Assembly: GCA_018223185.1 (NCBI GenBank)
Contig: JAAEYW010000030.1
Coordinates: 1-61,611, forward strand
Source of the DNA: Oceanospirillales bacterium
Lineage (GTDB): Bacteria > Pseudomonadota > Gammaproteobacteria > Pseudomonadales > Balneatricaceae
Length of the DNA: 61,611 nt
Direction of reading: 5' to 3'
Positions within the stretch are counted from its first letter, which is position 1; every line of letters starts with the position of its first letter. Under the pieces are notes generated by a model that was given only the letters and a program-made list of their open reading frames with translations, had not been told where the DNA came from and ran no database searches. Below are positions 1-61,611 of the stretch, piece by piece. A program made the position numbers and the translations under genes.

Positions 1-1
1 G

Positions 2-52
2 GCTTACTTCTTCTTGAAGATTAAGGATGCCTTTCCCGGTAAAGCGCGATGA
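2..52 (+). CDS. possible 3' end of a gene cut by the window edge
   Basis: Frame 2 is open from the window edge and would encode the C-terminal peptide AYFFLKIKDAFPGKAR before a TGA at 50-52. The composition (aromatic/hydrophobic then a basic tail) would suit the end of a membrane protein, but only 16 residues are visible, so no family can be named. The hairpin immediately after it is oriented as a terminator for the opposite strand. Confidence 0.3.
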   Translation, partial: AYFFLKIKDAFPGKAR

Positions 53-57
53 ACCAT

Positions 58-81
58 AAAAAAGCCCCTCACGTGAGGGGC
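58..81 (-). terminator. intrinsic terminator of the minus-strand catabolic operon
   Basis: Perfect palindrome GCCCCTCACGTGAGGGGC (64-81) followed on the minus strand by six T residues (63-58). It lies about 180 bases past the stop of the aldehyde dehydrogenase gene. A second hairpin, GCCGGGA-N5-TCCCGGC at 128-146, lies between and lacks a T run. Positions 147-260 hold no other signal that I can see. Confidence 0.75.
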
Positions 82-260
82 AAAGCTGCCGTTTATAGCC
101 AGGAAGAAAGCTCCGGAAAACGAAAGCGCCGGGAAACGCTCCCGGCAAGGCGATCAACCAACAACATCGTGATGAGCCAATCATAAACCGTAAAAACAGG
201 AAACAGCTCCTGCTACTTAATCCGGCTGTTTTCCTGTAACGGACAGGCCTTTATCTCAGG

Positions 261-1670
261 TTATTTGTTGATATTGATAACCTGAGCAGAGGTGTACTCC
301 ATCAAACCTTCCTGACCAAACTCAACACCGAAGCCAGACATTTTGCAGCCTCCGAAAGGTGCATAGGGAAGTAGTTCTGCATGGCCATTAACCCAGGCAG
401 TACCACACTCCAGACGTCCGGCAATCTGAGTCGCTTTGGCGATATCAGACGACCAGACAGATCCGCCCAGACCGACATCAGTGGCATTGGCACGTTTGAT
501 TGCATCCTCGACATCGCTATAACGGATAATCGGCAGTACCGGACCGAACTGTTCTTCATCGACCAGGCGACAGCCATCGGTAACATCAGCGACCAGAGTC
601 GGTGGGTAGAAGTATCCGGCACCATCAACCGGAGAACCGCCACACAGAATCCTGGCGCCGTTAGCGCGGGCATCTTCCACCAGCTCATTGACCAGATTCA
701 GCTGATCGCGATTCTGTACCGGCCCAAAGGTCACGCCCTCGTCCAGACCGTTACCCATTACCTGTTTTGCAGCAACGTCAGCCAGTTTTTCACAGAGCTC
801 TTCATAAATAGAGTCGTGAACATAGAGACGCTTCAACGCAGCACAGGTTTGTCCCATATTCAGAAATGCAGTCTGGAAAATACCCTCTGCAATTACGGCA
901 GGATCGGCATCCGGCAGTACGATACCGGCATCATTGCCACCCAGTTCAAGAGTCAGACGCTTAAGGTTATCTGCGGCACCACGCATAATGGTTTGCCCGG
1001 TTGGGGTCGAGCCGGTAAATACGATCTTGCGGATCCCGGGATGTCTGGTCATACCACTGCCAATACCACTTTCACCGGTGACAATATTGACCAGACCCGG
1101 AGGGGCTACTTCATTGATTATTTCCACCAGACGGATCGTATTCAGAGGAGTCAGACCCGAGGGTTTAGACACCACCGTATTCCCGGAACGGATCGCTGGC
1201 ATGATGTGCCAGACCGCGATCATTAGCGGCCAGTTCCATGGGGTAATAGAGCCCACCACGCCGAGCGGCTTGCGATGTACTTCAACCCGTTTAGTGTCAC
1301 TGTCTTCAAGAACATCCACCGGCATTTCCAGCTCAGCCGTTGCACGGGTCCAGGCAACCGCCCCGCCAACCTCCATCTGCGCCAGAAACAGCGGTTTACC
1401 CTGCTCTTCGACGATAATCTGCGCCAGCTCAGCAGCATTGGCTTCGATACGGTCAGCGATATCATGGAGTAACTTTTTGCGTTCCTCATTGCTGGAATAT
1501 TGCCAGTTTTCATAACATGCCTGTGCCGCGCTAACCGCCTCGTCCAGCTGTTCAACACTCGCCTGAGGACAGAGAGCAACCACTGCTTCGGTCGCCGGGT
1601 TCAAAACGTCAAAAAAACCACCCTGAGGAGCGGTCTTCTGACCATTAATCATCAGTGAATACTCTTTCAT
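261..1670 (-). CDS. NAD(P)-dependent aldehyde dehydrogenase
   Basis: Oxidises an aldehyde to the acid; 469 residues, normal for the ALDH superfamily. Visible signatures are PWNWP (Asn146), the catalytic Glu242 in LELGGNDAG and the nucleophile Cys276 in GQTCAALKR. The start at 1670 is chosen because AAAGGA lies 8 bases upstream; ATG at 1676 is only 2 bases from that site, and the longer open frame has no ribosome site. It is the last gene of the minus-strand iac array, 72 bases after the porin. Context makes an aromatic aldehyde such as indole-3-acetaldehyde plausible (inference). It does not resemble XylG/DmpC hydroxymuconic semialdehyde dehydrogenases in its flanking sequence. Substrate is not settled by sequence. 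Confidence 0.9.
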   Translation of the reverse strand: MKEYSLMINGQKTAPQGGFFDVLNPATEAVVALCPQASVEQLDEAVSAAQACYENWQYSSNEERKKLLHDIADRIEANAAELAQIIVEEQGKPLFLAQMEVGGAVAWTRATAELEMPVDVLEDSDTKRVEVHRKPLGVVGSITPWNWPLMIAVWHIMPAIRSGNTVVSKPSGLTPLNTIRLVEIINEVAPPGLVNIVTGESGIGSGMTRHPGIRKIVFTGSTPTGQTIMRGAADNLKRLTLELGGNDAGIVLPDADPAVIAEGIFQTAFLNMGQTCAALKRLYVHDSIYEELCEKLADVAAKQVMGNGLDEGVTFGPVQNRDQLNLVNELVEDARANGARILCGGSPVDGAGYFYPPTLVADVTDGCRLVDEEQFGPVLPIIRYSDVEDAIKRANATDVGLGGSVWSSDIAKATQIAGRLECGTAWVNGHAELLPYAPFGGCKMSGFGVEFGQEGLMEYTSAQVININK

Positions 1671-1742
1671 ACTCATATTCCTTTGTTGGAAAAATGCAGG
1701 GCTCCTTTCGAAGCCCTGTTTTTTTATAGTTATGTTATGCAA

Positions 1743-3059
1743 TCAGAACGGAACGATTGCGATAATCTGTGCATAGGTATTGGTGTTGTCGTTACCCTGC
1801 GAACTGTTGGCACTATCCGGTGTGTAGAAGCCCAGTACCGGACTGATAATCAGATGATCCATCGCCACCCACTCAGCCCAGATATTCAGTTCATTGGCGG
1901 ATAAGTCCACAGCATCAGTGTCATTCTTATCTTCAAAGTTGAAGTAGCCAGCACCCACTGTCAGCATCTCAGTAGGATGTGCAGTTACACCGAGGTAGTT
2001 AATATCGGTACCCGTACCGAAAGGTCCGGCGTAGTTAGCCGCCACTTCGCCCTGGAACCAGGTGCCATAGCCACGGCTAAAGCCGAAAAAGAGTGGATCA
2101 TAGCCTTCGTCATAACTGGTAAAACGATAGTTCACACTGGGGCCCCAGGGAGCATCAGCGAAAGTCCAGCCCGCTTCAGCATACCAGGCATTCGTATCAT
2201 CACCGCTGACCCCATCTTCCTGAGAAACATACTCCGCAGAGAGGAACAGGTTTTCAACACCGGCATTACCCTGATAGCGAACGCTGATAGTTTTCTGTCC
2301 GTCACGGCCTTCCAGGCCCATAAATGCGGCTTCGCCGGCATCCACCCCCAGGCCTTTGATATACATCGCACCAAAGGTGCCCTTTTCAGTGACATACTCA
2401 AGGTTTGCACCCGCCAGTTCCATGCTGGCCTGTCCGGCGTTATCAGATTCGATCCAGAAAATATCTGAGCGCAGCCCGGCATCACCGCCAATACGGGCAA
2501 CAACCGTTTTATCAAATGCTTTACGGGCCGCCAGCCAGTAAGCGCCTCCACGGTCTGGCTCAAATGCCGGATCAATCCCTTCGAGACCTTTACCCAGATT
2601 CAGAGAGTCACCATTGAGAATGAAGCCGTCGCCGATGCTCAGGTTCTGCCGCCCGGCAGAGAGTTCGAACATATCAGTCCGAATGCCAATATAAAGGTCT
2701 TCAATTTTGGTTTTAGTCTCATCACCGGTCGTTAAACCGGCCGCATCGCCATCACCCCAGGTGCCGGAAGACACCGCATTAGCAGCACCAAACAGGGTTG
2801 CACCATTATCCAGATCACGGGAACCGCTGAAGCCATATTTAATATAACCTTCCTGCCAGCCCGGATCAGACGCGCTATTACCGTACGTTTCTTCACTGCT
2901 GAATGTACCGAACACAGCTTCCACATCCAGATTAACCTCCGCCCCATCTTGCGAGTAGAGATTGTAAGCCTGTGCAGGCATAGCCATGGCTGCCGTTGCC
3001 GCAGCAACTGCAGCGGACAGCAGGTAACCAGACAGGTTATGGCCATTTAATTTCTTCAT
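1743..3059 (-). CDS. outer-membrane beta-barrel porin (alginate-export-like)
   Basis: 438 residues. An N-terminal signal peptide (MKK, hydrophobic core to about residue 31, MPAQA cleavage region) precedes a body of alternating amphipathic strands rich in Gly, Asp, Tyr and Trp. It ends in IVPF, the terminal Phe expected of an outer-membrane barrel. The start at 3059 has GGAGG 8-9 bases upstream; the longer frame adds 7 residues without a better site. Located between the globin and the aldehyde dehydrogenase at the end of the IAA array, it most likely lets small organic acids through the outer membrane (inference). The substrate cannot be read from the sequence. Confidence 0.75.
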   Translation of the reverse strand: MKKLNGHNLSGYLLSAAVAAATAAMAMPAQAYNLYSQDGAEVNLDVEAVFGTFSSEETYGNSASDPGWQEGYIKYGFSGSRDLDNGATLFGAANAVSSGTWGDGDAAGLTTGDETKTKIEDLYIGIRTDMFELSAGRQNLSIGDGFILNGDSLNLGKGLEGIDPAFEPDRGGAYWLAARKAFDKTVVARIGGDAGLRSDIFWIESDNAGQASMELAGANLEYVTEKGTFGAMYIKGLGVDAGEAAFMGLEGRDGQKTISVRYQGNAGVENLFLSAEYVSQEDGVSGDDTNAWYAEAGWTFADAPWGPSVNYRFTSYDEGYDPLFFGFSRGYGTWFQGEVAANYAGPFGTGTDINYLGVTAHPTEMLTVGAGYFNFEDKNDTDAVDLSANELNIWAEWVAMDHLIISPVLGFYTPDSANSSQGNDNTNTYAQIIAIVPF

Positions 3060-3341
3060 CGATTTTTCCTCCGCGAGCACGCGATATTTTTATATTCGTC
3101 AGGCCGCGGAACCGGTCCGCTGCCTTGCAGTGAATGTCAGCTAACAAGTCAGTATTCGAAGGGGAGAACGCTATACCTGTCAAAACAGACTGAGCACAGG
3201 AAACAGACTAACGCCGTGGTGTAAACCAGATTCCGTGGAAATGTATAATGTTGTGTGAAGATGTAACAGAATATAACAAGGGGAAGAAATGGGCTTTCTC
3301 AGAGGAAGACAGCCCCAAAAAAAAGGATAAACAATCGCCGA

Positions 3342-3719
3342 CTATTCAGCGTTGCGCATCATCTCAGCCAGCCTGAACACAGGCTCTTTCAACATATCAA
3401 TAATTTCATCGGATGCATTGATATTGACCAATGCCTGATCCATGCAGCCTAACCACTGATCACGCTCGTCCCTGCCGATAGCAAATTTTGCATGCTGGCT
3501 GGACAGACAGACCGTTCCATATTTTTGAAAATAGAGATCCGGCCCGCCCATCCATCCGGATAAGAACATAAACAGTTTTTCGGCAACATCGGCAGTATCT
3601 TTTGCATGCATGGAGCGAATCGTGCTGGCTTCGGGGCGCTGCGACATGACCTGATAAAGCTCATTCGCCAATGCCCTGACACCTGCTTCACCACCCAGTA
3701 GTTCGTATGGAGTAGACAT
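3342..3719 (-). CDS. group II truncated haemoglobin
   Basis: 125 residues, the usual length of a 2-on-2 globin. The proximal His is His76 in SSQHAKFAIG, and Trp89 in DQWLGCM occupies the conserved G8 position of group II (TrHbO) proteins; FLSGWMGGPDLYFQKYG is the family CD/E region. Such proteins bind O2 and NO in the cytoplasm. It starts 11 bases after the MFS gene, so the two are probably cotranscribed. In an oxygenase-rich operon it might supply or buffer O2 or remove NO, which is inference only. Confidence 0.88.
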   Translation of the reverse strand: MSTPYELLGGEAGVRALANELYQVMSQRPEASTIRSMHAKDTADVAEKLFMFLSGWMGGPDLYFQKYGTVCLSSQHAKFAIGRDERDQWLGCMDQALVNINASDEIIDMLKEPVFRLAEMMRNAE

Positions 3720-3730
3720 AAATCATCCTG

Positions 3731-4978
3731 TTATTGAGTTAAATCACTGCGCTCTGACTGACTCTCAAGACTTCTGACGCTGCAAATAACACCGGCTCTG
3801 TGAATAAAGAAAGCTGAGCCACTCGCCAGCAGTCCAAAACCGGCCACCAGAGGTAACACACTGCCATCAAACAATTGTCCGACCAGAGTGCCAAATACAA
3901 CAGCCAGCAGAGTTGAAACATTACCAATGACCGCCGATGCGGTGCCTGCAATATGACCGAACGGCTCCATCGCCATGGCATTTAAGTTACCAAACTGTAA
4001 ACCCACGAAAAACAGGGTTATGCCAAGGTAGATCATCAACCCCCAAAGTGGCGGAACGCCCAGCACCATGAATGAAAAAACATACATCACAGACGACAGG
4101 CCCGCCACCGCCAGAGCCGCGGTTAAAGCAAGCCGTCGGGAACCAAAACGCATCACTAAGCGTGAGTTCAGGTATGAAGCGCCTGCAAAGCTGATTGTCA
4201 GGGTGGCGAATAATACCGGGAAAGCAGCGCCCATCTGATAGATACCCTGCAGAACCGGCTGAACAGAGTTGAGAAAACCGATAAATGCGCCAAAGATTAA
4301 ACCCAGTGCGATAACGTAACAGACCGCTGACCGCTCGTTGACCATCCCTCGCAAATTTCTGAAGGTCTCTCTGACTGAAAACGGCGTTCTGTCTGCAACA
4401 GCTAACGTTTCAGGCTGCCTTAACCAGAACCACAGCCATGCCACCGTGGCTAAACCGAGTAAGAAAATAAAGATCTCCCGCCAGCCGAACAGCCACAGTA
4501 TCCCCTGACCCATCAGCGGCGCGATCACTGGGGAAATAATAAAGACCGTCATCACCAGAGACAGCACGCGTGCCATCTCATTGCCTTTATACTGATCCCT
4601 GATAATAGCCAGGGTAATCGTTCTTGGCCCGGCAGCACCCAGCCCCTGCATAAAACGGCCGATCAGCATCATTTCCAGAGTATCCGACCATAATGCAACC
4701 AGACTTCCGAGAACGAAAACTGCTATACCAAGATAGATAGCGACTTTCCGCCCTTTAGCATCTGCCAGAAAACCGTAGAATAATTGTCCAACCGCCATAC
4801 CGGCATAAACAACTGCAATAACAAGCTGAATCTGATTTGTATCGCTGACATTTAACGCCGATGCCATCGGTCCCAGAGCCGGTAAAACCGCATCTATCGA
4901 TAACGCCACCATACACATCAACAGCGCCATCAATGCGATAAATTCACCCGAAACATGGCTCAGTTTTATCTGTTTCAT
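3731..4978 (-). CDS. MFS transporter, Bcr/CflA drug-resistance type
   Basis: 415 residues with about 12 hydrophobic segments. The motif-A-like loop FYGFLADAKGRKVA (between TM2 and TM3) and the GAAGPRTITLAIIRD segment are typical of Bcr/CflA exporters of the inner membrane. These proteins export drugs or small metabolites with proton antiport. Its place after iacG suggests efflux of aromatic intermediates, but this is not shown by sequence. The start at 4978 is a plain ATG. Confidence 0.85.
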   Translation of the reverse strand: MKQIKLSHVSGEFIALMALLMCMVALSIDAVLPALGPMASALNVSDTNQIQLVIAVVYAGMAVGQLFYGFLADAKGRKVAIYLGIAVFVLGSLVALWSDTLEMMLIGRFMQGLGAAGPRTITLAIIRDQYKGNEMARVLSLVMTVFIISPVIAPLMGQGILWLFGWREIFIFLLGLATVAWLWFWLRQPETLAVADRTPFSVRETFRNLRGMVNERSAVCYVIALGLIFGAFIGFLNSVQPVLQGIYQMGAAFPVLFATLTISFAGASYLNSRLVMRFGSRRLALTAALAVAGLSSVMYVFSFMVLGVPPLWGLMIYLGITLFFVGLQFGNLNAMAMEPFGHIAGTASAVIGNVSTLLAVVFGTLVGQLFDGSVLPLVAGFGLLASGSAFFIHRAGVICSVRSLESQSERSDLTQ

Positions 4979-5060
4979 TCAAGCTACTCAGACGGCAGAC
5001 AGGGGTGCATAACGAGCAAGCCTGCCCTTTTATTTTAAACACGACATTGCAGAACCGTTT

Positions 5061-5990
5061 TTAAGGACGGCTTTCCATAATGGCTCTTAAGCCATTTTTC
5101 AGCTGGCTGGACTGTTCCTCAGACAGGGCGATCAGGACTTCAGCCTCATGCTGTTTGGCCAGACAGAGCAATTTATTTGCCAGTGAGGTCCCCTCAGGCA
5201 ACAAACTAAGTGAACCGTCCGCCAGCTCAACCAGCCCCCGGTCCTGCATCCACTCAGCTGTCTGTATCAGTGCAACAGCAGGCTGCATCACTAACGGGGC
5301 CAGATCATCGATTGGCATTGGGCCATGATCACAAAGCATCGCCAGAATACGCCACTCTTCCGGATTGACTCCGCCTTCAGCCTGCAACTTCGGATAGAGA
5401 TCAGAACTGAAGCGATTATAGGATTCTCGCAACATATACAGGAGATAGTCAGAGATAAACTCACCGGACTCATCCTTTACATCATATTTAACGGTCGATG
5501 GATGCTGGCTGGATACCGAGTAACTCCCCCGGGCAAAGACTAATGGCAGATTGCTGTCGTTATAGCGGTAATCGAGCACCTCACCTACCAGTATCAGGTG
5601 ATCACCCCCGTCATAAACGGCCCAGGTTTTGCATTCGAACTGAGCGGAGTAATCGTTCAGCAGCGGGCTGCCGCCCACCCCCTTGCTATAGATAACATCT
5701 TTAAACTTATCTTCACCACGACTGGCAAACCGGTTTGAAACATCAACCTGATTACGACTCAAAACATTTACGGCAAAATGTTCTGAGTTTTCAAAGACCC
5801 CTAAGCTATGTGCCCCCTTATCAATACTCCACAAAATTAAAGGTGGCTCAACGGAGACCGAGTTGAAGCTGCTGGCGGTTACCCCTACCGGCCTGCCCTG
5901 CTCATCATTCGTTGTGATAACCGTTACACCGGTCGGAAATTGCGAAAGCGCACGTCGAAAATCACGCACATCAAAATTTTGCATACTCAT
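5061..5990 (-). CDS. iacG: flavin reductase with C-terminal MarR-like domain (IacG)
   Basis: 309 residues in two parts. Residues 1-165 are a HpaC-type NAD(P)H:flavin oxidoreductase (FPTGVTVITT, GVTASSFNSVSVEPPLI, FAVNVLS). Residues 175-309 look like a winged-helix MarR fold (EWRILAMLCDHG, WMQDRGLVEL). The same architecture is known in C1, the reductase of Acinetobacter p-hydroxyphenylacetate hydroxylase, where the MarR-like part gates activity on substrate binding. It should feed reduced flavin to IacA. The start at 5990 has AGGTGG 5 bases upstream; the open frame extends 3 codons further to a GTG. It is separated from iacF by seven kilobases of transport and catechol genes. Confidence 0.82.
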   Translation of the reverse strand: MSMQNFDVRDFRRALSQFPTGVTVITTNDEQGRPVGVTASSFNSVSVEPPLILWSIDKGAHSLGVFENSEHFAVNVLSRNQVDVSNRFASRGEDKFKDVIYSKGVGGSPLLNDYSAQFECKTWAVYDGGDHLILVGEVLDYRYNDSNLPLVFARGSYSVSSQHPSTVKYDVKDESGEFISDYLLYMLRESYNRFSSDLYPKLQAEGGVNPEEWRILAMLCDHGPMPIDDLAPLVMQPAVALIQTAEWMQDRGLVELADGSLSLLPEGTSLANKLLCLAKQHEAEVLIALSEEQSSQLKNGLRAIMESRP

Positions 5991-6033
5991 ACTTACCACC
6001 TTTTATTTTTTTAGAACGGTTGCACCGGAAAGC

Positions 6034-6225
6034 TTACCGGCCCAGCTGATCGGCAGGCACTCCCGATATGCCAAAGTGCTTTTTAGGAATCTCCTGAAGC
6101 AACACTCTGATACTCTCTTCCGGTGATGAGATTGCACTCATCACGGCATCAGTCACCTGTCGGATCAGCGCTGTTTTTTGCTCATCCGTACGGCCTTCCA
6201 TCATCTGAATATTTACTATTGGCAC
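6034..6225 (-). CDS. 4-oxalocrotonate tautomerase (XylH/DmpI type)
   Basis: Isomerises 2-hydroxymuconate to 2-oxohex-3-enedioate in the meta-cleavage pathway. I place the start at the GTG at 6223-6225, not at the GTG 9 bases upstream. AGAGG then lies 8 bases before it, and removal of the initiator Met exposes Pro1. Numbering from there, all four family landmarks fall on canonical positions: Pro1, Arg11, Arg39 and Phe50 in a 62-residue mature chain. It lies between the damaged catechol dioxygenase and iacG. None of its usual partners (XylF, G, I, J, K) is in the window. Confidence 0.9.
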   Translation of the reverse strand: MPIVNIQMMEGRTDEQKTALIRQVTDAVMSAISSPEESIRVLLQEIPKKHFGISGVPADQLGR

Positions 6226-6309
6226 TTTCGTCACCTCTTCAGGTATTAATAAAAATTTTTAAAACGATCTGTTGCGGATATCAAAAATGAAACATAAAAC
6301 CGCAGTTGT

Positions 6310-6341
6310 CCGATGTGAGTAACGCCCGCCACTCACATCGG
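6310..6341 (-). other. strong stem-loop between dioxygenase and tautomerase genes
   Basis: CCGATGTGAGT-N10-ACTCACATCGG is a perfect 11-bp stem. No T run follows on either strand, so it is more likely an RNA-stabilising or attenuating structure than a terminator. A 13-base near-repeat (CAGAGCTCCTGAG / CAGAGCTCCTGGG) lies beside it at about 6367-6393. Confidence 0.5.
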
Positions 6342-6402
6342 GGCGGCAGCTCTAACCCGAATTAATCAGAGCTCCTGAGGCAGAGCTCCTGGGGCAGTGC
6401 GG

Positions 6403-7206
6403 TTAAGTCAGAACGCTGAGAAAACGCTCGTTAAGCACCCGGTCATGATAGAAAATCGCCTTACCCAGATCTTCTGCTTTCCAGGTGACCGGCTCATGAT
6501 CGGGATAGTGATAATCACCACCACAGAACACTTCGTTGCGGTTACCCGACGGGTCGAAGAAGTAGATCGTCTGACCATGGGTCAGGCCGTGACGGGTCGG
6601 GCCAATATCGTGAGCTTTCATGCTGGCCGTCAGAAACGCCGCAACCCGGTTACCTTCCGGATCGATCACCTGCTCTGCCAGATCAAAGCCCAGCACATCG
6701 CGGAACAGCGCATAGGTGGCTTCAACATTCGGACCGTACAGCAGGCAGTGATCAAAGCGGGTGGCTTTCATCCCTTTCAGATCCATCGGCCAGGCTTCAG
6801 GGTTGACGTTGGATACACCCCATTTCCCGGTCTGTTCCTTCTCTGCATAGAGTTCAAAACGATGGCCTGTCGGCACTTCAAAGCGGATACGACGACCACA
6901 GCCTGCCAGTTCACCCGCAGCAATCTGTTCGACTGCACAGCCGTACGCTGTCAGATCGCTCTCCAGCTGCTCCAACACGGTGTTGTTGAGCACTTTAAAG
7001 CCCATAAAATCCATACCCGGCTCATCAGCCTGACGCAGGACAACGGAGAACTTATCAACTTCGGTCCAGCCCTTAAGATAGGCGCGGCCCTGATCGTCGC
7101 GATCCATCTCAATCAGCCCTAAAAGATCCCGGTAATGGGCAACGGCTTCTTCAAGATCGAGAACCCGGATCTGCACATGCCCCGGACGCATTACACCCTT
7201 TTTCAT
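6403..7206 (-). CDS. catechol 2,3-dioxygenase with a 40-residue internal deletion
   Basis: Vicinal-oxygen-chelate extradiol dioxygenase, nearly collinear with Pseudomonas XylE (307 residues) from [11 protein letters not shown] at the N-terminus to the shared end in VLT. Residues 1-200 align without gaps up to KAHD, then the chain jumps to IGPTRHG, the equivalent of XylE 241, giving 267 residues. The missing part (XylE 201-240) carries His214, one of three Fe(II) ligands. The other ligands, His153 (RFDH) and Glu225 (equivalent to Glu265, in NRNEVFCGG), remain, as do the equivalents of His199, His246 and Tyr255. The junction is at 6606/6607 and the frame is kept. Established structure says it should not form the normal iron site; activity is therefore doubtful. 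AGAGG lies 9 bases before the ATG. Confidence 0.9.
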
Positions 7207-7333
7207 TTTCTTAAGCCTCTATTGTTGTTGTAATTGAGTTGTTGTAATTGTGTTATTACAGTTTCTGCCCGACTGAAATTCCGTAACTGTATATTTTCGT
7301 AACTACATAAGACCGGCAGCGTTACAACAACTG

Positions 7334-7825
7334 TTAATGCTCAATCGGTACAATCATCACCGGCCGGTTACTCAGCTGCATCACTGACTGGGCGGTTGAA
7401 CCGATAAAAAAACGTCCTAGCATCGAGTGAGTCCGGGTTCGCGTCCCCATAACAATCAGGTCTGCATCCAGCTCGTCAGCAACCTGAATAATGGTTTCTG
7501 CAGCAGGCCCCTCTTCAATCCGGGCTACCGGATGATTGGCCAGAGACTCACGATCGGAAAGCTCCCGCAGACAAAAATCATCGATACGACTTTCCATCAG
7601 AGCCTTCAGGTTTTCGAAACCCTCAGAACGCATCCCGGCTATCACCTGAGGATTAAGATACCCCTCCAGTAAAGTTGCCGTTGATGTGCTGACAGGCTCT
7701 ACAACATTCAGAAAAATCATATTGGCGTTATGTCTGAAGGCCTCTTTTGCCGCCATATAAAACGCCCTTTTAGAGCCATCACCAAGGTCAGATGCATATA
7801 GAATTGTTTTGATATCAGGGATCAT
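7334..7825 (-). CDS. universal stress protein (UspA family), TRAP-linked
   Basis: 163 residues: Rossmann-like Usp domain beginning IKTILYASDLGDGSKRA and ending in the ATP-loop region MGTRTRTHSMLGRFFIGST and RPVMIVPI. The loop departs from G-x2-G-x9-G-S/T: the second Gly is Thr and the span is two residues longer, so nucleotide binding may be altered. It follows dctM by 79 bases. Usp proteins encoded with TRAP systems are known to tune transport (TeaD with TeaABC in Halomonas), which is the likeliest role here (inference). Confidence 0.85.
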   Translation of the reverse strand: MIPDIKTILYASDLGDGSKRAFYMAAKEAFRHNANMIFLNVVEPVSTSTATLLEGYLNPQVIAGMRSEGFENLKALMESRIDDFCLRELSDRESLANHPVARIEEGPAAETIIQVADELDADLIVMGTRTRTHSMLGRFFIGSTAQSVMQLSNRPVMIVPIEH

Positions 7826-7904
7826 AATTTAACCTTTTCTTGTTCTAACGTCGGTTCCTGTTCGAAAAGCAGCTTAAACAAACTGTTTTCATACCCCTGG
7901 CGCT

Positions 7905-9221
7905 TCAACTCACCATCCCCGGCAGAACCAGAGAGATTGCCGGAACCGTTGCGATTAACAGCAGGCGCACAATATCCGCGATCCAGAAAGGCGTGACGCC
8001 CTTGAAAATCGTCGATAATCTGACATCCGGCAGCACCGACTTAAGCACAAATACATTCAGTCCAACCGGCGGCGTTATCAGGCTGATCTCTGTCACGACC
8101 ACAACCAGTATGCCAAACCAGATCAGATCAAAACCCATCGCCTGAACCAGTGGATAGAACACCGGCACCGTCAGCAGAATCATTGACATACTTTCCAGAA
8201 CACACCCAAGGAGAACGTATATCCCGATAATGGCGATAATCACCCACACCGGACTCAGCTCCATTCCAAGCACCGCATCGCGCAGAGAGTCAGGCAGTCC
8301 GGCAAGGTTAATAAAGTTAGAGAACAACACCGCGCCAATCACCAGAAAAAACAGCATTGCAGTAGTACGCACTGTACTGACCAGTGTTTCAACCAGGCGG
8401 TTGAAAGTCAGGCGGCGACGAAACAGAGCAATAAGAAAAGCACCCGATGCGCCGATACCTGCAGCTTCCGTTGGCGTAAAAACACCGCTGTAAATGCCAC
8501 CCATGACAACGAAAAACAGCAAACAGATAGTCCAGACATCCCGGAAAGCCACTAAACGTTCACCCCAGCCTGATCTTTCCCCGGCAGGCCCGGCTTCCGG
8601 CTTGATATACACCGTCACACTGACTGCCGCCATATAGAAGATAATGCCGATCAGTCCTGGCAATAATCCGGCTATAAACAGCAGGCCAATATCCGTTTCA
8701 GTGATCATGCCGTACACCACCAGAATCACACTGGGGGGTATCAGAATTCCCAGCGTACCGCCTGCAGCGATTGAGCCACTGGCCAGGCCATCGGAATATT
8801 TATATTTACGCATTGAGGGCATCGCGACCCTGGACATGGTGGCGGCAGTCGCCATAGAGCTGCCACAGACCGCCGAAAACGCGCCACAGGAGACAACGGT
8901 TGCCAGTGCCAGACCGCCCTTAAAATGGCCGAGAAACGCATTCGATGCGCGATATAACTGAGAGGAAAGACCAGCCTCAGTAATAAAATTCCCCATCAGA
9001 ATAAACAGGGGAACCACCGATAAGCTGTACGATAAACCGGTTTCAAAAGACACCTGAGACACCATGTTTAACGCCGCATCCCAACCCCGTGGATTGCCAT
9101 ATTCCACCTGTTGCACATAGGCAAAACCACAGACACCCACTATGCCCATAGCGTAACCCAGCGGTACACGGGCAAAGATCAGTATCAGTAAGGCGACAAA
9201 GCCGATCAGACTTATTTCCAT
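7905..9221 (-). CDS. dctM: TRAP transporter large permease, DctM/SiaM type
   Basis: 438 residues, about 12 membrane segments, forming the ion-coupled translocation channel of a tripartite ATP-independent periplasmic transporter. Visible family segments include FILMGNFITEAGLS, the GSIAAGGTLGILIPPSVILVVYG loop and LITPPVGLNVFVLKSV near the C-terminus. It starts 4 bases after dctQ ends, within one operon. With DctP and DctQ it probably imports indole-3-acetate or a related aromatic acid, judged only by position inside the iac array. Confidence 0.93.
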   Translation of the reverse strand: MEISLIGFVALLILIFARVPLGYAMGIVGVCGFAYVQQVEYGNPRGWDAALNMVSQVSFETGLSYSLSVVPLFILMGNFITEAGLSSQLYRASNAFLGHFKGGLALATVVSCGAFSAVCGSSMATAATMSRVAMPSMRKYKYSDGLASGSIAAGGTLGILIPPSVILVVYGMITETDIGLLFIAGLLPGLIGIIFYMAAVSVTVYIKPEAGPAGERSGWGERLVAFRDVWTICLLFFVVMGGIYSGVFTPTEAAGIGASGAFLIALFRRRLTFNRLVETLVSTVRTTAMLFFLVIGAVLFSNFINLAGLPDSLRDAVLGMELSPVWVIIAIIGIYVLLGCVLESMSMILLTVPVFYPLVQAMGFDLIWFGILVVVVTEISLITPPVGLNVFVLKSVLPDVRLSTIFKGVTPFWIADIVRLLLIATVPAISLVLPGMVS

Positions 9222-9225
9222 AGGA

Positions 9226-9777
9226 TTACTTCACCTCTTTAACGGCAGCACCGTGATCATGACTGAACAGTTTTTTGCCACGCTTAAAGACCAGCATCAG
9301 CATCAGAGCCCAGGTCGACAATGAACAGCAAATGGCCATCAGAAATACCAGTCCGGCAAAAGGGATCTGTAAAATGGCCGTCGTGTCTTCATATTCGTAG
9401 GTACGAATCGCCAGTTTCCACATCATCCAGGACAGGGTTGCAAAGGCGACAAGGTTAATAACGCATATGACGATATCCTGAAGTGGCTTTAGAAATGCCG
9501 GAATCGTTGAATCCATCAGATCGACATCCACATGGGACCCTTCAGCCGTCACCATCGGCAAGCCAAGAAAGATGAGTGAGGCAAGTAACAGCTCAGTCAC
9601 TTCAAAGCCGCCCGGCAGGGGCGCAGAGAACAGATCCCGCCCGACTACATCCACCAGTGTCACCAGCATCATGGTAAACATGGCCAGCGCAGCGGTGTAG
9701 GCAAGCACCCGTTCAAATAGAAACTCAAACGGGCTGATCCATACCTGAGCCCTGAACAAAGATTTCAAGAAACTCAT
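9226..9777 (-). CDS. dctQ: TRAP transporter small permease, DctQ type
   Basis: 183 residues with four predicted membrane helices (about 28-50, 66-85, 102-125, 145-165). The GREDLF-like segment VDVVGRDLFSAPLPGGFEVTELLLASLIFLGLP is typical of DctQ. It lies between dctP (12 bases) and dctM (4 bases) and completes the membrane part of the transporter. Confidence 0.9.
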   Translation of the reverse strand: MSFLKSLFRAQVWISPFEFLFERVLAYTAALAMFTMMLVTLVDVVGRDLFSAPLPGGFEVTELLLASLIFLGLPMVTAEGSHVDVDLMDSTIPAFLKPLQDIVICVINLVAFATLSWMMWKLAIRTYEYEDTTAILQIPFAGLVFLMAICCSLSTWALMLMLVFKRGKKLFSHDHGAAVKEVK

Positions 9778-9789
9778 AACCGGACTCTG

Positions 9790-10809
9790 TTACTTGTTAA
9801 AACTGACAGTGATCTGACGCAGCTCGGCCAGCGCCGCGGCCCCATCGACACCACGCTGTTCAGCTTCTTTAATCCAGTCCGCCTCAAGGGTTGAAGTACG
9901 CTGCTTTATTGACTCTACAAAGGCGCTATCGGCGGTAGTAATCTCATTACCGTTTTCCTTCATCTTTTTCAGTGCCGCTTTATCAGCAGCATCCCATACA
10001 CGCCCTGCAAGCTGAGAAAATGCTTCGCCGGAAACGCTCATGATGGCATCCTGATCCTGTTGTGACAGGCTGTGAAAACGATCACGGTTCATCACCAGAA
10101 AGAAGCTGATGTTATACAGACCACCGGGAACGATTGTGGTGTGTTTTACAATGTCATCAATTTTAAATGCGCTAACCGATTCCATCGGCAGAAGTGTGCC
10201 ATCGGCAACCCCGTGGGAGAGCAGTTCATAACTTTTGGACGCCGGTTTCAGAAGCGGAACCGCACCCAGTGAGGTGGCAACATCGTTCACAACGCCACCG
10301 CCGACACGTAATTTCATGCCGTCCAGATCCGCCACTGATGAAACCGTTTTCTGACTGTTGTGGATCATGCCGGGGCCATGGGTAAAGACACTGAGAAGCT
10401 GCGTATCCTTGTGCTCATTGGCTTTGGCCAGGTATTTCTGATGCACACGCCAGTAGGCGACAGACAGCGCTTCTGCACTGTTGCCACTAAATGGAAATTC
10501 AACCACCTTGGTCATGACAAAGCGGCCTGGTGTGTAGCCATGAACGCTATAGGTAATATCAGCCAGACCATCCCGGGCAATATCATAATGTATCTTCGGA
10601 TGCCCCAGCCCCTTGGCCAGAATATTGATTTTTACTCTGCCTTCAGTAACCTCTTCAACCTGTTTGGTCCATGGCACAATCATCTGTGACACAACCGGGT
10701 GAGTGGGCGGCAACCACGAAGACAGCGTCAGCGTCGTATCCGCGCTGGCGATGCCATGACTTACCGTTAATACGAACCCTGCAGCAACTGTCTTGAGAAT
10801 CTTTTTCAT
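9790..10809 (-). CDS. dctP: TRAP transporter periplasmic substrate-binding protein, DctP type
   Basis: 339 residues. A signal peptide (MKKILKTVAAGF...GIASA, about 23 residues) is followed by LTLSSWLPPTHPV, the normal start of a mature DctP protein. The ligand-carboxylate region around GMKLRVGGGVVNDVATSLGAVPL contains the conserved Arg of the family. It should bind an organic acid in the periplasm and deliver it to DctQM. A 219-base gap separates it from iacF, longer than elsewhere in the array, so it may have its own promoter. Confidence 0.92.
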   Translation of the reverse strand: MKKILKTVAAGFVLTVSHGIASADTTLTLSSWLPPTHPVVSQMIVPWTKQVEEVTEGRVKINILAKGLGHPKIHYDIARDGLADITYSVHGYTPGRFVMTKVVEFPFSGNSAEALSVAYWRVHQKYLAKANEHKDTQLLSVFTHGPGMIHNSQKTVSSVADLDGMKLRVGGGVVNDVATSLGAVPLLKPASKSYELLSHGVADGTLLPMESVSAFKIDDIVKHTTIVPGGLYNISFFLVMNRDRFHSLSQQDQDAIMSVSGEAFSQLAGRVWDAADKAALKKMKENGNEITTADSAFVESIKQRTSTLEADWIKEAEQRGVDGAAALAELRQITVSFNK

Positions 10810-10929
10810 TTTAAAATCTCCTGATCGCTCTCATTTTTATATTTTTATTGAAAGTACTAGTGCTTATTAAATCGCTCGTTTCACTCGCTATACGTTGATA
10901 ACCACCCTGAGGACAGGCTCCTGAAATAG

Positions 10930-10941
10930 TTGATATTTCAA
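10930..10941. promoter_or_regulatory. possible second IacR site before the TRAP operon
   Basis: TTGA-TATT-TCAA inside GTTGATATTTCAAC, in the longest intergenic gap of the array. The same TTGA-N4-TCAA pattern occurs at the iacH promoter (18011-18022), and a one-mismatch version precedes iacR. Short motif, so chance occurrence is possible. Confidence 0.25.
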
Positions 10942-11028
10942 CCATATAAAGACACTTTCATCCTCTTTCTCTGACTCATCATCAACTTAAATTTCTGCCT
11001 TACGGCAAAGTTGGTGCCACTTCCGGAT

Positions 11029-11985
11029 TCAGATATCCAGAACCAGCCTGCCACTTTTCGACCGCGAGCAGCAGAGAATAATCTGGTCGTTATCCTCCCG
11101 CTCCTCTTCGGTCAGAAACTTATCTTTATGGTCGGGCGTCCCTTCCAGCACATCACACAGACATGTGCCACAGACTCCCTGTTCACAGGAGACATCAACG
11201 TTAATACCGGCGGCTTCGAGTGCCTCAACAATGGTCTGATTTTCGCCAACCATGACCGAGATACCACTCTGTTCAGCAACCACCTCAAAAGCGCTGCCAG
11301 AGGTGTCGATATCAGCGTTAAAATATTCAAAATGGATATTATGTTTGTCGTAACCGACGGATTCTGCAGTCGCAATCACCCAGTCCATAAAGCCAGAAGG
11401 GCCGCAGACATAAATATGGGTATTGTCAGCTGCCGGGGCGAATACCCCTTGAGGATCAAAACGCTGATCGTCGCCCCCATCATCAAAATGCAGCTTTACC
11501 CGATCACCGAACTCCGTGGCAAGCTCATCGAGAAACCCGGCACTGCTGCGGGTACGGCAACAATAATGCAGTTCAAATGCTTTGCCGGCAGCCCGCAGTG
11601 TATAAGCCATCGTCAGCATCGGCGTAATACCGATACCGCCCCCCACCAGAATGGTGCGCTCTGCAGACAGGTCCAGAGGAAAGTGGTTGCGGGGTGAACT
11701 TATCTGAATTTCTGTACCCATCTGAAAATTTTGATGGATCGCGACAGAGCCGCCTCGGGACTCAGGGTCATTCAGAATCCCCAGTCGATAGACAGCACTG
11801 TTATCAGGGTCATTACTGAGAGAATACTGACGCACAATGTCGGGTGTTACATGCACGTCAATGTGCGACCCGGCATCAAACGCAGGCAGGTTATGGCCGT
11901 CTTTTGCCATCAGTTCAAAGACCGCCACGGCATCCGCCTGGTCTTCACGCTTACTAATAACAACATTAATCAGCTGTTCGCTCAT
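11029..11985 (-). CDS. iacF: ferredoxin reductase component of the IAA pathway dioxygenase (IacF)
   Basis: 318 residues, phthalate-dioxygenase-reductase architecture. An N-terminal flavin-binding barrel (RQYSLSND, near residue 54) and an NAD-binding domain (LVGGGIGITPM, CGPSGFMDW) precede a C-terminal plant-type [2Fe-2S] domain with cysteines in CEQGVCGTCLC and a final Cys in ILCCSRS. It passes electrons from NAD(P)H to the Rieske oxygenase IacCD. It follows iacE by 74 bases. VanB-type reductases look the same; the operon decides the name. Confidence 0.87.
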   Translation of the reverse strand: MSEQLINVVISKREDQADAVAVFELMAKDGHNLPAFDAGSHIDVHVTPDIVRQYSLSNDPDNSAVYRLGILNDPESRGGSVAIHQNFQMGTEIQISSPRNHFPLDLSAERTILVGGGIGITPMLTMAYTLRAAGKAFELHYCCRTRSSAGFLDELATEFGDRVKLHFDDGGDDQRFDPQGVFAPAADNTHIYVCGPSGFMDWVIATAESVGYDKHNIHFEYFNADIDTSGSAFEVVAEQSGISVMVGENQTIVEALEAAGINVDVSCEQGVCGTCLCDVLEGTPDHKDKFLTEEEREDNDQIILCCSRSKSGRLVLDI

Positions 11986-12059
11986 ACTCTCACCCTTTCA
12001 AAAAATCGTACTGTAGGGCCTGTACGCCAGGCCCGACTCAATGCGCAGGTCTTAACGCC

Positions 12060-12821
12060 TTAGCGCATAAAAATTCCACCGTTTACATCCCAGGTGGCTC
12101 CAGTGACAAAAGAAGCGTCAGGGCTTACCAGTCTGGTCACCATATCCGCAACAAACTCAGCATTGCCCAGGGCTTTAACCGGAATCATCTCGTTTATGAT
12201 TTGCTCCAGACGCTCGGGTGGAACCAGTGCACGTACCGATGGCAGATCAATTGGACCCGGAGCCACCGAATTGACCGTGACACCGGCTTCAGCCAGCTGC
12301 CGGGCAAAGATTTTAGTCATCGTCAGGATGGCCCCTTTACTGGAGGCATAATGCGCTCCGGAGGCAGTGCCGCCATTCTGACCCGCCAGTGACGCCATAT
12401 TAACGATCCGCCCATAACCGTTATCAGCGAAATACTGCCCAAACACCTGACAACCAAAGAAAGTGCCACGCATATTGACACTGACGACCTTGTCAAACTC
12501 CTCAGGGGTAATCTCCATCACGGGTGTGGTAGGTGTCATCGCCGCGTTATTAACCAGTGCATCGACCTTGCCGAAACGGGCAACCGCTGCTTCGAGTACG
12601 TCAGAAAAATCTGTTTTATGCAGTACATCCAGCTTCATCGCCATAACGCGGTTCTGAGTCGCATCGATCTCCAGAGCTGCGTCTTTTGCTCCGCTCTCAT
12701 TGGCATCGGTAATCACAACCGCAAAACCCGCGTCAAACAGGCTCTTAGCAATGGCTTTACCCAGCCCCTGAGCGGCACCGGTGACCAGAGCAACCTGATT
12801 TTTATAAGTGTCCTGAGTCAT
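12060..12821 (-). CDS. iacE: short-chain dehydrogenase/reductase (IacE)
   Basis: 253 residues, classical SDR. The cofactor loop TGAAQGLG is at 14-21, NNA at 91-93 and the catalytic triad at Ser144, Tyr158 and Lys162 (SGAHYASSKG). The C-terminal GATWDVNGGIFMR is typical. In characterised iac pathways this enzyme acts on a hydroxylated or keto indole-acetate intermediate; the exact step cannot be read here. It overlaps nothing and sits 11 bases after iacD. Confidence 0.88.
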   Translation of the reverse strand: MTQDTYKNQVALVTGAAQGLGKAIAKSLFDAGFAVVITDANESGAKDAALEIDATQNRVMAMKLDVLHKTDFSDVLEAAVARFGKVDALVNNAAMTPTTPVMEITPEEFDKVVSVNMRGTFFGCQVFGQYFADNGYGRIVNMASLAGQNGGTASGAHYASSKGAILTMTKIFARQLAEAGVTVNSVAPGPIDLPSVRALVPPERLEQIINEMIPVKALGNAEFVADMVTRLVSPDASFVTGATWDVNGGIFMR

Positions 12822-12832
12822 CTGAGCCCCCT

Positions 12833-13312
12833 TTAAAGGATGTAACCAATGCTGCTCAGATAAGCATCTGAATTCTGTAAACGAATCACCTTTTCTTCGA
12901 TCCGGAAATCGTTATCCGTCTTCATCAGCTTATAGGTGACATCTGCCGGATAACTCTTGAGATTGCCATGACGGCATTCGCTCAGATACATGGCGCAACG
13001 AACGGTGACATGACTATCGCTATCTTCGAGAATACGAAAGCGGGATAATCCACGAACGGTTTTATCGGTTGTCTGGGTCGATACCGCCTCACCACTCAAC
13101 AGACGGTTAACCCGCAGACGCCGCATCTCGGCTTTGTCATAGGCGTAATTAAGAGTATTGGCAAAGTCAGTCTCTTTCGGATCAATCGGTACTACGTACA
13201 CACCGGTGTCACTCCACAGATCCAGCCACGCGTTATACTCTTCAAAATCGAGCATATCGGCTTCGATACTTATAAAAGCGGTTACCTGATTCAGCAAACT
13301 TAAATCGGTCAT
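12833..13312 (-). CDS. iacD: Rieske dioxygenase small (beta) subunit (IacD)
   Basis: 159 residues with the cone-shaped SnoaL/NTF2-like fold of ring-hydroxylating dioxygenase beta subunits. Recognisable segments are AFISIEADMLDFEEYNAWLDLWSDTGVYVVP near the N-terminus and a C-terminal RIEEKVIRLQNSDAYL. It has no metal site and is structural. It follows iacC by 27 bases and partners it in the oxygenase. Confidence 0.88.
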   Translation of the reverse strand: MTDLSLLNQVTAFISIEADMLDFEEYNAWLDLWSDTGVYVVPIDPKETDFANTLNYAYDKAEMRRLRVNRLLSGEAVSTQTTDKTVRGLSRFRILEDSDSHVTVRCAMYLSECRHGNLKSYPADVTYKLMKTDNDFRIEEKVIRLQNSDAYLSSIGYIL

Positions 13313-13339
13313 TTTTATCTCTCCTCTTAATCGGGTAAA

Positions 13340-14617
13340 TCAGGCAGTCATCATCTTTTTCCACTGCTGGTAAGCAGCACGCATTCCGGTCTCAGAGCAC
13401 ACCGCTCCCGATACATTGCCATCCGGACTGGTGGTCAGATGGTTCTGGCCCCGATTAAGCAGAATCCACTCACCGGTTCCCGCCTGAGAGCCTTTCTGTA
13501 CCCGCTCCCATGCCTCAGCATCATCCGGTGTTCCGAACCCCATCGGCCCCTGAAAATGTTCATGCAAACGCAGACGCATCTGATTAAATGCCGCAGGCGC
13601 ACCCTCGCCCCCAAGTGCCACATGGTGAATCTCCGTCTCATTCACAGAGACCGGTGCCAGCACGCGGAAAAACGCCATTGAGCAGGCAACGTTCGGAAAC
13701 AGGTTCAGGTTGAAACCGGAACCGCCGACTGCACGCACCATGCGTCGGACCTCAGCATCGGAATGCCCCTCCGCGGCCAGTTCTTCCGCCAGTGCCTGAA
13801 AGCGTTCCGGAATCGGATCATCAAGGTTTTTATCCAGATCAACCAGTTCGGGAATCATGACCATGACACTGTGACCGTTACCCAGATCCTCTACATGGCC
13901 TTCGCCATCCAGGAAATCGAAAATATCGGCGGTTTGCTCATCAACAGAGGAGACAAATGACTTATGCACGATCGGAAAGTGATAAGCATCGGTGGTGTTT
14001 TCCAGCTGAATTTTCCAGTTACCCGGAAAACGAAAACGATGATCACCAAGCACTTTCAGTGGAAAACCGCCCGACTGTTTAACAAACAGATCGATCCATT
14101 TCTTTGCACCACCGAGAAACGCTTCCAGTGGTTGAATATCGTCATTGAACGTCGCAAAAATCAGTCCCTGATAGGTTTCAAAACGCAGACTTATCAACGG
14201 TAGTTCTGACTTATCAAACACACCTTCATACTCTTCAGGCTTGGGTATTGCCCGCAACGCGCCATCCAGAGAGTATCCCCAGCCGTGGTATGGACACATA
14301 AAGCTTTTGGTTTTGCCCCTTTTGCCTTCACAGACAGTGGCTGCACGATGACGACAACGGTTCAGCAACACATGGATGTTTTTCTTGCGATCACGGCTGA
14401 CAATGACGGAGTGACGGCCGATCATGGCTGTTTTGTACGAGCCTGTCTCAGGCACTTCACTCTCGTGACCCACCCATACCCAGGTGTTGTTAAAAATTTT
14501 ATCCAGCTCTTCTTCAAAGATCTCAGGATCAGAGTAAAGAGAGGTGTGAACTTTATCCGGTCTGACCATACTCTCGTAATCAACCGTTATATTTTTTACA
14601 TCGATCATTTCTGTCAT
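13340..14617 (-). CDS. iacC: Rieske non-haem iron dioxygenase large subunit (IacC)
   Basis: 425 residues. The Rieske [2Fe-2S] cluster ligands are Cys88, His90, Cys108 and His111 (CRH...CPYH). The catalytic mononuclear iron site is seen as Asp210-x2-His213-x4-His218 (DAYHFPIVH). In the IAA route this dioxygenase acts downstream of IacA on the oxidised indole on the way to catechol. The start at 14617 is preferred: GGGGA lies a few bases upstream, while the longer frame begins with an unsupported TTG at 14629. All visible catalytic residues are intact. Confidence 0.9.
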   Translation of the reverse strand: MTEMIDVKNITVDYESMVRPDKVHTSLYSDPEIFEEELDKIFNNTWVWVGHESEVPETGSYKTAMIGRHSVIVSRDRKKNIHVLLNRCRHRAATVCEGKRGKTKSFMCPYHGWGYSLDGALRAIPKPEEYEGVFDKSELPLISLRFETYQGLIFATFNDDIQPLEAFLGGAKKWIDLFVKQSGGFPLKVLGDHRFRFPGNWKIQLENTTDAYHFPIVHKSFVSSVDEQTADIFDFLDGEGHVEDLGNGHSVMVMIPELVDLDKNLDDPIPERFQALAEELAAEGHSDAEVRRMVRAVGGSGFNLNLFPNVACSMAFFRVLAPVSVNETEIHHVALGGEGAPAAFNQMRLRLHEHFQGPMGFGTPDDAEAWERVQKGSQAGTGEWILLNRGQNHLTTSPDGNVSGAVCSETGMRAAYQQWKKMMTA

Positions 14618-14676
14618 GGGATTCCCCAACTATTGTTCTTTTGTTAACTGCTTAATTCTGTAGGCAGAGCCGCTCT

Positions 14677-15198
14677 TTACTCCGGCACGGGCAGATCTGC
14701 AGGCTGGTCCCACGGCGTTGTCACCGGCCGGTTAAATAAGCTTTCAGTCTGAAAGTGACTGATACGCCACTCACCCTGTTCACAGCGAAACCTCACATTC
14801 AGGCGCGCACTGCTCAGCTGTGATCTGCCGCTGCTGAAAGTAGAGGTCTGTAGTAAAACCCAGCCTCCGGTCGCTTCATCGTCCTGCACCTCAATCAACT
14901 CACTGGTGAGAAAATGCACATTGGTTTCAAAATGCGCAGGTGGCAGGGTGTATTTGGTAAACATCGCCTGAATCGCATCAGCGCCAGTATGGCAACCAAA
15001 GGTTTTGCCATAGCGACTGCCGCGACCTTCCCAGACGGCATCGCCGGTAAACAGTCGCATCAGATCGTTCAGCTCAAAGCCCTCATTAAGCTGATCGCAG
15101 AGGTACATATAGCGGTTCATACAACGCCGAATCGCGTGTTCATCCTCAAACGTCTTCAGACGTTTTGATAAAGATGCAACTGTTTCACGGGTAGCCAT
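14677..15198 (-). CDS. iacI: SnoaL-like protein of the IAA cluster (IacI)
   Basis: 173 residues, NTF2/SnoaL-like alpha+beta barrel (RRCMNRYMYLCDQLNEGF near the N-terminus, FRCEQGEWRISHFQTESLF near the C-terminus), similar in fold to dioxygenase beta subunits. The start at 15198 has GGAGA 7 bases upstream and avoids overlap with iacB; the frame stays open 13 codons further. Its position between iacB and iacC matches the characterised order H-A-B-I-C-D-E-F. Its catalytic role is not established from sequence. Confidence 0.78.
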   Translation of the reverse strand: MATRETVASLSKRLKTFEDEHAIRRCMNRYMYLCDQLNEGFELNDLMRLFTGDAVWEGRGSRYGKTFGCHTGADAIQAMFTKYTLPPAHFETNVHFLTSELIEVQDDEATGGWVLLQTSTFSSGRSQLSSARLNVRFRCEQGEWRISHFQTESLFNRPVTTPWDQPADLPVPE

Positions 15199-15220
15199 CA
15201 GATAGTCTCCAGAAACCGGA

Positions 15221-15580
15221 TCAGGCGGGAACGACAAGTTCGCGACCTATACGTGCCTCAACCTTGCAGTATTTCCAGAGTTTGTAAGTGCCATCGCCAA
15301 CCGGTGTTGAGCGGAAAAAATTACAGGCTTCAATAATGGTTTCGAGATCGGGTACATCCGCCATGATATACGCGGTCCAGGGAGCACTGGTCGATGGACC
15401 AACCTGAATACGATCATCGTCCATAATGCCCAGTACGTTGACGCCGGGCAGCTCTGCAATACCCTTCATCATTGCACTGAATGCCTGCCAGACATCACCC
15501 ATTTCACGCTGTGGTGCATCCATAAAGTTCTGATTAACGCCGATACAGAAAAGCACCCGGTGCATAGTGTTTTCGCTCAT
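15221..15580 (-). CDS. iacB: small conserved protein of the IAA cluster (IacB)
   Basis: 119 residues with no recognised catalytic motif. The pattern HRVLFCIGVN, GVNVLGIMDDDRIQVGPS and APWTAYIMADVPDLETIIEACNFFR suggests a small ferredoxin-like alpha/beta (dimeric barrel) fold. It lies 46 bases after iacA and 22 bases before iacI. The name rests on position and size; characterised iac clusters have a protein of unknown function here. Confidence 0.75.
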   Translation of the reverse strand: MSENTMHRVLFCIGVNQNFMDAPQREMGDVWQAFSAMMKGIAELPGVNVLGIMDDDRIQVGPSTSAPWTAYIMADVPDLETIIEACNFFRSTPVGDGTYKLWKYCKVEARIGRELVVPA

Positions 15581-15626
15581 AATGTTCTCCCTCTTATCGT
15601 CTGGAGGTTAAAAGTCGTAATTCGGA

Positions 15627-16775
15627 TCACAGATATCCAGGCAACGGTTTGTGATCAAACAGCATCGCCCCGGCATTTTTGTAGGTAATTGCCCCCATAA
15701 AGGCGTGCTGAGTACACATCATGGAATCACGCATAATGCGGGACAGCGGATGATCGTTATACGCGCCGGTCATGCCAGAAACCTGATAAGCGATACGAAT
15801 CGCTTCAGCACATTCATGGGTCAGATTGGTTGATGCCAGACGGAGCATGCTGACCTGATCAGGTGATGGAATACCGCCCTCCTGAATGGTCTGCCATGCG
15901 CTATTGGTCGCTTCATAAAAGAACGCCCGGGAAGATCGCACTTTAGCCTCAGCTTTTGCGATCTCCATCTGTACATATTCCCGTTCTCCCAGATTCGGAG
16001 CACCGGTAACCGACTTACGGCCCGCCGCCATAGCGAGCACAACATCGATCGCTTCACGTGCCAGACCCAGCGTTGTTACCGACAAAACCTGAGTAGCAAA
16101 AGCCAGTGAGGGGTATTTGAAAAACGGATCATCAAGATTGGGTTTACCGCCCCGGGTAAAGGTCCACTCTTCCGGTACCAGGACATTATCCACGACCAGA
16201 TCATGAGAGCCGGTGCCGACCATGCCAATCACATCCCAGGCCTTTTCAATCGTCAGCATCTCCCTGGGCATAACAGCCATACGGGGGAGTGACTGACCAT
16301 CATCCGGTGCAATACCCACCCCACATACGGATGCTCCCATGCAACCACTGCCAAACTGCCAGCGTCCCTTTACCAGAAAACCACCTTCAACGCGCTTTGC
16401 AGGTTGCGGCGGGAAAATACCTCCGGCAAAGACTACATCGGGGGTTTCAGCCCAGACCTTTTCAATGGTTTCCAGAGGCAGGCAGGCCAGATAAGCCGGA
16501 TTCATTCCAAAGCTGGCCACCCATCCTGCAGAGCCATCGGCAGCGGAAATAGCTTCGACCATCTGCAAAAACTCAGCGGGCGACTTTTCATCTCCACCAA
16601 AACGCTTCGGCACCAAAGCCCGGTAAACACCGATCGACTTAAACCGCTCAATAATGTCCTGGGATATATATTTCTGATCTTCGAATTCCTGGCGACGACT
16701 GCGGATATCTGCCAGCAAAGAATCAAACTCTGCTGCTCCGCCCCAGGTTTCTTTTTTGATGACGTTGGAAGTCAT
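15627..16775 (-). CDS. iacA: indole-3-acetate flavin monooxygenase, acyl-CoA dehydrogenase fold (IacA)
   Basis: 382 residues with the acyl-CoA-dehydrogenase fold of two-component flavin hydroxylases such as HpaH-C2. Features seen are LVPKRFGGDEKSPAEFLQMVEAIS, SAGWVASFGMN (flavin-binding region) and GTGSHDLVVDNVLVPEEWTF. In studied bacteria IacA performs the first oxidation of IAA, using reduced flavin from IacG. It starts 3 bases after iacH, so the two are translationally close. Catalysis as a true acyl-CoA dehydrogenase is unlikely in this context. Confidence 0.88.
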   Translation of the reverse strand: MTSNVIKKETWGGAAEFDSLLADIRSRRQEFEDQKYISQDIIERFKSIGVYRALVPKRFGGDEKSPAEFLQMVEAISAADGSAGWVASFGMNPAYLACLPLETIEKVWAETPDVVFAGGIFPPQPAKRVEGGFLVKGRWQFGSGCMGASVCGVGIAPDDGQSLPRMAVMPREMLTIEKAWDVIGMVGTGSHDLVVDNVLVPEEWTFTRGGKPNLDDPFFKYPSLAFATQVLSVTTLGLAREAIDVVLAMAAGRKSVTGAPNLGEREYVQMEIAKAEAKVRSSRAFFYEATNSAWQTIQEGGIPSPDQVSMLRLASTNLTHECAEAIRIAYQVSGMTGAYNDHPLSRIMRDSMMCTQHAFMGAITYKNAGAMLFDHKPLPGYL

Positions 16776-16778
16776 TAC

Positions 16779-17915
16779 TTAATACTCCACGCTGTTTTTA
16801 TTTTGATTAGGCAGGAACTCGCTCAATAAACGGGCAAGCTCACATAAAATTTCGTCTTCACCTTTACGTCCCACCAGCTGCAGTCCAACCGGACGGTGGT
16901 CCAGGGTTTCAAGCGGTACAGACAGGGCCGGATGACCGGACAGATTGAAAGGACGAACCAGCGAGGAGATACTCAGGTCGGTTTTACCCGCCAGAGCATC
17001 TGCAAGGCTCATCGGAAACGAAGGAAGTGTTGGTAATACAAGAGCGGTGACCTGCTGCAATGCCTGATCTACCTGACGGGTAAACCGTTCACGGACAGCT
17101 TCAGCCTCACTTAGCTGATCGGCTGTAGTACCAGCCGCACTGGCTAAGCGCAATGCAACATCTTCACCGACTTTACCGGTTTCAAGCAGGTGACCACAGG
17201 CATGCCAGGTTTCAGCATTAATCACGGCCATTCCTGCGACAAACGCCTCAGCAAATGCGGGTAAGACCACCGGTGTAATCTCAACATCAGAGCGACTTAA
17301 CAGAGCAGCCAGGGTGTCAGAGATAACAGGGTCAGCATCGACATCCACCCGACCGAGGCGGATATGTTTCAGATGCGGAGTCGTAGCAAATGCAGAATCG
17401 ATAGCCTGCATTGCGGTTATCAGCATATCGGCGGAATCAGCAAGTACGCCAACACAGTCCAGGGTCGTTTCTGCAGGTAAAACCCCCCGACGACTAACCC
17501 GGCCAAACGTTGGCTTCAGGCCATAAACACCACAACAGGCTGCCGGAACCCGGATCGAACCACCCGTATCAGTACCGATTGAGAAATCAGCCTGACCTGC
17601 AGCAACTGCCACGGCAGAGCCACTGGAAGAACCGCCCGGGATCAGATCTGGATAGTGGTAGTTAACCGGTGTTCCAGCCCAGCGATTCACTCCGGTCATT
17701 CCATATGCAAGCTCATGCAGATTGGTTTTACCCACTAACTGGCAACCGGTCTTCAAAACAGCATTAACAACGTCCGCATTCTCTTGCGCTGGGGCAGTAT
17801 CCTTAAGAGCCTGGCATCCGGCTATTGTCGGAAAGCCCTGCACATCAACCGTATCTTTCACTGCCACCCGGTAGCCATCACCACCCTGAGAAATACGCTG
17901 AGAAAAAATAGACAT
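16779..17915 (-). CDS. iacH: amidase-signature hydrolase (IacH)
   Basis: 378 residues, shorter than most amidase-signature enzymes (about 450-500). The Ser-cisSer-Lys triad is visible as Lys20 (RVAVKDT), Ser96 (GGSSSGS) and Ser120 (TDTGGSIRVPA), with the same spacing as in FAAH. It is the first gene of the iac operon. In known iac clusters it is listed as an amidase and is thought to act on an amide-containing intermediate or on IAA conjugates. No strong ribosome site precedes the ATG at 17915. GatA is excluded by length and by the absence of GatB/GatC. Confidence 0.85.
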   Translation of the reverse strand: MSIFSQRISQGGDGYRVAVKDTVDVQGFPTIAGCQALKDTAPAQENADVVNAVLKTGCQLVGKTNLHELAYGMTGVNRWAGTPVNYHYPDLIPGGSSSGSAVAVAAGQADFSIGTDTGGSIRVPAACCGVYGLKPTFGRVSRRGVLPAETTLDCVGVLADSADMLITAMQAIDSAFATTPHLKHIRLGRVDVDADPVISDTLAALLSRSDVEITPVVLPAFAEAFVAGMAVINAETWHACGHLLETGKVGEDVALRLASAAGTTADQLSEAEAVRERFTRQVDQALQQVTALVLPTLPSFPMSLADALAGKTDLSISSLVRPFNLSGHPALSVPLETLDHRPVGLQLVGRKGEDEILCELARLLSEFLPNQNKNSVEY

Positions 17916-17980
17916 AGTTCAGCTACTCACATAATTCTTATTTTAATTATTCATCGCTCTCCCGAAGGAGGTCACGATCA

Positions 17981-17994
17981 TTGATATAAATCAA
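17981..17994. promoter_or_regulatory. perfect FNR/ANR box at the iac operon start
   Basis: TTGATATAAATCAA matches the FNR consensus TTGAT-N4-ATCAA at every defined base. It begins 3 bases downstream of the predicted iac -10 element, so a bound FNR/ANR would cover the transcription start and most likely repress under low oxygen. That fits a pathway whose first steps consume O2. The function is inferred. Confidence 0.6.
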
Positions 17995-17996
17995 GA

Positions 17997-18022
17997 ATTA
18001 TACATTTCACTTGAAGTGTCAA
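17997..18022 (-). promoter_or_regulatory. predicted iacH operon promoter
   Basis: On the minus strand TTGACA (18022-18017) and TATAAT (18002-17997) are both perfect sigma-70 hexamers but separated by only 14 bases instead of about 17. A weak TAGTTG gives the 17-base spacing. Poor spacing suggests low basal activity or help from a regulator. Downstream of it, before the iacH ATG, lies about 80 bases of leader. The remaining sequence of this gap (18037-18227) is A+T rich without further recognised signals. Confidence 0.55.
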
Positions 18023-18036
18023 CTAAATTTAGTTGA
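18008..18036. promoter_or_regulatory. overlapping palindromes, probable IacR operator
   Basis: Perfect 18-bp palindrome TCAACTAAATTTAGTTGA (18019-18036) directly abuts the inverted repeat CACTTGAAGTG (18008-18018), and TTGA-AGTG-TCAA spans the join. They overlap the -35 hexamer and spacer of the iacH promoter, where a MarR-family repressor would be expected to bind. Confidence 0.55.
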
Positions 18037-18227
18037 AACTTCATCTATATTTCAGCGTAATAATCGACAGAAACACTACAAAGAATCAACAGAAAAACAT
18101 TACAAAACAATAATATACAGATAACAAAAACAGACAATTCGATGAGAAAAAGCACATAAAAAACAAAATAATTAAAAAATTATTCATGCACTCATACTGA
18201 TAAATCAAAGAATACAAATACAAGAAA

Positions 18228-18255
18228 GCCCTCACTCAGAACGCTGAATGAGGGC
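18228..18255 (-). terminator. terminator after iacR
   Basis: A 12-bp stem GCCCTCACTCAG / CTGAATGAGGGC. Its single mismatch becomes a G-U pair in the minus-strand RNA, which then continues TTTCTTGTATTTG. It starts about 23 bases past the iacR stop and separates iacR from the iac operon. Confidence 0.6.
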
Positions 18256-18278
18256 CTTATTCTTTGAGGTTGAAAAAT

Positions 18279-18758
18279 TTAATCAGCAGACAGATTGGTA
18301 AAATAGCGCTTCAGCAACTCGGTAGATTTCTTAATCTGGGGCTCGGTAAATCCCTGAAAAGCCTTCGCAAAAACCTTTTTTTCAGTCGTTTTAAAGACCA
18401 TTTTAACTTTGTCATGGCCCTCTTCAGTAAGTGAAACGACAGTGACACGACCATCTGTTTCTGAGGCATTCACCTCAACCAGACCCGCATCCCGCATCCG
18501 ATATACGATTTTCGTTATCGTCGGCAACTTACCGATTGCATGCTCTGCAATATCGGAAATACTCAATGGTCCGTAGACCCTCAGCATGACAGCAACCCGC
18601 CATCGGGCGATATCCATCCCCACCGGTTTCAGAGTCTTCTCCATCTCTTGCGAATACAGTGCGTTTACACGCGCTATCCAGTAAAAAGGGAACTCATTAA
18701 TATCAAAAAACTGACTGGATGGACTGTATTTTTCCAGTTTTGAAGAGTGAAAAACCAT
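18279..18758 (-). CDS. iacR: MarR-family transcriptional regulator (IacR)
   Basis: 159 residues. The winged helix is centred on LSISDIAEHAIGKLPTITKIVYRMRDAGLVEV (about 75-107), followed by the wing TDGRVTVVSLTEEG. IacR proteins repress iac genes and are released by IAA or a pathway intermediate. GAGG lies 5 bases before the ATG. It is in the same direction as the iac operon, with a terminator and about 360 bases between them, so it is a separate transcript. Confidence 0.85.
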   Translation of the reverse strand: MVFHSSKLEKYSPSSQFFDINEFPFYWIARVNALYSQEMEKTLKPVGMDIARWRVAVMLRVYGPLSISDIAEHAIGKLPTITKIVYRMRDAGLVEVNASETDGRVTVVSLTEEGHDKVKMVFKTTEKKVFAKAFQGFTEPQIKKSTELLKRYFTNLSAD

Positions 18759-18850
18759 AACAACCTCGATACGCCCTGTTCGCTGACGGAAGGCATCCCT
18801 GCCCCCTCACAAAATTCGCGCAACCATAACAAATAAATAGCAACCAGACG

Positions 18851-18884
18851 AGTATAGAGCAATTCAATTGAATGATTAATTGAA
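18851..18884 (-). promoter_or_regulatory. iacR promoter with inverted repeat
   Basis: TTCAATT-N8-AATTGAA (18863-18884, 7-bp arms), containing the palindrome ATTCAATTGAAT, lies just upstream of a minus-strand -10-like TATACT (18856-18851). The position suits autoregulation by IacR. TTGA-N4-TTAA within it is one base off the pattern at the iacH promoter. Confidence 0.45.
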
Positions 18885-18977
18885 CTGTAAACCTTTAAAT
18901 ATCACTTTTTCAGCTGAAATATGGTCTGAACAAGGCCTTATTCAGACCTTTATGCAAAACCCTGACTTAAATTCAGC

Positions 18978-19004
18978 AAAAAAAGCCCGGCTAAAAAGCC
19001 GGGC
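18978..19004 (-). terminator. terminator of the paa operon
   Basis: GCCCGGCT-AAAA-AGCCGGGC, an 8-bp G+C-rich stem followed on the minus strand by seven T residues. It lies 36 bases past the paaE stop and ends the phenylacetate transcript before iacR. Confidence 0.9.
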
Positions 19005-19040
19005 CAAGATTCAACAAGGTAGTGAAATGGTAATGCGGTG

Positions 19041-20138
19041 TTAACGCTGGTCGAAGTCAACCACAACGGTGTCTGAGATCGGGTGCGCCTGGCAACTGAG
19101 AATGTAGCCCGCTTCAACTTCATGGGGTTCCAGACCGTGGGAGATATCCATATCCACCTCCCCTTCGACCAGCTTACATTTACAGGTAGAGCAAACCCCT
19201 GCTTTACAGGAGTACGGCAGGTCCAGGCCATTATGCATACCGGCATCAAGAATGTTTTCCCCGACTGTCGCCAGATCAAACATTACCGCCCGGCCATCGG
19301 CACGCACTGTGACTTTGGACATTTTCTCTTCGCCGAACTGCTCCTTACGTTTAGCTGCTTTTTCCAGCATCTCTTTCGAGTCTGCAGAGGAGTTGGCAAA
19401 CAACTCGTAATGAATCTGCGCATCCGTCAGCCCTTCCATACGGAAGCCCCGGGAAACCTCTGACATCATCGCTTCCGGGCCGCAGATAAAGGCTTCATCC
19501 ACCGCTTTGATATTAATCAGACCGGCTTTTTGCAGCGCATAGCCTTTTGCGTTATCGATCCGGCCATTCAGCAGGTCAGCGCCCTGATCTTCGTAGTCCA
19601 TAATATTGATCCACTGAAAGCGGTTCATATAACGGTTTTTAACGAAGTTCAGTTCATCTTTAAACATCACCGAGTTACTGCGGCGGTTACCATAGATCAG
19701 GGTAACCTCAGAGCCCGGTTCAGTATCGAGTACCGATTTCATAATAGAGATCATCGGCGTAATACCGGAGCCCACCGCGATACACATATAGTTCTTGCTG
19801 TTTTCGGGGTTCAGCTCGGTATAAAAGCTACCCTGTGGCGGCATAACTTCAATCGACATACCCGGCTTGAAGGTATCGTTAGCATAGTTTGAGAACTTAC
19901 CGTTCTTAACCCGCTTAATTCCCACCCGCATATGGCCATCGTTCACGCCGGAGCAGATCGAATAGGAACGACGAACATCTTCTCCATCGATAGTGGCACG
20001 CAGGGTCAGAAACTGCCCCTGGATAAAGCGGAATCTCTCTTTCAGATCTTCCGGTACAGCAAAGCTTACGCAGATCGCAGTTTCGGTTTCCGGCTGAACA
20101 TCAGCGATTTTCAGCGTGTAAAAATTGGTGTCAGACAT
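19041..20138 (-). CDS. paaE: phenylacetyl-CoA epoxidase reductase subunit PaaE
   Basis: 365 residues, the family's usual size. An FAD/NAD(P) ferredoxin-reductase module (RRSYSICSGVND, CIAVGSGITPMISIMKS, FICGPEAMM) is followed by a C-terminal [2Fe-2S] ferredoxin domain with cysteines in CKAGVCSTCKC and LSCQAHP. It moves electrons from NADPH to the di-iron PaaA subunit of the PaaABCE complex. Last gene of the operon, 37 bases after paaD. Confidence 0.95.
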   Translation of the reverse strand: MSDTNFYTLKIADVQPETETAICVSFAVPEDLKERFRFIQGQFLTLRATIDGEDVRRSYSICSGVNDGHMRVGIKRVKNGKFSNYANDTFKPGMSIEVMPPQGSFYTELNPENSKNYMCIAVGSGITPMISIMKSVLDTEPGSEVTLIYGNRRSNSVMFKDELNFVKNRYMNRFQWINIMDYEDQGADLLNGRIDNAKGYALQKAGLINIKAVDEAFICGPEAMMSEVSRGFRMEGLTDAQIHYELFANSSADSKEMLEKAAKRKEQFGEEKMSKVTVRADGRAVMFDLATVGENILDAGMHNGLDLPYSCKAGVCSTCKCKLVEGEVDMDISHGLEPHEVEAGYILSCQAHPISDTVVVDFDQR

Positions 20139-20175
20139 GCTTCACCTTTTGTTTTTATTCAGAACTGATGTGTCA

Positions 20176-20715
20176 TCAGATCTTTTTGAAATAATCGAAC
20201 GGCTCACCGCAGTCATCACACTGAAACAGTGCTTTACAGGCAGTTGAACCAAACTCACTGACTCTTCGGGTATTACGCGAACTGCAATGGGGACACGCCG
20301 CATGGGCATCAGGGGTCAGACCGTCCTCATCCAGCTCGGCATCCTCCGGTGGCGCAATGCCATACTCACGCAGCTTTTTGCGCCCCTCTGCTGACATCCA
20401 TTCGGAACTCCAGGCAGGCGACAGAACCAGTTTTACAGTCACATCGGAGTAGCCATTTGCATTCAGCAGAGAGACTACATCGGTGCTGATATTGTCCATC
20501 GCCGGACACCCGGAATAGGTGGGTGTAATCGTCACGACCACCTGTTCTTTATGACGCTGAATATCCCGCAGAATACCCAGATCCCAGATACTCAGTGCCG
20601 GAACTTCGGGGTCTTTAACGGCATCAAGCAGATCCCAGAGTTCTCTGACATCTGCAGCGCTGCGCTGTTGCAGGCGCTGATATTGCTCTTCCGGCATCAG
20701 TGAGATCTCGTTCAT
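20176..20715 (-). CDS. paaD: PaaD, MIP18-like factor for phenylacetyl-CoA epoxidase
   Basis: 179 residues. The N-terminal DUF59/MIP18-like domain (LLDAVKDPEVPALSIWDLGI, TPTYSGCPAMDNI) resembles Fe-S assembly factors. The C-terminal zinc-ribbon has two Cys pairs (CPHCSSRNTRR and CDDCGEPF). PaaD is needed for a working epoxidase but is not part of the purified core complex. It lies 6 bases after paaC. Confidence 0.94.
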   Translation of the reverse strand: MNEISLMPEEQYQRLQQRSAADVRELWDLLDAVKDPEVPALSIWDLGILRDIQRHKEQVVVTITPTYSGCPAMDNISTDVVSLLNANGYSDVTVKLVLSPAWSSEWMSAEGRKKLREYGIAPPEDAELDEDGLTPDAHAACPHCSSRNTRRVSEFGSTACKALFQCDDCGEPFDYFKKI

Positions 20716-20721
20716 AGCCAG

Positions 20722-21486
20722 TTACCACTTACAGCCTGGATGTGAACGGTGCACAATTTGCATTTCTGTCAGCATATGGCCCAGATTCTCAGTGTGATAA
20801 CCAACCCGGCCACCACGAACCGCCCAGCTGTCTTCCGGCACCGTCAATGTCGCTTCAGTGAGAATGTCACTGACCATCTTCAGCCAGCTATCCCGCAGTC
20901 TGGAAACATCCACACCGATACCGGCATCGGCCAGCAACTGCTCAGTCTCATCCATATCGAACAGTTCATGGGTATAGCCCCACAACTGATCCAGCGCTTT
21001 CTGAGTACGTTTATGGCTCTCTTCAGTGCCATCACCAAGACGTAACACCCAGTCACGGCTACGGCGCAGATGATATTTAGTCTCTTTTATCGCTTTTGCC
21101 GCGATAGCAGAGAGGGTTTCATCTTTTGACTGCAACAACTCTGGCAGCATCAGGGTGTAGTAGACATCGGCAAACAGCTGACGCACCTGAGAGTAGGCAA
21201 AGTCACCCTTCGGCAGCTCCATCAGCAACAGATTGCGATATTCACGGTCGTTGCGCATATAGGCAAAATCGTCTTCATCACGGCCATCATCTGCCAGCTC
21301 AGCAGCATAGGTGTAGAACATGCGGGCCCGACCGATGTAATCCAGGGAGACGTTACCGTAGGCGATATCTTCTTCCAGAAACGGCCCGTAACTGACCCAC
21401 TCAGAGATCCGGTGTCCCAGTACTACGGAATCATCACCCAGCCGGGTTGCGTATTCCTGTATCGCTTGTTTAATCTGATCACTCAT
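20722..21486 (-). CDS. paaC: phenylacetyl-CoA epoxidase structural subunit PaaC
   Basis: 254 residues, ferritin-like helical bundle without a complete di-iron site; it dimerises with PaaA. Recognisable segments are LGHRISEWVSYGPFLEEDIAYGNVSLDYIGRARMFY, near the N-terminus, and RVGYHTENLGHMLTEMQ near the C-terminus. It sits 15 bases after paaB. Confidence 0.95.
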   Translation of the reverse strand: MSDQIKQAIQEYATRLGDDSVVLGHRISEWVSYGPFLEEDIAYGNVSLDYIGRARMFYTYAAELADDGRDEDDFAYMRNDREYRNLLLMELPKGDFAYSQVRQLFADVYYTLMLPELLQSKDETLSAIAAKAIKETKYHLRRSRDWVLRLGDGTEESHKRTQKALDQLWGYTHELFDMDETEQLLADAGIGVDVSRLRDSWLKMVSDILTEATLTVPEDSWAVRGGRVGYHTENLGHMLTEMQIVHRSHPGCKW

Positions 21487-21501
21487 TCTCGACTCTCCCG
21501 A

Positions 21502-21795
21502 TCACATGTTATTTACTGGGTCAGGCAGAACGTAGTAAGTCGCATGACGGTAAGGTTTGTCATCGCTCGGGTCGTAGAAGCAATCTGCATCATCTTCCTG
21601 GGACGCGCAGATATCACTGGATTTGACCACCCAGATGCTCACTCCTTCACTGCGACGGGTATAACAGTCGCGGGCATACTCCAGCGCCTGTTCATGATCT
21701 TCCGCATGCAGGCTGCCAACGTGTTTATGATCCAGACCACGTTTGGAACGCACAAACACTTCAAACAGTTCCAGTTTTTCAGTAATGGTTGTCAT
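21502..21795 (-). CDS. paaB: phenylacetyl-CoA epoxidase subunit PaaB
   Basis: 97 residues, matching the small PaaB subunit that bridges PaaAC heterodimers. FEVFVRSKRGLDHKHVGSLHA and YTRRSEGVSIWVVKSSDI are the conserved blocks. It lies 12 bases after paaA. Confidence 0.95.
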   Translation of the reverse strand: MTTITEKLELFEVFVRSKRGLDHKHVGSLHAEDHEQALEYARDCYTRRSEGVSIWVVKSSDICASQEDDADCFYDPSDDKPYRHATYYVLPDPVNNM

Positions 21796-21807
21796 CTCAG
21801 TTACCCC

Positions 21808-22752
21808 TTAGGCCGCATGCTGTGCTTTTTTCGCACGTTTCTTTTCGTTATAGGCTGTTATCGCATCACGCACCCACTCACCCTCTTCATGAGCCGCTAG
21901 ATGATGCTCAATACGCTGACGGTTACAGTGGCCGTTGCCGTTGATCACGCTCCAGAACTCATCCCAGTTCAGATCGCTGCTATCGTAATGACCGCGCTCG
22001 TCGTTCCATGTGATGTTCTTATCCGGATGCTCGAGACCCAGAACCTCGATCTGTTTAACCGTCTGGTCAACAAACTTCTGTCGCAGATCGTCGTTGGTTT
22101 CACGTTTGATCTTCCACTCCATCGACTTCTGCGAGTGGGCTGATTCAGAATCATGGGGACCAAACATCATCAGCGCCGGCCAGTAGAATCGGTCCAGGGC
22201 ATCCTGAGCCATCGCTTTCTGTCCCTCAGAACCTTTCGCCAGCGCCAGCATCGCTTCATAACCCTGACGCTGATGGAAGGATTCCTCCTTACAAATACGG
22301 ATCATGCCGCGGGAGTAAGGCCCATAAGAGGTGCGCTGCAGAGAGACCTGGTTAACAATCGCGGCACCATCCACCAGCCAGCCGATCGCGCCCACATCCG
22401 CCCATGTCAGGGTTGGATAATTGAAGATTGAGGAGTACTTGGCAGCCCCACTCTGCAACTGTTCAATCATCTCTGAACGGGAGATCCCCAGCGTTTCGCA
22501 GGCGCTGTACAGATACAGCCCGTGACCCGCTTCATCCTGAATCTTTGATAGCAGGATCGCCTTACGCCGCAGAGATGGCGCACGTGTCAGCCAATTGCCC
22601 TCGGGCTGCATCCCAATCACTTCAGAATGAGCATGCTGGGAGATCTGCCGAATCAGGTTTTTACGATACGCATCCGGCATCCAGTCTTTCGGCTCTATCT
22701 TCTCTTCAGCCGAAATTTTGCGCATGAAGTTTTCTTCTTGTGATGTTGTCAT
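21808..22752 (-). CDS. paaA: phenylacetyl-CoA epoxidase catalytic subunit PaaA
   Basis: 314 residues. Ferritin-like di-iron oxygenase: two ExxH signatures are visible, in QDEAGHG and EESFHQRQ. It epoxidises the ring of phenylacetyl-CoA using O2 and electrons from PaaE. The start at 22752 is an ATG with GGAG 9 bases upstream; the open frame continues 5 codons to a GTG. It follows paaK by 87 bases. Confidence 0.96.
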
Positions 22753-22839
22753 TTCAATCGTCTCCACTCGTTTTAAGAGCGCTTAACACAACTCTTACGC
22801 GATGACTTTTTGTTGGCGATCCGGCAGCAGACCACCCGG

Positions 22840-24150
22840 TTATTTTATTTTCGGACGGTTATCAAACACCCGCTTAGCCTTGCCTTCGGAACGGGGAATC
22901 GTCCCAGGAGGAAGAATCTCAATCTGCGTTGAGATACCCACAACAGCCTTGATATGGTGCGCCAGCTCTTTAGCACTCTGTTCCTGACGGGCGCCGGCCG
23001 CTTCAGCGGTCAGCTCTACTTTCACCAGCACCGTGTCGAGGTTGCCCTGTTTAGCGACTACGATTTCATAGTGAGGTGCCAGCGCAGGAATCTTCAGAAT
23101 CTGTTCTTCAATCTGAGTCGGGAATACGTTCACACCCCGGATGATCATCATGTCATCGGAACGGCCGGTGATCTTATCAATGCGGCGCATCGGACGCGCA
23201 GTACCCGGCAGAAGGCGGGTCAGATCACGGGTGCGATAACGGATAATAGGCAACGCTTCTTTGGTCAGAGAGGTAAAGACCAGCTCACCGTATTCGCCGT
23301 CCGGCAGCACTTCACCGGTATTAGGATCGATAATTTCAGGGTAGAAATGATCTTCCCAGATGGTCGGACCATCTTTGGTTTCGATACACTCCATCGCAAC
23401 ACCTGGCCCCATCACTTCGGATAAGCCGTAGATATCTACCGCATCTATACCCAGACGGTTTTCGATATTTTTACGCATCTCATCGGTCCAGGGCTCAGCA
23501 CCAAAGATACCGCAGCGCAGCGCCATCTTATGGGGATCCAGCCCCTGGCGTTCGATCTCATCGATGATGTTCAACATGTAAGAAGGTGTCACCATAATGA
23601 TATCGGGATCGAAGTCGTTCATCAGCTGAACCTGCTTCTCCGTCTGCCCGCCGGACATCGGAATCACCGTACAACCCAGACGCTCGGCACCGTAGTGGGC
23701 GCCCATACCGCCGGTAAACAGTCCATACCCGTAAGAGATATGAACCTTATCACCCGCATGGCCTCCGGCAGCACGGATCGAGCGGGCCACTACATCAGCC
23801 CAGACATTAATATCATTCTGGGTGTAACCCACCACTGTTGGCTTGCCGGTCGTACCAGACGAGGCATGTATCCGCACCACATCGGTCATCGGCACCGCAA
23901 AGGAATTAAACGGATAGGCATCACGCAGATACGCTTTGGTGGTAAATGGAAAACGCTGCAGATCATCCAGCTGTTTTAGCTCAAACGGATGCACTTCGTT
24001 TTCATCGCACAATTTTTTATACGCCGGTACATTGTTGTACGCATGGGCAATACTCCACTGCATGCGAACCAGCTGCAGAGCGCGAAGCTCATCAATGCTG
24101 GCGGTTTCAATGGCATCAAGCGCCCGGCGGGGATGCTTCTCATATTTCAT
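22840..24150 (-). CDS. paaK: phenylacetate-CoA ligase PaaK
   Basis: 436 residues, the standard size. The adenylate-forming P-loop HASSGTTGKPTVVGYT is near residue 93, with YGLSEVMGPGVA and the C-terminal RGVNVFPTQIEE also present. It activates phenylacetate to phenylacetyl-CoA with ATP, the entry step. A 104-base gap separates it from paaJ. Confidence 0.96.
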   Translation of the reverse strand: MKYEKHPRRALDAIETASIDELRALQLVRMQWSIAHAYNNVPAYKKLCDENEVHPFELKQLDDLQRFPFTTKAYLRDAYPFNSFAVPMTDVVRIHASSGTTGKPTVVGYTQNDINVWADVVARSIRAAGGHAGDKVHISYGYGLFTGGMGAHYGAERLGCTVIPMSGGQTEKQVQLMNDFDPDIIMVTPSYMLNIIDEIERQGLDPHKMALRCGIFGAEPWTDEMRKNIENRLGIDAVDIYGLSEVMGPGVAMECIETKDGPTIWEDHFYPEIIDPNTGEVLPDGEYGELVFTSLTKEALPIIRYRTRDLTRLLPGTARPMRRIDKITGRSDDMMIIRGVNVFPTQIEEQILKIPALAPHYEIVVAKQGNLDTVLVKVELTAEAAGARQEQSAKELAHHIKAVVGISTQIEILPPGTIPRSEGKAKRVFDNRPKIK

Positions 24151-24254
24151 AACTTTGCTCGTCCTGTCTTTTTATATTGCAGTACTCAGAACATTTAAAA
24201 TCAGCCCGCCGGACAGTCGGTTCCGGCCAAAGCTGATTAACGTGTCTCACTGTT

Positions 24255-25463
24255 TCACACGCGCTCAATAATCAGCGCGATCCCCTGTCCCACACCGATA
24301 CACATAGTGCAGAGGGCATAGCGGCCCCCGGTACGGTGAAGCTGGTACATCGCAGTAGTCACCAGACGAGCACCGCTGGCCCCCAGCGGATGTCCCAGTG
24401 ATATAGCACCACCATTGGGGTTTACATGGGCAGCATCATCGGCAAGCCCAAGATCACGCATCACCGCGAGTCCCTGAGAAGCAAACGCTTCATTCAGCTC
24501 AATAACATCCATCTGATCGAGCGTCAGCCCTGTTTTTGCCAGCACTTTTTTGGTTGCCGGTGACGGACCAAACCCCATAATTCTGGGTGCCAGACCGGCA
24601 GTTGCCATTCCCACCACACGGGCCTTCGGCGTCAGACCATACTTGTCAGCGGCGGCTTTAGACGCGACCAGCAGTGCACAGGCACCATCATTGACACCGG
24701 ATGCATTACCCGCAGTAACAGAGCCCCCTTCACGGAAAGGTGCTTTCAGTTTAGACAGATCTTCGAGAGTTGTAGACGCACGAGGGTGTTCATCCGTATC
24801 CACAACCAGTGGATCACCTTTGCGCTGTGGAATAACGACCGGAACAATCTCCTCCCGGAACAAGCCCTTAGCCATCGCCGCAGCGGTTTTTTGCTGACTG
24901 CGAAAAGCAAACAGATCCTGGTCTTCACGGGAAATATTGAACTCTTCAGCCACGTTTTCTGCCGTTTCCGGCATGCTGTCGACGCCGTATGCTGCCTTCA
25001 TCTTTGGATTGATAAAGCGCCAGCCGATAGTAGTGTCATAAAGACCATTCGGTGTACGACTGAAAGCAGATTCCGCTTTGCCCATTACAAAGGGCGCACG
25101 GGACATCGATTCGCAGCCACCGGCAATCATCAGCTCAGTTTCACCGGCTTTAATAGCACGTGCCGCCATTCCGATTGCATCCATACCGGAACCACACAAA
25201 CGGTTGATCGTGGTTCCCGGAACATCAGTAGGCATCCCGGCCAGCAGTGCCGACATCCGCGCAACATTGCGATTATCTTCACCGGCCTGGTTAGCATTAC
25301 CGTAAATAATGTCATCTACCTGAGACCAGTCCACCTGTGGATTGCGATCCATCAGCGCCCGGATAGGCACCGCACCCAGATCATCAGCCCTGACAGCGGA
25401 AAGTCCGCCACCATAACGACCAAAAGGCGTCCTGATAGCATCGCAGATATAGGCATCGGTCAT
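24255..25463 (-). CDS. paaJ: 3-oxoadipyl-CoA / 3-oxo-5,6-dehydrosuberyl-CoA thiolase
   Basis: 402 residues, thiolase fold. The acyl-accepting Cys is in [12 protein letters not shown], the active His in [10 protein letters not shown] and the second Cys in [10 protein letters not shown]. It cleaves the last intermediates of phenylacetate degradation to acetyl-CoA and succinyl-CoA, and the same type (PcaF) serves beta-ketoadipate. As first gene of the paa operon it is named paaJ; pcaF would be an equal name. Confidence 0.92.
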
Positions 25464-25563
25464 GTCTTTTCCTCACTCTTTTATTCTGAGAACTACTCAC
25501 ATCAGTGTCGTTCAGCACAGAACTTGTCATAGCAACAATGTGGCATATTCTTGATCTGAGTTA

Positions 25564-25616
25564 ATATTACACAATTACTAACAATTGACAACTTTTATGT
25601 ATCACTTTAAAAGTGA
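25564..25616 (-). promoter_or_regulatory. predicted paa operon promoter with inverted repeat
   Basis: On the minus strand TTGTCA (25591-25586) and TAATAT (25569-25564) are 16 bases apart, about 100 bases before paaJ. Just upstream TCACTT-TAA-AAGTGA (25602-25616) could bind a regulator. No PaaX or PaaR gene is in the window. The rest of the gap to 25924 shows nothing clear. Confidence 0.45.
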
Positions 25617-25924
25617 AATATATGAGCATTATAGAAATCAATCACCATCACAAGAGCAATAGCATTAAGTAATGAAACCTGATTATTAACACAGGAATAC
25701 AATGTTGTATCAATCCTGTATCACTTACTGAAGTATAGGCAACCTGCCAGATAAATTACGTTAAATGATGAACAGCGGATATTCAGGCGTTTAAGCAAGG
25801 CACGAAACAGATAAAAAGGCTGAAAACGGTTGTATGCGTACTAAACTAGAGAGGCTTACTTCAGGAATTAATTGCAAAATCAGGATCGGAATAAACCAGA
25901 AGACCCGTTGCGGAATATCAGTTA

Positions 25925-26401
25925 GTGAACAGAATAAACAGTCAGCAGCTTTCAGAACGTTACGAACTCAGTTCATTTGCCAATGCATCTGTCTTCGGTG
26001 CCCTGCCACACCCTGCGATCCGCTGGCTTCTGGACCACGGCATTATCAGAGAACTCAAACCGGGCGAGCAACTATTCTCCCCCGGCGAGCCCGGTAACAG
26101 CTTTCACGTTATTCTGGCGGGATCGGTCGACTATTATAAATTTCATAACGGTCGCTTCGCCTACATACGAAAATTTAATAGCGGTGAACAGATAGGCTTT
26201 GTCAGCATGATTGCGCTACATGATCGAGTGGGGCGGGCTGAAGCGTGCGAAGAGTCAATTACACTGGAGATAGATAGCGATGTATATCACGACTTTCATA
26301 TCAGCCACCCCCTGGAGTTTGGCATTCTGATGATGAATCTCGCCCGGGAGATGGCCCGCACACTCAGAAACACAAACAATATTCTGGTCGATAAATCCTG
26401 A
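25925..26401 (+). CDS. stand-alone cyclic-nucleotide-binding domain protein
   Basis: 158 residues made almost wholly of one cNMP-binding beta-roll: FGALPHPAIRWLLDHGIIRELKPGEQLFSPGEPGNSFHVILAGSVDYYK, then a C-terminal helix. There is no DNA-binding domain, kinase or channel segment, unlike CRP/FNR. The phosphate-binding-cassette Arg is not clear, so the ligand is uncertain. A GTG start at 25925 is used, with GGA about 10 bases upstream. Divergent from the paa operon, sharing a 460-base control region. Confidence 0.8.
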   Translation: MNRINSQQLSERYELSSFANASVFGALPHPAIRWLLDHGIIRELKPGEQLFSPGEPGNSFHVILAGSVDYYKFHNGRFAYIRKFNSGEQIGFVSMIALHDRVGRAEACEESITLEIDSDVYHDFHISHPLEFGILMMNLAREMARTLRNTNNILVDKS

Positions 26402-26431
26402 ACAGCTCAGCTGATCAGATAGCATTATCGC

Positions 26432-27109
26432 TCACTGATGCTTGATACAGCCGTAGATCGCATGGCCATGCCCGCTAAGATAAGCCCAGAACCGGTCGCC
26501 ATAGGAAAAGTGCCACCACTCCTGAAGGTAGTTAACAAAACCCGCCCGGGTCATAACCTCTTCCAGCAGACGACGATTTTTCATTGCACTATCACTGATA
26601 CACGGCGTATGTGTCAGACACAGATCCGGGTCCGTTTCAGTCCAGCGATAGATGTCCATACCAAAATCGAGCATTGTGCCACTGCTATCAACCAGAAACA
26701 GATCCACTGCAGCCCCGGTATTATGGGGAGGAATATTCTGGGTACCATCCGGATAGGCTACTGCTGAAACCATGCGGGTTGCTTCATAAAAAAGCTCCGA
26801 CCCGGACACACCTGGCTGACGACGTCGTACCCGTTCAAGTTCATCACTAAACAGCATTTTCTGTACGCGAAGGCTCCGATAGCCCTCATACAATCGCAGG
26901 AATATACCCGGCGGCAACAGTGACTGAGCATGAAGCAGGCGGCTGTATATCCCCTGCCGGACAAAGGTATAGTCCCCCAGTGTCTCGGGGCGTTCAGGCG
27001 GTGGACCATATTGCAGCCCCCCCAGCAACTTTATATCGACAAGCGGCTCACCACACTCATGAACTGGCACGGCCAGCACGTGTGAAGAAGATGGCGTCAG
27101 CTGATGCAT
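26432..27109 (-). CDS. D-alanyl-D-alanine dipeptidase, VanX/DdpX type
   Basis: 225 residues, zinc peptidase of family M15. The zinc ligands are His129 and Asp136 (PPHNTGAAVD) and His200, with the catalytic base Glu197 (EWWHFSYGDR); Arg78 (EGYRSLR) matches the essential VanX Arg. It hydrolyses D-Ala-D-Ala, probably for peptidoglycan dipeptide recycling. No vanH or vanA-type gene is present, so there is no link to glycopeptide resistance. GGAG lies 6 bases before the ATG. Confidence 0.88.
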   Translation of the reverse strand: MHQLTPSSSHVLAVPVHECGEPLVDIKLLGGLQYGPPPERPETLGDYTFVRQGIYSRLLHAQSLLPPGIFLRLYEGYRSLRVQKMLFSDELERVRRRQPGVSGSELFYEATRMVSAVAYPDGTQNIPPHNTGAAVDLFLVDSSGTMLDFGMDIYRWTETDPDLCLTHTPCISDSAMKNRRLLEEVMTRAGFVNYLQEWWHFSYGDRFWAYLSGHGHAIYGCIKHQ

Positions 27110-27224
27110 CAGGCTCTCCGGTCATACGACTCATGTGACTGAACTTATGTTGATGAACTTATGTTGTGACTGAGCTTTTTCTAACAAAGCTCATGTATAG
27201 AGTATATCGGCTAAAGCGGAGAAA

Positions 27225-27247
27225 TGTGCAGCCAGACAGGCTGCACA
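27225..27247 (-). terminator. terminator after the cold shock gene
   Basis: TGTGCAGCC-N5-GGCTGCACA, a 9-bp stem 20 bases past the stop codon; the minus-strand T run is short (TTTC). Confidence 0.65.
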
Positions 27248-27267
27248 GATAAAGTGCCAGATACCGC

Positions 27268-27480
27268 TCAGCCTGCAGCGAGCGGTGTTATGTTGACGGC
27301 ATGTATGCCCACATCTTTGGGAGAAGCCTCAAAACGGACAGACTGTCCGGTCTTCAGACTTTTATAACCTTCGGTGATAATGGCCGAATAATGCACAAAC
27401 AGATCCTCTTCGAAGTCCGGAGAGACAATAAAGCCAAACCCTTTTGCATTGTTAAACCACTTAACTGTTCCCGTATGCAT
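27268..27480 (-). CDS. cold shock-like RNA/DNA-binding protein (CspA family)
   Basis: 70 residues, a single OB-fold cold shock domain. RNP1 is seen as KGFGFIV and RNP2 as LFVHYS after GTVKWFNNA. It binds single-stranded RNA or DNA in the cytoplasm. The first residues MHTGTVKWFNN and the tail VNITPLAAG are closest in look to CspD-like members. It has a long 5' region (27481-27640) typical of such genes. Confidence 0.92.
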   Translation of the reverse strand: MHTGTVKWFNNAKGFGFIVSPDFEEDLFVHYSAIITEGYKSLKTGQSVRFEASPKDVGIHAVNITPLAAG

Positions 27481-27642
27481 TCAGCGCTCCTTTATTTTAA
27501 TCAGTAACTGCTAGTCGTCAGAGTACTCAACGTCTATATCGATCTACGCGACTCTCAGTCTATTTTCAGAAATCAGAGCGAAGGGGTATATAAGAAAAAA
27601 TCCTATTATTGACAGGCAATCAATAAAAAGAGGGGATCAGAT

Positions 27643-27670
27643 CAAAAAAAAGCAGGCTTTGAAGCCTGCT
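27643..27670 (-). terminator. terminator after the charged small protein gene
   Basis: AGCAGGCT-TTGA-AGCCTGCT followed on the minus strand by eight T residues, 10 bases beyond the stop of the 89-residue gene. Confidence 0.9.
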
Positions 27671-27680
27671 TTATTTGGGA

Positions 27681-27950
27681 TTATGCCCGGTCCTGCCGGT
27701 CCACATCACCGTAGATATCTCGTTTCAGTCGCTGTCTTTCAAGGCGATCTTCGATATCTCTGCGACGACTGTGGGATTTTCGACCCAGTTCCTCAGGCAG
27801 TTCATCTGCCTCATCCCAAAAATCGTCAGAGTTATTATCTATTGCTCGGATCGGGCGTGCACGTCGTTTGCTGCCTTTATAACTATCATACTCTTCATCC
27901 CAGTCATCCTGGTCATCTGAATAGTTACTGATACGATTCCTGTTACTCAT
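27681..27950 (-). CDS. highly charged small protein, PA3496-like
   Basis: 89 residues with alternating acidic (DDQDDWDEEYDSY) and basic (KGSKRRARPIR) tracts and no signal or membrane segment. The C-terminal helix HSRRRDIEDRLERQRLKRDI resembles the short family called PA3496-like, but I am not certain. It has its own terminator and is divergent from the HdfR-type regulator, with about 250 bases between. Function unknown. Confidence 0.7.
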   Translation of the reverse strand: MSNRNRISNYSDDQDDWDEEYDSYKGSKRRARPIRAIDNNSDDFWDEADELPEELGRKSHSRRRDIEDRLERQRLKRDIYGDVDRQDRA

Positions 27951-28204
27951 AATACTTCTCTTTAATACCTCAAGGGCTTTTATAATGCTGCGCAGGGTCA
28001 GCGCGACTTATCTGACCTGACGCCTGAAACCGACAAACATTTTCTGAACAATTAATCATAAAAATAATTGATCGGTTCTTTAACGTACTGTTTCAAGTAC
28101 AAATGGATTATTATCAGAGATTCAAAGCCTGTAAAATGATGCTTTTTTATTATTTCGATCAAAAAAACTAATCAAACTTATCTACTGAGCTCTCTTTTGA
28201 CGCT

Positions 28205-29071
28205 ATGGAAATAGGACTACTACGCACATTTCTGGAAGTGAGTCGCACCCGCCATTTTGGCAAGGCAGCTCAGAACCTTTACCTGACTCAGTCAGCGGTA
28301 AGCTTTCGCGTAAAACATCTGGAAGACCTGATCGGCGTGCCTCTGTTCACCCGTCAGCGCAACAATATTCTGCTGACATCCGCAGGCGAGCGACTCATAC
28401 CCCATGCGGAAAACATCATTAAAAACTGGCAACTGGCACTGCAGGATGTCGCCATCTCGGAAGAGCAGGATCTGCAACTGGTACTGGGAGGGATCTCAAA
28501 CCTCTGGGGAACATTTCTGCAATCCACACTGCCAAAACTGGCTGACAGCTTTCCTAACATGGTTATTCGCACCGAGATAAGCAATCATCTGGACCTGACC
28601 CGGTCACTGCTTTCAGGTACGCTGGATCTGGCCATCGTACTCGACCCACCCAGCCTTAACGAGCTCGGCCACCAGCAAATTGGCCAGATAGAACTGGCAC
28701 TGGTCAGCAGTTACGGCGATCTCAGGACTGATCAGGTTCAAAACAATGATTTTGTCTATGTTGACTGGGGAATGGCATTCAATCTGAGAACGAACAAACT
28801 GTTTAAGAAGCCCCTGACCCCCATTCTGCATACTGAGCAGAGTCAGATCGCACTGGAGTTTATACTCAGCCATGGCGGATCAGCGTTCCTTCCGCTGGTA
28901 CTAGTCGGGCCATACCTGGAGTCAGGTCAGCTTCACCGGGTGGACAGTATCAAGCCAGTAAAGCGCACAGTCTATGCGGTATATGTAAAAGACTCGGAAC
29001 GCCATCCTCAGCTGAAACCTATTATCGACAAGTTGTGCGAATATGAGCTCAAGCCGGAAATGCGGCTCTGA
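28205..29071 (+). CDS. LysR-family regulator, HdfR type
   Basis: 288 residues. The N-terminal winged helix TFLEVSRTRHFGKAAQNLYLTQSAVSFR is nearly the same as in E. coli HdfR, which controls flagellar and gltBD genes there. The effector domain follows from about residue 90. Targets in this organism are unknown; the divergent small-protein gene is the obvious candidate. Confidence 0.88.
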   Translation: MEIGLLRTFLEVSRTRHFGKAAQNLYLTQSAVSFRVKHLEDLIGVPLFTRQRNNILLTSAGERLIPHAENIIKNWQLALQDVAISEEQDLQLVLGGISNLWGTFLQSTLPKLADSFPNMVIRTEISNHLDLTRSLLSGTLDLAIVLDPPSLNELGHQQIGQIELALVSSYGDLRTDQVQNNDFVYVDWGMAFNLRTNKLFKKPLTPILHTEQSQIALEFILSHGGSAFLPLVLVGPYLESGQLHRVDSIKPVKRTVYAVYVKDSERHPQLKPIIDKLCEYELKPEMRL

Positions 29072-29135
29072 CGTCTGAAAGAAGACTAAGACTGACCATC
29101 CGGATCTGATCTCAGACCCGGAATCGATCCCCGGA

Positions 29136-29372
29136 TCAGTTATCCAGCAGAATAGAGAGAGCTTCTTTAATATCGGGTTGCATCACCTGAGTACTGTCCT
29201 GCAGTTCGGTCACCGTAACGGCAAACTGAGTGCGGATAACATCGTTCTGATCGACCAGCCAGGCAAGGGCTGCCTGACTACATTGCTGAGGTGTCCATGT
29301 CTGTTTCAGTGGCACACCTGATCCCCTGAGAAAAGCAAAAAAATCATCCTGATCCTTCAATACAGAAATCAT
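29136..29372 (-). CDS. small protein of unknown function
   Basis: 78 residues from the ATG at 29372, which has GCAGGAG 9 bases upstream; the frame runs 6 codons further. The sequence (SVLKDQDDFFAFLRGSG, LAWLVDQNDVIRTQFAVTVTELQ) looks like a compact soluble mixed alpha/beta protein with no motif I recognise. It converges on the LysR gene. Confidence 0.65.
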   Translation of the reverse strand: MISVLKDQDDFFAFLRGSGVPLKQTWTPQQCSQAALAWLVDQNDVIRTQFAVTVTELQDSTQVMQPDIKEALSILLDN

Positions 29373-30031
29373 ATACACCTGCTCCTGCAAAAATCCCGGT
29401 TACGTTATTATTATAGGGTTCCTCGACCTAATCGATGCGAGGACATAAGCCAGCTGCTGGCTGCTGGCTGCTGGCTAACGCTTAATTAGACTTTAGTTTT
29501 ATACCATCACTATCCATTGTTCAACAGTTTTATCTGAACAGCCTTAAAATCACTGCAGCTCCCCCCTCATCACTGATGATCAGTGACTGCTTAGCAGCGA
29601 AAAACCACCTGCGTCATATTTGCTGCGCATCGTGCAGCAGCAACTGAGTCGGACCTTCAGCCAATGAATATGTATCGAGTGAAAAACTCCGCCAGAGTCT
29701 GGCGACAGGGTTGTTTATGCAGGCAGGTAATATGATGCCATGCAGATAGCATGGCATACCCGCATCGACTTCAGAGCGCCAGACAGCACCCGGACCGATC
29801 AGGCAGTTGTTCACCCAAAGGCAGCTATGCGAGACTTCAGATCAATGGTTATCAGAAGATGGGACGACCTGTAAGCCTGACGACTCATCCTGGTCATATT
29901 GGCACAGACGGGGGTCAGATCGACCCGGCAGTTCTCCACTGCCCCAGTATCAGAACGATAGCGCCCGGGGAGGAAGCAGATGGCTGCAGTTCCAGCTTTA
30001 GCACCAGACGCAGCCCCTGCTGTTTAAAGAC
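29373..30031. other. 659-base stretch without a convincing gene
   Basis: Contains three tandem copies of CTGCTGG (29454-29474). A 66-codon minus-strand frame (29614-29814) begins at a GTG without a ribosome site and has protein-like composition (WRSFSLDTYSLAEGPTQLLL), so it could be a gene remnant. No other signal seen. Confidence 0.4.
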
Positions 30032-31297
30032 TTACTTCTTGCGATTCTTCGCAGCCGGTTTTGCCGTGCCGGTTTTACTACGGATAATCTTAGTCTGCCC
30101 GGCTTTGTTGGTGCGCGGCCGGTGAATCTTTTTACCCAGCTGTTTACGCAGGTTATCCCGGCTGCCAACCTCGTAGCCCGGCATATAGATCCGCTGGATA
30201 CGGGTGCCGATAAGACGTTCAATATCGTCCAGTGCCCGTTCCTCTTCCCGGCTGACAAACGAGATCGCCTTGCCTTTGGCGCCAGCACGTCCGGTGCGGC
30301 CGATACGGTGCACATAATCTTCCGCCAGATAGGGCAGATTGTAGTTTACGACCAGCTCCAGCCCCTGAATATCCAGACCCCGCGCAGCCACCTCAGTCGC
30401 CACCAGCACCTGAATCTTACCGGCTTTAAAATCAGCAATAGCACGACGGCGTGATCCCTGAGATTTATCCCCATGACAGATCGCAGCAGAGATACCATCA
30501 ATTTTCAGATCAACCATCAGCGAATCGGCCTGAGCTTTGGTGCTGGTAAAGACCAGCACCTGAAACCACTGGTGCTTGTTGATCAGTTCTGCAAACAGAT
30601 CAGCTTTGCGCTTCTCCTCCACCGGATAGACCACATGCTCCACCGTATCGGCAGTGGCATTCAGTTTCGCGACCCGAACCGTTTCATAAGGTGTCATCAG
30701 CTGTTTCGCGACTTCATTAACCCTTGGCGAAATAGTCGCTGAAAACATCAGGGTCTGACGCTTTTTAGACGTCTGTTGCAGCAGCGTACTGACATCAGCA
30801 ATAAAGCCCATATCCAGCATCCGGTCCGCTTCGTCCAGCACCACAAACTCAGCTTTGGCCAGACTGACATTACACTGCACCACATGCTCAAGCAGACGAC
30901 CCGGTGTTGAGATCACAATATCAACGCCGGCTTTCAGCTTTTTCTGCTGGCCGTCCATGTTGACCCCACCATACAGTGCAATAATCTTTAGCGGCAGGAA
31001 CTGAGCATAACGTTTAATAGTATCCGCAAGTTGCTCTGCCAGCTCCCGGGTTGGCGTCAGAATCAGCGCACGGGGACAACCCGGCTCAGTCGGTTTTGGC
31101 CGGTCATGCATCTGTTGCAGGATGGGTAGTGCAAATGCCGCGGTTTTACCGGTACCCGTCTGCGCATTAGCCAATACGTTTTTGCCGCGACGAGCCGGAA
31201 TGATCGCCTGCTCCTGAACCGGGGTCATCTGGCTATAACCACAGGCATCCAGGGCCTGCTGAATCTCAGGTGCCAGATCTAATGCTGAAAACTTCAT
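30032..31297 (-). CDS. rhlE: DEAD-box RNA helicase RhlE
   Basis: 421 residues. Q motif and motif I (ANAQTGTGKTAAFALP), motif II DEAD, motif III SAT and motif VI HRIGRTGR are all present, then a short basic tail (KKIHRPRTNK to AAKNRKK). RhlE proteins remodel RNA in ribosome assembly and mRNA decay. The start at 31297 has GAGGA 6-7 bases upstream; the upstream 14 codons are dropped. Confidence 0.92.
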   Translation of the reverse strand: MKFSALDLAPEIQQALDACGYSQMTPVQEQAIIPARRGKNVLANAQTGTGKTAAFALPILQQMHDRPKPTEPGCPRALILTPTRELAEQLADTIKRYAQFLPLKIIALYGGVNMDGQQKKLKAGVDIVISTPGRLLEHVVQCNVSLAKAEFVVLDEADRMLDMGFIADVSTLLQQTSKKRQTLMFSATISPRVNEVAKQLMTPYETVRVAKLNATADTVEHVVYPVEEKRKADLFAELINKHQWFQVLVFTSTKAQADSLMVDLKIDGISAAICHGDKSQGSRRRAIADFKAGKIQVLVATEVAARGLDIQGLELVVNYNLPYLAEDYVHRIGRTGRAGAKGKAISFVSREEERALDDIERLIGTRIQRIYMPGYEVGSRDNLRKQLGKKIHRPRTNKAGQTKIIRSKTGTAKPAAKNRKK

Positions 31298-31460
31298 GAT
31301 AAATCCTCTGTATGCCGGGAAGGTGTTAACAAGTCCCATCTGTTCTCTGCGGGCAATAGAACTGTCATATCCTGGCTAAGCCAAATTAACGGGCGCATAT
31401 GATAAAGGAATTTGAGCGATATAGCGCAACTGATTACAGATCTTAGCGATTATGCCGCCA

Positions 31461-32045
31461 TCAGCATTTAACTGTCTTCATTATCGCCTCTAAACCCGGT
31501 TTATTGGCGTAGATCTCTGATTCACTCAAACCCACCATCTCATAGGGCAATACCAGCCACTTATCGGTGGTATGGGTATAAAAATCAGGGGTACGACGGG
31601 TCTGGTTATGGGCAGGTTTAAACCAGGGCACCGCGACTTTCACATCCACCGGCATATTTCGCTTAGCCCGCTGCGACAGCTGGGTCAGCACCGCCTCGAT
31701 ACTTTTACCTGAGCCATAGACATCATCAACAATCAGCAGTTTGTCATCGCGATTCAGGTTTTCAAGCAGATAGCGCAAACCATGGGCCTTGATAGTCCCC
31801 TCACCTTCAATCATCGACTGATAACCCGGCAAGCCACGATAAGAGGTGCGGATAGATATATGATCGGTTTTAACACCCAGATACTGCAGGCACTCCTGTA
31901 CATAGATACCAACAGTGCTGCCGCCCCGCCAGATTCCTACAATAAAATCGGGACGGTAACCGCTTTCAAAAATCTGCGCACCTAAGCGGAACGAATCACA
32001 GATCAGTTCCTGTTCATTAATAAAATATTTTTCCACAATACTCAC
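31461..32045 (-). CDS. type I phosphoribosyltransferase, divergent copy
   Basis: 194 residues, close paralogue of the gene 38 bases upstream (shared FRLGA, IWRGG, DHISIRTS, LLIVDDVY, FKPAHNQT blocks). The PRPP loop reads IVDDVYGSGKS instead of the usual DDVxDTGxT, so the phosphate-binding turn is altered. It probably joins a purine base or analogue to PRPP, in line with the purine locus next door. Whether it keeps full activity or has changed substrate is open. Confidence 0.82.
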   Translation of the reverse strand: MSIVEKYFINEQELICDSFRLGAQIFESGYRPDFIVGIWRGGSTVGIYVQECLQYLGVKTDHISIRTSYRGLPGYQSMIEGEGTIKAHGLRYLLENLNRDDKLLIVDDVYGSGKSIEAVLTQLSQRAKRNMPVDVKVAVPWFKPAHNQTRRTPDFYTHTTDKWLVLPYEMVGLSESEIYANKPGLEAIMKTVKC

Positions 32046-32083
32046 CTTCCCTGCCAGGAATAATCACTCTGTTTTGCCGGGTA

Positions 32084-32683
32084 TTACGCGTCAGGAATCA
32101 GATGGCCGATAATGTCATACAGCTCTGGACGGTGCGTTTTTATTTCGCCGGTCGTCAGCCCTTCGAGGGAGTGCGGATATTTCAGCCAGGCTTCCGTTTC
32201 ATAAAGATAATACTCTGGATCAACCCCGGTTTTATTGCGTGCAGGCTTAAAATAGGGCACCGCGATGCGAATATCTTTCGGAGTGTTTAACCGGCACTTC
32301 AGTTTCAGTTCGGTAATCACCGCCTGAATTGTCAGTCCCGTATCATAGACATCATCAACAATCAGCAGGCTGTCGGTTGCCTGGATATTTTTGATCAGAT
32401 AATCCATTCCATGAATCTTGACCGATTTAGACCGGCCATCAATACCGTCGCTGTATGATGAGGTGCGGATCGCGATATGGTCACTCTGAATGTCGTAATA
32501 CGCAAGAAACTCCTGCACCGCGACACCAATAGGCGTCCCCCCCCGCCAGATAGCGATAATATAGGTGGGCCGGAAGCCATCATTAATAATTTTTGCCCCT
32601 AACCGGAAAGAGTCTTCCAGCAATGTCTGGGCATCGAGATATGTTTTATCCATCGTTTCATGCTCTGTCGGTAACCCATCCAT
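32084..32683 (-). CDS. type I purine phosphoribosyltransferase
   Basis: 199 residues. Canonical PRPP-binding loop LLIVDDVYDTGLT and hood-side IAIWRGGTPIG. Likely salvages hypoxanthine, guanine or xanthine to the nucleotide. Two ATGs (32683 and, ten codons in, 32653) are possible; neither has a strong ribosome site. The tandem paralogue downstream suggests a local duplication. Confidence 0.85.
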   Translation of the reverse strand: MDGLPTEHETMDKTYLDAQTLLEDSFRLGAKIINDGFRPTYIIAIWRGGTPIGVAVQEFLAYYDIQSDHIAIRTSSYSDGIDGRSKSVKIHGMDYLIKNIQATDSLLIVDDVYDTGLTIQAVITELKLKCRLNTPKDIRIAVPYFKPARNKTGVDPEYYLYETEAWLKYPHSLEGLTTGEIKTHRPELYDIIGHLIPDA

Positions 32684-32753
32684 AATAACAACCGAAGGAC
32701 AGTTTCTGCATCAGAATTTCATCATTTCAGCGCGGTTGAGCAGCCAGACTGAT

Positions 32754-33740
32754 TTATAACTGTGCTTTACCGGACAAGCACCGTTTCAGTCCCCTCTTTC
32801 GGGCCGTTAAAAAGGCAATCAGCCAGATACTCATAACAAACGGAGCGGTCAGAGGGATAACATCGCATAGCTGCAACAGGCGGGTCAGCAACACGGCGAG
32901 ACATACTCCGCAGAATACCCTGCAGAATACCCTGCAAATAAGTCTCACCAGACTCCGGTCACTCTGGCTGCACAACGCCACAACCACCAGCACTGCGTTA
33001 TAACTGTATATTCCCGAGTCAATCTGAACTTCAGGCAACCCAGACAACATCGCGATCAGTATACTCAGAATCACTGCTATACAGCTGACCAATGCCGCAA
33101 CCCGAGAGGCTATCAACAGACCGGCCAGCAGCAGCGCACCGCTGACACTGCTGTTGAGGAACATCACCTGTCCGATTGCCGACAAAGCAGACTGCAACAG
33201 ACCGGCAACAACACCGTCCACTTCAGGCTGAGCGAAAGACACAACAGCCACCACAGCGGGCAAATCCGGGTGTGGACTGAACAGCAGCCAGCCGCTCCAG
33301 ATCGAGACAATAAACGGGGTTGTATAGAGAGTGCTGTTAAATCTGGAGAGACAGAACAAAACACCGATTGATGTCAGTACTGCAGCCACCACCAGCAGCA
33401 TCAGTGCCAGCCAGGACAGTGGCCATAAGCTGCTCACCGCCAGCCCGACAAGCGCGCCATTAAAACCATAGACGCCGGATTCAAGCCGCCACTGCAGGTC
33501 AACCTGATTAAAACGCTGCTTATATTCACACTGACACAGCATCAGTGCACAAAGCTGACTGACACAGCATCCCAATATAGCGGCGGCGGCCATCACCGGA
33601 GAATATAGAACAACCGCCAGAATAAAAATGCAGCCGGTCAATGCATTATTCTGCAAAAAAATCTGGCTGAAACTGATTAATACACCCCGCAGGAAGAGAC
33701 CAGACCACAACCTGGAGTCATTAGAGTCATTGCACGCCAT
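32754..33740 (-). CDS. urea transporter (UT/Yut family)
   Basis: 328 residues, about ten membrane helices in two homologous halves. Each half carries the family blocks: ALTGCIFILA with YGFNGALVGLA and TTPFIVSIW, then VSGALLLAGL with YSYNAVLVVVAL and TAPFVMSIW. It passes urea across the inner membrane, probably purine-derived or external urea. A 12-base in-frame tandem duplication (32913-32936) doubles CRVF near a late helix. The ATG at 33740 has AAGAG 5 bases upstream. No urease genes are in the window. Confidence 0.85.
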   Translation of the reverse strand: MACNDSNDSRLWSGLFLRGVLISFSQIFLQNNALTGCIFILAVVLYSPVMAAAAILGCCVSQLCALMLCQCEYKQRFNQVDLQWRLESGVYGFNGALVGLAVSSLWPLSWLALMLLVVAAVLTSIGVLFCLSRFNSTLYTTPFIVSIWSGWLLFSPHPDLPAVVAVVSFAQPEVDGVVAGLLQSALSAIGQVMFLNSSVSGALLLAGLLIASRVAALVSCIAVILSILIAMLSGLPEVQIDSGIYSYNAVLVVVALCSQSDRSLVRLICRVFCRVFCGVCLAVLLTRLLQLCDVIPLTAPFVMSIWLIAFLTARKRGLKRCLSGKAQL

Positions 33741-33918
33741 AGACACACTCTTAAAAAAACAGATCTCGAGGGACGTTCAGAAAAAGATAAAACAGAGGAG
33801 GTGGCGCTATACCATCTGCAATGAGCTGCCTGATACCGAAGGGGGAAGTATCAGCAGATCATTCTGCATCGTGATGGCTAAGCGCCGGTCATAAACGTTA
33901 TGTCTGAAGCAGCACCGG

Positions 33919-34644
33919 TCAGAAGTGCCACTTCAGCAGCAGTGCCGGGTTACGCTCGTCAACACCATCAATACCAAACTTATTGTTCCAGTAAGCATAT
34001 TCCACACCGACATAAACCGGTGCGTTGGTACCGATCAGTTTGCCAGCATTCCATTTCAGCTGAGAGGTAAAATTCATCTCTGAAGCTTTATCCGACTCAG
34101 ACGTGGTCCAGTCGATAAAACCATCGTAAAGAAATTCAGCATCACTCAGCGCAAACGGCAGTCCCCAGGTGAGTGTCAGCTGAGTGTCATCGGACGATTT
34201 GTCGTTATTGGCGCGGTACAGGTTGGCATTAAAGTATTTAAAGCCCGGCAGATCCAGGCTCACACCGGCACCGGCAAGAACGTTATCAAACCCTTCACCG
34301 CTCTCCCAGGTGCCCGCCAGGAATACATCTTTGACCCGGCCAAAAGACAGATCACTGCCTGTCAGACTGGACAAACTCAGCCGCGGTGACAGCTCCATAT
34401 AGTTTTCACTGTTGCCATTATCGGATTCCAGCCGGTCCAGGAAGAAGAAATTATCCCCCCAGCTGTGTCCGCTGGCATGTTCAACGGTCACCACCTGACG
34501 GTCAGGGTCGCCCACTTCATAGTCGCTGCCATTAAGATAGCTGAGACTAAAAGAGCTCCACAGCATCTCAGCAGAAGCCGAAGCAGAGAGAGTTGAGGCA
34601 ATTACGCCGGCCAGTACACAGGCAGAAGTTGGTAGTTTTTTCAT
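33919..34644 (-). CDS. Tsx-type nucleoside-specific outer-membrane channel
   Basis: 241 residues with a signal peptide (MKKLPTSAC...SASASA, about 25) and a 12-stranded-barrel-like body ending in LLLKWHF, with terminal Phe. WSSFSLSYLNGSDYEVG and YWNNKFGIDGVDERN match the Tsx family. It would admit nucleosides or bases for the purine permeases nearby. AAGGAA lies 7 bases before the chosen ATG at 34644. Confidence 0.88.
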   Translation of the reverse strand: MKKLPTSACVLAGVIASTLSASASAEMLWSSFSLSYLNGSDYEVGDPDRQVVTVEHASGHSWGDNFFFLDRLESDNGNSENYMELSPRLSLSSLTGSDLSFGRVKDVFLAGTWESGEGFDNVLAGAGVSLDLPGFKYFNANLYRANNDKSSDDTQLTLTWGLPFALSDAEFLYDGFIDWTTSESDKASEMNFTSQLKWNAGKLIGTNAPVYVGVEYAYWNNKFGIDGVDERNPALLLKWHF

Positions 34645-34793
34645 CTTAGGTTTCCTTATTGTTATATTTTTATGATGTTTCAGACGCACTCAGCCCTGCC
34701 GGCCATTCTGGCCAGCATGAGTGTGTTTTATTTAATTCAGGGTTATATCCGCAGCAGAATCACGCAGCGGACAGGGTCAGAGAGAGTTGTGAA

Positions 34794-36143
34794 TTAACCG
34801 GATGCCAGTTTTCGCGCCAGCGCTTTCTGCCGCTGTATTAACTGAGCGATATCGTAATCGACAATCGCGCCATCAGTGACGCGCCAGCGGCCGGCCACCA
34901 TCACCCTGTCGGCCTGATGAGCACCACAGAGCACCAGAGCAGCCAGAGGATCACCCGCGCCGGCAAAACGCAGTTCATCCAGTTTAAACAGTGCGATATC
35001 AGCTTGCTGCCCCACCTTCAGCGACCCAAGATCGTCGCGACCAAGACAACGGGCTGAGCCCTCGGTTGCCCAGGAAAGCACTTTCTGATGGGTAATCTCA
35101 GCGGCATCATATCTGAGCCGGCCCAGCAGGAATGCCTGACGCACCTCCTGAATCATATTGGAGCCATCGTTAGAGGCAGAACCATCCACCCCCAGACCCA
35201 CCGGACTACCGGCACGCTCCAGATCCAGCGTCGGACACAGTCCCGACGCCAGCAGCATATTGGACGATGGGCAGTGACAGATACCGGTGCCCGCTTCACC
35301 TAAACGGCGCACCTCATCATCATTAAAGTGGATACCATGGGCCAGCCAGACACGGTCGGTCAGCCAGCCGACTTTTTCCAGATAATCCAGCGGCCTCAGA
35401 CCAAACATACTGATGCAGAACTCGGTTTCATCGTGGGTTTCCGCCAGATGGGTATGCAGCCGCACATTATGCTTTTGTGCCAGATCAGCACTGGCCCTCA
35501 TCAGGCTTTCGCTCACCGAAAAAGGTGAACAGGGCGCCAGGGCAACCCGGCTCATAGCACCGGCTTCCGGCTGATGATATTGACTGATCAGACGTTCACT
35601 ATCAGCCAGAATAGTCTCTTCATCCTGCACCGTTGACTGAGGTGGTAAACCGCCGCCATCCTCCCCCAGACTCATCGAACCACGGGTCAGATGCACTCTG
35701 ACACCCAGTTTTTCAGCCTGCGACATCTGAATATCGATGGCATTTTCCAGCCCCCGGGGAAACAGGTAGTGATGGTCGCTGGCCGTGGTACAACCGGATA
35801 GCAGCAGCTCCGCAAGCGCCACCTGGGTTGATACCTCAATCATCTCCTCACCCAGTTGTGCCCACACCGGATAGAGACTTTTCAGCCAGCTGAACAGAGA
35901 TTTATTCAACGCCTGCGGAAAAGCCCGGGTCAGCGTCTGATAAAAGTGGTGATGACCGTTGATCAGCCCCGGCAACAGCACATGTTCACGGGCATCAAAG
36001 ACCTCATCAACCGGCTTAGCGGGTGCTGCACCACTGGCAAGCACTTCAACAATTGTCTGACCCTCTATCACCACACCACCAGCACAATCGCTTTCCAGTG
36101 TTGCCAGAGGGGCTTTAATCCAGATACGTCGGATACTGTTCAA
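34794..36143 (-). CDS. 8-oxoguanine deaminase-like amidohydrolase
   Basis: 449 residues, metal-dependent amidohydrolase barrel. The metal ligands lie in GLINGHHHFYQ (HxH), the HTHLAETHDE strand, AHGIHF and VDGSASNDGS. It is most like the Pseudomonas Pa0142 group that deaminates 8-oxoguanine to urate and ammonia; atrazine-type chlorohydrolases are relatives. The purine neighbours favour the former. It lies 52 bases after the NCS2 permease gene, in the same direction. Confidence 0.82.
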   Translation of the reverse strand: MNSIRRIWIKAPLATLESDCAGGVVIEGQTIVEVLASGAAPAKPVDEVFDAREHVLLPGLINGHHHFYQTLTRAFPQALNKSLFSWLKSLYPVWAQLGEEMIEVSTQVALAELLLSGCTTASDHHYLFPRGLENAIDIQMSQAEKLGVRVHLTRGSMSLGEDGGGLPPQSTVQDEETILADSERLISQYHQPEAGAMSRVALAPCSPFSVSESLMRASADLAQKHNVRLHTHLAETHDETEFCISMFGLRPLDYLEKVGWLTDRVWLAHGIHFNDDEVRRLGEAGTGICHCPSSNMLLASGLCPTLDLERAGSPVGLGVDGSASNDGSNMIQEVRQAFLLGRLRYDAAEITHQKVLSWATEGSARCLGRDDLGSLKVGQQADIALFKLDELRFAGAGDPLAALVLCGAHQADRVMVAGRWRVTDGAIVDYDIAQLIQRQKALARKLASG

Positions 36144-36195
36144 CGTTTTAACTCCGTTAGCAAAATCTTTTACTGCTTAATCATAAGGGCACTGC

Positions 36196-37623
36196 TTAGC
36201 CGTTCACATTTGAACAGACACTTTTTTCCTGCAGAGACTCATCCGCCGCTATTGCAACATCCTCGTCCTGCTCACTCGCCACTTCATCCATATTCATTGG
36301 CAGAATGAAGTTCAGAATAATGGCTGAAAGCGCGCCGATAGTCAGTGGCGAGCCGATAATACTTTTCAGCGCTGCCGGCATTGAAGACAACACCTCGGGC
36401 ACCGATGCCACACCCAGTCCCAGACCTATTGAGATCGCGGTGATCAGCATATTACGGCGATTCAGACCCGCCTGAGAGATAATTTTAACCCCGGCCATCG
36501 CTACGGTGCCAAACATAATCAGGGTCGCACCACCCAGCACAGGCTTTGGCATCTGCTGTAGTACACCGCCGATCACCGGAAACAGTCCCAACAGCACCAG
36601 AATCCCGGCAATAAACAGCGCTACGTGGCGACTGGCAACACCGGTCAGCTGAATCACACCGTTATTCTGACTGAAGGTGGTCATTGGCAGACTGTTCAGA
36701 GATGATGCAATCGCTGAGTTACAACCATCCGCCAGCACACCCGCTTTGATACGCCGGACATACAGCGGACCGGACACCGGTTGATTTGAAACCATGCTGT
36801 TGGCAGTCAGGTCACCGGTAGTTTCCAGAGCGGTAATCAGATAGATGATAGCGATCGGCAAAAATGCGGCAAAATCAAAACTGAAACCATATTTAAACGG
36901 TACCGGAATAGCGATCAGTGACACCTCACTCAAACCACTGAAATCGACTTTACCCATCGACCAGGCAACCAGAAAGCCGAATGTCAGGCCGATGATAACA
37001 GCGCTGAGGCGCAACATCTGAATCTGGAAGCGGTTAAAGATTACGATGGTGATCAGCACAATACCCGCCAGTGCCAGGTTAACCGGTGCACCCAGGTCTT
37101 TGGCACCGAAACCACCGGCTATATCGGTCATAGAGACTTTAATCAGCGAAAGACCTATCAGAGTGATGATGGTACCGGTAACCACCGGGGTAATAATGCG
37201 TTTAAGCTTATCGATGAAGCGGCTCAGGAATATCTCCACAAACGCGCCGAAAAAGCAGACACCGAAAATTGTCGAAAGGATTTCATCCGGGCCGCCGCCC
37301 TTCCCTTTGACAATAAAACCCGCTGCCAGAATTGAACTGAGAAAGGCAAAGCTGGTGCCTTGCACACAGAGCAGACCCGATCCTACAGGGCCGATTCGGC
37401 GCGCCTGAATAAATGTCCCTATCCCGGACACGATCAACGCCATGCTGACCAGATAAGGCACCTCACTGCCAAGACCCAGCACTCCACCGACGATCAGCGT
37501 CGGGGTAATAATACCGATAAAACTGGCCAGCACATGCTGCAAAGCCGCAAAGGTTGATACAGCAACCCCCGGCTTATCGTCCAACCCGAAGATCAGATGA
37601 ATTTTGGAACTCTGATTTGCCAT
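36196..37623 (-). CDS. NCS2-family xanthine/urate permease
   Basis: 475 residues, about 14 membrane segments. The NCS2 signature is seen as QNNGVIQLTG, with ALETTGDLTANS in the TM8 region. It imports an oxidised purine (xanthine or urate type) with protons or sodium. The gene is divergent from xdhA across a 606-base control region that contains several TTGT-N2-ACAA palindromes. Confidence 0.88.
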   Translation of the reverse strand: MANQSSKIHLIFGLDDKPGVAVSTFAALQHVLASFIGIITPTLIVGGVLGLGSEVPYLVSMALIVSGIGTFIQARRIGPVGSGLLCVQGTSFAFLSSILAAGFIVKGKGGGPDEILSTIFGVCFFGAFVEIFLSRFIDKLKRIITPVVTGTIITLIGLSLIKVSMTDIAGGFGAKDLGAPVNLALAGIVLITIVIFNRFQIQMLRLSAVIIGLTFGFLVAWSMGKVDFSGLSEVSLIAIPVPFKYGFSFDFAAFLPIAIIYLITALETTGDLTANSMVSNQPVSGPLYVRRIKAGVLADGCNSAIASSLNSLPMTTFSQNNGVIQLTGVASRHVALFIAGILVLLGLFPVIGGVLQQMPKPVLGGATLIMFGTVAMAGVKIISQAGLNRRNMLITAISIGLGLGVASVPEVLSSMPAALKSIIGSPLTIGALSAIILNFILPMNMDEVASEQDEDVAIAADESLQEKSVCSNVNG

Positions 37624-37742
37624 TGTGACATACCTTTTTATTGTTATTGGTTACCCTGCAACGTGTTAACAGCAAGGTTCTCACAAGCGGTCAGCCAGAC
37701 TGATTGACTAACGAGGTATAAAAGTAATCCAGCCCAACTAAA

Positions 37743-38006
37743 TTGTCCACAAATTATACATCACTTTGTATCCACATTATGAAAATATGAACACGCATTT
37801 ATTACCTTTCTGATACACCTCTCCGGTCAGCCACAAAGCATCAACATCATTGAACATCTCTGAAACCTCTGCAGCCACGGTCTGGCAGCATCACGTCCTC
37901 CTGTGAGTAACTGAAAGCAGAGCCTGAAAAACACCAGAGAAAAAGGATTATCTGAAAAAACCGGAACTATATTGTATACAATAGATACCAAATAAAGGTA
38001 TACAAA
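37743..38006. promoter_or_regulatory. purine regulator operators in the permease-xdhA gap
   Basis: Three matches to one palindrome: TTGTCCACAA (37743-37752), TATTGTATACAATA (37970-37983, perfect) and GGTATACAAA (37997-38006). The first is near the NCS2 permease, the other two upstream of xdhA. TTGT-N2-ACAA sites are typical for FadR/FCD-type GntR proteins, and such a gene (44530-45258) lies at the other end of the cluster. The remainder of 37624-38229 is A+T-rich leader. Confidence 0.6.
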
Positions 38007-38229
38007 TTAATATTCCAAATATTCACAGAGATTCGCCCCAAATATCTGAAGCGCTACAGAATAATTTCTCGTATTCAATCTGACTCACAGGTAAATAGAG
38101 TATCGACAAGGTCCGGATTTAATCTCAGGAGAACTCAAATAAGTTGACTTAAAAGTCAGCTTTTACTTTAATGACTAAAATCCGAACTAAACTCCATATA
38201 GATAAACTTATAAAAAAAGGAGGTCCACA

Positions 38230-39669
38230 TTGATCAGGTTCTTACTTAATAGGGAACTGCGGGTCGAACAGCAACTAGACCCCAATATGACGGTACTCAA
38301 CTACCTGCGCTCAACACCGGGCAAGACGGGCACCAAAGAGGGCTGCGCATCCGGTGACTGTGGTGCGTGTACGGTGGTACTGGGGGAGCTGGATGGCGAC
38401 CGGATCCGTTACAAAAGCATCAACGCCTGCCTGACCTTCGTTTCCGCCCTGAACGGTAAACAACTGATAACCGTGGAAGACCTCAAACAGGGATCGGAAC
38501 TGCATCCGGCACAACAGGCGATGGTCGACTGCCATGGCAGTCAGTGTGGTTTCTGCACCCCCGGCATCGTGATGTCGATGTTCGCGCTGGGCAAAAATGT
38601 CACCCATCCGGACAAAGAGAAGATCAATGAAGCGCTGGCAGGCAACCTCTGCCGCTGCACCGGCTACCGCCCGATCATTGAAGCCGCCGAACAGATGTAT
38701 GCTGATGTGACCCCTGACAGCTTTACATCGGAACAGGATGCCACGATGGCTAAGTTGCGGGAGATTCAGCCGCAGCAGCAGGCAGAACTGTCTGATGGCA
38801 CAAAACGATCTTTCAACCCGACCAGCATCGCAGAACTATCGACGCTGCTGGAACAGTATCCGCACGCCCGGCTACTGGCTGGCGGCACCGATCTGGCACT
38901 TGAAGTCACCCAGTTTCACCGGGAGATAGAGACACTGATCTATATCGGTGATATCCCCGGGCTGAAACAGATCAGCGTAACAGAGCAGCAGATAGAGCTG
39001 GGCGCCAGCGCCTCACTGAGCAGCTGTTACCATACACTGAATAACGACTACCCTGATTTTGGCGCCCTGCTCCACCGTTTTGCATCACTGCAGATCCGCA
39101 ATCAGGGCACCCTGGGCGGGAATATCGGCAACGCGTCCCCTATTGGTGACTCGCCCCCCGCGCTGATAGCACTGGGGGCAAAAGTGGTGTTACGCAAGGG
39201 TCATCAGAGCCGCACCATCAATCTGCAGGACTACTTTATTGACTATAAGGTCACCGATCAGCAACCGGGCGAGTTTATCGAAAAAGTGATCGTGCCCCGG
39301 GCAGCCGACAATGGAGAGTTTCGCAGCTATAAGATTTCCAAGCGGATCGACGACGATATATCCGCCGTGCTGGGCTGCTTTAACCTGAAGATCAGCAACG
39401 GAGTGGTCGAATCGGCCCGCATCGCTTTCGGCGGCATGGCGGCGATTCCGAAACGCGCCAGCCTCTGCGAGCAGGCACTCACCGGAGCGCCCTGGACGAT
39501 GGCGACTATTGAACAGGCCAAAGCAGCGCTGCAACAGGATTTCAGTCCGATCTCAGATTTCCGCGCCTCAAAGGAATATAGAATACTGGTCGCAAGCAAC
39601 ATGCTGACCCGCTATTTTGTTGAGATCGAAACCCCAGAAGTTGAAACACGGGTAACTGCATATGTTTGA
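38230..39669 (+). CDS. xdhA: xanthine dehydrogenase small subunit (2Fe-2S/FAD)
   Basis: 479 residues. The two [2Fe-2S] centres are held by Cys39, 44, 47, 67 and Cys106, 109, 141, 143. An FAD-binding domain follows (LLAGGTDLALEV, GGNIGNASPIGDSPP). It takes electrons from the molybdenum subunit to NAD. The start is a TTG, supported by a strong GGAGGT 5 bases upstream. Its last 8 bases overlap xdhB (ATGTTTGA), indicating coupled translation. Confidence 0.95.
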   Translation: MIRFLLNRELRVEQQLDPNMTVLNYLRSTPGKTGTKEGCASGDCGACTVVLGELDGDRIRYKSINACLTFVSALNGKQLITVEDLKQGSELHPAQQAMVDCHGSQCGFCTPGIVMSMFALGKNVTHPDKEKINEALAGNLCRCTGYRPIIEAAEQMYADVTPDSFTSEQDATMAKLREIQPQQQAELSDGTKRSFNPTSIAELSTLLEQYPHARLLAGGTDLALEVTQFHREIETLIYIGDIPGLKQISVTEQQIELGASASLSSCYHTLNNDYPDFGALLHRFASLQIRNQGTLGGNIGNASPIGDSPPALIALGAKVVLRKGHQSRTINLQDYFIDYKVTDQQPGEFIEKVIVPRAADNGEFRSYKISKRIDDDISAVLGCFNLKISNGVVESARIAFGGMAAIPKRASLCEQALTGAPWTMATIEQAKAALQQDFSPISDFRASKEYRILVASNMLTRYFVEIETPEVETRVTAYV

Positions 39670-42055
39670 TCATAAGAAAGAAACCAGCTATGAAGCGATG
39701 CTGGAGCTGGTTAAACAGGATCTGAAAACCGGCGTTGGCCGCAGCGTAAAACACGAAAGTGCAGCGAAACAGGTCAGCGGCGAGGCAATTTACGTCGATG
39801 ACCGGCTTGAGTTTCCGAATCAGCTGCATATCTATGCGCGCATGTCAGACAAGGCTCATGCCCGGATTACCCGGATAGATACCACCCCGTGCTACGAATT
39901 TCCCGGTGTTGCCATTGCGATAACCGCTCAGGATATCCCCGGCATTAAAGATATCGGCGCCCTGAAACCCGGCGATCCGCTGCTGGTTGAAGATCTGGTC
40001 GAATATTACGGTCAGCCGGTACTGGCGGTCGCAGCGGGTGACCATGATACCGCCCGCAAAGCGGCAATGGCGGCGATCGTAGAGTATGAAGAACTGGAAC
40101 CGGTGTTATCGGTTGAGCAGGCGCTGCAAAACAACCATTTTGTCAGTGCCCCTCACACCCATAAGCGGGGGGACTCCGCATCAGCACTGGCGACAGCAAA
40201 ACACCGCCTGTCCGGCAGCGTTCATATCGGTGGTCAGGAACATTTCTATCTGGAAACCCAGATCGCCTCAGTGGTACCCACCGAAGATGGCGGCATGATT
40301 GTCTACTCGTCCACCCAGAACCCCACCGAAGTACAGAAACTGGTGGCCGAAGTACTGGATATTCCGTTTAACAAAGTCCAGATCGATATGCGCCGTATGG
40401 GCGGCGGATTCGGTGGCAAGGAGACTCAGGCGGCAGGTCCTGCCTGCATCGCGGCTGTGGTTGCTAAACTCACCGGTCGTCCGGCCAAGATGCGCCTGCC
40501 GCGGATGGAAGATATGATGATGACCGGTAAACGTCACCCCTTCTTCAATCAGTATGATGTCGGTTTTGACGATAACGGCATGATCACCGGCTGCGAGATG
40601 AAGCTGGCAGGCAACTGCGGTAACTCTCCCGACCTGTCGGACTCTATCGTTGACCGGGCAATGTTCCATAGCGATAACAGCTACTATCTCGGTGATGCCA
40701 CCATCACCGGTTATCGCTGTAAAACCAATACCGCGTCTAATACCGCTTACCGGGGCTTCGGCGGACCTCAGGGTCTGATCATGCCGGAAATCATCCTCGA
40801 TGAGATCGCCCGTTCACTGGGCAAAGACCCGCTGGAAATCCGCAAGCTGAACCTTTACGGCGATGAGGGTCGTGACACGACCCACTACTACCAGAAGGTA
40901 GAGGATAATGTTCTGCCGGAGATGCTCGCCGATCTTGAACAGAGCAGTGATTATCAGCAGCGCCGGGCCGAAATTAAAGAGTATAACGCCAGCAGCCCGT
41001 TGCTGAAAAAGGGCCTGGCCCTGACCCCGGTGAAATTCGGTATATCGTTTACGGCCACCTTCCTCAATCAGGCCGGAGCCCTGATCCATATCTACACCGA
41101 TGGCAGCATCCACCTCAACCACGGCGGCACCGAAATGGGACAGGGTCTGAATACCAAGGTCGCTCAGATTGTGGCCGAGGAGTTTCAGGTCGATTTCGAT
41201 AATATCCAGATCACCGCGACCAATACCGAGAAAGTGCCCAACACCTCACCAACGGCAGCTTCATCCGGGGCAGACCTGAATGGTAAAGCGGCCCAGAACG
41301 CGGCCCGTACGATCAAGCAGCGACTGGTGGAGTTTGCAGTCAGTCATTTCAAGGTGACTGAAGAGGATGTTGAGTTCCGCAACAACCACGTGGTGATTCG
41401 CGATCAGCTGATGCCGTTTGCTGACTTTATTCAGCTGGCCTATTTCAATCAGATCTCACTCTCCAGCACCGGTTTTTATCGCACGCCGAAGATATTCTAT
41501 GACCGGGAAAAGGCCAGCGGCCGCCCCTTCTACTATTTTGCCTACGGCGCTGCCTGCAGCGAAGTGGTTATCGACACTCTGACCGGGGAGTATAAGATAC
41601 TGCGGGTTGATATCCTCCATGATGTCGGCGCCTCACTGAACCCGGCGATCGATATTGGTCAGGTTGAAGGTGCATTCGTGCAGGGCGCAGGCTGGCTGAC
41701 AACGGAAGAACTGGTGTGGAACGATCAGGGACGCCTGATGACCTCGGGTCCCGCAGGTTACAAAATTCCGGCAGTGACCGACATGCCGGTCGACTTTCGC
41801 GTTCGTCTGGTGGAAAACCGTAAAAACAAAGAGGACACAGTGTTCCACTCAAAAGCCGTGGGCGAACCGCCGTTCATGCTGGGCATCTCAGTGTTCTGTG
41901 CCATTAAAGACGCCATCGCCAGTATCGGGGACTATCGTAAAAGCCCCGTCATTGACGCTCCGGCAACGCCTGAACGGGTGCTCTGGGCGGTCCGGGAAAT
42001 GCAGCAGTTACAATCACCGCATAGCGTATCCCCAACCGCTGAGATAACCCCCTGA
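39662..42055 (+). CDS. xdhB: xanthine dehydrogenase molybdenum-binding subunit
   Basis: 797 residues, full length. Molybdopterin-binding blocks include MGGGFGGKETQA, AYRGFGGPQG, GGTEMGQGLNTK and, near the end, GEPPFMLG with the catalytic Glu. It hydroxylates hypoxanthine and xanthine to urate. ATG lies inside the xdhA stop region; the second gene of xdhABC-guaD. Confidence 0.95.
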   Translation: MFDHKKETSYEAMLELVKQDLKTGVGRSVKHESAAKQVSGEAIYVDDRLEFPNQLHIYARMSDKAHARITRIDTTPCYEFPGVAIAITAQDIPGIKDIGALKPGDPLLVEDLVEYYGQPVLAVAAGDHDTARKAAMAAIVEYEELEPVLSVEQALQNNHFVSAPHTHKRGDSASALATAKHRLSGSVHIGGQEHFYLETQIASVVPTEDGGMIVYSSTQNPTEVQKLVAEVLDIPFNKVQIDMRRMGGGFGGKETQAAGPACIAAVVAKLTGRPAKMRLPRMEDMMMTGKRHPFFNQYDVGFDDNGMITGCEMKLAGNCGNSPDLSDSIVDRAMFHSDNSYYLGDATITGYRCKTNTASNTAYRGFGGPQGLIMPEIILDEIARSLGKDPLEIRKLNLYGDEGRDTTHYYQKVEDNVLPEMLADLEQSSDYQQRRAEIKEYNASSPLLKKGLALTPVKFGISFTATFLNQAGALIHIYTDGSIHLNHGGTEMGQGLNTKVAQIVAEEFQVDFDNIQITATNTEKVPNTSPTAASSGADLNGKAAQNAARTIKQRLVEFAVSHFKVTEEDVEFRNNHVVIRDQLMPFADFIQLAYFNQISLSSTGFYRTPKIFYDREKASGRPFYYFAYGAACSEVVIDTLTGEYKILRVDILHDVGASLNPAIDIGQVEGAFVQGAGWLTTEELVWNDQGRLMTSGPAGYKIPAVTDMPVDFRVRLVENRKNKEDTVFHSKAVGEPPFMLGISVFCAIKDAIASIGDYRKSPVIDAPATPERVLWAVREMQQLQSPHSVSPTAEITP

Positions 42056-42079
42056 AGCGATAATCGCAGGAGCCCTGTT

Positions 42080-42946
42080 ATGAACAGTGAATGGATCAAA
42101 GCGCTAAGCCGGATTGAGGCCGATGCCACCCCGGCAGTCATCATTACAGTGGTGGAGGAGCGCGGTTCAACACCGCGCAACTCCGGCGCCAAGATGATAG
42201 TCAGCCAGGCGCAACAGTTTGACACGATCGGCGGTGGCCATCTGGAATATAAGGCGATCAAAATTGCCCGGCAGTTACTGGCCGAACAACAGACCCGGCC
42301 CAGACTGGAACGCTTCTCTCTGGGAGCCAGCCTGGGTCAGTGTTGCGGCGGTGCCACAACACTGCTGTTTGAACCGATGAACACTGACATCGTCAAAATC
42401 ACTCTGTTCGGAGCCGGCCACGTTGGCCGGGCGCTGATTCCGATACTCGCCAGCCTGCCTTGTAAGGTTCGCTGGGTGGATGCCCGCGAAGATGAATTTC
42501 CTGAAATCATCCCCGAAGGCGTAGAAAAGGTGGTTAACGAGTTTCCTGTCGATGAGGTAGCAAAGCAACCCGCCGGCAGTTACTTTATCGTCATGACCCA
42601 CAACCACCAGCTGGATCAGGAGCTGACTGAAGCGATTCTGAAACGTAACGATTTTAAATACTTCGGCCTGATCGGCTCACTCACCAAGCGCAACAAGTTT
42701 ATCCACCGGCTGCAGGCAAAAGGCTTTAGCAGCGAACAGATCGGGCGGATGACCTGCCCCATGGGGATTGCCACGGTTAAAGGAAAGCTGCCGGCTGAGA
42801 TCGCCGTGTCGGTGGCCGGAGAAATAATCGCCCACTATAACGCCGGCTTTAACACTCAGCGCAACACAACACCGACACAACAATCAACGCAAAAACCGGC
42901 AACCAACTCCGCAGCGACATCTGTGGTTGACCGTCTGGCCATCTGA
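42080..42946 (+). CDS. xdhC: xanthine dehydrogenase accessory protein XdhC
   Basis: 288 residues. N-terminal XdhC/CoxI domain with VVEERGSTPRNSGAKM and a CysCys motif in LGQCCGGATTLLF, then a Rossmann domain (LFGAGHVGRALIP, GLIGSLTKRNKF). It binds molybdenum cofactor, helps its sulfuration and inserts it into XdhB. It lies 24 bases after xdhB. The last 30 residues are a low-complexity Thr/Asn/Gln tail. Confidence 0.93.
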   Translation: MNSEWIKALSRIEADATPAVIITVVEERGSTPRNSGAKMIVSQAQQFDTIGGGHLEYKAIKIARQLLAEQQTRPRLERFSLGASLGQCCGGATTLLFEPMNTDIVKITLFGAGHVGRALIPILASLPCKVRWVDAREDEFPEIIPEGVEKVVNEFPVDEVAKQPAGSYFIVMTHNHQLDQELTEAILKRNDFKYFGLIGSLTKRNKFIHRLQAKGFSSEQIGRMTCPMGIATVKGKLPAEIAVSVAGEIIAHYNAGFNTQRNTTPTQQSTQKPATNSAATSVVDRLAI

Positions 42947-42988
42947 TGCGGCTGGCAAACGATAAATGAAGTACAACTGAGAACCCGT

Positions 42989-44299
42989 ATGACACAAAAC
43001 ACTGTAACCGCTTACCGTGCAGCTATTCTGGACAGCCTTGGCGACCCGGCTGAGATCGGTTTAACTGACAGCATCCGCTATTTTGAAGATGGCCTGATGC
43101 TGGTTGAAAACGGCAAAATCACCGCTCTGGGTGATGCATCAGAACTGCTGCCACAACTGCCTCAGGGCTGTGACATCAAACATTACCGGGATGCCCTGAT
43201 TGCGCCAGGATTTATCGACACCCATATTCACTACCCACAAACCGGAATGATCGCCTCGTACGGCGAACAGTTGCTGGACTGGCTGGAAAACTACACCTTT
43301 CCTGCCGAACAGAAGTTCGCCGATAGTCAGCATGCCGCAGAGGTCGCGGATATCTTCCTCACGGAACTGCTGCGAAACGGCACCACCACCGCACTGGTAT
43401 TCGGCACCGTTCATCCACAATCGGTGGATGCATTTTTTGCCTGTGCAGAGCAACACAATCTGCGCATGATTGCAGGCAAGGTGATGATGGATCGTAACGC
43501 TCCTGAAGCACTCACCGACACGCCCCGAAGCAGCTACGAAGAGAGCAAAGCACTGATCGAACGCTGGCACGGCAAAGGCAGGCTTCATTATGCGGTCACT
43601 CCCCGCTTCGCCCCCACCAGCTCACCGGAACAGCTGGATATGGCCGGGCGGCTACTCAAAGAGTACGACGGCCTCTATATGCACACTCACCTGTCAGAAA
43701 ACAAAAATGAGATCGAATGGGTTAAAGAGCTGTTTCCGCAGCAAAAGGGCTATCTCGATGTCTACGATCATCACCAGCTACTGGGGGAACGATCGGTGTT
43801 CGCCCATGGCGTGCACCTCTGTGATGAAGAGTGCGCCCGTCTGAGTGAAACCGGTTCAGCAATCGCGTTCTGCCCGACCTCCAACCTGTTCCTCGGTAGC
43901 GGCCTGTTTAACCTGCCACAGGCGGAGCAGCATAAAATCAAAGTAGGACTGGGCACCGATGTCGGTGCAGGCACCAGCTTCTCGATGCTGCAAACCCTCA
44001 ATGAAGCTTACAAGGTCATGCAGTTGCAGGGCGTAAAACTGCATCCGTATAAATCGTTCTATCTGGCGACTCTCGGCGGCGCCCGGGCACTGCAGCTCGA
44101 CCAGCAGATCGGAAATCTGGAGCCCGGCAGCGAAGCTGACTTTGTGGTGTTGGATTACCAGGCGACCCCGCTGCTGAGCTACCGGATGGCACAGACAAAA
44201 ACAATTGAGGAACGCCTCTTTGTGATGATGACCCTGGGCGATGACCGGGCGGTTAAACACACGTTCGCCATGGGTGAACCGGTGTATAGCCGACCATAA
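42989..44299 (+). CDS. guaD: guanine deaminase
   Basis: 436 residues, zinc amidohydrolase. Metal and active-site blocks GFIDTHIHYPQ, HTHLSENKNEI, FAHGVHL and LGTDVGAGTSFSM are those of GuaD. It converts guanine to xanthine, which feeds the XdhAB complex. It follows xdhC by 42 bases and ends in a strong terminator. Confidence 0.95.
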   Translation: MTQNTVTAYRAAILDSLGDPAEIGLTDSIRYFEDGLMLVENGKITALGDASELLPQLPQGCDIKHYRDALIAPGFIDTHIHYPQTGMIASYGEQLLDWLENYTFPAEQKFADSQHAAEVADIFLTELLRNGTTTALVFGTVHPQSVDAFFACAEQHNLRMIAGKVMMDRNAPEALTDTPRSSYEESKALIERWHGKGRLHYAVTPRFAPTSSPEQLDMAGRLLKEYDGLYMHTHLSENKNEIEWVKELFPQQKGYLDVYDHHQLLGERSVFAHGVHLCDEECARLSETGSAIAFCPTSNLFLGSGLFNLPQAEQHKIKVGLGTDVGAGTSFSMLQTLNEAYKVMQLQGVKLHPYKSFYLATLGGARALQLDQQIGNLEPGSEADFVVLDYQATPLLSYRMAQTKTIEERLFVMMTLGDDRAVKHTFAMGEPVYSRP

Positions 44300-44330
44300 A
44301 CGCAGTAAGCACAACACCTGGCAGAAAACG

Positions 44331-44366
44331 AAAAAAGGCTGATCCGTAAGAGATCAGCCTTTTTTA
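44331..44366 (+). terminator. terminator after xdhABC-guaD
   Basis: AAGGCTGATC-N7-GATCAGCCTT followed by a T run; an A run precedes it, so it can also stop the convergent gntR transcript. Confidence 0.9.
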
Positions 44367-44529
44367 CATCGGCCTTTATCGTCGCTGCGAAGTTTAAACC
44401 CGACGCTTAACGACGACAGATCCTGCCTTTACCTTCGGGTGCTCACCCCTGATAGCCTCTGCGGTAAAAGAATGGAAGTTAGCTTAACCACAGAGAACAC
44501 CGGGCGCACAGATATGCGGAAAGAAAAAA

Positions 44530-45258
44530 TTATTTCGAATTCCGGACATTCGAGAAGATCGCCCTCAGATCATCGGTGGCGATTTCATCATCCAGACTGA
44601 GTTTCTCCTCAATATGATCGAGGTGATGCATCATCAGACTCACCGCCCGGGCTTTATCTTTCGCGGCAATCGCATCGATCAGCTCAAAGTGTTCATCATA
44701 GGAACAGTGGGATTTAGCACCACTTTCATACTGCGCAATAATCAGCGAACAGAGCGATACCAGACTACGCTGAAAACTCAGCAGTGGCGGATTGCTGGCA
44801 ATCTCGGCCAACATCAGGTGAAACTCACCGGACAGACGAATACCCGCACCCCGGTCACCCCGATCAAAACAGGCCTGTTCGTCGCGCACCATCTGTCGCA
44901 GCTGTTCCAACTGTTTCTTCTGGGCATGATCACACACCAGCTCAGTTACGGCCTTTTCCACCACCCGGCGGGCAAATACAATCTGACGGGCCTCTTCGAG
45001 AGTCGGGCAAGCCACCACAGCGCCCCGGTTAGGCCGTAATACCACCACCTGTTCATAGCCCAGACGGGACAGAGCACGACGAATAATGGTGCGGCTGACA
45101 CCAAAGATTTCACCCAATGATTCCTCATTCAGCTTGGTGCCGGGAGAGAGACGCTGTTCCAGGATCGCATCAAAAATATGTGCGTAGACAATGTCATCCT
45201 GGGTCTTTTTACCGTCCCGTTTGGTATCATTCTTTTTTAACTCAGATATCTGACTCAT
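44530..45258 (-). CDS. GntR-family regulator (FCD type), probable purine regulator
   Basis: 242 residues. N-terminal winged helix (ILEQRLSPGTKLNEESLGEIFGVSRTIIRRALSRLGYEQVV), then an all-helical FCD ligand domain with metal-binding-type residues (EFHLMLAEI, HFELIDAIAAKDKARAVSLMMHHLDH). It converges on guaD and is divergent from the AzgA-type permease. The TTGTATACAA sites around it suggest that it controls the locus in response to a purine or urate (inference). Confidence 0.88.
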   Translation of the reverse strand: MSQISELKKNDTKRDGKKTQDDIVYAHIFDAILEQRLSPGTKLNEESLGEIFGVSRTIIRRALSRLGYEQVVVLRPNRGAVVACPTLEEARQIVFARRVVEKAVTELVCDHAQKKQLEQLRQMVRDEQACFDRGDRGAGIRLSGEFHLMLAEIASNPPLLSFQRSLVSLCSLIIAQYESGAKSHCSYDEHFELIDAIAAKDKARAVSLMMHHLDHIEEKLSLDDEIATDDLRAIFSNVRNSK

Positions 45259-45357
45259 AAAGCCTCTTTAACTCCGGGTCACCGGCCAAAAGCAGATGGA
45301 AAAACAGCCATAACTTTTTGATTAAAAACGTAATTCAATAATACACACAAGCGCAAA

Positions 45358-45575
45358 TTTTGTACACATAACTACCCACAGAAAAAACCTCAGCCGCACT
45401 GCAATACCGCCGGTTCAAGCTCGCTTAAACAGCGGTCTGAATCAAGCAACCGCCGGTTGCCTTGGGCACAAAACTAAATCCGCTATTTCATATACTAAAA
45501 TCAGCAATCCCAAAAACCTGACTTTTGAGTTGACTTTTTTGTATACAATTATAGTATGAATATATACACAATATT
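45358..45575. promoter_or_regulatory. purine regulator operators between gntR and the permease gene
   Basis: TTTGTACACA (about 45358-45367), the perfect palindrome TTGTATACAA (45539-45548) and TATATACACAATA (about 45561-45573) recur in this 431-base divergent gap. They match the sites upstream of xdhA. The permease gene starts about 140 bases after the palindrome. Confidence 0.6.
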
Positions 45576-45689
45576 ATTCAGGACACACTATTTCCAGGGA
45601 ATGAAACACAACAACCCGGTTGCCAGACAATCCGCTGACGGCCTCAATAAAAATAAAATGGGTGACACCCCAGATCAGGAGTTAGAGTT

Positions 45690-47138
45690 GTGGAAAACAT
45701 ACAACTAGATCAAGCCACGATGAATGCTTCATCGTCCTCTAAAAACCGCACGTTTCTGGACCGTTTCTTCAAACTCAGCGAACATAAAACCAATTTCCGG
45801 ACAGAGATGATTGCAGGCCTGACCACCTTCGTCACCATGTCCTACATTATGTTCCTCAACCCCATTATCATGTCGAAAACAGGGATGCCATTTGATGGCC
45901 TGTTTCTGGCAACCTGTATCGGCGCCGCCATCGCCACCATTTTCATGGGGCTCTATGCAAACTGGCCGATCGGTCTGGCACCGGGCATGGGCCTGAACGC
46001 CTTCTTTACCTTTACCGTTGTGCTGGAAATGAACTACAGCTGGCAGATCGCTCTGGGCGCGGTTTTCCTCTCCGGTGTGCTCTTTGTACTGATGAGTGTC
46101 ACCCGCTTAAGAGAGTGGATGCTTGAAAGTATTCCGCTGAGCCTGCGCCTGGCGATGACTGCCGGTGTGGGACTGTTTCTCGGGTTTATCGGTCTGCGTT
46201 TTACCGGTCTGATCGTGCCTAACCCTGACAATGTCGTGGCTCTTGCCGACCTGACTCACTTCGGCTTCGGCAAGTTCGGTCCCGAAGCCCCAGCGCTGGG
46301 GCTGCTTAGCTTCCTGCTGATCTGTATTCTGAGCTATCGCCGGGTGTTCGGTTCGGTCATCATCGGTATCGCCATCACCACCGCGATCGCCTTCCTGATG
46401 TCAGCCCTGTTGCCCCATGAGTTTTTCAGTGTCAGTGTCGACTGGGCACCGGCGTCAGGGTTTATGGCCTGGCCTGAGAACGGCCTGATCGCCGTACCTA
46501 ATTTTGGCGATCTGGCACCGGTCTTTATGCAGCTGGATATTATCGGCGCTTTCGATGTTGCTCTGATTCCGGTGATTATCACCTTCCTGTTCGTGAATAT
46601 TTTTGATACCGCCGGCACCCTGATGGGGGTTGCACAGCGTGCCAATCTGCAGGATGAAAACGGTAAGATCGAAGGGCTGGATAAGTCCCTCAAAGCCGAC
46701 TCGATCTCCTCGGTCATTGGTACTGCGTTTGGCTGCCCTCCGGTCACCTCCTATGTAGAGTCTGCCGCCGGTGTCGCGGCCGGTGGCCGTACCGGTCTTA
46801 CCGCCGTCGTGATCGGCATCATGTTCCTGCTGGGTTTGTTCCTGCTGCCACTGGCGCAGATGCTGCCGGGCTTTGCGGTCGATGGCGCACTGATCTATGT
46901 CGCCATGCTGATGATGGGCTCTCTGGCCAGTATCGACTGGGATGACCTCACTGAGTTTGCTCCCGCACTGATGACCACCATCATGATGCCGCTGACATTC
47001 TCTATCGCCAACGGAATCGCTATTGGCTTTATCACCTACACCTTCATGAAAGTGACTACCGGCAAAGGCGCCAGCATCTCCAACGGAGTGTGGGCGCTGA
47101 CCGCCATCTTCGTTGCTAAGTTTATATTCCTGCCATAA
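45690..47138 (+). CDS. guanine/hypoxanthine permease, AzgA-like (GhxP type)
   Basis: 482 residues, about 13 membrane segments. AzgA-family blocks FVTMSYIMFLNPIIM, GLAPGMGLNAFF and FVNIFDTAGTLMGVAQRA are present. It imports guanine and hypoxanthine by proton symport, the substrates of GuaD and XdhAB. A GTG start with GGAG 8 bases upstream is used. Confidence 0.92.
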   Translation: MENIQLDQATMNASSSSKNRTFLDRFFKLSEHKTNFRTEMIAGLTTFVTMSYIMFLNPIIMSKTGMPFDGLFLATCIGAAIATIFMGLYANWPIGLAPGMGLNAFFTFTVVLEMNYSWQIALGAVFLSGVLFVLMSVTRLREWMLESIPLSLRLAMTAGVGLFLGFIGLRFTGLIVPNPDNVVALADLTHFGFGKFGPEAPALGLLSFLLICILSYRRVFGSVIIGIAITTAIAFLMSALLPHEFFSVSVDWAPASGFMAWPENGLIAVPNFGDLAPVFMQLDIIGAFDVALIPVIITFLFVNIFDTAGTLMGVAQRANLQDENGKIEGLDKSLKADSISSVIGTAFGCPPVTSYVESAAGVAAGGRTGLTAVVIGIMFLLGLFLLPLAQMLPGFAVDGALIYVAMLMMGSLASIDWDDLTEFAPALMTTIMMPLTFSIANGIAIGFITYTFMKVTTGKGASISNGVWALTAIFVAKFIFLP

Positions 47139-47159
47139 AGTTGGCGCAACCCTGAATCA

Positions 47160-47185
47160 GCCTTCCCTGCGGGGAGGGCGTTTTT
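47160..47185 (+). terminator. terminator after the guanine/hypoxanthine permease gene
   Basis: GCCTTCCC-TGCG-GGGAGGGC (one G-U pair) followed by G and five T residues. Confidence 0.8.
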
Positions 47186-47212
47186 ATTTGATAAATAACC
47201 TTTGAGAAAAAG

Positions 47213-47827
47213 ATGACCCTGGAAACCTGGCTTCTATACTGTTCTGCCGCCCTGCTGGTGATCCTGATCCCTGGCCCGTTATCGCTGTTAATGGTGAGCA
47301 ACAGCCTGAATTTCGGCATTCGCCGCAGTTATCCTGCGTTTCTGGGTGGCGTCAGTGCGTCCCTGATTCTGCTGATCGCCTCAGCCACAGGGCTGGGTGC
47401 GCTGTTGCTGGCCTCCGAGCAGCTATTTAGCCTGCTACGTTATATCGGTGCGGGCTATCTGATCTGGCTCGGTTATCGTGCCTGGCGGGATGCAGACCAC
47501 AGCCATAACAACAGCCAGCCTGCCGCCAGCAGTGGCCGTGGTGTGATGTTCCAGCGGGCATTTACGCTGGGCATCAGCAACCCCAAAGATATTCTCTTTT
47601 TTGTGGCCTTTCTGCCCCAGTTCATGACTCAGGAAAGCCCGCTGCTGACTCAACTGCTGATTATGTCGATCAGTTGGTGTGTACTCGATCTGATCAGCAA
47701 ACTGGGCTACGGCCTGACCGCAAAAGTGCTGGCCCCGGCACTGAAAAAACAGCGCAATATCCGCCGTTTCAACCGCTTTTGTGGCGGGCTGTTTATCAGC
47801 GCAGGCAGTCTGGTGTTTATCCGCTAG
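47213..47827 (+). CDS. LysE/RhtB-family exporter
   Basis: 204 residues, six membrane helices. IPGPLSLLMVSNSLNFGIRRS near the N-terminus and GISNPKDILFFVAFLPQF are family hallmarks. Such proteins export amino acids or related small solutes. It lies just after a terminator, so is probably transcribed alone; the real substrate is unknown. Confidence 0.88.
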   Translation: MTLETWLLYCSAALLVILIPGPLSLLMVSNSLNFGIRRSYPAFLGGVSASLILLIASATGLGALLLASEQLFSLLRYIGAGYLIWLGYRAWRDADHSHNNSQPAASSGRGVMFQRAFTLGISNPKDILFFVAFLPQFMTQESPLLTQLLIMSISWCVLDLISKLGYGLTAKVLAPALKKQRNIRRFNRFCGGLFISAGSLVFIR

Positions 47828-47843
47828 CCGGAGAGCATGTTTG

Positions 47844-48160
47844 ACCACAGAGAACACAGAGCACGGAGGTTTTAAAAGATAAATCCCTTTCCTTACCGGT
47901 CCTTTCCCTTCCTCTGTCATACCGGGTATCCACGTCAGTCACCAAGCAGAACTTTGCTCTTCTCAGTGAACTCGGTGTCCTCGGTGGTTGCGCGTATAAC
48001 TAAACAGCGGATTCACCACAGAGAGCACGGAGGCTTTAAAAGATAACCCCCTTTCCTTTCCGCTCCCCTCCACTGTCATACCCGGCGCCCACGTCAGTCA
48101 CCAAGCAGAGCTTTGCTCTTCTCAGTGTGCTCTGTGACCTCTGTGGTTAGCGCGTATAAC
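47844..48160. repeat. two tandem copies of a roughly 160-base repeat
   Basis: Unit 1 (47844 to about 48000) and unit 2 (48015-48160) each begin ACCACAGAG-A/G-RCACRGAG and end in CTCTGTG/CTCGGTG-type sequence plus GGTTGCGCGTATAAC or GGTTAGCGCGTATAAC. Both carry the inner block CACGTCAGTCACCAAGCAGA. The ends of each unit are inverted repeats, so each could fold into a long hairpin. No coding frame is conserved. Confidence 0.75.
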
Positions 48161-48267
48161 CGCCGACAAGGGCGTTTTAGAATAAACCACGTCGGAACCG
48201 GACAACCCCGGATATCCAACTTCACTACAATGGCTGCTCTTTATTCATCAACACGTTTGGAGCTGAC

Positions 48268-48612
48268 ATGTCCGATTTCATCACAGTAATGCGCGAAACC
48301 TGCCCCACGCCAGTCGTTGACGCCACTAAGTGGACACGCATCGGTGGTGACCCGCACACCGTAAACCTCAACGCCTATCTTTCTGAAGATGGCAGCAAAA
48401 TCATGGGAACCTGGATCTGCACACCCGGCAAGTTTGAAGTGAATTACGATAAATGGGAGTTCTGTCACTTCCTGGAAGGCTACTGCATCATCACGCCTGA
48501 AGGCGAAGAGCCTGTACACCTGAAAGGTGGCGATGTCTTTGTTATCGAACCCGGCATGAAAGGCACCTGGGAAGTAGTAGAGACCGTGCGCAAATATTTC
48601 GTTTTCGCCTGA
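48268..48612 (+). CDS. small cupin-domain protein (EutQ/DUF861 type)
   Basis: 114 residues, one beta-barrel: WEFCHFLEGYCIITPEGEEPVHLKGGDVFVIEPGMKGTWEV covers the two cupin motifs. These proteins bind a metal or small ligand; relatives include ureidoglycine aminohydrolase-like cupins, but the sequence is too short to assign that. It stands alone among repeats. Confidence 0.85.
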   Translation: MSDFITVMRETCPTPVVDATKWTRIGGDPHTVNLNAYLSEDGSKIMGTWICTPGKFEVNYDKWEFCHFLEGYCIITPEGEEPVHLKGGDVFVIEPGMKGTWEVVETVRKYFVFA

Positions 48613-48719
48613 TTCAGGCCGGCATGTTGGGCTGTCCGGACGAAGCTCAACATGTATCACATCATTATCCCGTCCCGAAAATTCTCAGCAACAGATCTCC
48701 CTGACTACACTTGCGCTCT

Positions 48720-48955
48720 ACTCTCCGTCCTCGGCGGTTAGAGGGGGATAGCTTGTATAAATGAAGAGAAGTTTCACCACAGAGAACACCGAGGGCGTGT
48801 GGAATAAACACTATTCTCCAGACCTGTCACCGCAGCTGAATCCGAATCAACTCCGCATTGAATTGAATTGAATTGAAAGCTTTTAAAGACCGTTGCGCTT
48901 CTCTGTGAACTCAGTGTTCTCTGTGGTTAGCTCGTATAAATGAAGAGCAGTTTCA
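48720..48955. repeat. further copies of the ACCACAGAG repeat
   Basis: A right end (CTCCGTCCTCGGCGGTT, about 48722-48738) is followed by CTTGTATAAATGAAGAG and a left end ACCACAGAGAACACCGAG (48776-48793). Another right end (CTCTGTGAACTCAGTGTTC, 48901-48919) is followed by CTCGTATAAATGAAGAGCAG (about 48931-48950) and then TTTCACCACC. A GAATT run lies at about 48856-48875. The stretch 48613-49102 holds no gene that I can support. Confidence 0.7.
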
Positions 48956-49102
48956 CCACCGGTGAGAGCCTGAGAAAAGCGAATCAATACTCCTTCCCAG
49001 CTCTTTATATAGCCCCTGCGAAAGTAAAGTAACGTAAAGTGAATTGAACATACCCCCGTTCAAACGTTATAAGTTTGTGGCTGTCAAAAAAAGGAGAATT
49101 TC

Positions 49103-49306
49103 ATGAACAGATATATTGCTTCATTTCTTGCCGCCAGCGCGCTGGCCTTCACCGGTACAACCGCGATGGCGCAGGACGCTGAGCGTTCAGAAAATCTGAC
49201 CGAAGAACACCGGACACCATCAGAATCTACAACCGGATATTCCGCTATTTCAGGCAGCGAACTCTCTTCATATACAGGCTTAAAGGATAAGCAGGCCGAA
49301 GGGTAA
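49103..49306 (+). CDS. small secreted protein of unknown function
   Basis: 67 residues. A clear signal peptide (MNRYIASFLAASALAFTGTTAMA, cleavage after residue 23) leaves a 44-residue acidic, Ser/Thr-rich mature chain. AAGGAG sits 6 bases before the ATG. Not a family I recognise. Confidence 0.75.
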   Translation: MNRYIASFLAASALAFTGTTAMAQDAERSENLTEEHRTPSESTTGYSAISGSELSSYTGLKDKQAEG

Positions 49307-49360
49307 TTCAGCTTACCCTTCTTACATACGCTATTCAGGCCTGCGTCGTTCTGCTGCCCA

Positions 49361-49549
49361 TCAGGTGCAGCTGAGTAGCTTGGTATTCCTGGCGTTAAAC
49401 TCACCATCAGTCATAGCGCCTACATCGCGTTCCAGAGCTAACGCCCCACGCGACTCCAGACTACTGTTAATGTCAGCAGGCCCTGCGGTATTGTTCACAA
49501 CGGTGTTGAGCGACTGAACAGCAGCTATGTTCCAGAAACCGGTACACAA
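49361..49549 (-). pseudogene. possible remnant with a SHOCT-like C-terminal helix pair
   Basis: The frame ends ALALERDVGAMTDGEFNARN plus TKLL, which resembles the short C-terminal (SHOCT) domain pattern with Gly, LTDEEF and KLL. The only start is TTG without a ribosome site, and the upstream part shows no domain. A decayed gene is likelier than an active one. Confidence 0.3.
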
Positions 49550-49600
49550 GATCGTTATACCACTGAGAGCTCTTTTCTGACCTTTCTACTGCCACGCTTA

Positions 49601-50833
49601 TTATGGAACGGCCAACACGGCACAATTGCAAAGATCATCACTTTCAAAAGCAGTCATATCGCCAGCGGCCAGGCCAGGAACGGGAAATACACGAACGGTT
49701 AGTGGCTTGTTCAAACGGTAGGCCATGGTGCCGGTGTCTCTCATAAGTGCTGCAATCTTATCAGCAGGGGTGTTGCCCGGGATAGGAACGGTATCCAGCC
49801 CAATGCCGCACACAGCGCTATAGGTTAACAACGAACGGATATCAAAATGTGCATCGATACTGCCCTGCGCAAGGCCGGTATCTTCTGTCAGAGCCAGCAT
49901 CAGGCCGGAAAAACCGACAAGATCGACACCTTCAATCGACTTGAATACCCGGGTCAATAACGCTGACGCCTCAACAGTGCCCGCTGCGCCAAAATATTCC
50001 ACCCCCATCTGCTCATAGACTGCCACCATGCTCGCACAATTTTTAGACGGTGCGGCGGAGCTGTCAAAGCCAGCAAAAGCAAACGGCATATCGAATTCAG
50101 CACGACTGATGATATTTTGAATAGTGGTTATATGGTGCTGTAGTGCGTTATGCATAACCTGATAATACCCTTTACACAGGTCATTATGGTTGTCAGCCTC
50201 GGTTGTCTGGTTATACGTCTGCAGTACATCAACCAACAGATCTGGTGTTTCAAGGCCGATGACAAACCGGTCTCCTGATTCGTTGCGATGATAGCTTGCA
50301 GGAAAATAGGGAATCAGCGGATCGCAGTTAAAATTAACGGTGAAATTAAAATTCCCCTCACCCCGCGGGGTAATACAGCTAATCCTTTCAACCGCCGTGA
50401 CAGCATGCTGAATTAATTCATTATCAAGAAAGCCATATTCATCAAGACCGACATTGACACAGACGTTACACAGATCGCCAAACTCTTGAATTAACTCGGG
50501 TAACAGCACTATCTCATGTTGAGTTTTAGCCTCCCCTATCGCAAACCGAATGCGCATCCCGGACAGATCAGCAGCGTTCAACAGCTCACTTAAAAATGCC
50601 AGATCGGCTCTTGCACTCTCGAGACTGGCGGTATTCAGATATTCACCGAAAGGGTTTGTCACAATTCGAACAGACTGAACAACATAGCCATTATCGCTAA
50701 GTTCATTTGATAAACGCAGACAAAACCGGGAGGCTTTATCGATCTCTTTTTTCCAACTGTCTTTGTCACTCGCCAAAGACAAAAAAGTGGTTATCGTTCT
50801 GACTTTACAAATATCTTTATTTTTATAGCTCAA
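49601..50833 (-). CDS. DUF711 (UPF0210) family protein
   Basis: 410 residues. VRTITTFLSLAS at the N-terminus and the C-terminal LTYSAVCGIGLDTVPIPGNT with RLNKPLTVRVFPVPGLAAGDMT are the hallmarks of UPF0210/DUF711, a widespread cytoplasmic family with no settled reaction. It lies in a single-gene transcript. The 5' flank (50834-50935) is made of short tandem repeats of TCAACTGTCTGTC and GCTGTAGCTCA. Confidence 0.88.
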   Translation of the reverse strand: MSYKNKDICKVRTITTFLSLASDKDSWKKEIDKASRFCLRLSNELSDNGYVVQSVRIVTNPFGEYLNTASLESARADLAFLSELLNAADLSGMRIRFAIGEAKTQHEIVLLPELIQEFGDLCNVCVNVGLDEYGFLDNELIQHAVTAVERISCITPRGEGNFNFTVNFNCDPLIPYFPASYHRNESGDRFVIGLETPDLLVDVLQTYNQTTEADNHNDLCKGYYQVMHNALQHHITTIQNIISRAEFDMPFAFAGFDSSAAPSKNCASMVAVYEQMGVEYFGAAGTVEASALLTRVFKSIEGVDLVGFSGLMLALTEDTGLAQGSIDAHFDIRSLLTYSAVCGIGLDTVPIPGNTPADKIAALMRDTGTMAYRLNKPLTVRVFPVPGLAAGDMTAFESDDLCNCAVLAVP

Positions 50834-51069
50834 CTGTCTGTCTCAACTATCGGTCTCAACTGTCTGTCTCAGCGCTGTAGCTCAATGCTGTAGCTCAGCG
50901 CGGCCATTCGGTCTGAGGTGTTGATTTAATCAAGGGTGCACCGGCAAAAGATGGCACGTAAGCTTTTACGATGCAATCCTTTATCGGCTGTCGCGGTTTA
51001 CCACAGAAACTGCTTTATGACGGGAACAGAGAGCACCGGGGATTGTGATCAAAACAGCATTACAGCATC

Positions 51070-51456
51070 TTACACCTTTACTTTGTACTTCAGATCATTG
51101 GCTTCATCGCCGGTTATCCCCCTGAAGCCCCACTGATAAGGTGCCTGCTCCTTAATCGTAATCTCAATATCTACAGGAGAGATAGAAAGCTGACTCTCGA
51201 TCGCATGAAACAGCGCCTTGATAAGCGCCTTGTGCGTTTCCGGTTTACGACCTGCCATCATGTTAATCTCAATCACCGTATATGCGTCGGATCGACCACC
51301 CGGATAATAAAAGTCCTCTTTATCCAAAGGCACAAAGCGGTGTGCGCGCTTATCTTCAGGCATACCCAACACCGATTGCATGCAACCATGAATTACATCG
51401 GATAGCTGAGCTTTAAGCGGGTTTAATTTCTCTTTAATTCCATAGACTATGATCAT
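51070..51456 (-). CDS. tautomerase-superfamily protein without Pro1
   Basis: 128 residues, two beta-alpha-beta repeats. VYGIKEKLNPLKAQLSDVIHGCMQS, DKRAHRFVPLDKEDFYYPGGRSDAYTVIEINM and APYQWGFRGITGDEA match a 4-OT-like family. The chain begins MIIVYG, so there is no N-terminal proline and classical catalysis is doubtful. The ATG is preceded by GGAAG. Function unknown. Confidence 0.8.
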   Translation of the reverse strand: MIIVYGIKEKLNPLKAQLSDVIHGCMQSVLGMPEDKRAHRFVPLDKEDFYYPGGRSDAYTVIEINMMAGRKPETHKALIKALFHAIESQLSISPVDIEITIKEQAPYQWGFRGITGDEANDLKYKVKV

Positions 51457-51538
51457 GATTCTTCCTTAATTATGATTATCCTAGAGTACGCCGTGTCCTC
51501 GGCGTCTCCTGTTGTGCATCTGCTCTTTACAGTACTGT

Positions 51539-52261
51539 CTATGCCTTCACACACACATACACAGAGTTTGTCGACTCACCGCCCTGAAAGGGGTTATAGA
51601 ATGAGACCACATGAGAATCAACGCTCTGAAAAACTGTTTTCAGCAACGCCTCAAAGGGTGCTTCCGGCAGGTTTTGCGACCACATGGCAAACACGCCGCC
51701 GGGTTTAAGCTGCTGCGCCATCAGCGCCAGATTATCTGTGGTATAAAAGCTGGCGTTGGCTGAGTTAAGGAACTCGGTTGGCGAATGATCGATATCCAAC
51801 AGAATGGCATCAAACAGCTTACCAGCGCTGTCCGGGTCAAAGCCCTGGTCAGGATCGGTCGCCAGGTCAAAGAAACTGCCCAACACATAACGATTGCGTT
51901 GGTCGGCGTTGAGTATTTTGCCCAGCGGAACCTGTTCATTCCGGTGCCAGCCGATCACGGTCTCAATCGCATCCACCACCAGCAGCTCAGAGATCCGCTC
52001 ATCTTTTAACGCCGCCACGGCGGTATATCCCAGCCCCAGCCCACCGACCACAACACTGAGAGTATCGCCCTGCACTGCTGCCAGCCCCAGCGTCGATAAC
52101 GCCTCTTCCGCCTCGACAAACATACTCGACATCAGAAACTCGTCGCCCAGCTTCACCTCATAGATATCGCGGTCACCAAACGCAGGCATCCGCCGTTTGC
52201 GCAGCGAGATCTGACCCAGAGGGGAATGTTGGCTATCAATCTCTTCGAATAATGGAGGCAT
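51539..52261 (-). CDS. spermidine synthase-like Rossmann protein
   Basis: 240 residues. The SAM-binding-type Rossmann core reads LSVVVGGLGLGYTAVAAL, LLVVDAIETVIGWH and FDAILLDIDHSP, as in spermidine synthases and related methyltransferase-fold proteins. The N-terminal polyamine-synthase beta-domain is short. Acceptor and product are not readable; a role in polyamine biology is possible given the genes at 53-58.6 kb. Confidence 0.8.
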   Translation of the reverse strand: MPPLFEEIDSQHSPLGQISLRKRRMPAFGDRDIYEVKLGDEFLMSSMFVEAEEALSTLGLAAVQGDTLSVVVGGLGLGYTAVAALKDERISELLVVDAIETVIGWHRNEQVPLGKILNADQRNRYVLGSFFDLATDPDQGFDPDSAGKLFDAILLDIDHSPTEFLNSANASFYTTDNLALMAQQLKPGGVFAMWSQNLPEAPFEALLKTVFQSVDSHVVSFYNPFQGGESTNSVYVCVKA

Positions 52262-52477
52262 GGCGGGTCTGTCCTAAGGTGATATGGGGGAGAACATCAT
52301 ACTTGCTTAGCCATTTTTTGGAAAACACTGGCCGTTTTCTCAGAGTTGCTGTAGTGAGTCTTTGAGGGTCAAGAGCAGTTTTACCACAGAGGACACAGAG
52401 GTAAGATAAACGACAACGAATTCAGTCTTTTTTACGCGGTATAAACCGGCACTTTTTCTACCCACTACTTCTACCCA

Positions 52478-52906
52478 CTACTCTTTTTTCAGCAAGCGGT
52501 ACACCCAGGCTGACCGGCCATCCTGCAGCGTCAGCTCTATCCTCTCGTAGCGGACACCCAGCCGCTCATATCGATCCAGCGCTCTGAATTCATCGGCATT
52601 TACCAGAATAACCTGCCCTTTGACAACCGCCCCGGTATCAGCCTGTATATCCAGTTCATCCTTACGAAAACCAGGTAGCTCAGCCAGTTCAACCTCTGCG
52701 CTACGCCCCATCACCAGCCAGCGGACCCAGGGCTTCGTAAGAGTTCCGTAGACAAATACCGAATAGGTCGCGTCGTCTTCTATAACAGGCAGATTCTCAG
52801 GCGGACTATAGAAAAAGGGGCTGGCAAAAATCAGCCACAGATATGCAACCGCCAGGACGGTGAACGCTGACAGGGTCGCCAGGGTATATCGAATCGGTTT
52901 TCTCAT
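52478..52906 (-). CDS. gamma-glutamylcyclotransferase-fold protein with a membrane anchor
   Basis: 142 residues. One N-terminal membrane helix (residues 7-30) is followed by the GGCT/AIG2 barrel: VFVYGTLTKP (glycine loop) and ALDRYERLG with the catalytic-type Glu. The 3' end overlaps a short tandem repeat (CTACCCACTACTT twice). A fragment of a second copy of its 5' end lies at 59682-59747. The ATG at 52906 begins MRKPIRYTLA. Confidence 0.85.
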   Translation of the reverse strand: MRKPIRYTLATLSAFTVLAVAYLWLIFASPFFYSPPENLPVIEDDATYSVFVYGTLTKPWVRWLVMGRSAEVELAELPGFRKDELDIQADTGAVVKGQVILVNADEFRALDRYERLGVRYERIELTLQDGRSAWVYRLLKKE

Positions 52907-52996
52907 AGCGTTTTACGCATGCGCGCCTTTATAAATCACCGGGTCAGGTTTTGTATTTTCATACCTCTGGAAGCAATGTTACGAAAGCCTGACGGG

Positions 52997-53884
52997 CTAA
53001 GCCGACTTAATCGGTTTGCTCATATAGAGTTCAAGAGGGTCTCTGTTGGGTTGCTGTTCAAAGCAGCTTAACGAGCTTAAAAATAGCGAAAAAAGCTCCG
53101 CCTGAGAGTTTATATCGAGTTTGGCGTAAATATTTTTACGATGACGACGCAATGTTTCTATCGAAATATTCAGCTGTTCGGCGCAGGCCTGGGTGCTATA
53201 GCCCTGCAGGGTCAGACCCAGCACATCCTTTTCCCGGCCGGTTAACACTGAGCGCCCAAAGAGATCAAATGCCAGATTGACGCTTTTTTCAAAGCCGGGC
53301 GCAACTTTTAGGTCTTGCTCTTCCTGACGGGAGTTTCTTAATGCGTTCCAGTGATGCAGACAAAGCTCTCTGATCACAGCTTCGATACTGCGAAGGAATT
53401 TCAACTCTTTATCACTGAATTCAGATGAGCTTTTATTGCGCATCAGCGAGACCTGCAGGCAAACATCCTGCCCAGCCTCGATGATATAAACAATTTCGTC
53501 CTCAGTGTCGCATTCAGCGTAATAACTTCGATAATACTCGCTTTGCTGAAAACCTTTAGCGCTCAACTCGGTTATCCGGTACAACCCCGGAGACTCCTTG
53601 TTAATCAGTGCCGCAAGGTAAAACGGATCAAGCTGATAGGAGCCATCAATATAGGAATCAATCTGTGCTGAACGCTCTTCACGGCTAATTTCGAAATAGA
53701 TCGCTTTAGGCGCTTTATTTCGCCGATATATCCACACCTGCGGATAATCGATTTTCACTGCGTTTCGCAGCGTCGCTATCAGACAGGGGAAAAACGTCTC
53801 CTCTCCCAGATTTTTTACCAGGTGAGCTAACTGAGTATTCCAGTGTTCAAAACCGCTGGTTGATGCAAGAGAAAGAGAGCTCAT
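52997..53884 (-). CDS. LuxR-type helix-turn-helix regulator
   Basis: 295 residues. The C-terminal LuxR/GerE domain (about 215-275) reads LTGREKDVLGLTLQGYSTQA then TLRRHRKNIYAKL. The 200-residue N-terminal part is a possible sensor domain of no clear family. It is divergent from the aminotransferase operon and is its likely regulator. Confidence 0.87.
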   Translation of the reverse strand: MSSLSLASTSGFEHWNTQLAHLVKNLGEETFFPCLIATLRNAVKIDYPQVWIYRRNKAPKAIYFEISREERSAQIDSYIDGSYQLDPFYLAALINKESPGLYRITELSAKGFQQSEYYRSYYAECDTEDEIVYIIEAGQDVCLQVSLMRNKSSSEFSDKELKFLRSIEAVIRELCLHHWNALRNSRQEEQDLKVAPGFEKSVNLAFDLFGRSVLTGREKDVLGLTLQGYSTQACAEQLNISIETLRRHRKNIYAKLDINSQAELFSLFLSSLSCFEQQPNRDPLELYMSKPIKSA

Positions 53885-54261
53885 CGGCGCTCTCCGTACA
53901 GATTAAATAGACAACTGGCCACTGGGCATAAACCTGAATTTATCTGGAAAAACGACCTTTGAAGCTACGGTATGTCCCAGCCAAAGTCAAATGTCTGGCG
54001 GGGCTTTCAGCCTGCTCAGGCGCAAACGGACTGAGGCCTTTCCCAGAGTAATTAAGCCATGTCAGCTTAGCTTAAGCACTGCAGATTGATCCATTCAACG
54101 ATGCCAGATATACGCTATGCGGGTAGCGGTAACCGCGCATGTCAGCATTGATTGTATGTAACCAAGGTTGGGTATATAGAACCCTTCGCCCTGTCGCTAC
54201 ACTGAAATTCAAATCAGATCGCAGATAATTTTTTCACTGCGGAGATTTCCAGGGTGATGTT
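53885..54261. promoter_or_regulatory. divergent control region of the polyamine-type cluster
   Basis: 377 bases between the LuxR regulator and the aminotransferase. No gene is visible. It should hold both promoters, but no operator stands out clearly. Confidence 0.4.
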
Positions 54262-55653
54262 ATGAATGTTATGAATGTTATGAATCAAGCGTTATTACAA
54301 GAGAAAGCAAGAGACCATCTGTGGATGCACTTTACCCGGATGGGATATTACAAGAATCACGAGATCCCTGTTATCACTCATGGTGAGGGGTGCTATGTCT
54401 ATGACACTCATGGCAAGAAATATATTGATGGTCTTGCCGGGCTGTTTACATCGCAACTGGGTCACGGGCGAACCGACATTGCCAGGGCCGTTGCTGAGCA
54501 GACTGAAAAAATGGGCTTTTTTCCTATCTGGTGTTACGCCCATCCCGGTGCCATTGAATTAGCGTCGCGTCTTGCAGATCTGGCACCTGGTGATCTTAAC
54601 CGGGTGTTCTTTACCAACGGGGGTGGTGAGTCGGTCGAAGCAGCCTGGAAACTGGCCCGTCAGTATTTTGCCGAAATCGGGCAGCCCCGCCGATACAAAG
54701 TGATCTCCCGCAACCTCGCCTATCATGGAACCAGTCTGGGTGCGCTATCGATCAACGGTGCTACCGGCATTAAAAATGTATTCGAGCCGCTGGTACCCGG
54801 TGCCAGACACGTAGAAAACACCGATCTGTATCGCAACAATAATCAGGATGACAGCGTTTCATATGGTAAGAAATGTGCGTTAGAGATTGAGCGGGCCATC
54901 GTCATCGAGGGGCCGGAAACCGTCGCTGCAGTATTCCTTGAACCGATTCAGAATGTCGGTGGCTGTATTGTCCCACCGGAAGGCTATTTCCAGGAGGTCA
55001 GGAAAGTCTGTGATAAGTACGGCGTTCTGCTGGTGTCGGATGAGGTTATCTGTGCCTTCGGTCGTCTGGGATATATGTTTGGCTGTGAACGCTTTGATTA
55101 CCAGCCGGACATCATCACCTGTGCTAAAGGGCTGACCAGTGGCTTTGTGCCGATGGGAGCGATGATCTGCCAGGATTTTCTCATGGAGCCTTTTCTGGAA
55201 GATGAAACGAAACTGTTCCTTCACGGATCTACGTTCGGTGGTCACCCGGTGGCATGTGCGGCTGCACTGGCCTGCCTGGATGCCTATGAAAGTGAAAACC
55301 TGCTAGCCAATGTTCGTGAAAACGAAGCGTTCTTTAAGAGTGAACTGGATAAGTTGCTTGAGTTGCCGATTGTCGGGGATGTCAGGGGCGCGGGTTACTT
55401 TTACGGTATTGAACTGGTTAAAAACAAGCAAACCAAAGAACATTTTTCCCATGAAGAAGCCGAAAATGTTCTGTTCAAATTCCTCTCTCCCCGGCTGTAT
55501 CAGGAGGGGCTTATGTGCCGTACCGATGACCGGGGAGAAGCCGTTATTCAGCTGTCACCGCCACTGGTTGCCGGGCGCAAAGAGATCAGCGAGATAGCGC
55601 AGATTTTATACAAAGTGATAGCCGAAGCGTCAGAGCTGTTGGCGACCCATTAA
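54262..55653 (+). CDS. class III (omega) aminotransferase, polyamine/putrescine type
   Basis: 463 residues, PLP fold-type I. Blocks NGGGESVEAAWKLARQY, LLVSDEVICAFGRLG (Asp for the pyridine N) and CAKGLTSGFVPMGA (PLP Lys) are present. Closest in style to SpuC-like polyamine:pyruvate transaminases. The start has three in-frame ATGs made by a 9-base repeat ATGAATGTT; AGGGTG lies 5 bases before the first. It is first of an operon with the aldehyde dehydrogenase and a PotF-like binding protein. Confidence 0.87.
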   Translation: MNVMNVMNQALLQEKARDHLWMHFTRMGYYKNHEIPVITHGEGCYVYDTHGKKYIDGLAGLFTSQLGHGRTDIARAVAEQTEKMGFFPIWCYAHPGAIELASRLADLAPGDLNRVFFTNGGGESVEAAWKLARQYFAEIGQPRRYKVISRNLAYHGTSLGALSINGATGIKNVFEPLVPGARHVENTDLYRNNNQDDSVSYGKKCALEIERAIVIEGPETVAAVFLEPIQNVGGCIVPPEGYFQEVRKVCDKYGVLLVSDEVICAFGRLGYMFGCERFDYQPDIITCAKGLTSGFVPMGAMICQDFLMEPFLEDETKLFLHGSTFGGHPVACAAALACLDAYESENLLANVRENEAFFKSELDKLLELPIVGDVRGAGYFYGIELVKNKQTKEHFSHEEAENVLFKFLSPRLYQEGLMCRTDDRGEAVIQLSPPLVAGRKEISEIAQILYKVIAEASELLATH

Positions 55654-55729
55654 TGTCTGTCACCGATGCCAGTGGCTGGCTGATGGCATCACAGACTATC
55701 TGAATATAAACCGGGTACGGGGCAAGAGC

Positions 55730-57205
55730 ATGACGAAACAGCTTTATATTGGCGGAGCGTGGGTGGATTCCACGTCTTCTGAGCGTATTCCTGTTATCAA
55801 CCCTTCCACGGAAGAGGTTTTCGATTACATCGTCGCGGCTAACGCAGATGATATCGATACAGCCGTTAAGGCGGCCAGAGAGGCTTTTGATAGCGGCCCG
55901 TGGCCCAACATGAAAGGCGCAGAGCGGGCAATATTGCTGCGTCAGATTGCGGCGAAGATCACCGAACGCAAGGCCGAACTTGCCCGCCTGGAAGTTCTGG
56001 ATAATGGCAAACCGTATCCTGAAGCTGAATGGGATATTGAGGATGCCGCGGGAACCTTCAGTTTTTACGCTGATCTGGCAGAGTCTCTTGATGATTCTGA
56101 TGAGGTGATACCACTGGCAGATGAGCGCTTCAGCTGTAAAGCGGTGAAAGAACCATTGGGGGTTGCCGGTGCCATCATTCCCTGGAACTTCCCACTCCTA
56201 ATGGCGGCCTGGAAAGTGGCTCCGGCACTGGCTGCGGGTTGTACCATGGTGTTGAAACCCTCTGAGGTAACCTCACTGACGGCGCTGGTGTTAGCCGAGA
56301 TTGTCGATGAAGTGAAGTTGCCACCGGGGGTACTGAATATTGTCACCGGCTCAGGCGCTGATGCTGGCCGGGCGCTGTCAGAACATCCCGGTGTGGATAA
56401 ACTGGCCTTCACCGGTTCGGTGCCAACCGGTGCCACCATCATGCGAGCGGCGGCCACAGAGATAAAAAATATCAGTCTGGAGCTGGGCGGAAAATCACCG
56501 TTTATTGTGTTTGCAGACAGTGACATTGAGGCCGCCGTTGAATGGATAATGTTTGGTATCTTCTGGAACCAGGGCCAGGTCTGTTCGGCAACATCCCGGG
56601 TTTTGGTGGAAGCGTCCCTCTATCCTCAGCTGCTTGAACGCCTGGTCGAAGAAGCGGCAAAGATAACCATTGGCGCGGGCCATGATGCAGACACTCTGTT
56701 AGGTCCTTTAGTCAATGAAAGTCAGTATCAGAAGGTGCTGACGGCCATTGAAACGGGTGTGGCAGAGGGCGCAGTCATCGCCTGTGGCGGTCAGCGTCCG
56801 GCAGAGCTGAAGACCGGCTATTACCTGCAACCCACTGTTCTGGTTGATATGCAGGAAAATAACCCGGTCTGGCAGGAAGAGATATTTGGCCCGGTGGTGT
56901 GTGTCAAACCGTTTACCGCCGAAACGGATGCTGTTCGCATGGCAAACAACTCCCGCTTTGGCCTGGCTGCTGCGGTGATGTCCAGGGATGATGAACGGTG
57001 CGACAGGGTGGCCCGGCAACTAAGAGCCGGTATCGTCTGGATCAACTGTTCCCAGCCAACCTTCACTGAAGCCCCCTGGGGTGGTTACAAACAATCAGGG
57101 ATCGGGCGTGAGCTGGGTCACTGGGGATTAAATAATTATCTGGAAACAAAACAGATAACAAAGTATGACAGCGATAAGCCCTGGGGTTGGTATATCAGGC
57201 CCTGA
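55730..57205 (+). CDS. aminoaldehyde dehydrogenase (ALDH10/betaine-aldehyde type)
   Basis: 491 residues. Asn153 (PWNFP), Glu251 (LELGGKSPF) and Cys285 (NQGQVCSATSR) form the active site. The C-terminus GIGRELGHWGLNNYL and SDKPWGWY is like plant and bacterial aminoaldehyde dehydrogenases. It would oxidise the aldehyde made by the transaminase, such as 4-aminobutanal. It follows it by 76 bases. Confidence 0.87.
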   Translation: MTKQLYIGGAWVDSTSSERIPVINPSTEEVFDYIVAANADDIDTAVKAAREAFDSGPWPNMKGAERAILLRQIAAKITERKAELARLEVLDNGKPYPEAEWDIEDAAGTFSFYADLAESLDDSDEVIPLADERFSCKAVKEPLGVAGAIIPWNFPLLMAAWKVAPALAAGCTMVLKPSEVTSLTALVLAEIVDEVKLPPGVLNIVTGSGADAGRALSEHPGVDKLAFTGSVPTGATIMRAAATEIKNISLELGGKSPFIVFADSDIEAAVEWIMFGIFWNQGQVCSATSRVLVEASLYPQLLERLVEEAAKITIGAGHDADTLLGPLVNESQYQKVLTAIETGVAEGAVIACGGQRPAELKTGYYLQPTVLVDMQENNPVWQEEIFGPVVCVKPFTAETDAVRMANNSRFGLAAAVMSRDDERCDRVARQLRAGIVWINCSQPTFTEAPWGGYKQSGIGRELGHWGLNNYLETKQITKYDSDKPWGWYIRP

Positions 57206-57484
57206 AGACACACTTCAAGCCCTTGATAACCAATGATTTATATAAGAATGAGTTTAGGATAAACAGGCAATCCGGATGCCGCTTTACTGTTTAATTGATC
57301 ACAGAAAACACTGTGACAGCCTGAGAAGCTTAAGAGCTGTCCCCCTTAATCAGAGGGCAGCCAAAATAAAACATATAACGATATGGTACTGATAAGCGCC
57401 GTTTTACGGTATTAACGAGTTAATGCTTATACGATGCGATTGCTGAAATTGCACCATCGAAAGCACCTTAAATGGAGCAATAAC

Positions 57485-58585
57485 ATGAATCCAAAGAAGT
57501 TAGGTCTTGCTGCGGCACTCGCGGTGTCAGTCTCCACCACGGCTATCGCAAATGATTCGATCAAATTTTATAACTGGTCTGATTATATTGCCCCCGATAC
57601 GCTGACAAATTTTGAAAAAGCGACCGGTTTATCTGTCACCTATGATGTGTTTGACAGTAACGAAGTTCTCGAAGCTAAGCTGATGGCGGGCGGTTCAGGT
57701 TTTGACCTTGTCGTGCCGGGCTCGCAGTTTCTGGGGCGTCAGATTATGGCGGATGTTTTTCTCGAACTGGACCGTGAAAAACTGCCGCATTACAAAAATC
57801 TGGACGCTGAACTGATGAAGGTGCTGGCAGAGGTCGATCCGGATAACCGCTATGGCATACCCTATCTGTGGGGCACTACCGGTATTGGCTATAATGTTGA
57901 TCAGGTTAAGAAAGCCCTGGGTGAAGATGCCCCGGTGAATAGCTGGGATCTGGTTTTTAAACCGGAAAACCTGGAAAAACTCGCGTCCTGCGGTGTTGCC
58001 CTTCTGGATGCTCCGGCCGAGATTCTGCCAATCGCGCTGAACTACCTGGGTAAAAACCCCAACAGCACGGAAAAAGGAGATTACAGCCGGGATTCTGATC
58101 TTGGCAAACTGCTATCGTCTATCCGCCCGAGCATTACCTACTTCCATTCATCAAAGTATATTAATGACCTTGCCAATGGCGATATCTGTGTCGCAGTCGG
58201 CTGGTCTGGCGATATCCTGCAGGGTGCAACCCGGGCAGAGGAAGCGGGTAACGGTGTAAAGGTTGCCTATTCTATTCCCAAAGAAGGCACCGCTGTCTGG
58301 TTTGATATGCTGGCAATCCCTTCAGATGCCAAGCATCCTGAACTGGCCCATAAATTACTGGATTACCTGTTAGAGGCCGATGTTATCGCGGGGGTTTCCA
58401 ACTACGTTGCTTACGCCAACGGTAATAAAGCATCTACCCAGTTAATTGATGCTGAAATCACCAGTGACCCGACCATCTACCCAAGTGATGATGTTAAAGC
58501 GAAACTGTTCTCGCTGAAGGTGATGCCGAAGAAAATAGACCGGTTTTCAACCCGGCTCTGGACCGACTTTAAAGCCAATCGCTAA
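57485..58585 (+). CDS. polyamine-binding periplasmic protein, PotF/SpuD type
   Basis: 366 residues. Signal peptide to about residue 22 (MNPKKLGLAAALAVSV...AIA), then IKFYNWSDYIAPDTL, the typical start of PotF/PotD-type proteins, and GVALLDAPAEILPIALNYLG. It should bind putrescine or related amines for an ABC importer whose permease and ATPase genes are not in the window. GGAG lies 7 bases before the ATG at 57485; the frame runs 17 codons further upstream. Confidence 0.9.
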   Translation: MNPKKLGLAAALAVSVSTTAIANDSIKFYNWSDYIAPDTLTNFEKATGLSVTYDVFDSNEVLEAKLMAGGSGFDLVVPGSQFLGRQIMADVFLELDREKLPHYKNLDAELMKVLAEVDPDNRYGIPYLWGTTGIGYNVDQVKKALGEDAPVNSWDLVFKPENLEKLASCGVALLDAPAEILPIALNYLGKNPNSTEKGDYSRDSDLGKLLSSIRPSITYFHSSKYINDLANGDICVAVGWSGDILQGATRAEEAGNGVKVAYSIPKEGTAVWFDMLAIPSDAKHPELAHKLLDYLLEADVIAGVSNYVAYANGNKASTQLIDAEITSDPTIYPSDDVKAKLFSLKVMPKKIDRFSTRLWTDFKANR

Positions 58586-58596
58586 ACCTGTACCTA

Positions 58597-58617
58597 CCGG
58601 GGGGGTATTCCCCCCGG
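58597..58617 (+). terminator. G+C-rich stem-loop after the polyamine-binding protein gene
   Basis: CCGGGGGG-N5-CCCCCCGG begins 11 bases past the stop. No T run follows, so termination may be weak or Rho-assisted. Confidence 0.5.
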
Positions 58618-58685
58618 AATGTCTGACGATTATCAATAGTTAGCTTAGTGTTAGCATGACATCGACTGACATCATTATTTCTCTC

Positions 58686-58740
58686 TGTCCGCGAAACCGC
58701 CCTCGAAACCGCCCTCGAAACCGCCCTGGAAACCTGCCCG
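58686..58740. repeat. 12-base tandem repeat
   Basis: CGAAACCGCCCT occurs three times, the third running into a degenerate fourth copy (GGAAACCTGCCC). Both strands are open through it, giving RPRN or RAVS repeats, but no ribosome site supports a protein. Confidence 0.7.
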
Positions 58741-58871
58741 GTTTCAGCTGCTCTTCTCCCCATTCAAAATGCAAAAGACAACACCCGCCCCTGCTTATGG
58801 CTAACAGCACTGGCATTGATTGCGCTATGCTTTGCAGCAGTATCAAGTCTTTCAGTTGACAGAGGTTTATT

Positions 58872-59084
58872 GTGAATACACACCCGGACAGCATTGATCC
58901 AGCTGTATGTCCCCTATGTAAGCAGTCCAATCAGTGCGGCAATATATCGTCGTGTGGTTCTGATACACATTGCTGGTGCAGCTCGCCTGAAATAACGTTT
59001 GCGGAGTCGTTATTAAATCAGCTGTCTGACGATACAAGAGGCACAGCCTGTATCTGCAAATCGTGTGCTTTAGCAAATAGTTAA
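58872..59084 (+). CDS. cysteine-rich CWC-type small protein
   Basis: 70 residues with nine cysteines in the order CPLCKQSNQCG, CWCSSPEITF and TACICKSCA. This fits the bacterial CWC family, a probable zinc-binding module of unknown role. The GTG start has AGAGGT 5 bases upstream. Confidence 0.8.
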   Translation: MNTHPDSIDPAVCPLCKQSNQCGNISSCGSDTHCWCSSPEITFAESLLNQLSDDTRGTACICKSCALANS

Positions 59085-59217
59085 GTGACTTTGCCTGTTT
59101 GGTGTAGACTTAATTAAATACGGAAATTTAACACGGAAATCAAACGTACCTCTAACCGTTGGCTGCCGTTCGGTCCTCACTATTTAAGCCAACCGTTTAC
59201 AGGCTGAGGAGTCGGTC

Positions 59218-59481
59218 ATGCCCAGACATACACACAGACGAAAAGCGTCTGTTCACTCTAAATCTAAAACTGCAAAAAATGTCCGGCCATCCGGGTTGAG
59301 AACGTCAAACCCTAAGGTAGGCGTTTTCTTGGGTGTGTTCTTTGTTGCTTTAGGGGCCTATATTCAAGTGTTTCAATCTCACGGCAATGCGATGTCTGGC
59401 ATTGCTATACTCTCTATTATTGTCGGGGTTGTGACAGTCATCATTGCTCGCTTTTCTGTGCCCAGGAAAAAGACCGATTAG
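59218..59481 (+). CDS. small membrane protein of unknown function
   Basis: 87 residues. A basic, Ser/Lys-rich N-terminal 33 residues is followed by two predicted membrane helices (about 34-51 and 59-78) and the basic tail RKKTD. GAGGAG lies 6 bases before the ATG. No family recognised. Confidence 0.72.
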   Translation: MPRHTHRRKASVHSKSKTAKNVRPSGLRTSNPKVGVFLGVFFVALGAYIQVFQSHGNAMSGIAILSIIVGVVTVIIARFSVPRKKTD

Positions 59482-59504
59482 CACTGCGTGTAACGGACAT
59501 ATAA

Positions 59505-59574
59505 GCGGCGTCTCGCCGCGATTGCTTTTATCGCCCCGGGACGGGGCTCCTACGGTATGGATGTATTGTAGGAG
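59505..59574. repeat. REP/BIME-like triple hairpin
   Basis: Three adjacent stems: GCGGCG-TCT-CGCCGC (59505-59519), GCCCCG-GGA-CGGGGC (59533-59547) and CTCCTAC...GTAGGAG (59547-59574). It begins 23 bases after the stop of the small membrane protein gene. The style resembles bacterial extragenic palindromes that protect or terminate RNA. Confidence 0.65.
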
Positions 59575-59681
59575 AAGAGATGTTTTTTCGCGTTCCTCTT
59601 AACAAGGGGTGATGCCAGAATTAAAGGGGTCGAATTAAAGCGGTCGAATTAAAGGGACCAAAGCCGTAATTAAAACGGCCA

Positions 59682-59747
59682 TTATCCAACGGCCAAAACG
59701 ATAAGCGCCGACAGGGCCGCCAGAGTATAGCGGATCGTCTTTCTTAT
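59682..59747 (-). pseudogene. broken copy of the 5' end of the cyclotransferase gene
   Basis: The minus-strand reading (I)RKTIRYTLAALSALIVLAV then stop matches the first 20 residues of the protein at 52478-52906 (MRKPIRYTLATLSAFTVLAV) at 15 of 20 positions. The start is ATA, not ATG, and the match ends at a TAA, so it is a remnant of a duplication. It lies in a repeat-rich gap (59582-59955). Confidence 0.75.
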
Positions 59748-59800
59748 GGTGTTCTAATGAAATCCATTTTTAAACAATATCGGCCGCTGCCTCCAGAGTC

Positions 59801-59851
59801 TATGTGCCCTCTGTGGTAAATTTTTAAGCAATAACCACAGAGAACACAGAG
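59801..59851. repeat. inverted pair of the ACCACAGAG repeat
   Basis: CTCTGTGGT (59811-59819) and ACCACAGAG (59834-59842) are inverted with a 14-base loop; ACACAGAG follows. Downstream, CTGCTTAGCCTTAT(T/C) is tandemly repeated just past the alaC stop (about 59925-59955). Confidence 0.7.
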
Positions 59852-59955
59852 AAAAGACAAAAGGGAACAAATTCATTTATTTATACGTAAATAAACCTGT
59901 CCCGTTTTCTGCGTCCTTTAACTGCTTAGCCTTATTCTGCTTAGCCTTATCCTGC

Positions 59956-61188
59956 TTAACGGCGTTTTTCCGGAATCCCGATCAGACCGTCCTTGCGGAA
60001 CATCGCCTTGATACCGCGCACCGCCTGACGGATACGGTCCTGATTCTCGATCAGGGCAAAGCGCACGAAACCATCACCATAATCACCGAAACCAATCCCC
60101 GGAGAGACGCATACTTTAGCGTCGGAGAGCAGCTTCTTAGCAAACTCCAGCGAGCCCATCTCTGCGTAGGGTTCGGGAATTTTAGCCCAGATATACATCG
60201 ACGCTTTGGGCACATCAACCATCCAGCCCGCCTCATGCAACCCTTTCGCCAGGGCGTTTCGGCGTTGCCGGTATTGCTCAGCGATATCGCGCACGCACTG
60301 CTGATCGCCTTCCAGCGCGGCAATAGCGGCGACCTGCAGCGGCGTAAAGGTGCCATAATCGTGATAGCTTTTAATCCTGGCCAGCGCATGCACCAGCTCT
60401 TTGTTGCCCACCATAAAGCCGATACGCCAGCCGGCCATGTTGTAACTCTTGGACAGGGTGAAAAACTCAACCGCAACATCCTTGGCACCCGGCACCTGCA
60501 TGATTGAGGGCGCTTTCCAACCGTCATAGACAATATCGGCGTAAGCCAGATCGTGCACCACGATGATATCGTGCTCTTTGGCCAGTGCCACCACACGCTC
60601 AAAGAAATCCAGCTCGACACACTGCGCCGTCGGGTTGGAGGGAAAGCCGAGAATCATCATCTTCGGTTTCGGAATCGACTCACGGATAGCTCGTTCCAGT
60701 TCAACGAAAAAGTCGACCCCTGGAATAAGCGGTATCGAGCGCACCTGGGCACCGGCAATCACCGCGCCGTATATATGAATCGGGTAACTCGGATTCGGCA
60801 CCAGTACTGTATCGCCATGATCCACCGTGGCCAGCATCAGATGCGCCAGACCTTCCTTAGAACCGATGGTGACAATCGCCTCCTCTTCGGGATCAATCTC
60901 GACCTCATAGCGCTCCTGATACCAGCGGGAGATCGCCCGCCGAAGGCGCGGAATACCGCGAGAAGTGGAATAACCATGGGTGTCATCACGCTGCGCAACG
61001 GTACAGAGTTTCTCAACAATATGCGGTGGTGTCGGCCCATCGGGGTTGCCCATACTGAAGTCGATAATATCCTCGCCACGCCGGCGCGCCGCCATCTTCA
61101 GCTCGGCGGTGATATTAAAAACATAGGGGGGCAGTCGATCAATACGGGAAAAATGACGTACGGGGGGTGTGCCAGAATTATCGGCCAT
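59956..61188 (-). CDS. alaC: alanine transaminase AlaC
   Basis: 410 residues, class I/II aminotransferase. The PLP Lys is in TLSKSYNMAGWRIG, with GFPSNPTAQ and VRFALIENQDRIRQA also as in AlaC (YfdZ) and its relatives. It interconverts pyruvate and glutamate with alanine and 2-oxoglutarate. It is the last complete gene. Confidence 0.9.
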   Translation of the reverse strand: MADNSGTPPVRHFSRIDRLPPYVFNITAELKMAARRRGEDIIDFSMGNPDGPTPPHIVEKLCTVAQRDDTHGYSTSRGIPRLRRAISRWYQERYEVEIDPEEEAIVTIGSKEGLAHLMLATVDHGDTVLVPNPSYPIHIYGAVIAGAQVRSIPLIPGVDFFVELERAIRESIPKPKMMILGFPSNPTAQCVELDFFERVVALAKEHDIIVVHDLAYADIVYDGWKAPSIMQVPGAKDVAVEFFTLSKSYNMAGWRIGFMVGNKELVHALARIKSYHDYGTFTPLQVAAIAALEGDQQCVRDIAEQYRQRRNALAKGLHEAGWMVDVPKASMYIWAKIPEPYAEMGSLEFAKKLLSDAKVCVSPGIGFGDYGDGFVRFALIENQDRIRQAVRGIKAMFRKDGLIGIPEKRR

Positions 61189-61611
61189 AAAAACCTCGAT
61201 TAACGTAAGCGCCCGGAACCGTCCGAGCGACGCCGGCCCTGTGCTCAGGACCGTAGAGAAATAATATCCCGATAAAACCGATCTGAACAGGTGGGGGGTT
61301 AAATTAATTTTGTGGGGGATGGCTGAGTCGCTAGATCGCGGCTTCGCCGCTAGCTAGTTGTTAGAACGTCGCTTCGCGACTGGCTAGAAAAAGCATCAGC
61401 GTAGTTCGTGGTTCGAACGCCGGTGCCCGGCTTGCTCGTCGCTCGGAAAACCTTCTTAACAGCAAGAGTGATCAAACAGATTTCTGTGGTATTAAAAAGG
61501 TTTGGTGAAATCAATTGCTGCGCCCCTCTTATTAAGGGTTTTAAACCCTTTAGCCCTAGGGAAGGTGCGATTAAGTGCCCAAGTTTTGCTTAATTCGCTG
61601 ATTTCAGCGGA
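61189..61611. other. window end without a supported gene
   Basis: Two related hairpin units, GCGGC-TTC-GCCGC (61338-61350) and GTCGC-TTC-GCGAC (61368-61380), are both flanked by CTAG. A palindrome AAGGGTTTTAAACCCTT lies at 61534-61550. A 61-codon plus frame (61408-61593) has no ribosome site and looks random. Confidence 0.5.

Follow-up and report, generated by a model that had tools for sequence, protein, structure and literature searches.

An internally deleted catechol 2,3-dioxygenase gene beside an iac cluster of an Amphritea-type bacterium, and its probable gene conversion with a meta-operon copy

The DNA analysed here, called the window, is a stretch of 61,611 nucleotides on contig C27 of an Amphritea-type genome (G000; 4.6 Mb, 43 contigs). 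It carries a gene for a catechol 2,3-dioxygenase (C23O) between those of a flavin reductase and a universal stress protein, followed by a three-gene transporter, which we take to be TRAP-type, and by genes resembling iacF, iacE, iacD, iacC, iacI, iacB and iacA (Table 1). Pfam domains and gene order identify an iac cluster with the set iacA-B-I-C-D-E-F accompanied by G, H and R, although the iacB-like gene gave no Pfam domain match. The assignment compares domains and order with the description in the accessible part of PMC11373566. According to the accessible parts of PMC6624763 and PMC11373566, Iac enzymes convert indole-acetate into catechol. A paa-type (phenylacetate) set adjoins the iac cluster at 19041-25463, with two PaaA_PaaC domains, a PaaD zinc ribbon, a reductase, an AMP-binding ligase and a thiolase, and a bacterial-globin gene (PF01152) at 3342-3719 lies inside the iac/C23O region, a place that it keeps in the relatives G008, G009 and G016.

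Table 1. Coordinates of the features discussed, in window positions
Feature	Position	Strand	Basis or remark
Flavin reductase, IacG-like	5061..5999	-	PF01613 and synteny; iac name inferred
C23O gene, iac-linked, internally deleted	6403..7206	-	267 aa; protein P0001
3′ coding end not common with C23	6406..6457	-	79% to C23
Putative gene-conversion tract	6458..7179	-	99-100% per segment to the C23 meta-operon copy
Deletion junction	6603..6610	-	Ambiguous over this span owing to a short repeat
Universal stress protein	7334..7825	-	PF00582
Three-gene transporter (large, small and binding subunits)	7905..10809	-	ORFs and synteny in relatives
iacF, iacE, iacD, iacC, iacI, iacB and iacA-like genes	11029..16775	-	Pfam domains for six of seven
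Amidase (iacH-like) and MarR regulator (iacR-like)	16779..18758	-	PF01425, PF01047; iac names inferred

The C23O gene is an open reading frame with an ATG start and no internal stops. Its product, P0001, scores 354.8 bits against the NCBIfam model TIGR03211, above the curated cut-off of 320.2, and is matched in two stretches. Alignment by phmmer to XylE (1mpy, 307 aa) is likewise divided, with query residues 1-206 placed on chain residues 1-206 and query residues 188-267 on 228-307; the true, gapless agreement covers residues 1-200 and residues 201-267, the latter equivalent to XylE 241-307. The two proteins are of the same family and alignable over all 267 residues of P0001, but XylE possesses residues 201-240, His214 included, and P0001 is short of exactly these 40. 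Against the intact sibling gene of the same genome, on contig C23, the difference is a single clean in-frame gap of 120 nt. An earlier note on this DNA had described a gapless alignment to XylE on either side of 40 missing residues and a clean in-frame loss of an iron ligand; the alignment is confirmed by phmmer and by the gap against the sibling, and the loss is borne out at the level of the assembled sequence.

The iron ligands of C23O are His153, His214 and Glu265 (PMC4664950, accessible part). P0001 retains His153 and Glu225 (equivalent to Glu265), as well as His199, His206 (246 in XylE numbering) and Tyr215 (255), but not His214, which leaves the iron triad incomplete and, with residues 201-240 gone, the catalytic C-terminal domain as well. 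In the best 80 of 174 relatives (80 named loci), His153, His199, His214, His246, Tyr255 and Glu265 are invariant; some gap within residues 201-240 occurs in two of these loci, both of which have His214. Judged from its sequence, P0001 is a member of the TIGR03211 family by descent that, as an enzyme, apparently fails at the iron triad. Some caution is called for here, since the family model still names the protein a C23O despite the missing iron ligand.

Structures were predicted with AlphaFold2 from 34 sequences each for P0001 and for the intact orthologue of A. atlantica as a control. The P0001 model has a mean pLDDT of 62.0, with values under 50 at residues 126-151, 196-242 and 246-267; its N-terminal part is fairly confident, with 10-residue means of 63-94 over residues 11-120. 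The best control model reached 79.8 and the other four 56.7-64.3, and only this best control model is clearly better than that of P0001, which makes the control a modest one. In it, the part missing from P0001 forms strands at 201-205 and 211-218 and a helix at 222-233, and one of the two predicted strands bears His214. From the loss of this residue and from the models, P0001 would most likely be a dead enzyme.

Other copies of C23O are present in the genome. Contig C23 carries an intact gene (L009:11006-11929) for a 307-aa enzyme whose residues 1-200 are identical to those of P0001 but which is full length and lies in a meta-pathway operon; BLAST aligns the DNA of the two genes at 98.4% identity over a segment of 631 bases, 27 of them upstream of the start codon. 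A full-length C23O on contig C33 has 75% identity to P0001 over residues 1-202, and a more distant full-length one on contig C2 has 53% over residues 3-206. Against TIGR03211, the C23 gene reaches 439.6 bits and the C33 gene 422.8, each above the same cut-off, and both genes are found in operons with a 2-hydroxymuconic semialdehyde dehydrogenase gene and other meta genes. Around the C23 gene, that dehydrogenase, 2-oxopent-4-enoate hydratase, 2-oxo-3-hexenedioate decarboxylase, 4-hydroxy-2-oxovalerate aldolase and acetaldehyde dehydrogenase each exceed their NCBIfam cut-offs. A second C23O, for which the earlier note had proposed a search together with catA, is thus present, and catA was not found: a search of G000 for intradiol dioxygenases (PF00775) gave no match, the same search being positive in 4 of 14 control genomes. 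The note had also held that catechol from indole-acetate would be left without meta cleavage. This stands for the window locus only, since meta cleavage should persist in the cell given the full-length genes on C23, C33 and C2; a cell-wide loss was rejected on account of these copies, the last of them distant.

In the intact C23 copy, the motif GATATTG (6603-6609 in the window) occurs at either end of the 120 nt that are missing here, and the junction given in the earlier note (6606/6607) falls inside the span made ambiguous by this repeat. GATATTG is the longest period-120 repeat in the C23 gene and lies exactly at the junction. Direct repeats of 7-9 bp spaced 20-300 apart are not rare in that gene, however: it has 21 of them, GATATTG included, and some are longer. 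The junction site was also compared in 16 other intact genes, where the repeat comprises 2-5 bp. Two bases next to the junction, at coding positions 594 and 597, are not shared with C23 and agree with the iac and meta alleles of G009; position 597 is ambiguously aligned and perhaps belongs to the right side of the junction. The repeat at the junction site of the G009 alleles is CGAT only (4 bp), and because positions 594 and 597 match these alleles, the 7-bp repeat may have been missing from the template.

Of 293 genomes of the order, its own included, 22 gave matches (E up to 1e-12) to a 39-residue peptide across the junction, at 35 places in all. Only the window match covers the peptide over its whole length; the other 34 alignments start at residues 6-9, that is, at the junction. 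Among the matches in 36 relatives, in 16 other genomes of the genus and in 292 other genomes drawn from the order, three sets that overlap, none carries the query unbroken over the junction, and the observation is therefore judged to exceed chance. A truncated subfamily shared among relatives was considered and rejected, both because none of the 80 named loci (the best 80 of 174 relatives) has the form and because no uninterrupted junction match was found in these three overlapping sets.

Over coding positions 1-869, outside the gap, the window gene and its C23 counterpart differ at 5 positions (6 counting the ambiguous position 597), and all six differences of this body are at third positions. 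The longest exact block measures 530 bases (6614-7143, or coding positions 64-593) and stops 4 bases short of the repeat at 598. Over coding positions 870-921 the two genes differ at 11 of 52 positions. The 3′ end of the window copy is nearest to the iac copy of G009 (4 differences), then to the meta copy of G011 and the iac copy of G016 (5 each); its identity is 92% to the G009 iac orthologue and 91% to that of G016. The C23 3′ end is nearest to that of C33, with 1 difference in 53 against 11 to the window copy. It was also observed that over its final 53 coding bases (L009:11873-11926) the C23 gene is 98% identical to C33 (L010), compared with about 75% for most of the body; by this pattern of identity, the C23/C33 3′ end is a second, putative conversion tract.

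The longest run common to the window and C23 genes extends over 188 of 266 variable sites, a length that none of 10,000 permutations reached. In the other genomes, the corresponding test gives 148 of 10,000 for G009, a weak result, 934 for G016, which is not significant, and 8,167 for G008, which shows no signal, and a between-genome control pair, the iac copies of G009 and G016, also came out low (462 of 10,000). In a tree of the gene body, the iac and meta copies of the same genome pair with each other in G000 (support 100/100), G009 (100/99; L042 and L043) and G016 (100/99; L040 and L041) but not in G008, that is, in three of the four genomes with both copies; the case for conversion in G009 and G016 is drawn from this tree. 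Seven neighbouring genes at the iac locus have 76-91% DNA identity between G000 and G008, G009 or G016. In these three of four genomes the gene body clusters by genome, and the neighbours go by locus, a feature of interlocus gene conversion. The 3′ end of the window copy, being nearest to an iac gene, also follows its locus, with the tie noted above between the G011 meta and G016 iac copies. Statistically, then, most of the window gene is shown to have been homogenised with the C23 copy, as far as sequence comparison can tell by gene conversion. Conversion among Amphritea C23O copies seems to be recurrent and the window copy seems to be a mosaic.

Among the titles and beginnings of abstracts listed, nothing was found on gene conversion or concerted evolution of catechol dioxygenases, nor, in those on Amphritea with catechol or auxin, on conversion of C23O; this does not prove the matter unpublished, and it may be in print elsewhere. 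A broader proposal, which we hold improbable, is that the Amphritea C23O genes homogenise one another as a set, with lesions as well as repairs travelling between the auxin-catabolic locus and the meta operons. If it were true, the deleted iac copy would be a lesion flanked by conversion and yet unrepaired by it, and the use of indole-acetate would depend on a distant operon.

The surroundings of C23O were compared in seven relatives (G004, G008, G009, G010, G011, G016 or A. atlantica DSM 18887, and G023 or Pontibacterium sinense), a comparison that left out other matched genomes such as G007, G013, G015, G020, G022 and G026. The five relatives in which a C23O was found in the iac place (G008, G009, G010, G016 and G023) all have it at full length. 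The place itself varies: in G023, meta genes stand between C23O and the flavin reductase gene, and in G010 (L049, 814-3055) iacA is directly followed by iacF, with no match for iacB, I, C, D and E in the stretch compared. In L047 (Pontibacterium sinense), L061 and L064, the transporter, the stress protein and C23O are directly followed by meta-pathway genes, which joins the iac-side region to the meta pathway at these loci. As a separate observation, the meta-type C23O genes of L041 (G016), L045 (G008) and L055 (A. pacifica) have no adjoining matches for the semialdehyde dehydrogenase or the hydratase, and in L041 only pieces of a decarboxylase gene and of a ferredoxin gene match.

Taken together, the window gene is probably a loss-of-function allele of the iac-linked C23O that arose by deletion at the short direct repeat. 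The 120 nt would have been lost in one event, either by slipped-strand mispairing or by annealing at the repeat. In the predicted intact fold, the removed residues 201-240 would amount to two strands and one helix within the catalytic C-terminal domain, and P0001 would neither hold iron properly nor cleave catechol. The lesion would be tolerated because the intact C23 and C33 copies cleave the catechol delivered by the Iac enzymes. Points that count against this reading are the other direct repeats of the C23 gene, the doubt whether the template had the 7-bp repeat, and the score of P0001, which still clears the TIGR03211 threshold. That the deletion is real, whether recent or older, is held with somewhat firmer confidence. 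The recent loss put forward in the earlier note is likely, in view of the identity of residues 1-200 to the paralogue and the six third-position differences; however, later conversion could mimic this appearance.

The foremost alternative, which we regard as unlikely but serious, is an assembly error: the real gene would be full length, and 120 bp would have been dropped while the near-identical C27 and C23 copies were being resolved or a gap was being closed on a short overlap. The C23O family is hard to assemble, the genome being in 43 contigs and C33 stopping within a gene that shares 96% identity over 50 residues with the corresponding gene of C23. It is in keeping with such an error that C33, from the same assembly, breaks off in a paralogous operon, that the 530-base exact block common to C27 and C23 ends beside the junction, and that the junction sits on a short repeat usable by an overlap-based gap closer. 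However, no orphan copy of the missing DNA was found among the contigs searched: a 134-nt query matched C23 (100%) and C33 (82%, 111 nt), and the next matches were short, the best being of 25 nt on C9 (E 0.0034). The window sequence holds no N, and coding positions 594 and 597 carry bases other than those of C23, so that a simple join within C23 sequence does not account for the junction. An error would keep the frame in 1 of 3 cases, a slight point.

Much less probable is a deletion older than the conversion, whereby a dead iac copy would have been overwritten on both sides by C23 sequence with the lesion skipped. Two of the six body differences (594 and 597) lie at the junction, a placement for which a simulation gave P ~0.003 with a test chosen post hoc, and both carry the bases of the G009 iac and meta alleles; position 597, being ambiguous, may belong to the right of the junction. 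An age-by-decay test of the window gene revealed no further mark of decay: the frame has no stop, and each of the 6 body differences is at a third position. A new job for P0001, for instance in mixed oligomers with the intact enzyme, is very improbable. In its favour, the frame and start region are kept, residues 1-200 are identical to the C23 enzyme and the N-terminal part is predicted fairly well; against it, the form is absent from every relative examined, the model gives no confidence over the greater part of the catalytic half, and the changed function mentioned in the earlier note found no positive evidence.

A loss-of-function allele in a redundant, gene-converting family is ordinary in kind. 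The wider points are the gene conversion itself, whose recurrence would link C23O copies of different pathways, and the tie of an iac cluster to meta rather than ortho cleavage. As far as the accessible part of the literature describes them, the iac clusters of Pseudomonas putida 1290 and Marinomonas sp. NFXS50 have the same kind of gene set as the window, and the order A-B-I-C-D-E-F is that of Marinomonas (PMC11373566). PF00775 had no match in the five relatives with an iac-linked C23O, as in G000; G011, whose two C23O genes both lie away from iac genes, does have a match. For the Pseudomonas and Marinomonas clusters, according to the accessible parts of PMC6624763 and PMC11373566, catechol is tied to cat genes and the beta-ketoadipate (ortho) route, whereas the iac clusters with a linked C23O described here appear to feed meta rather than ortho cleavage.
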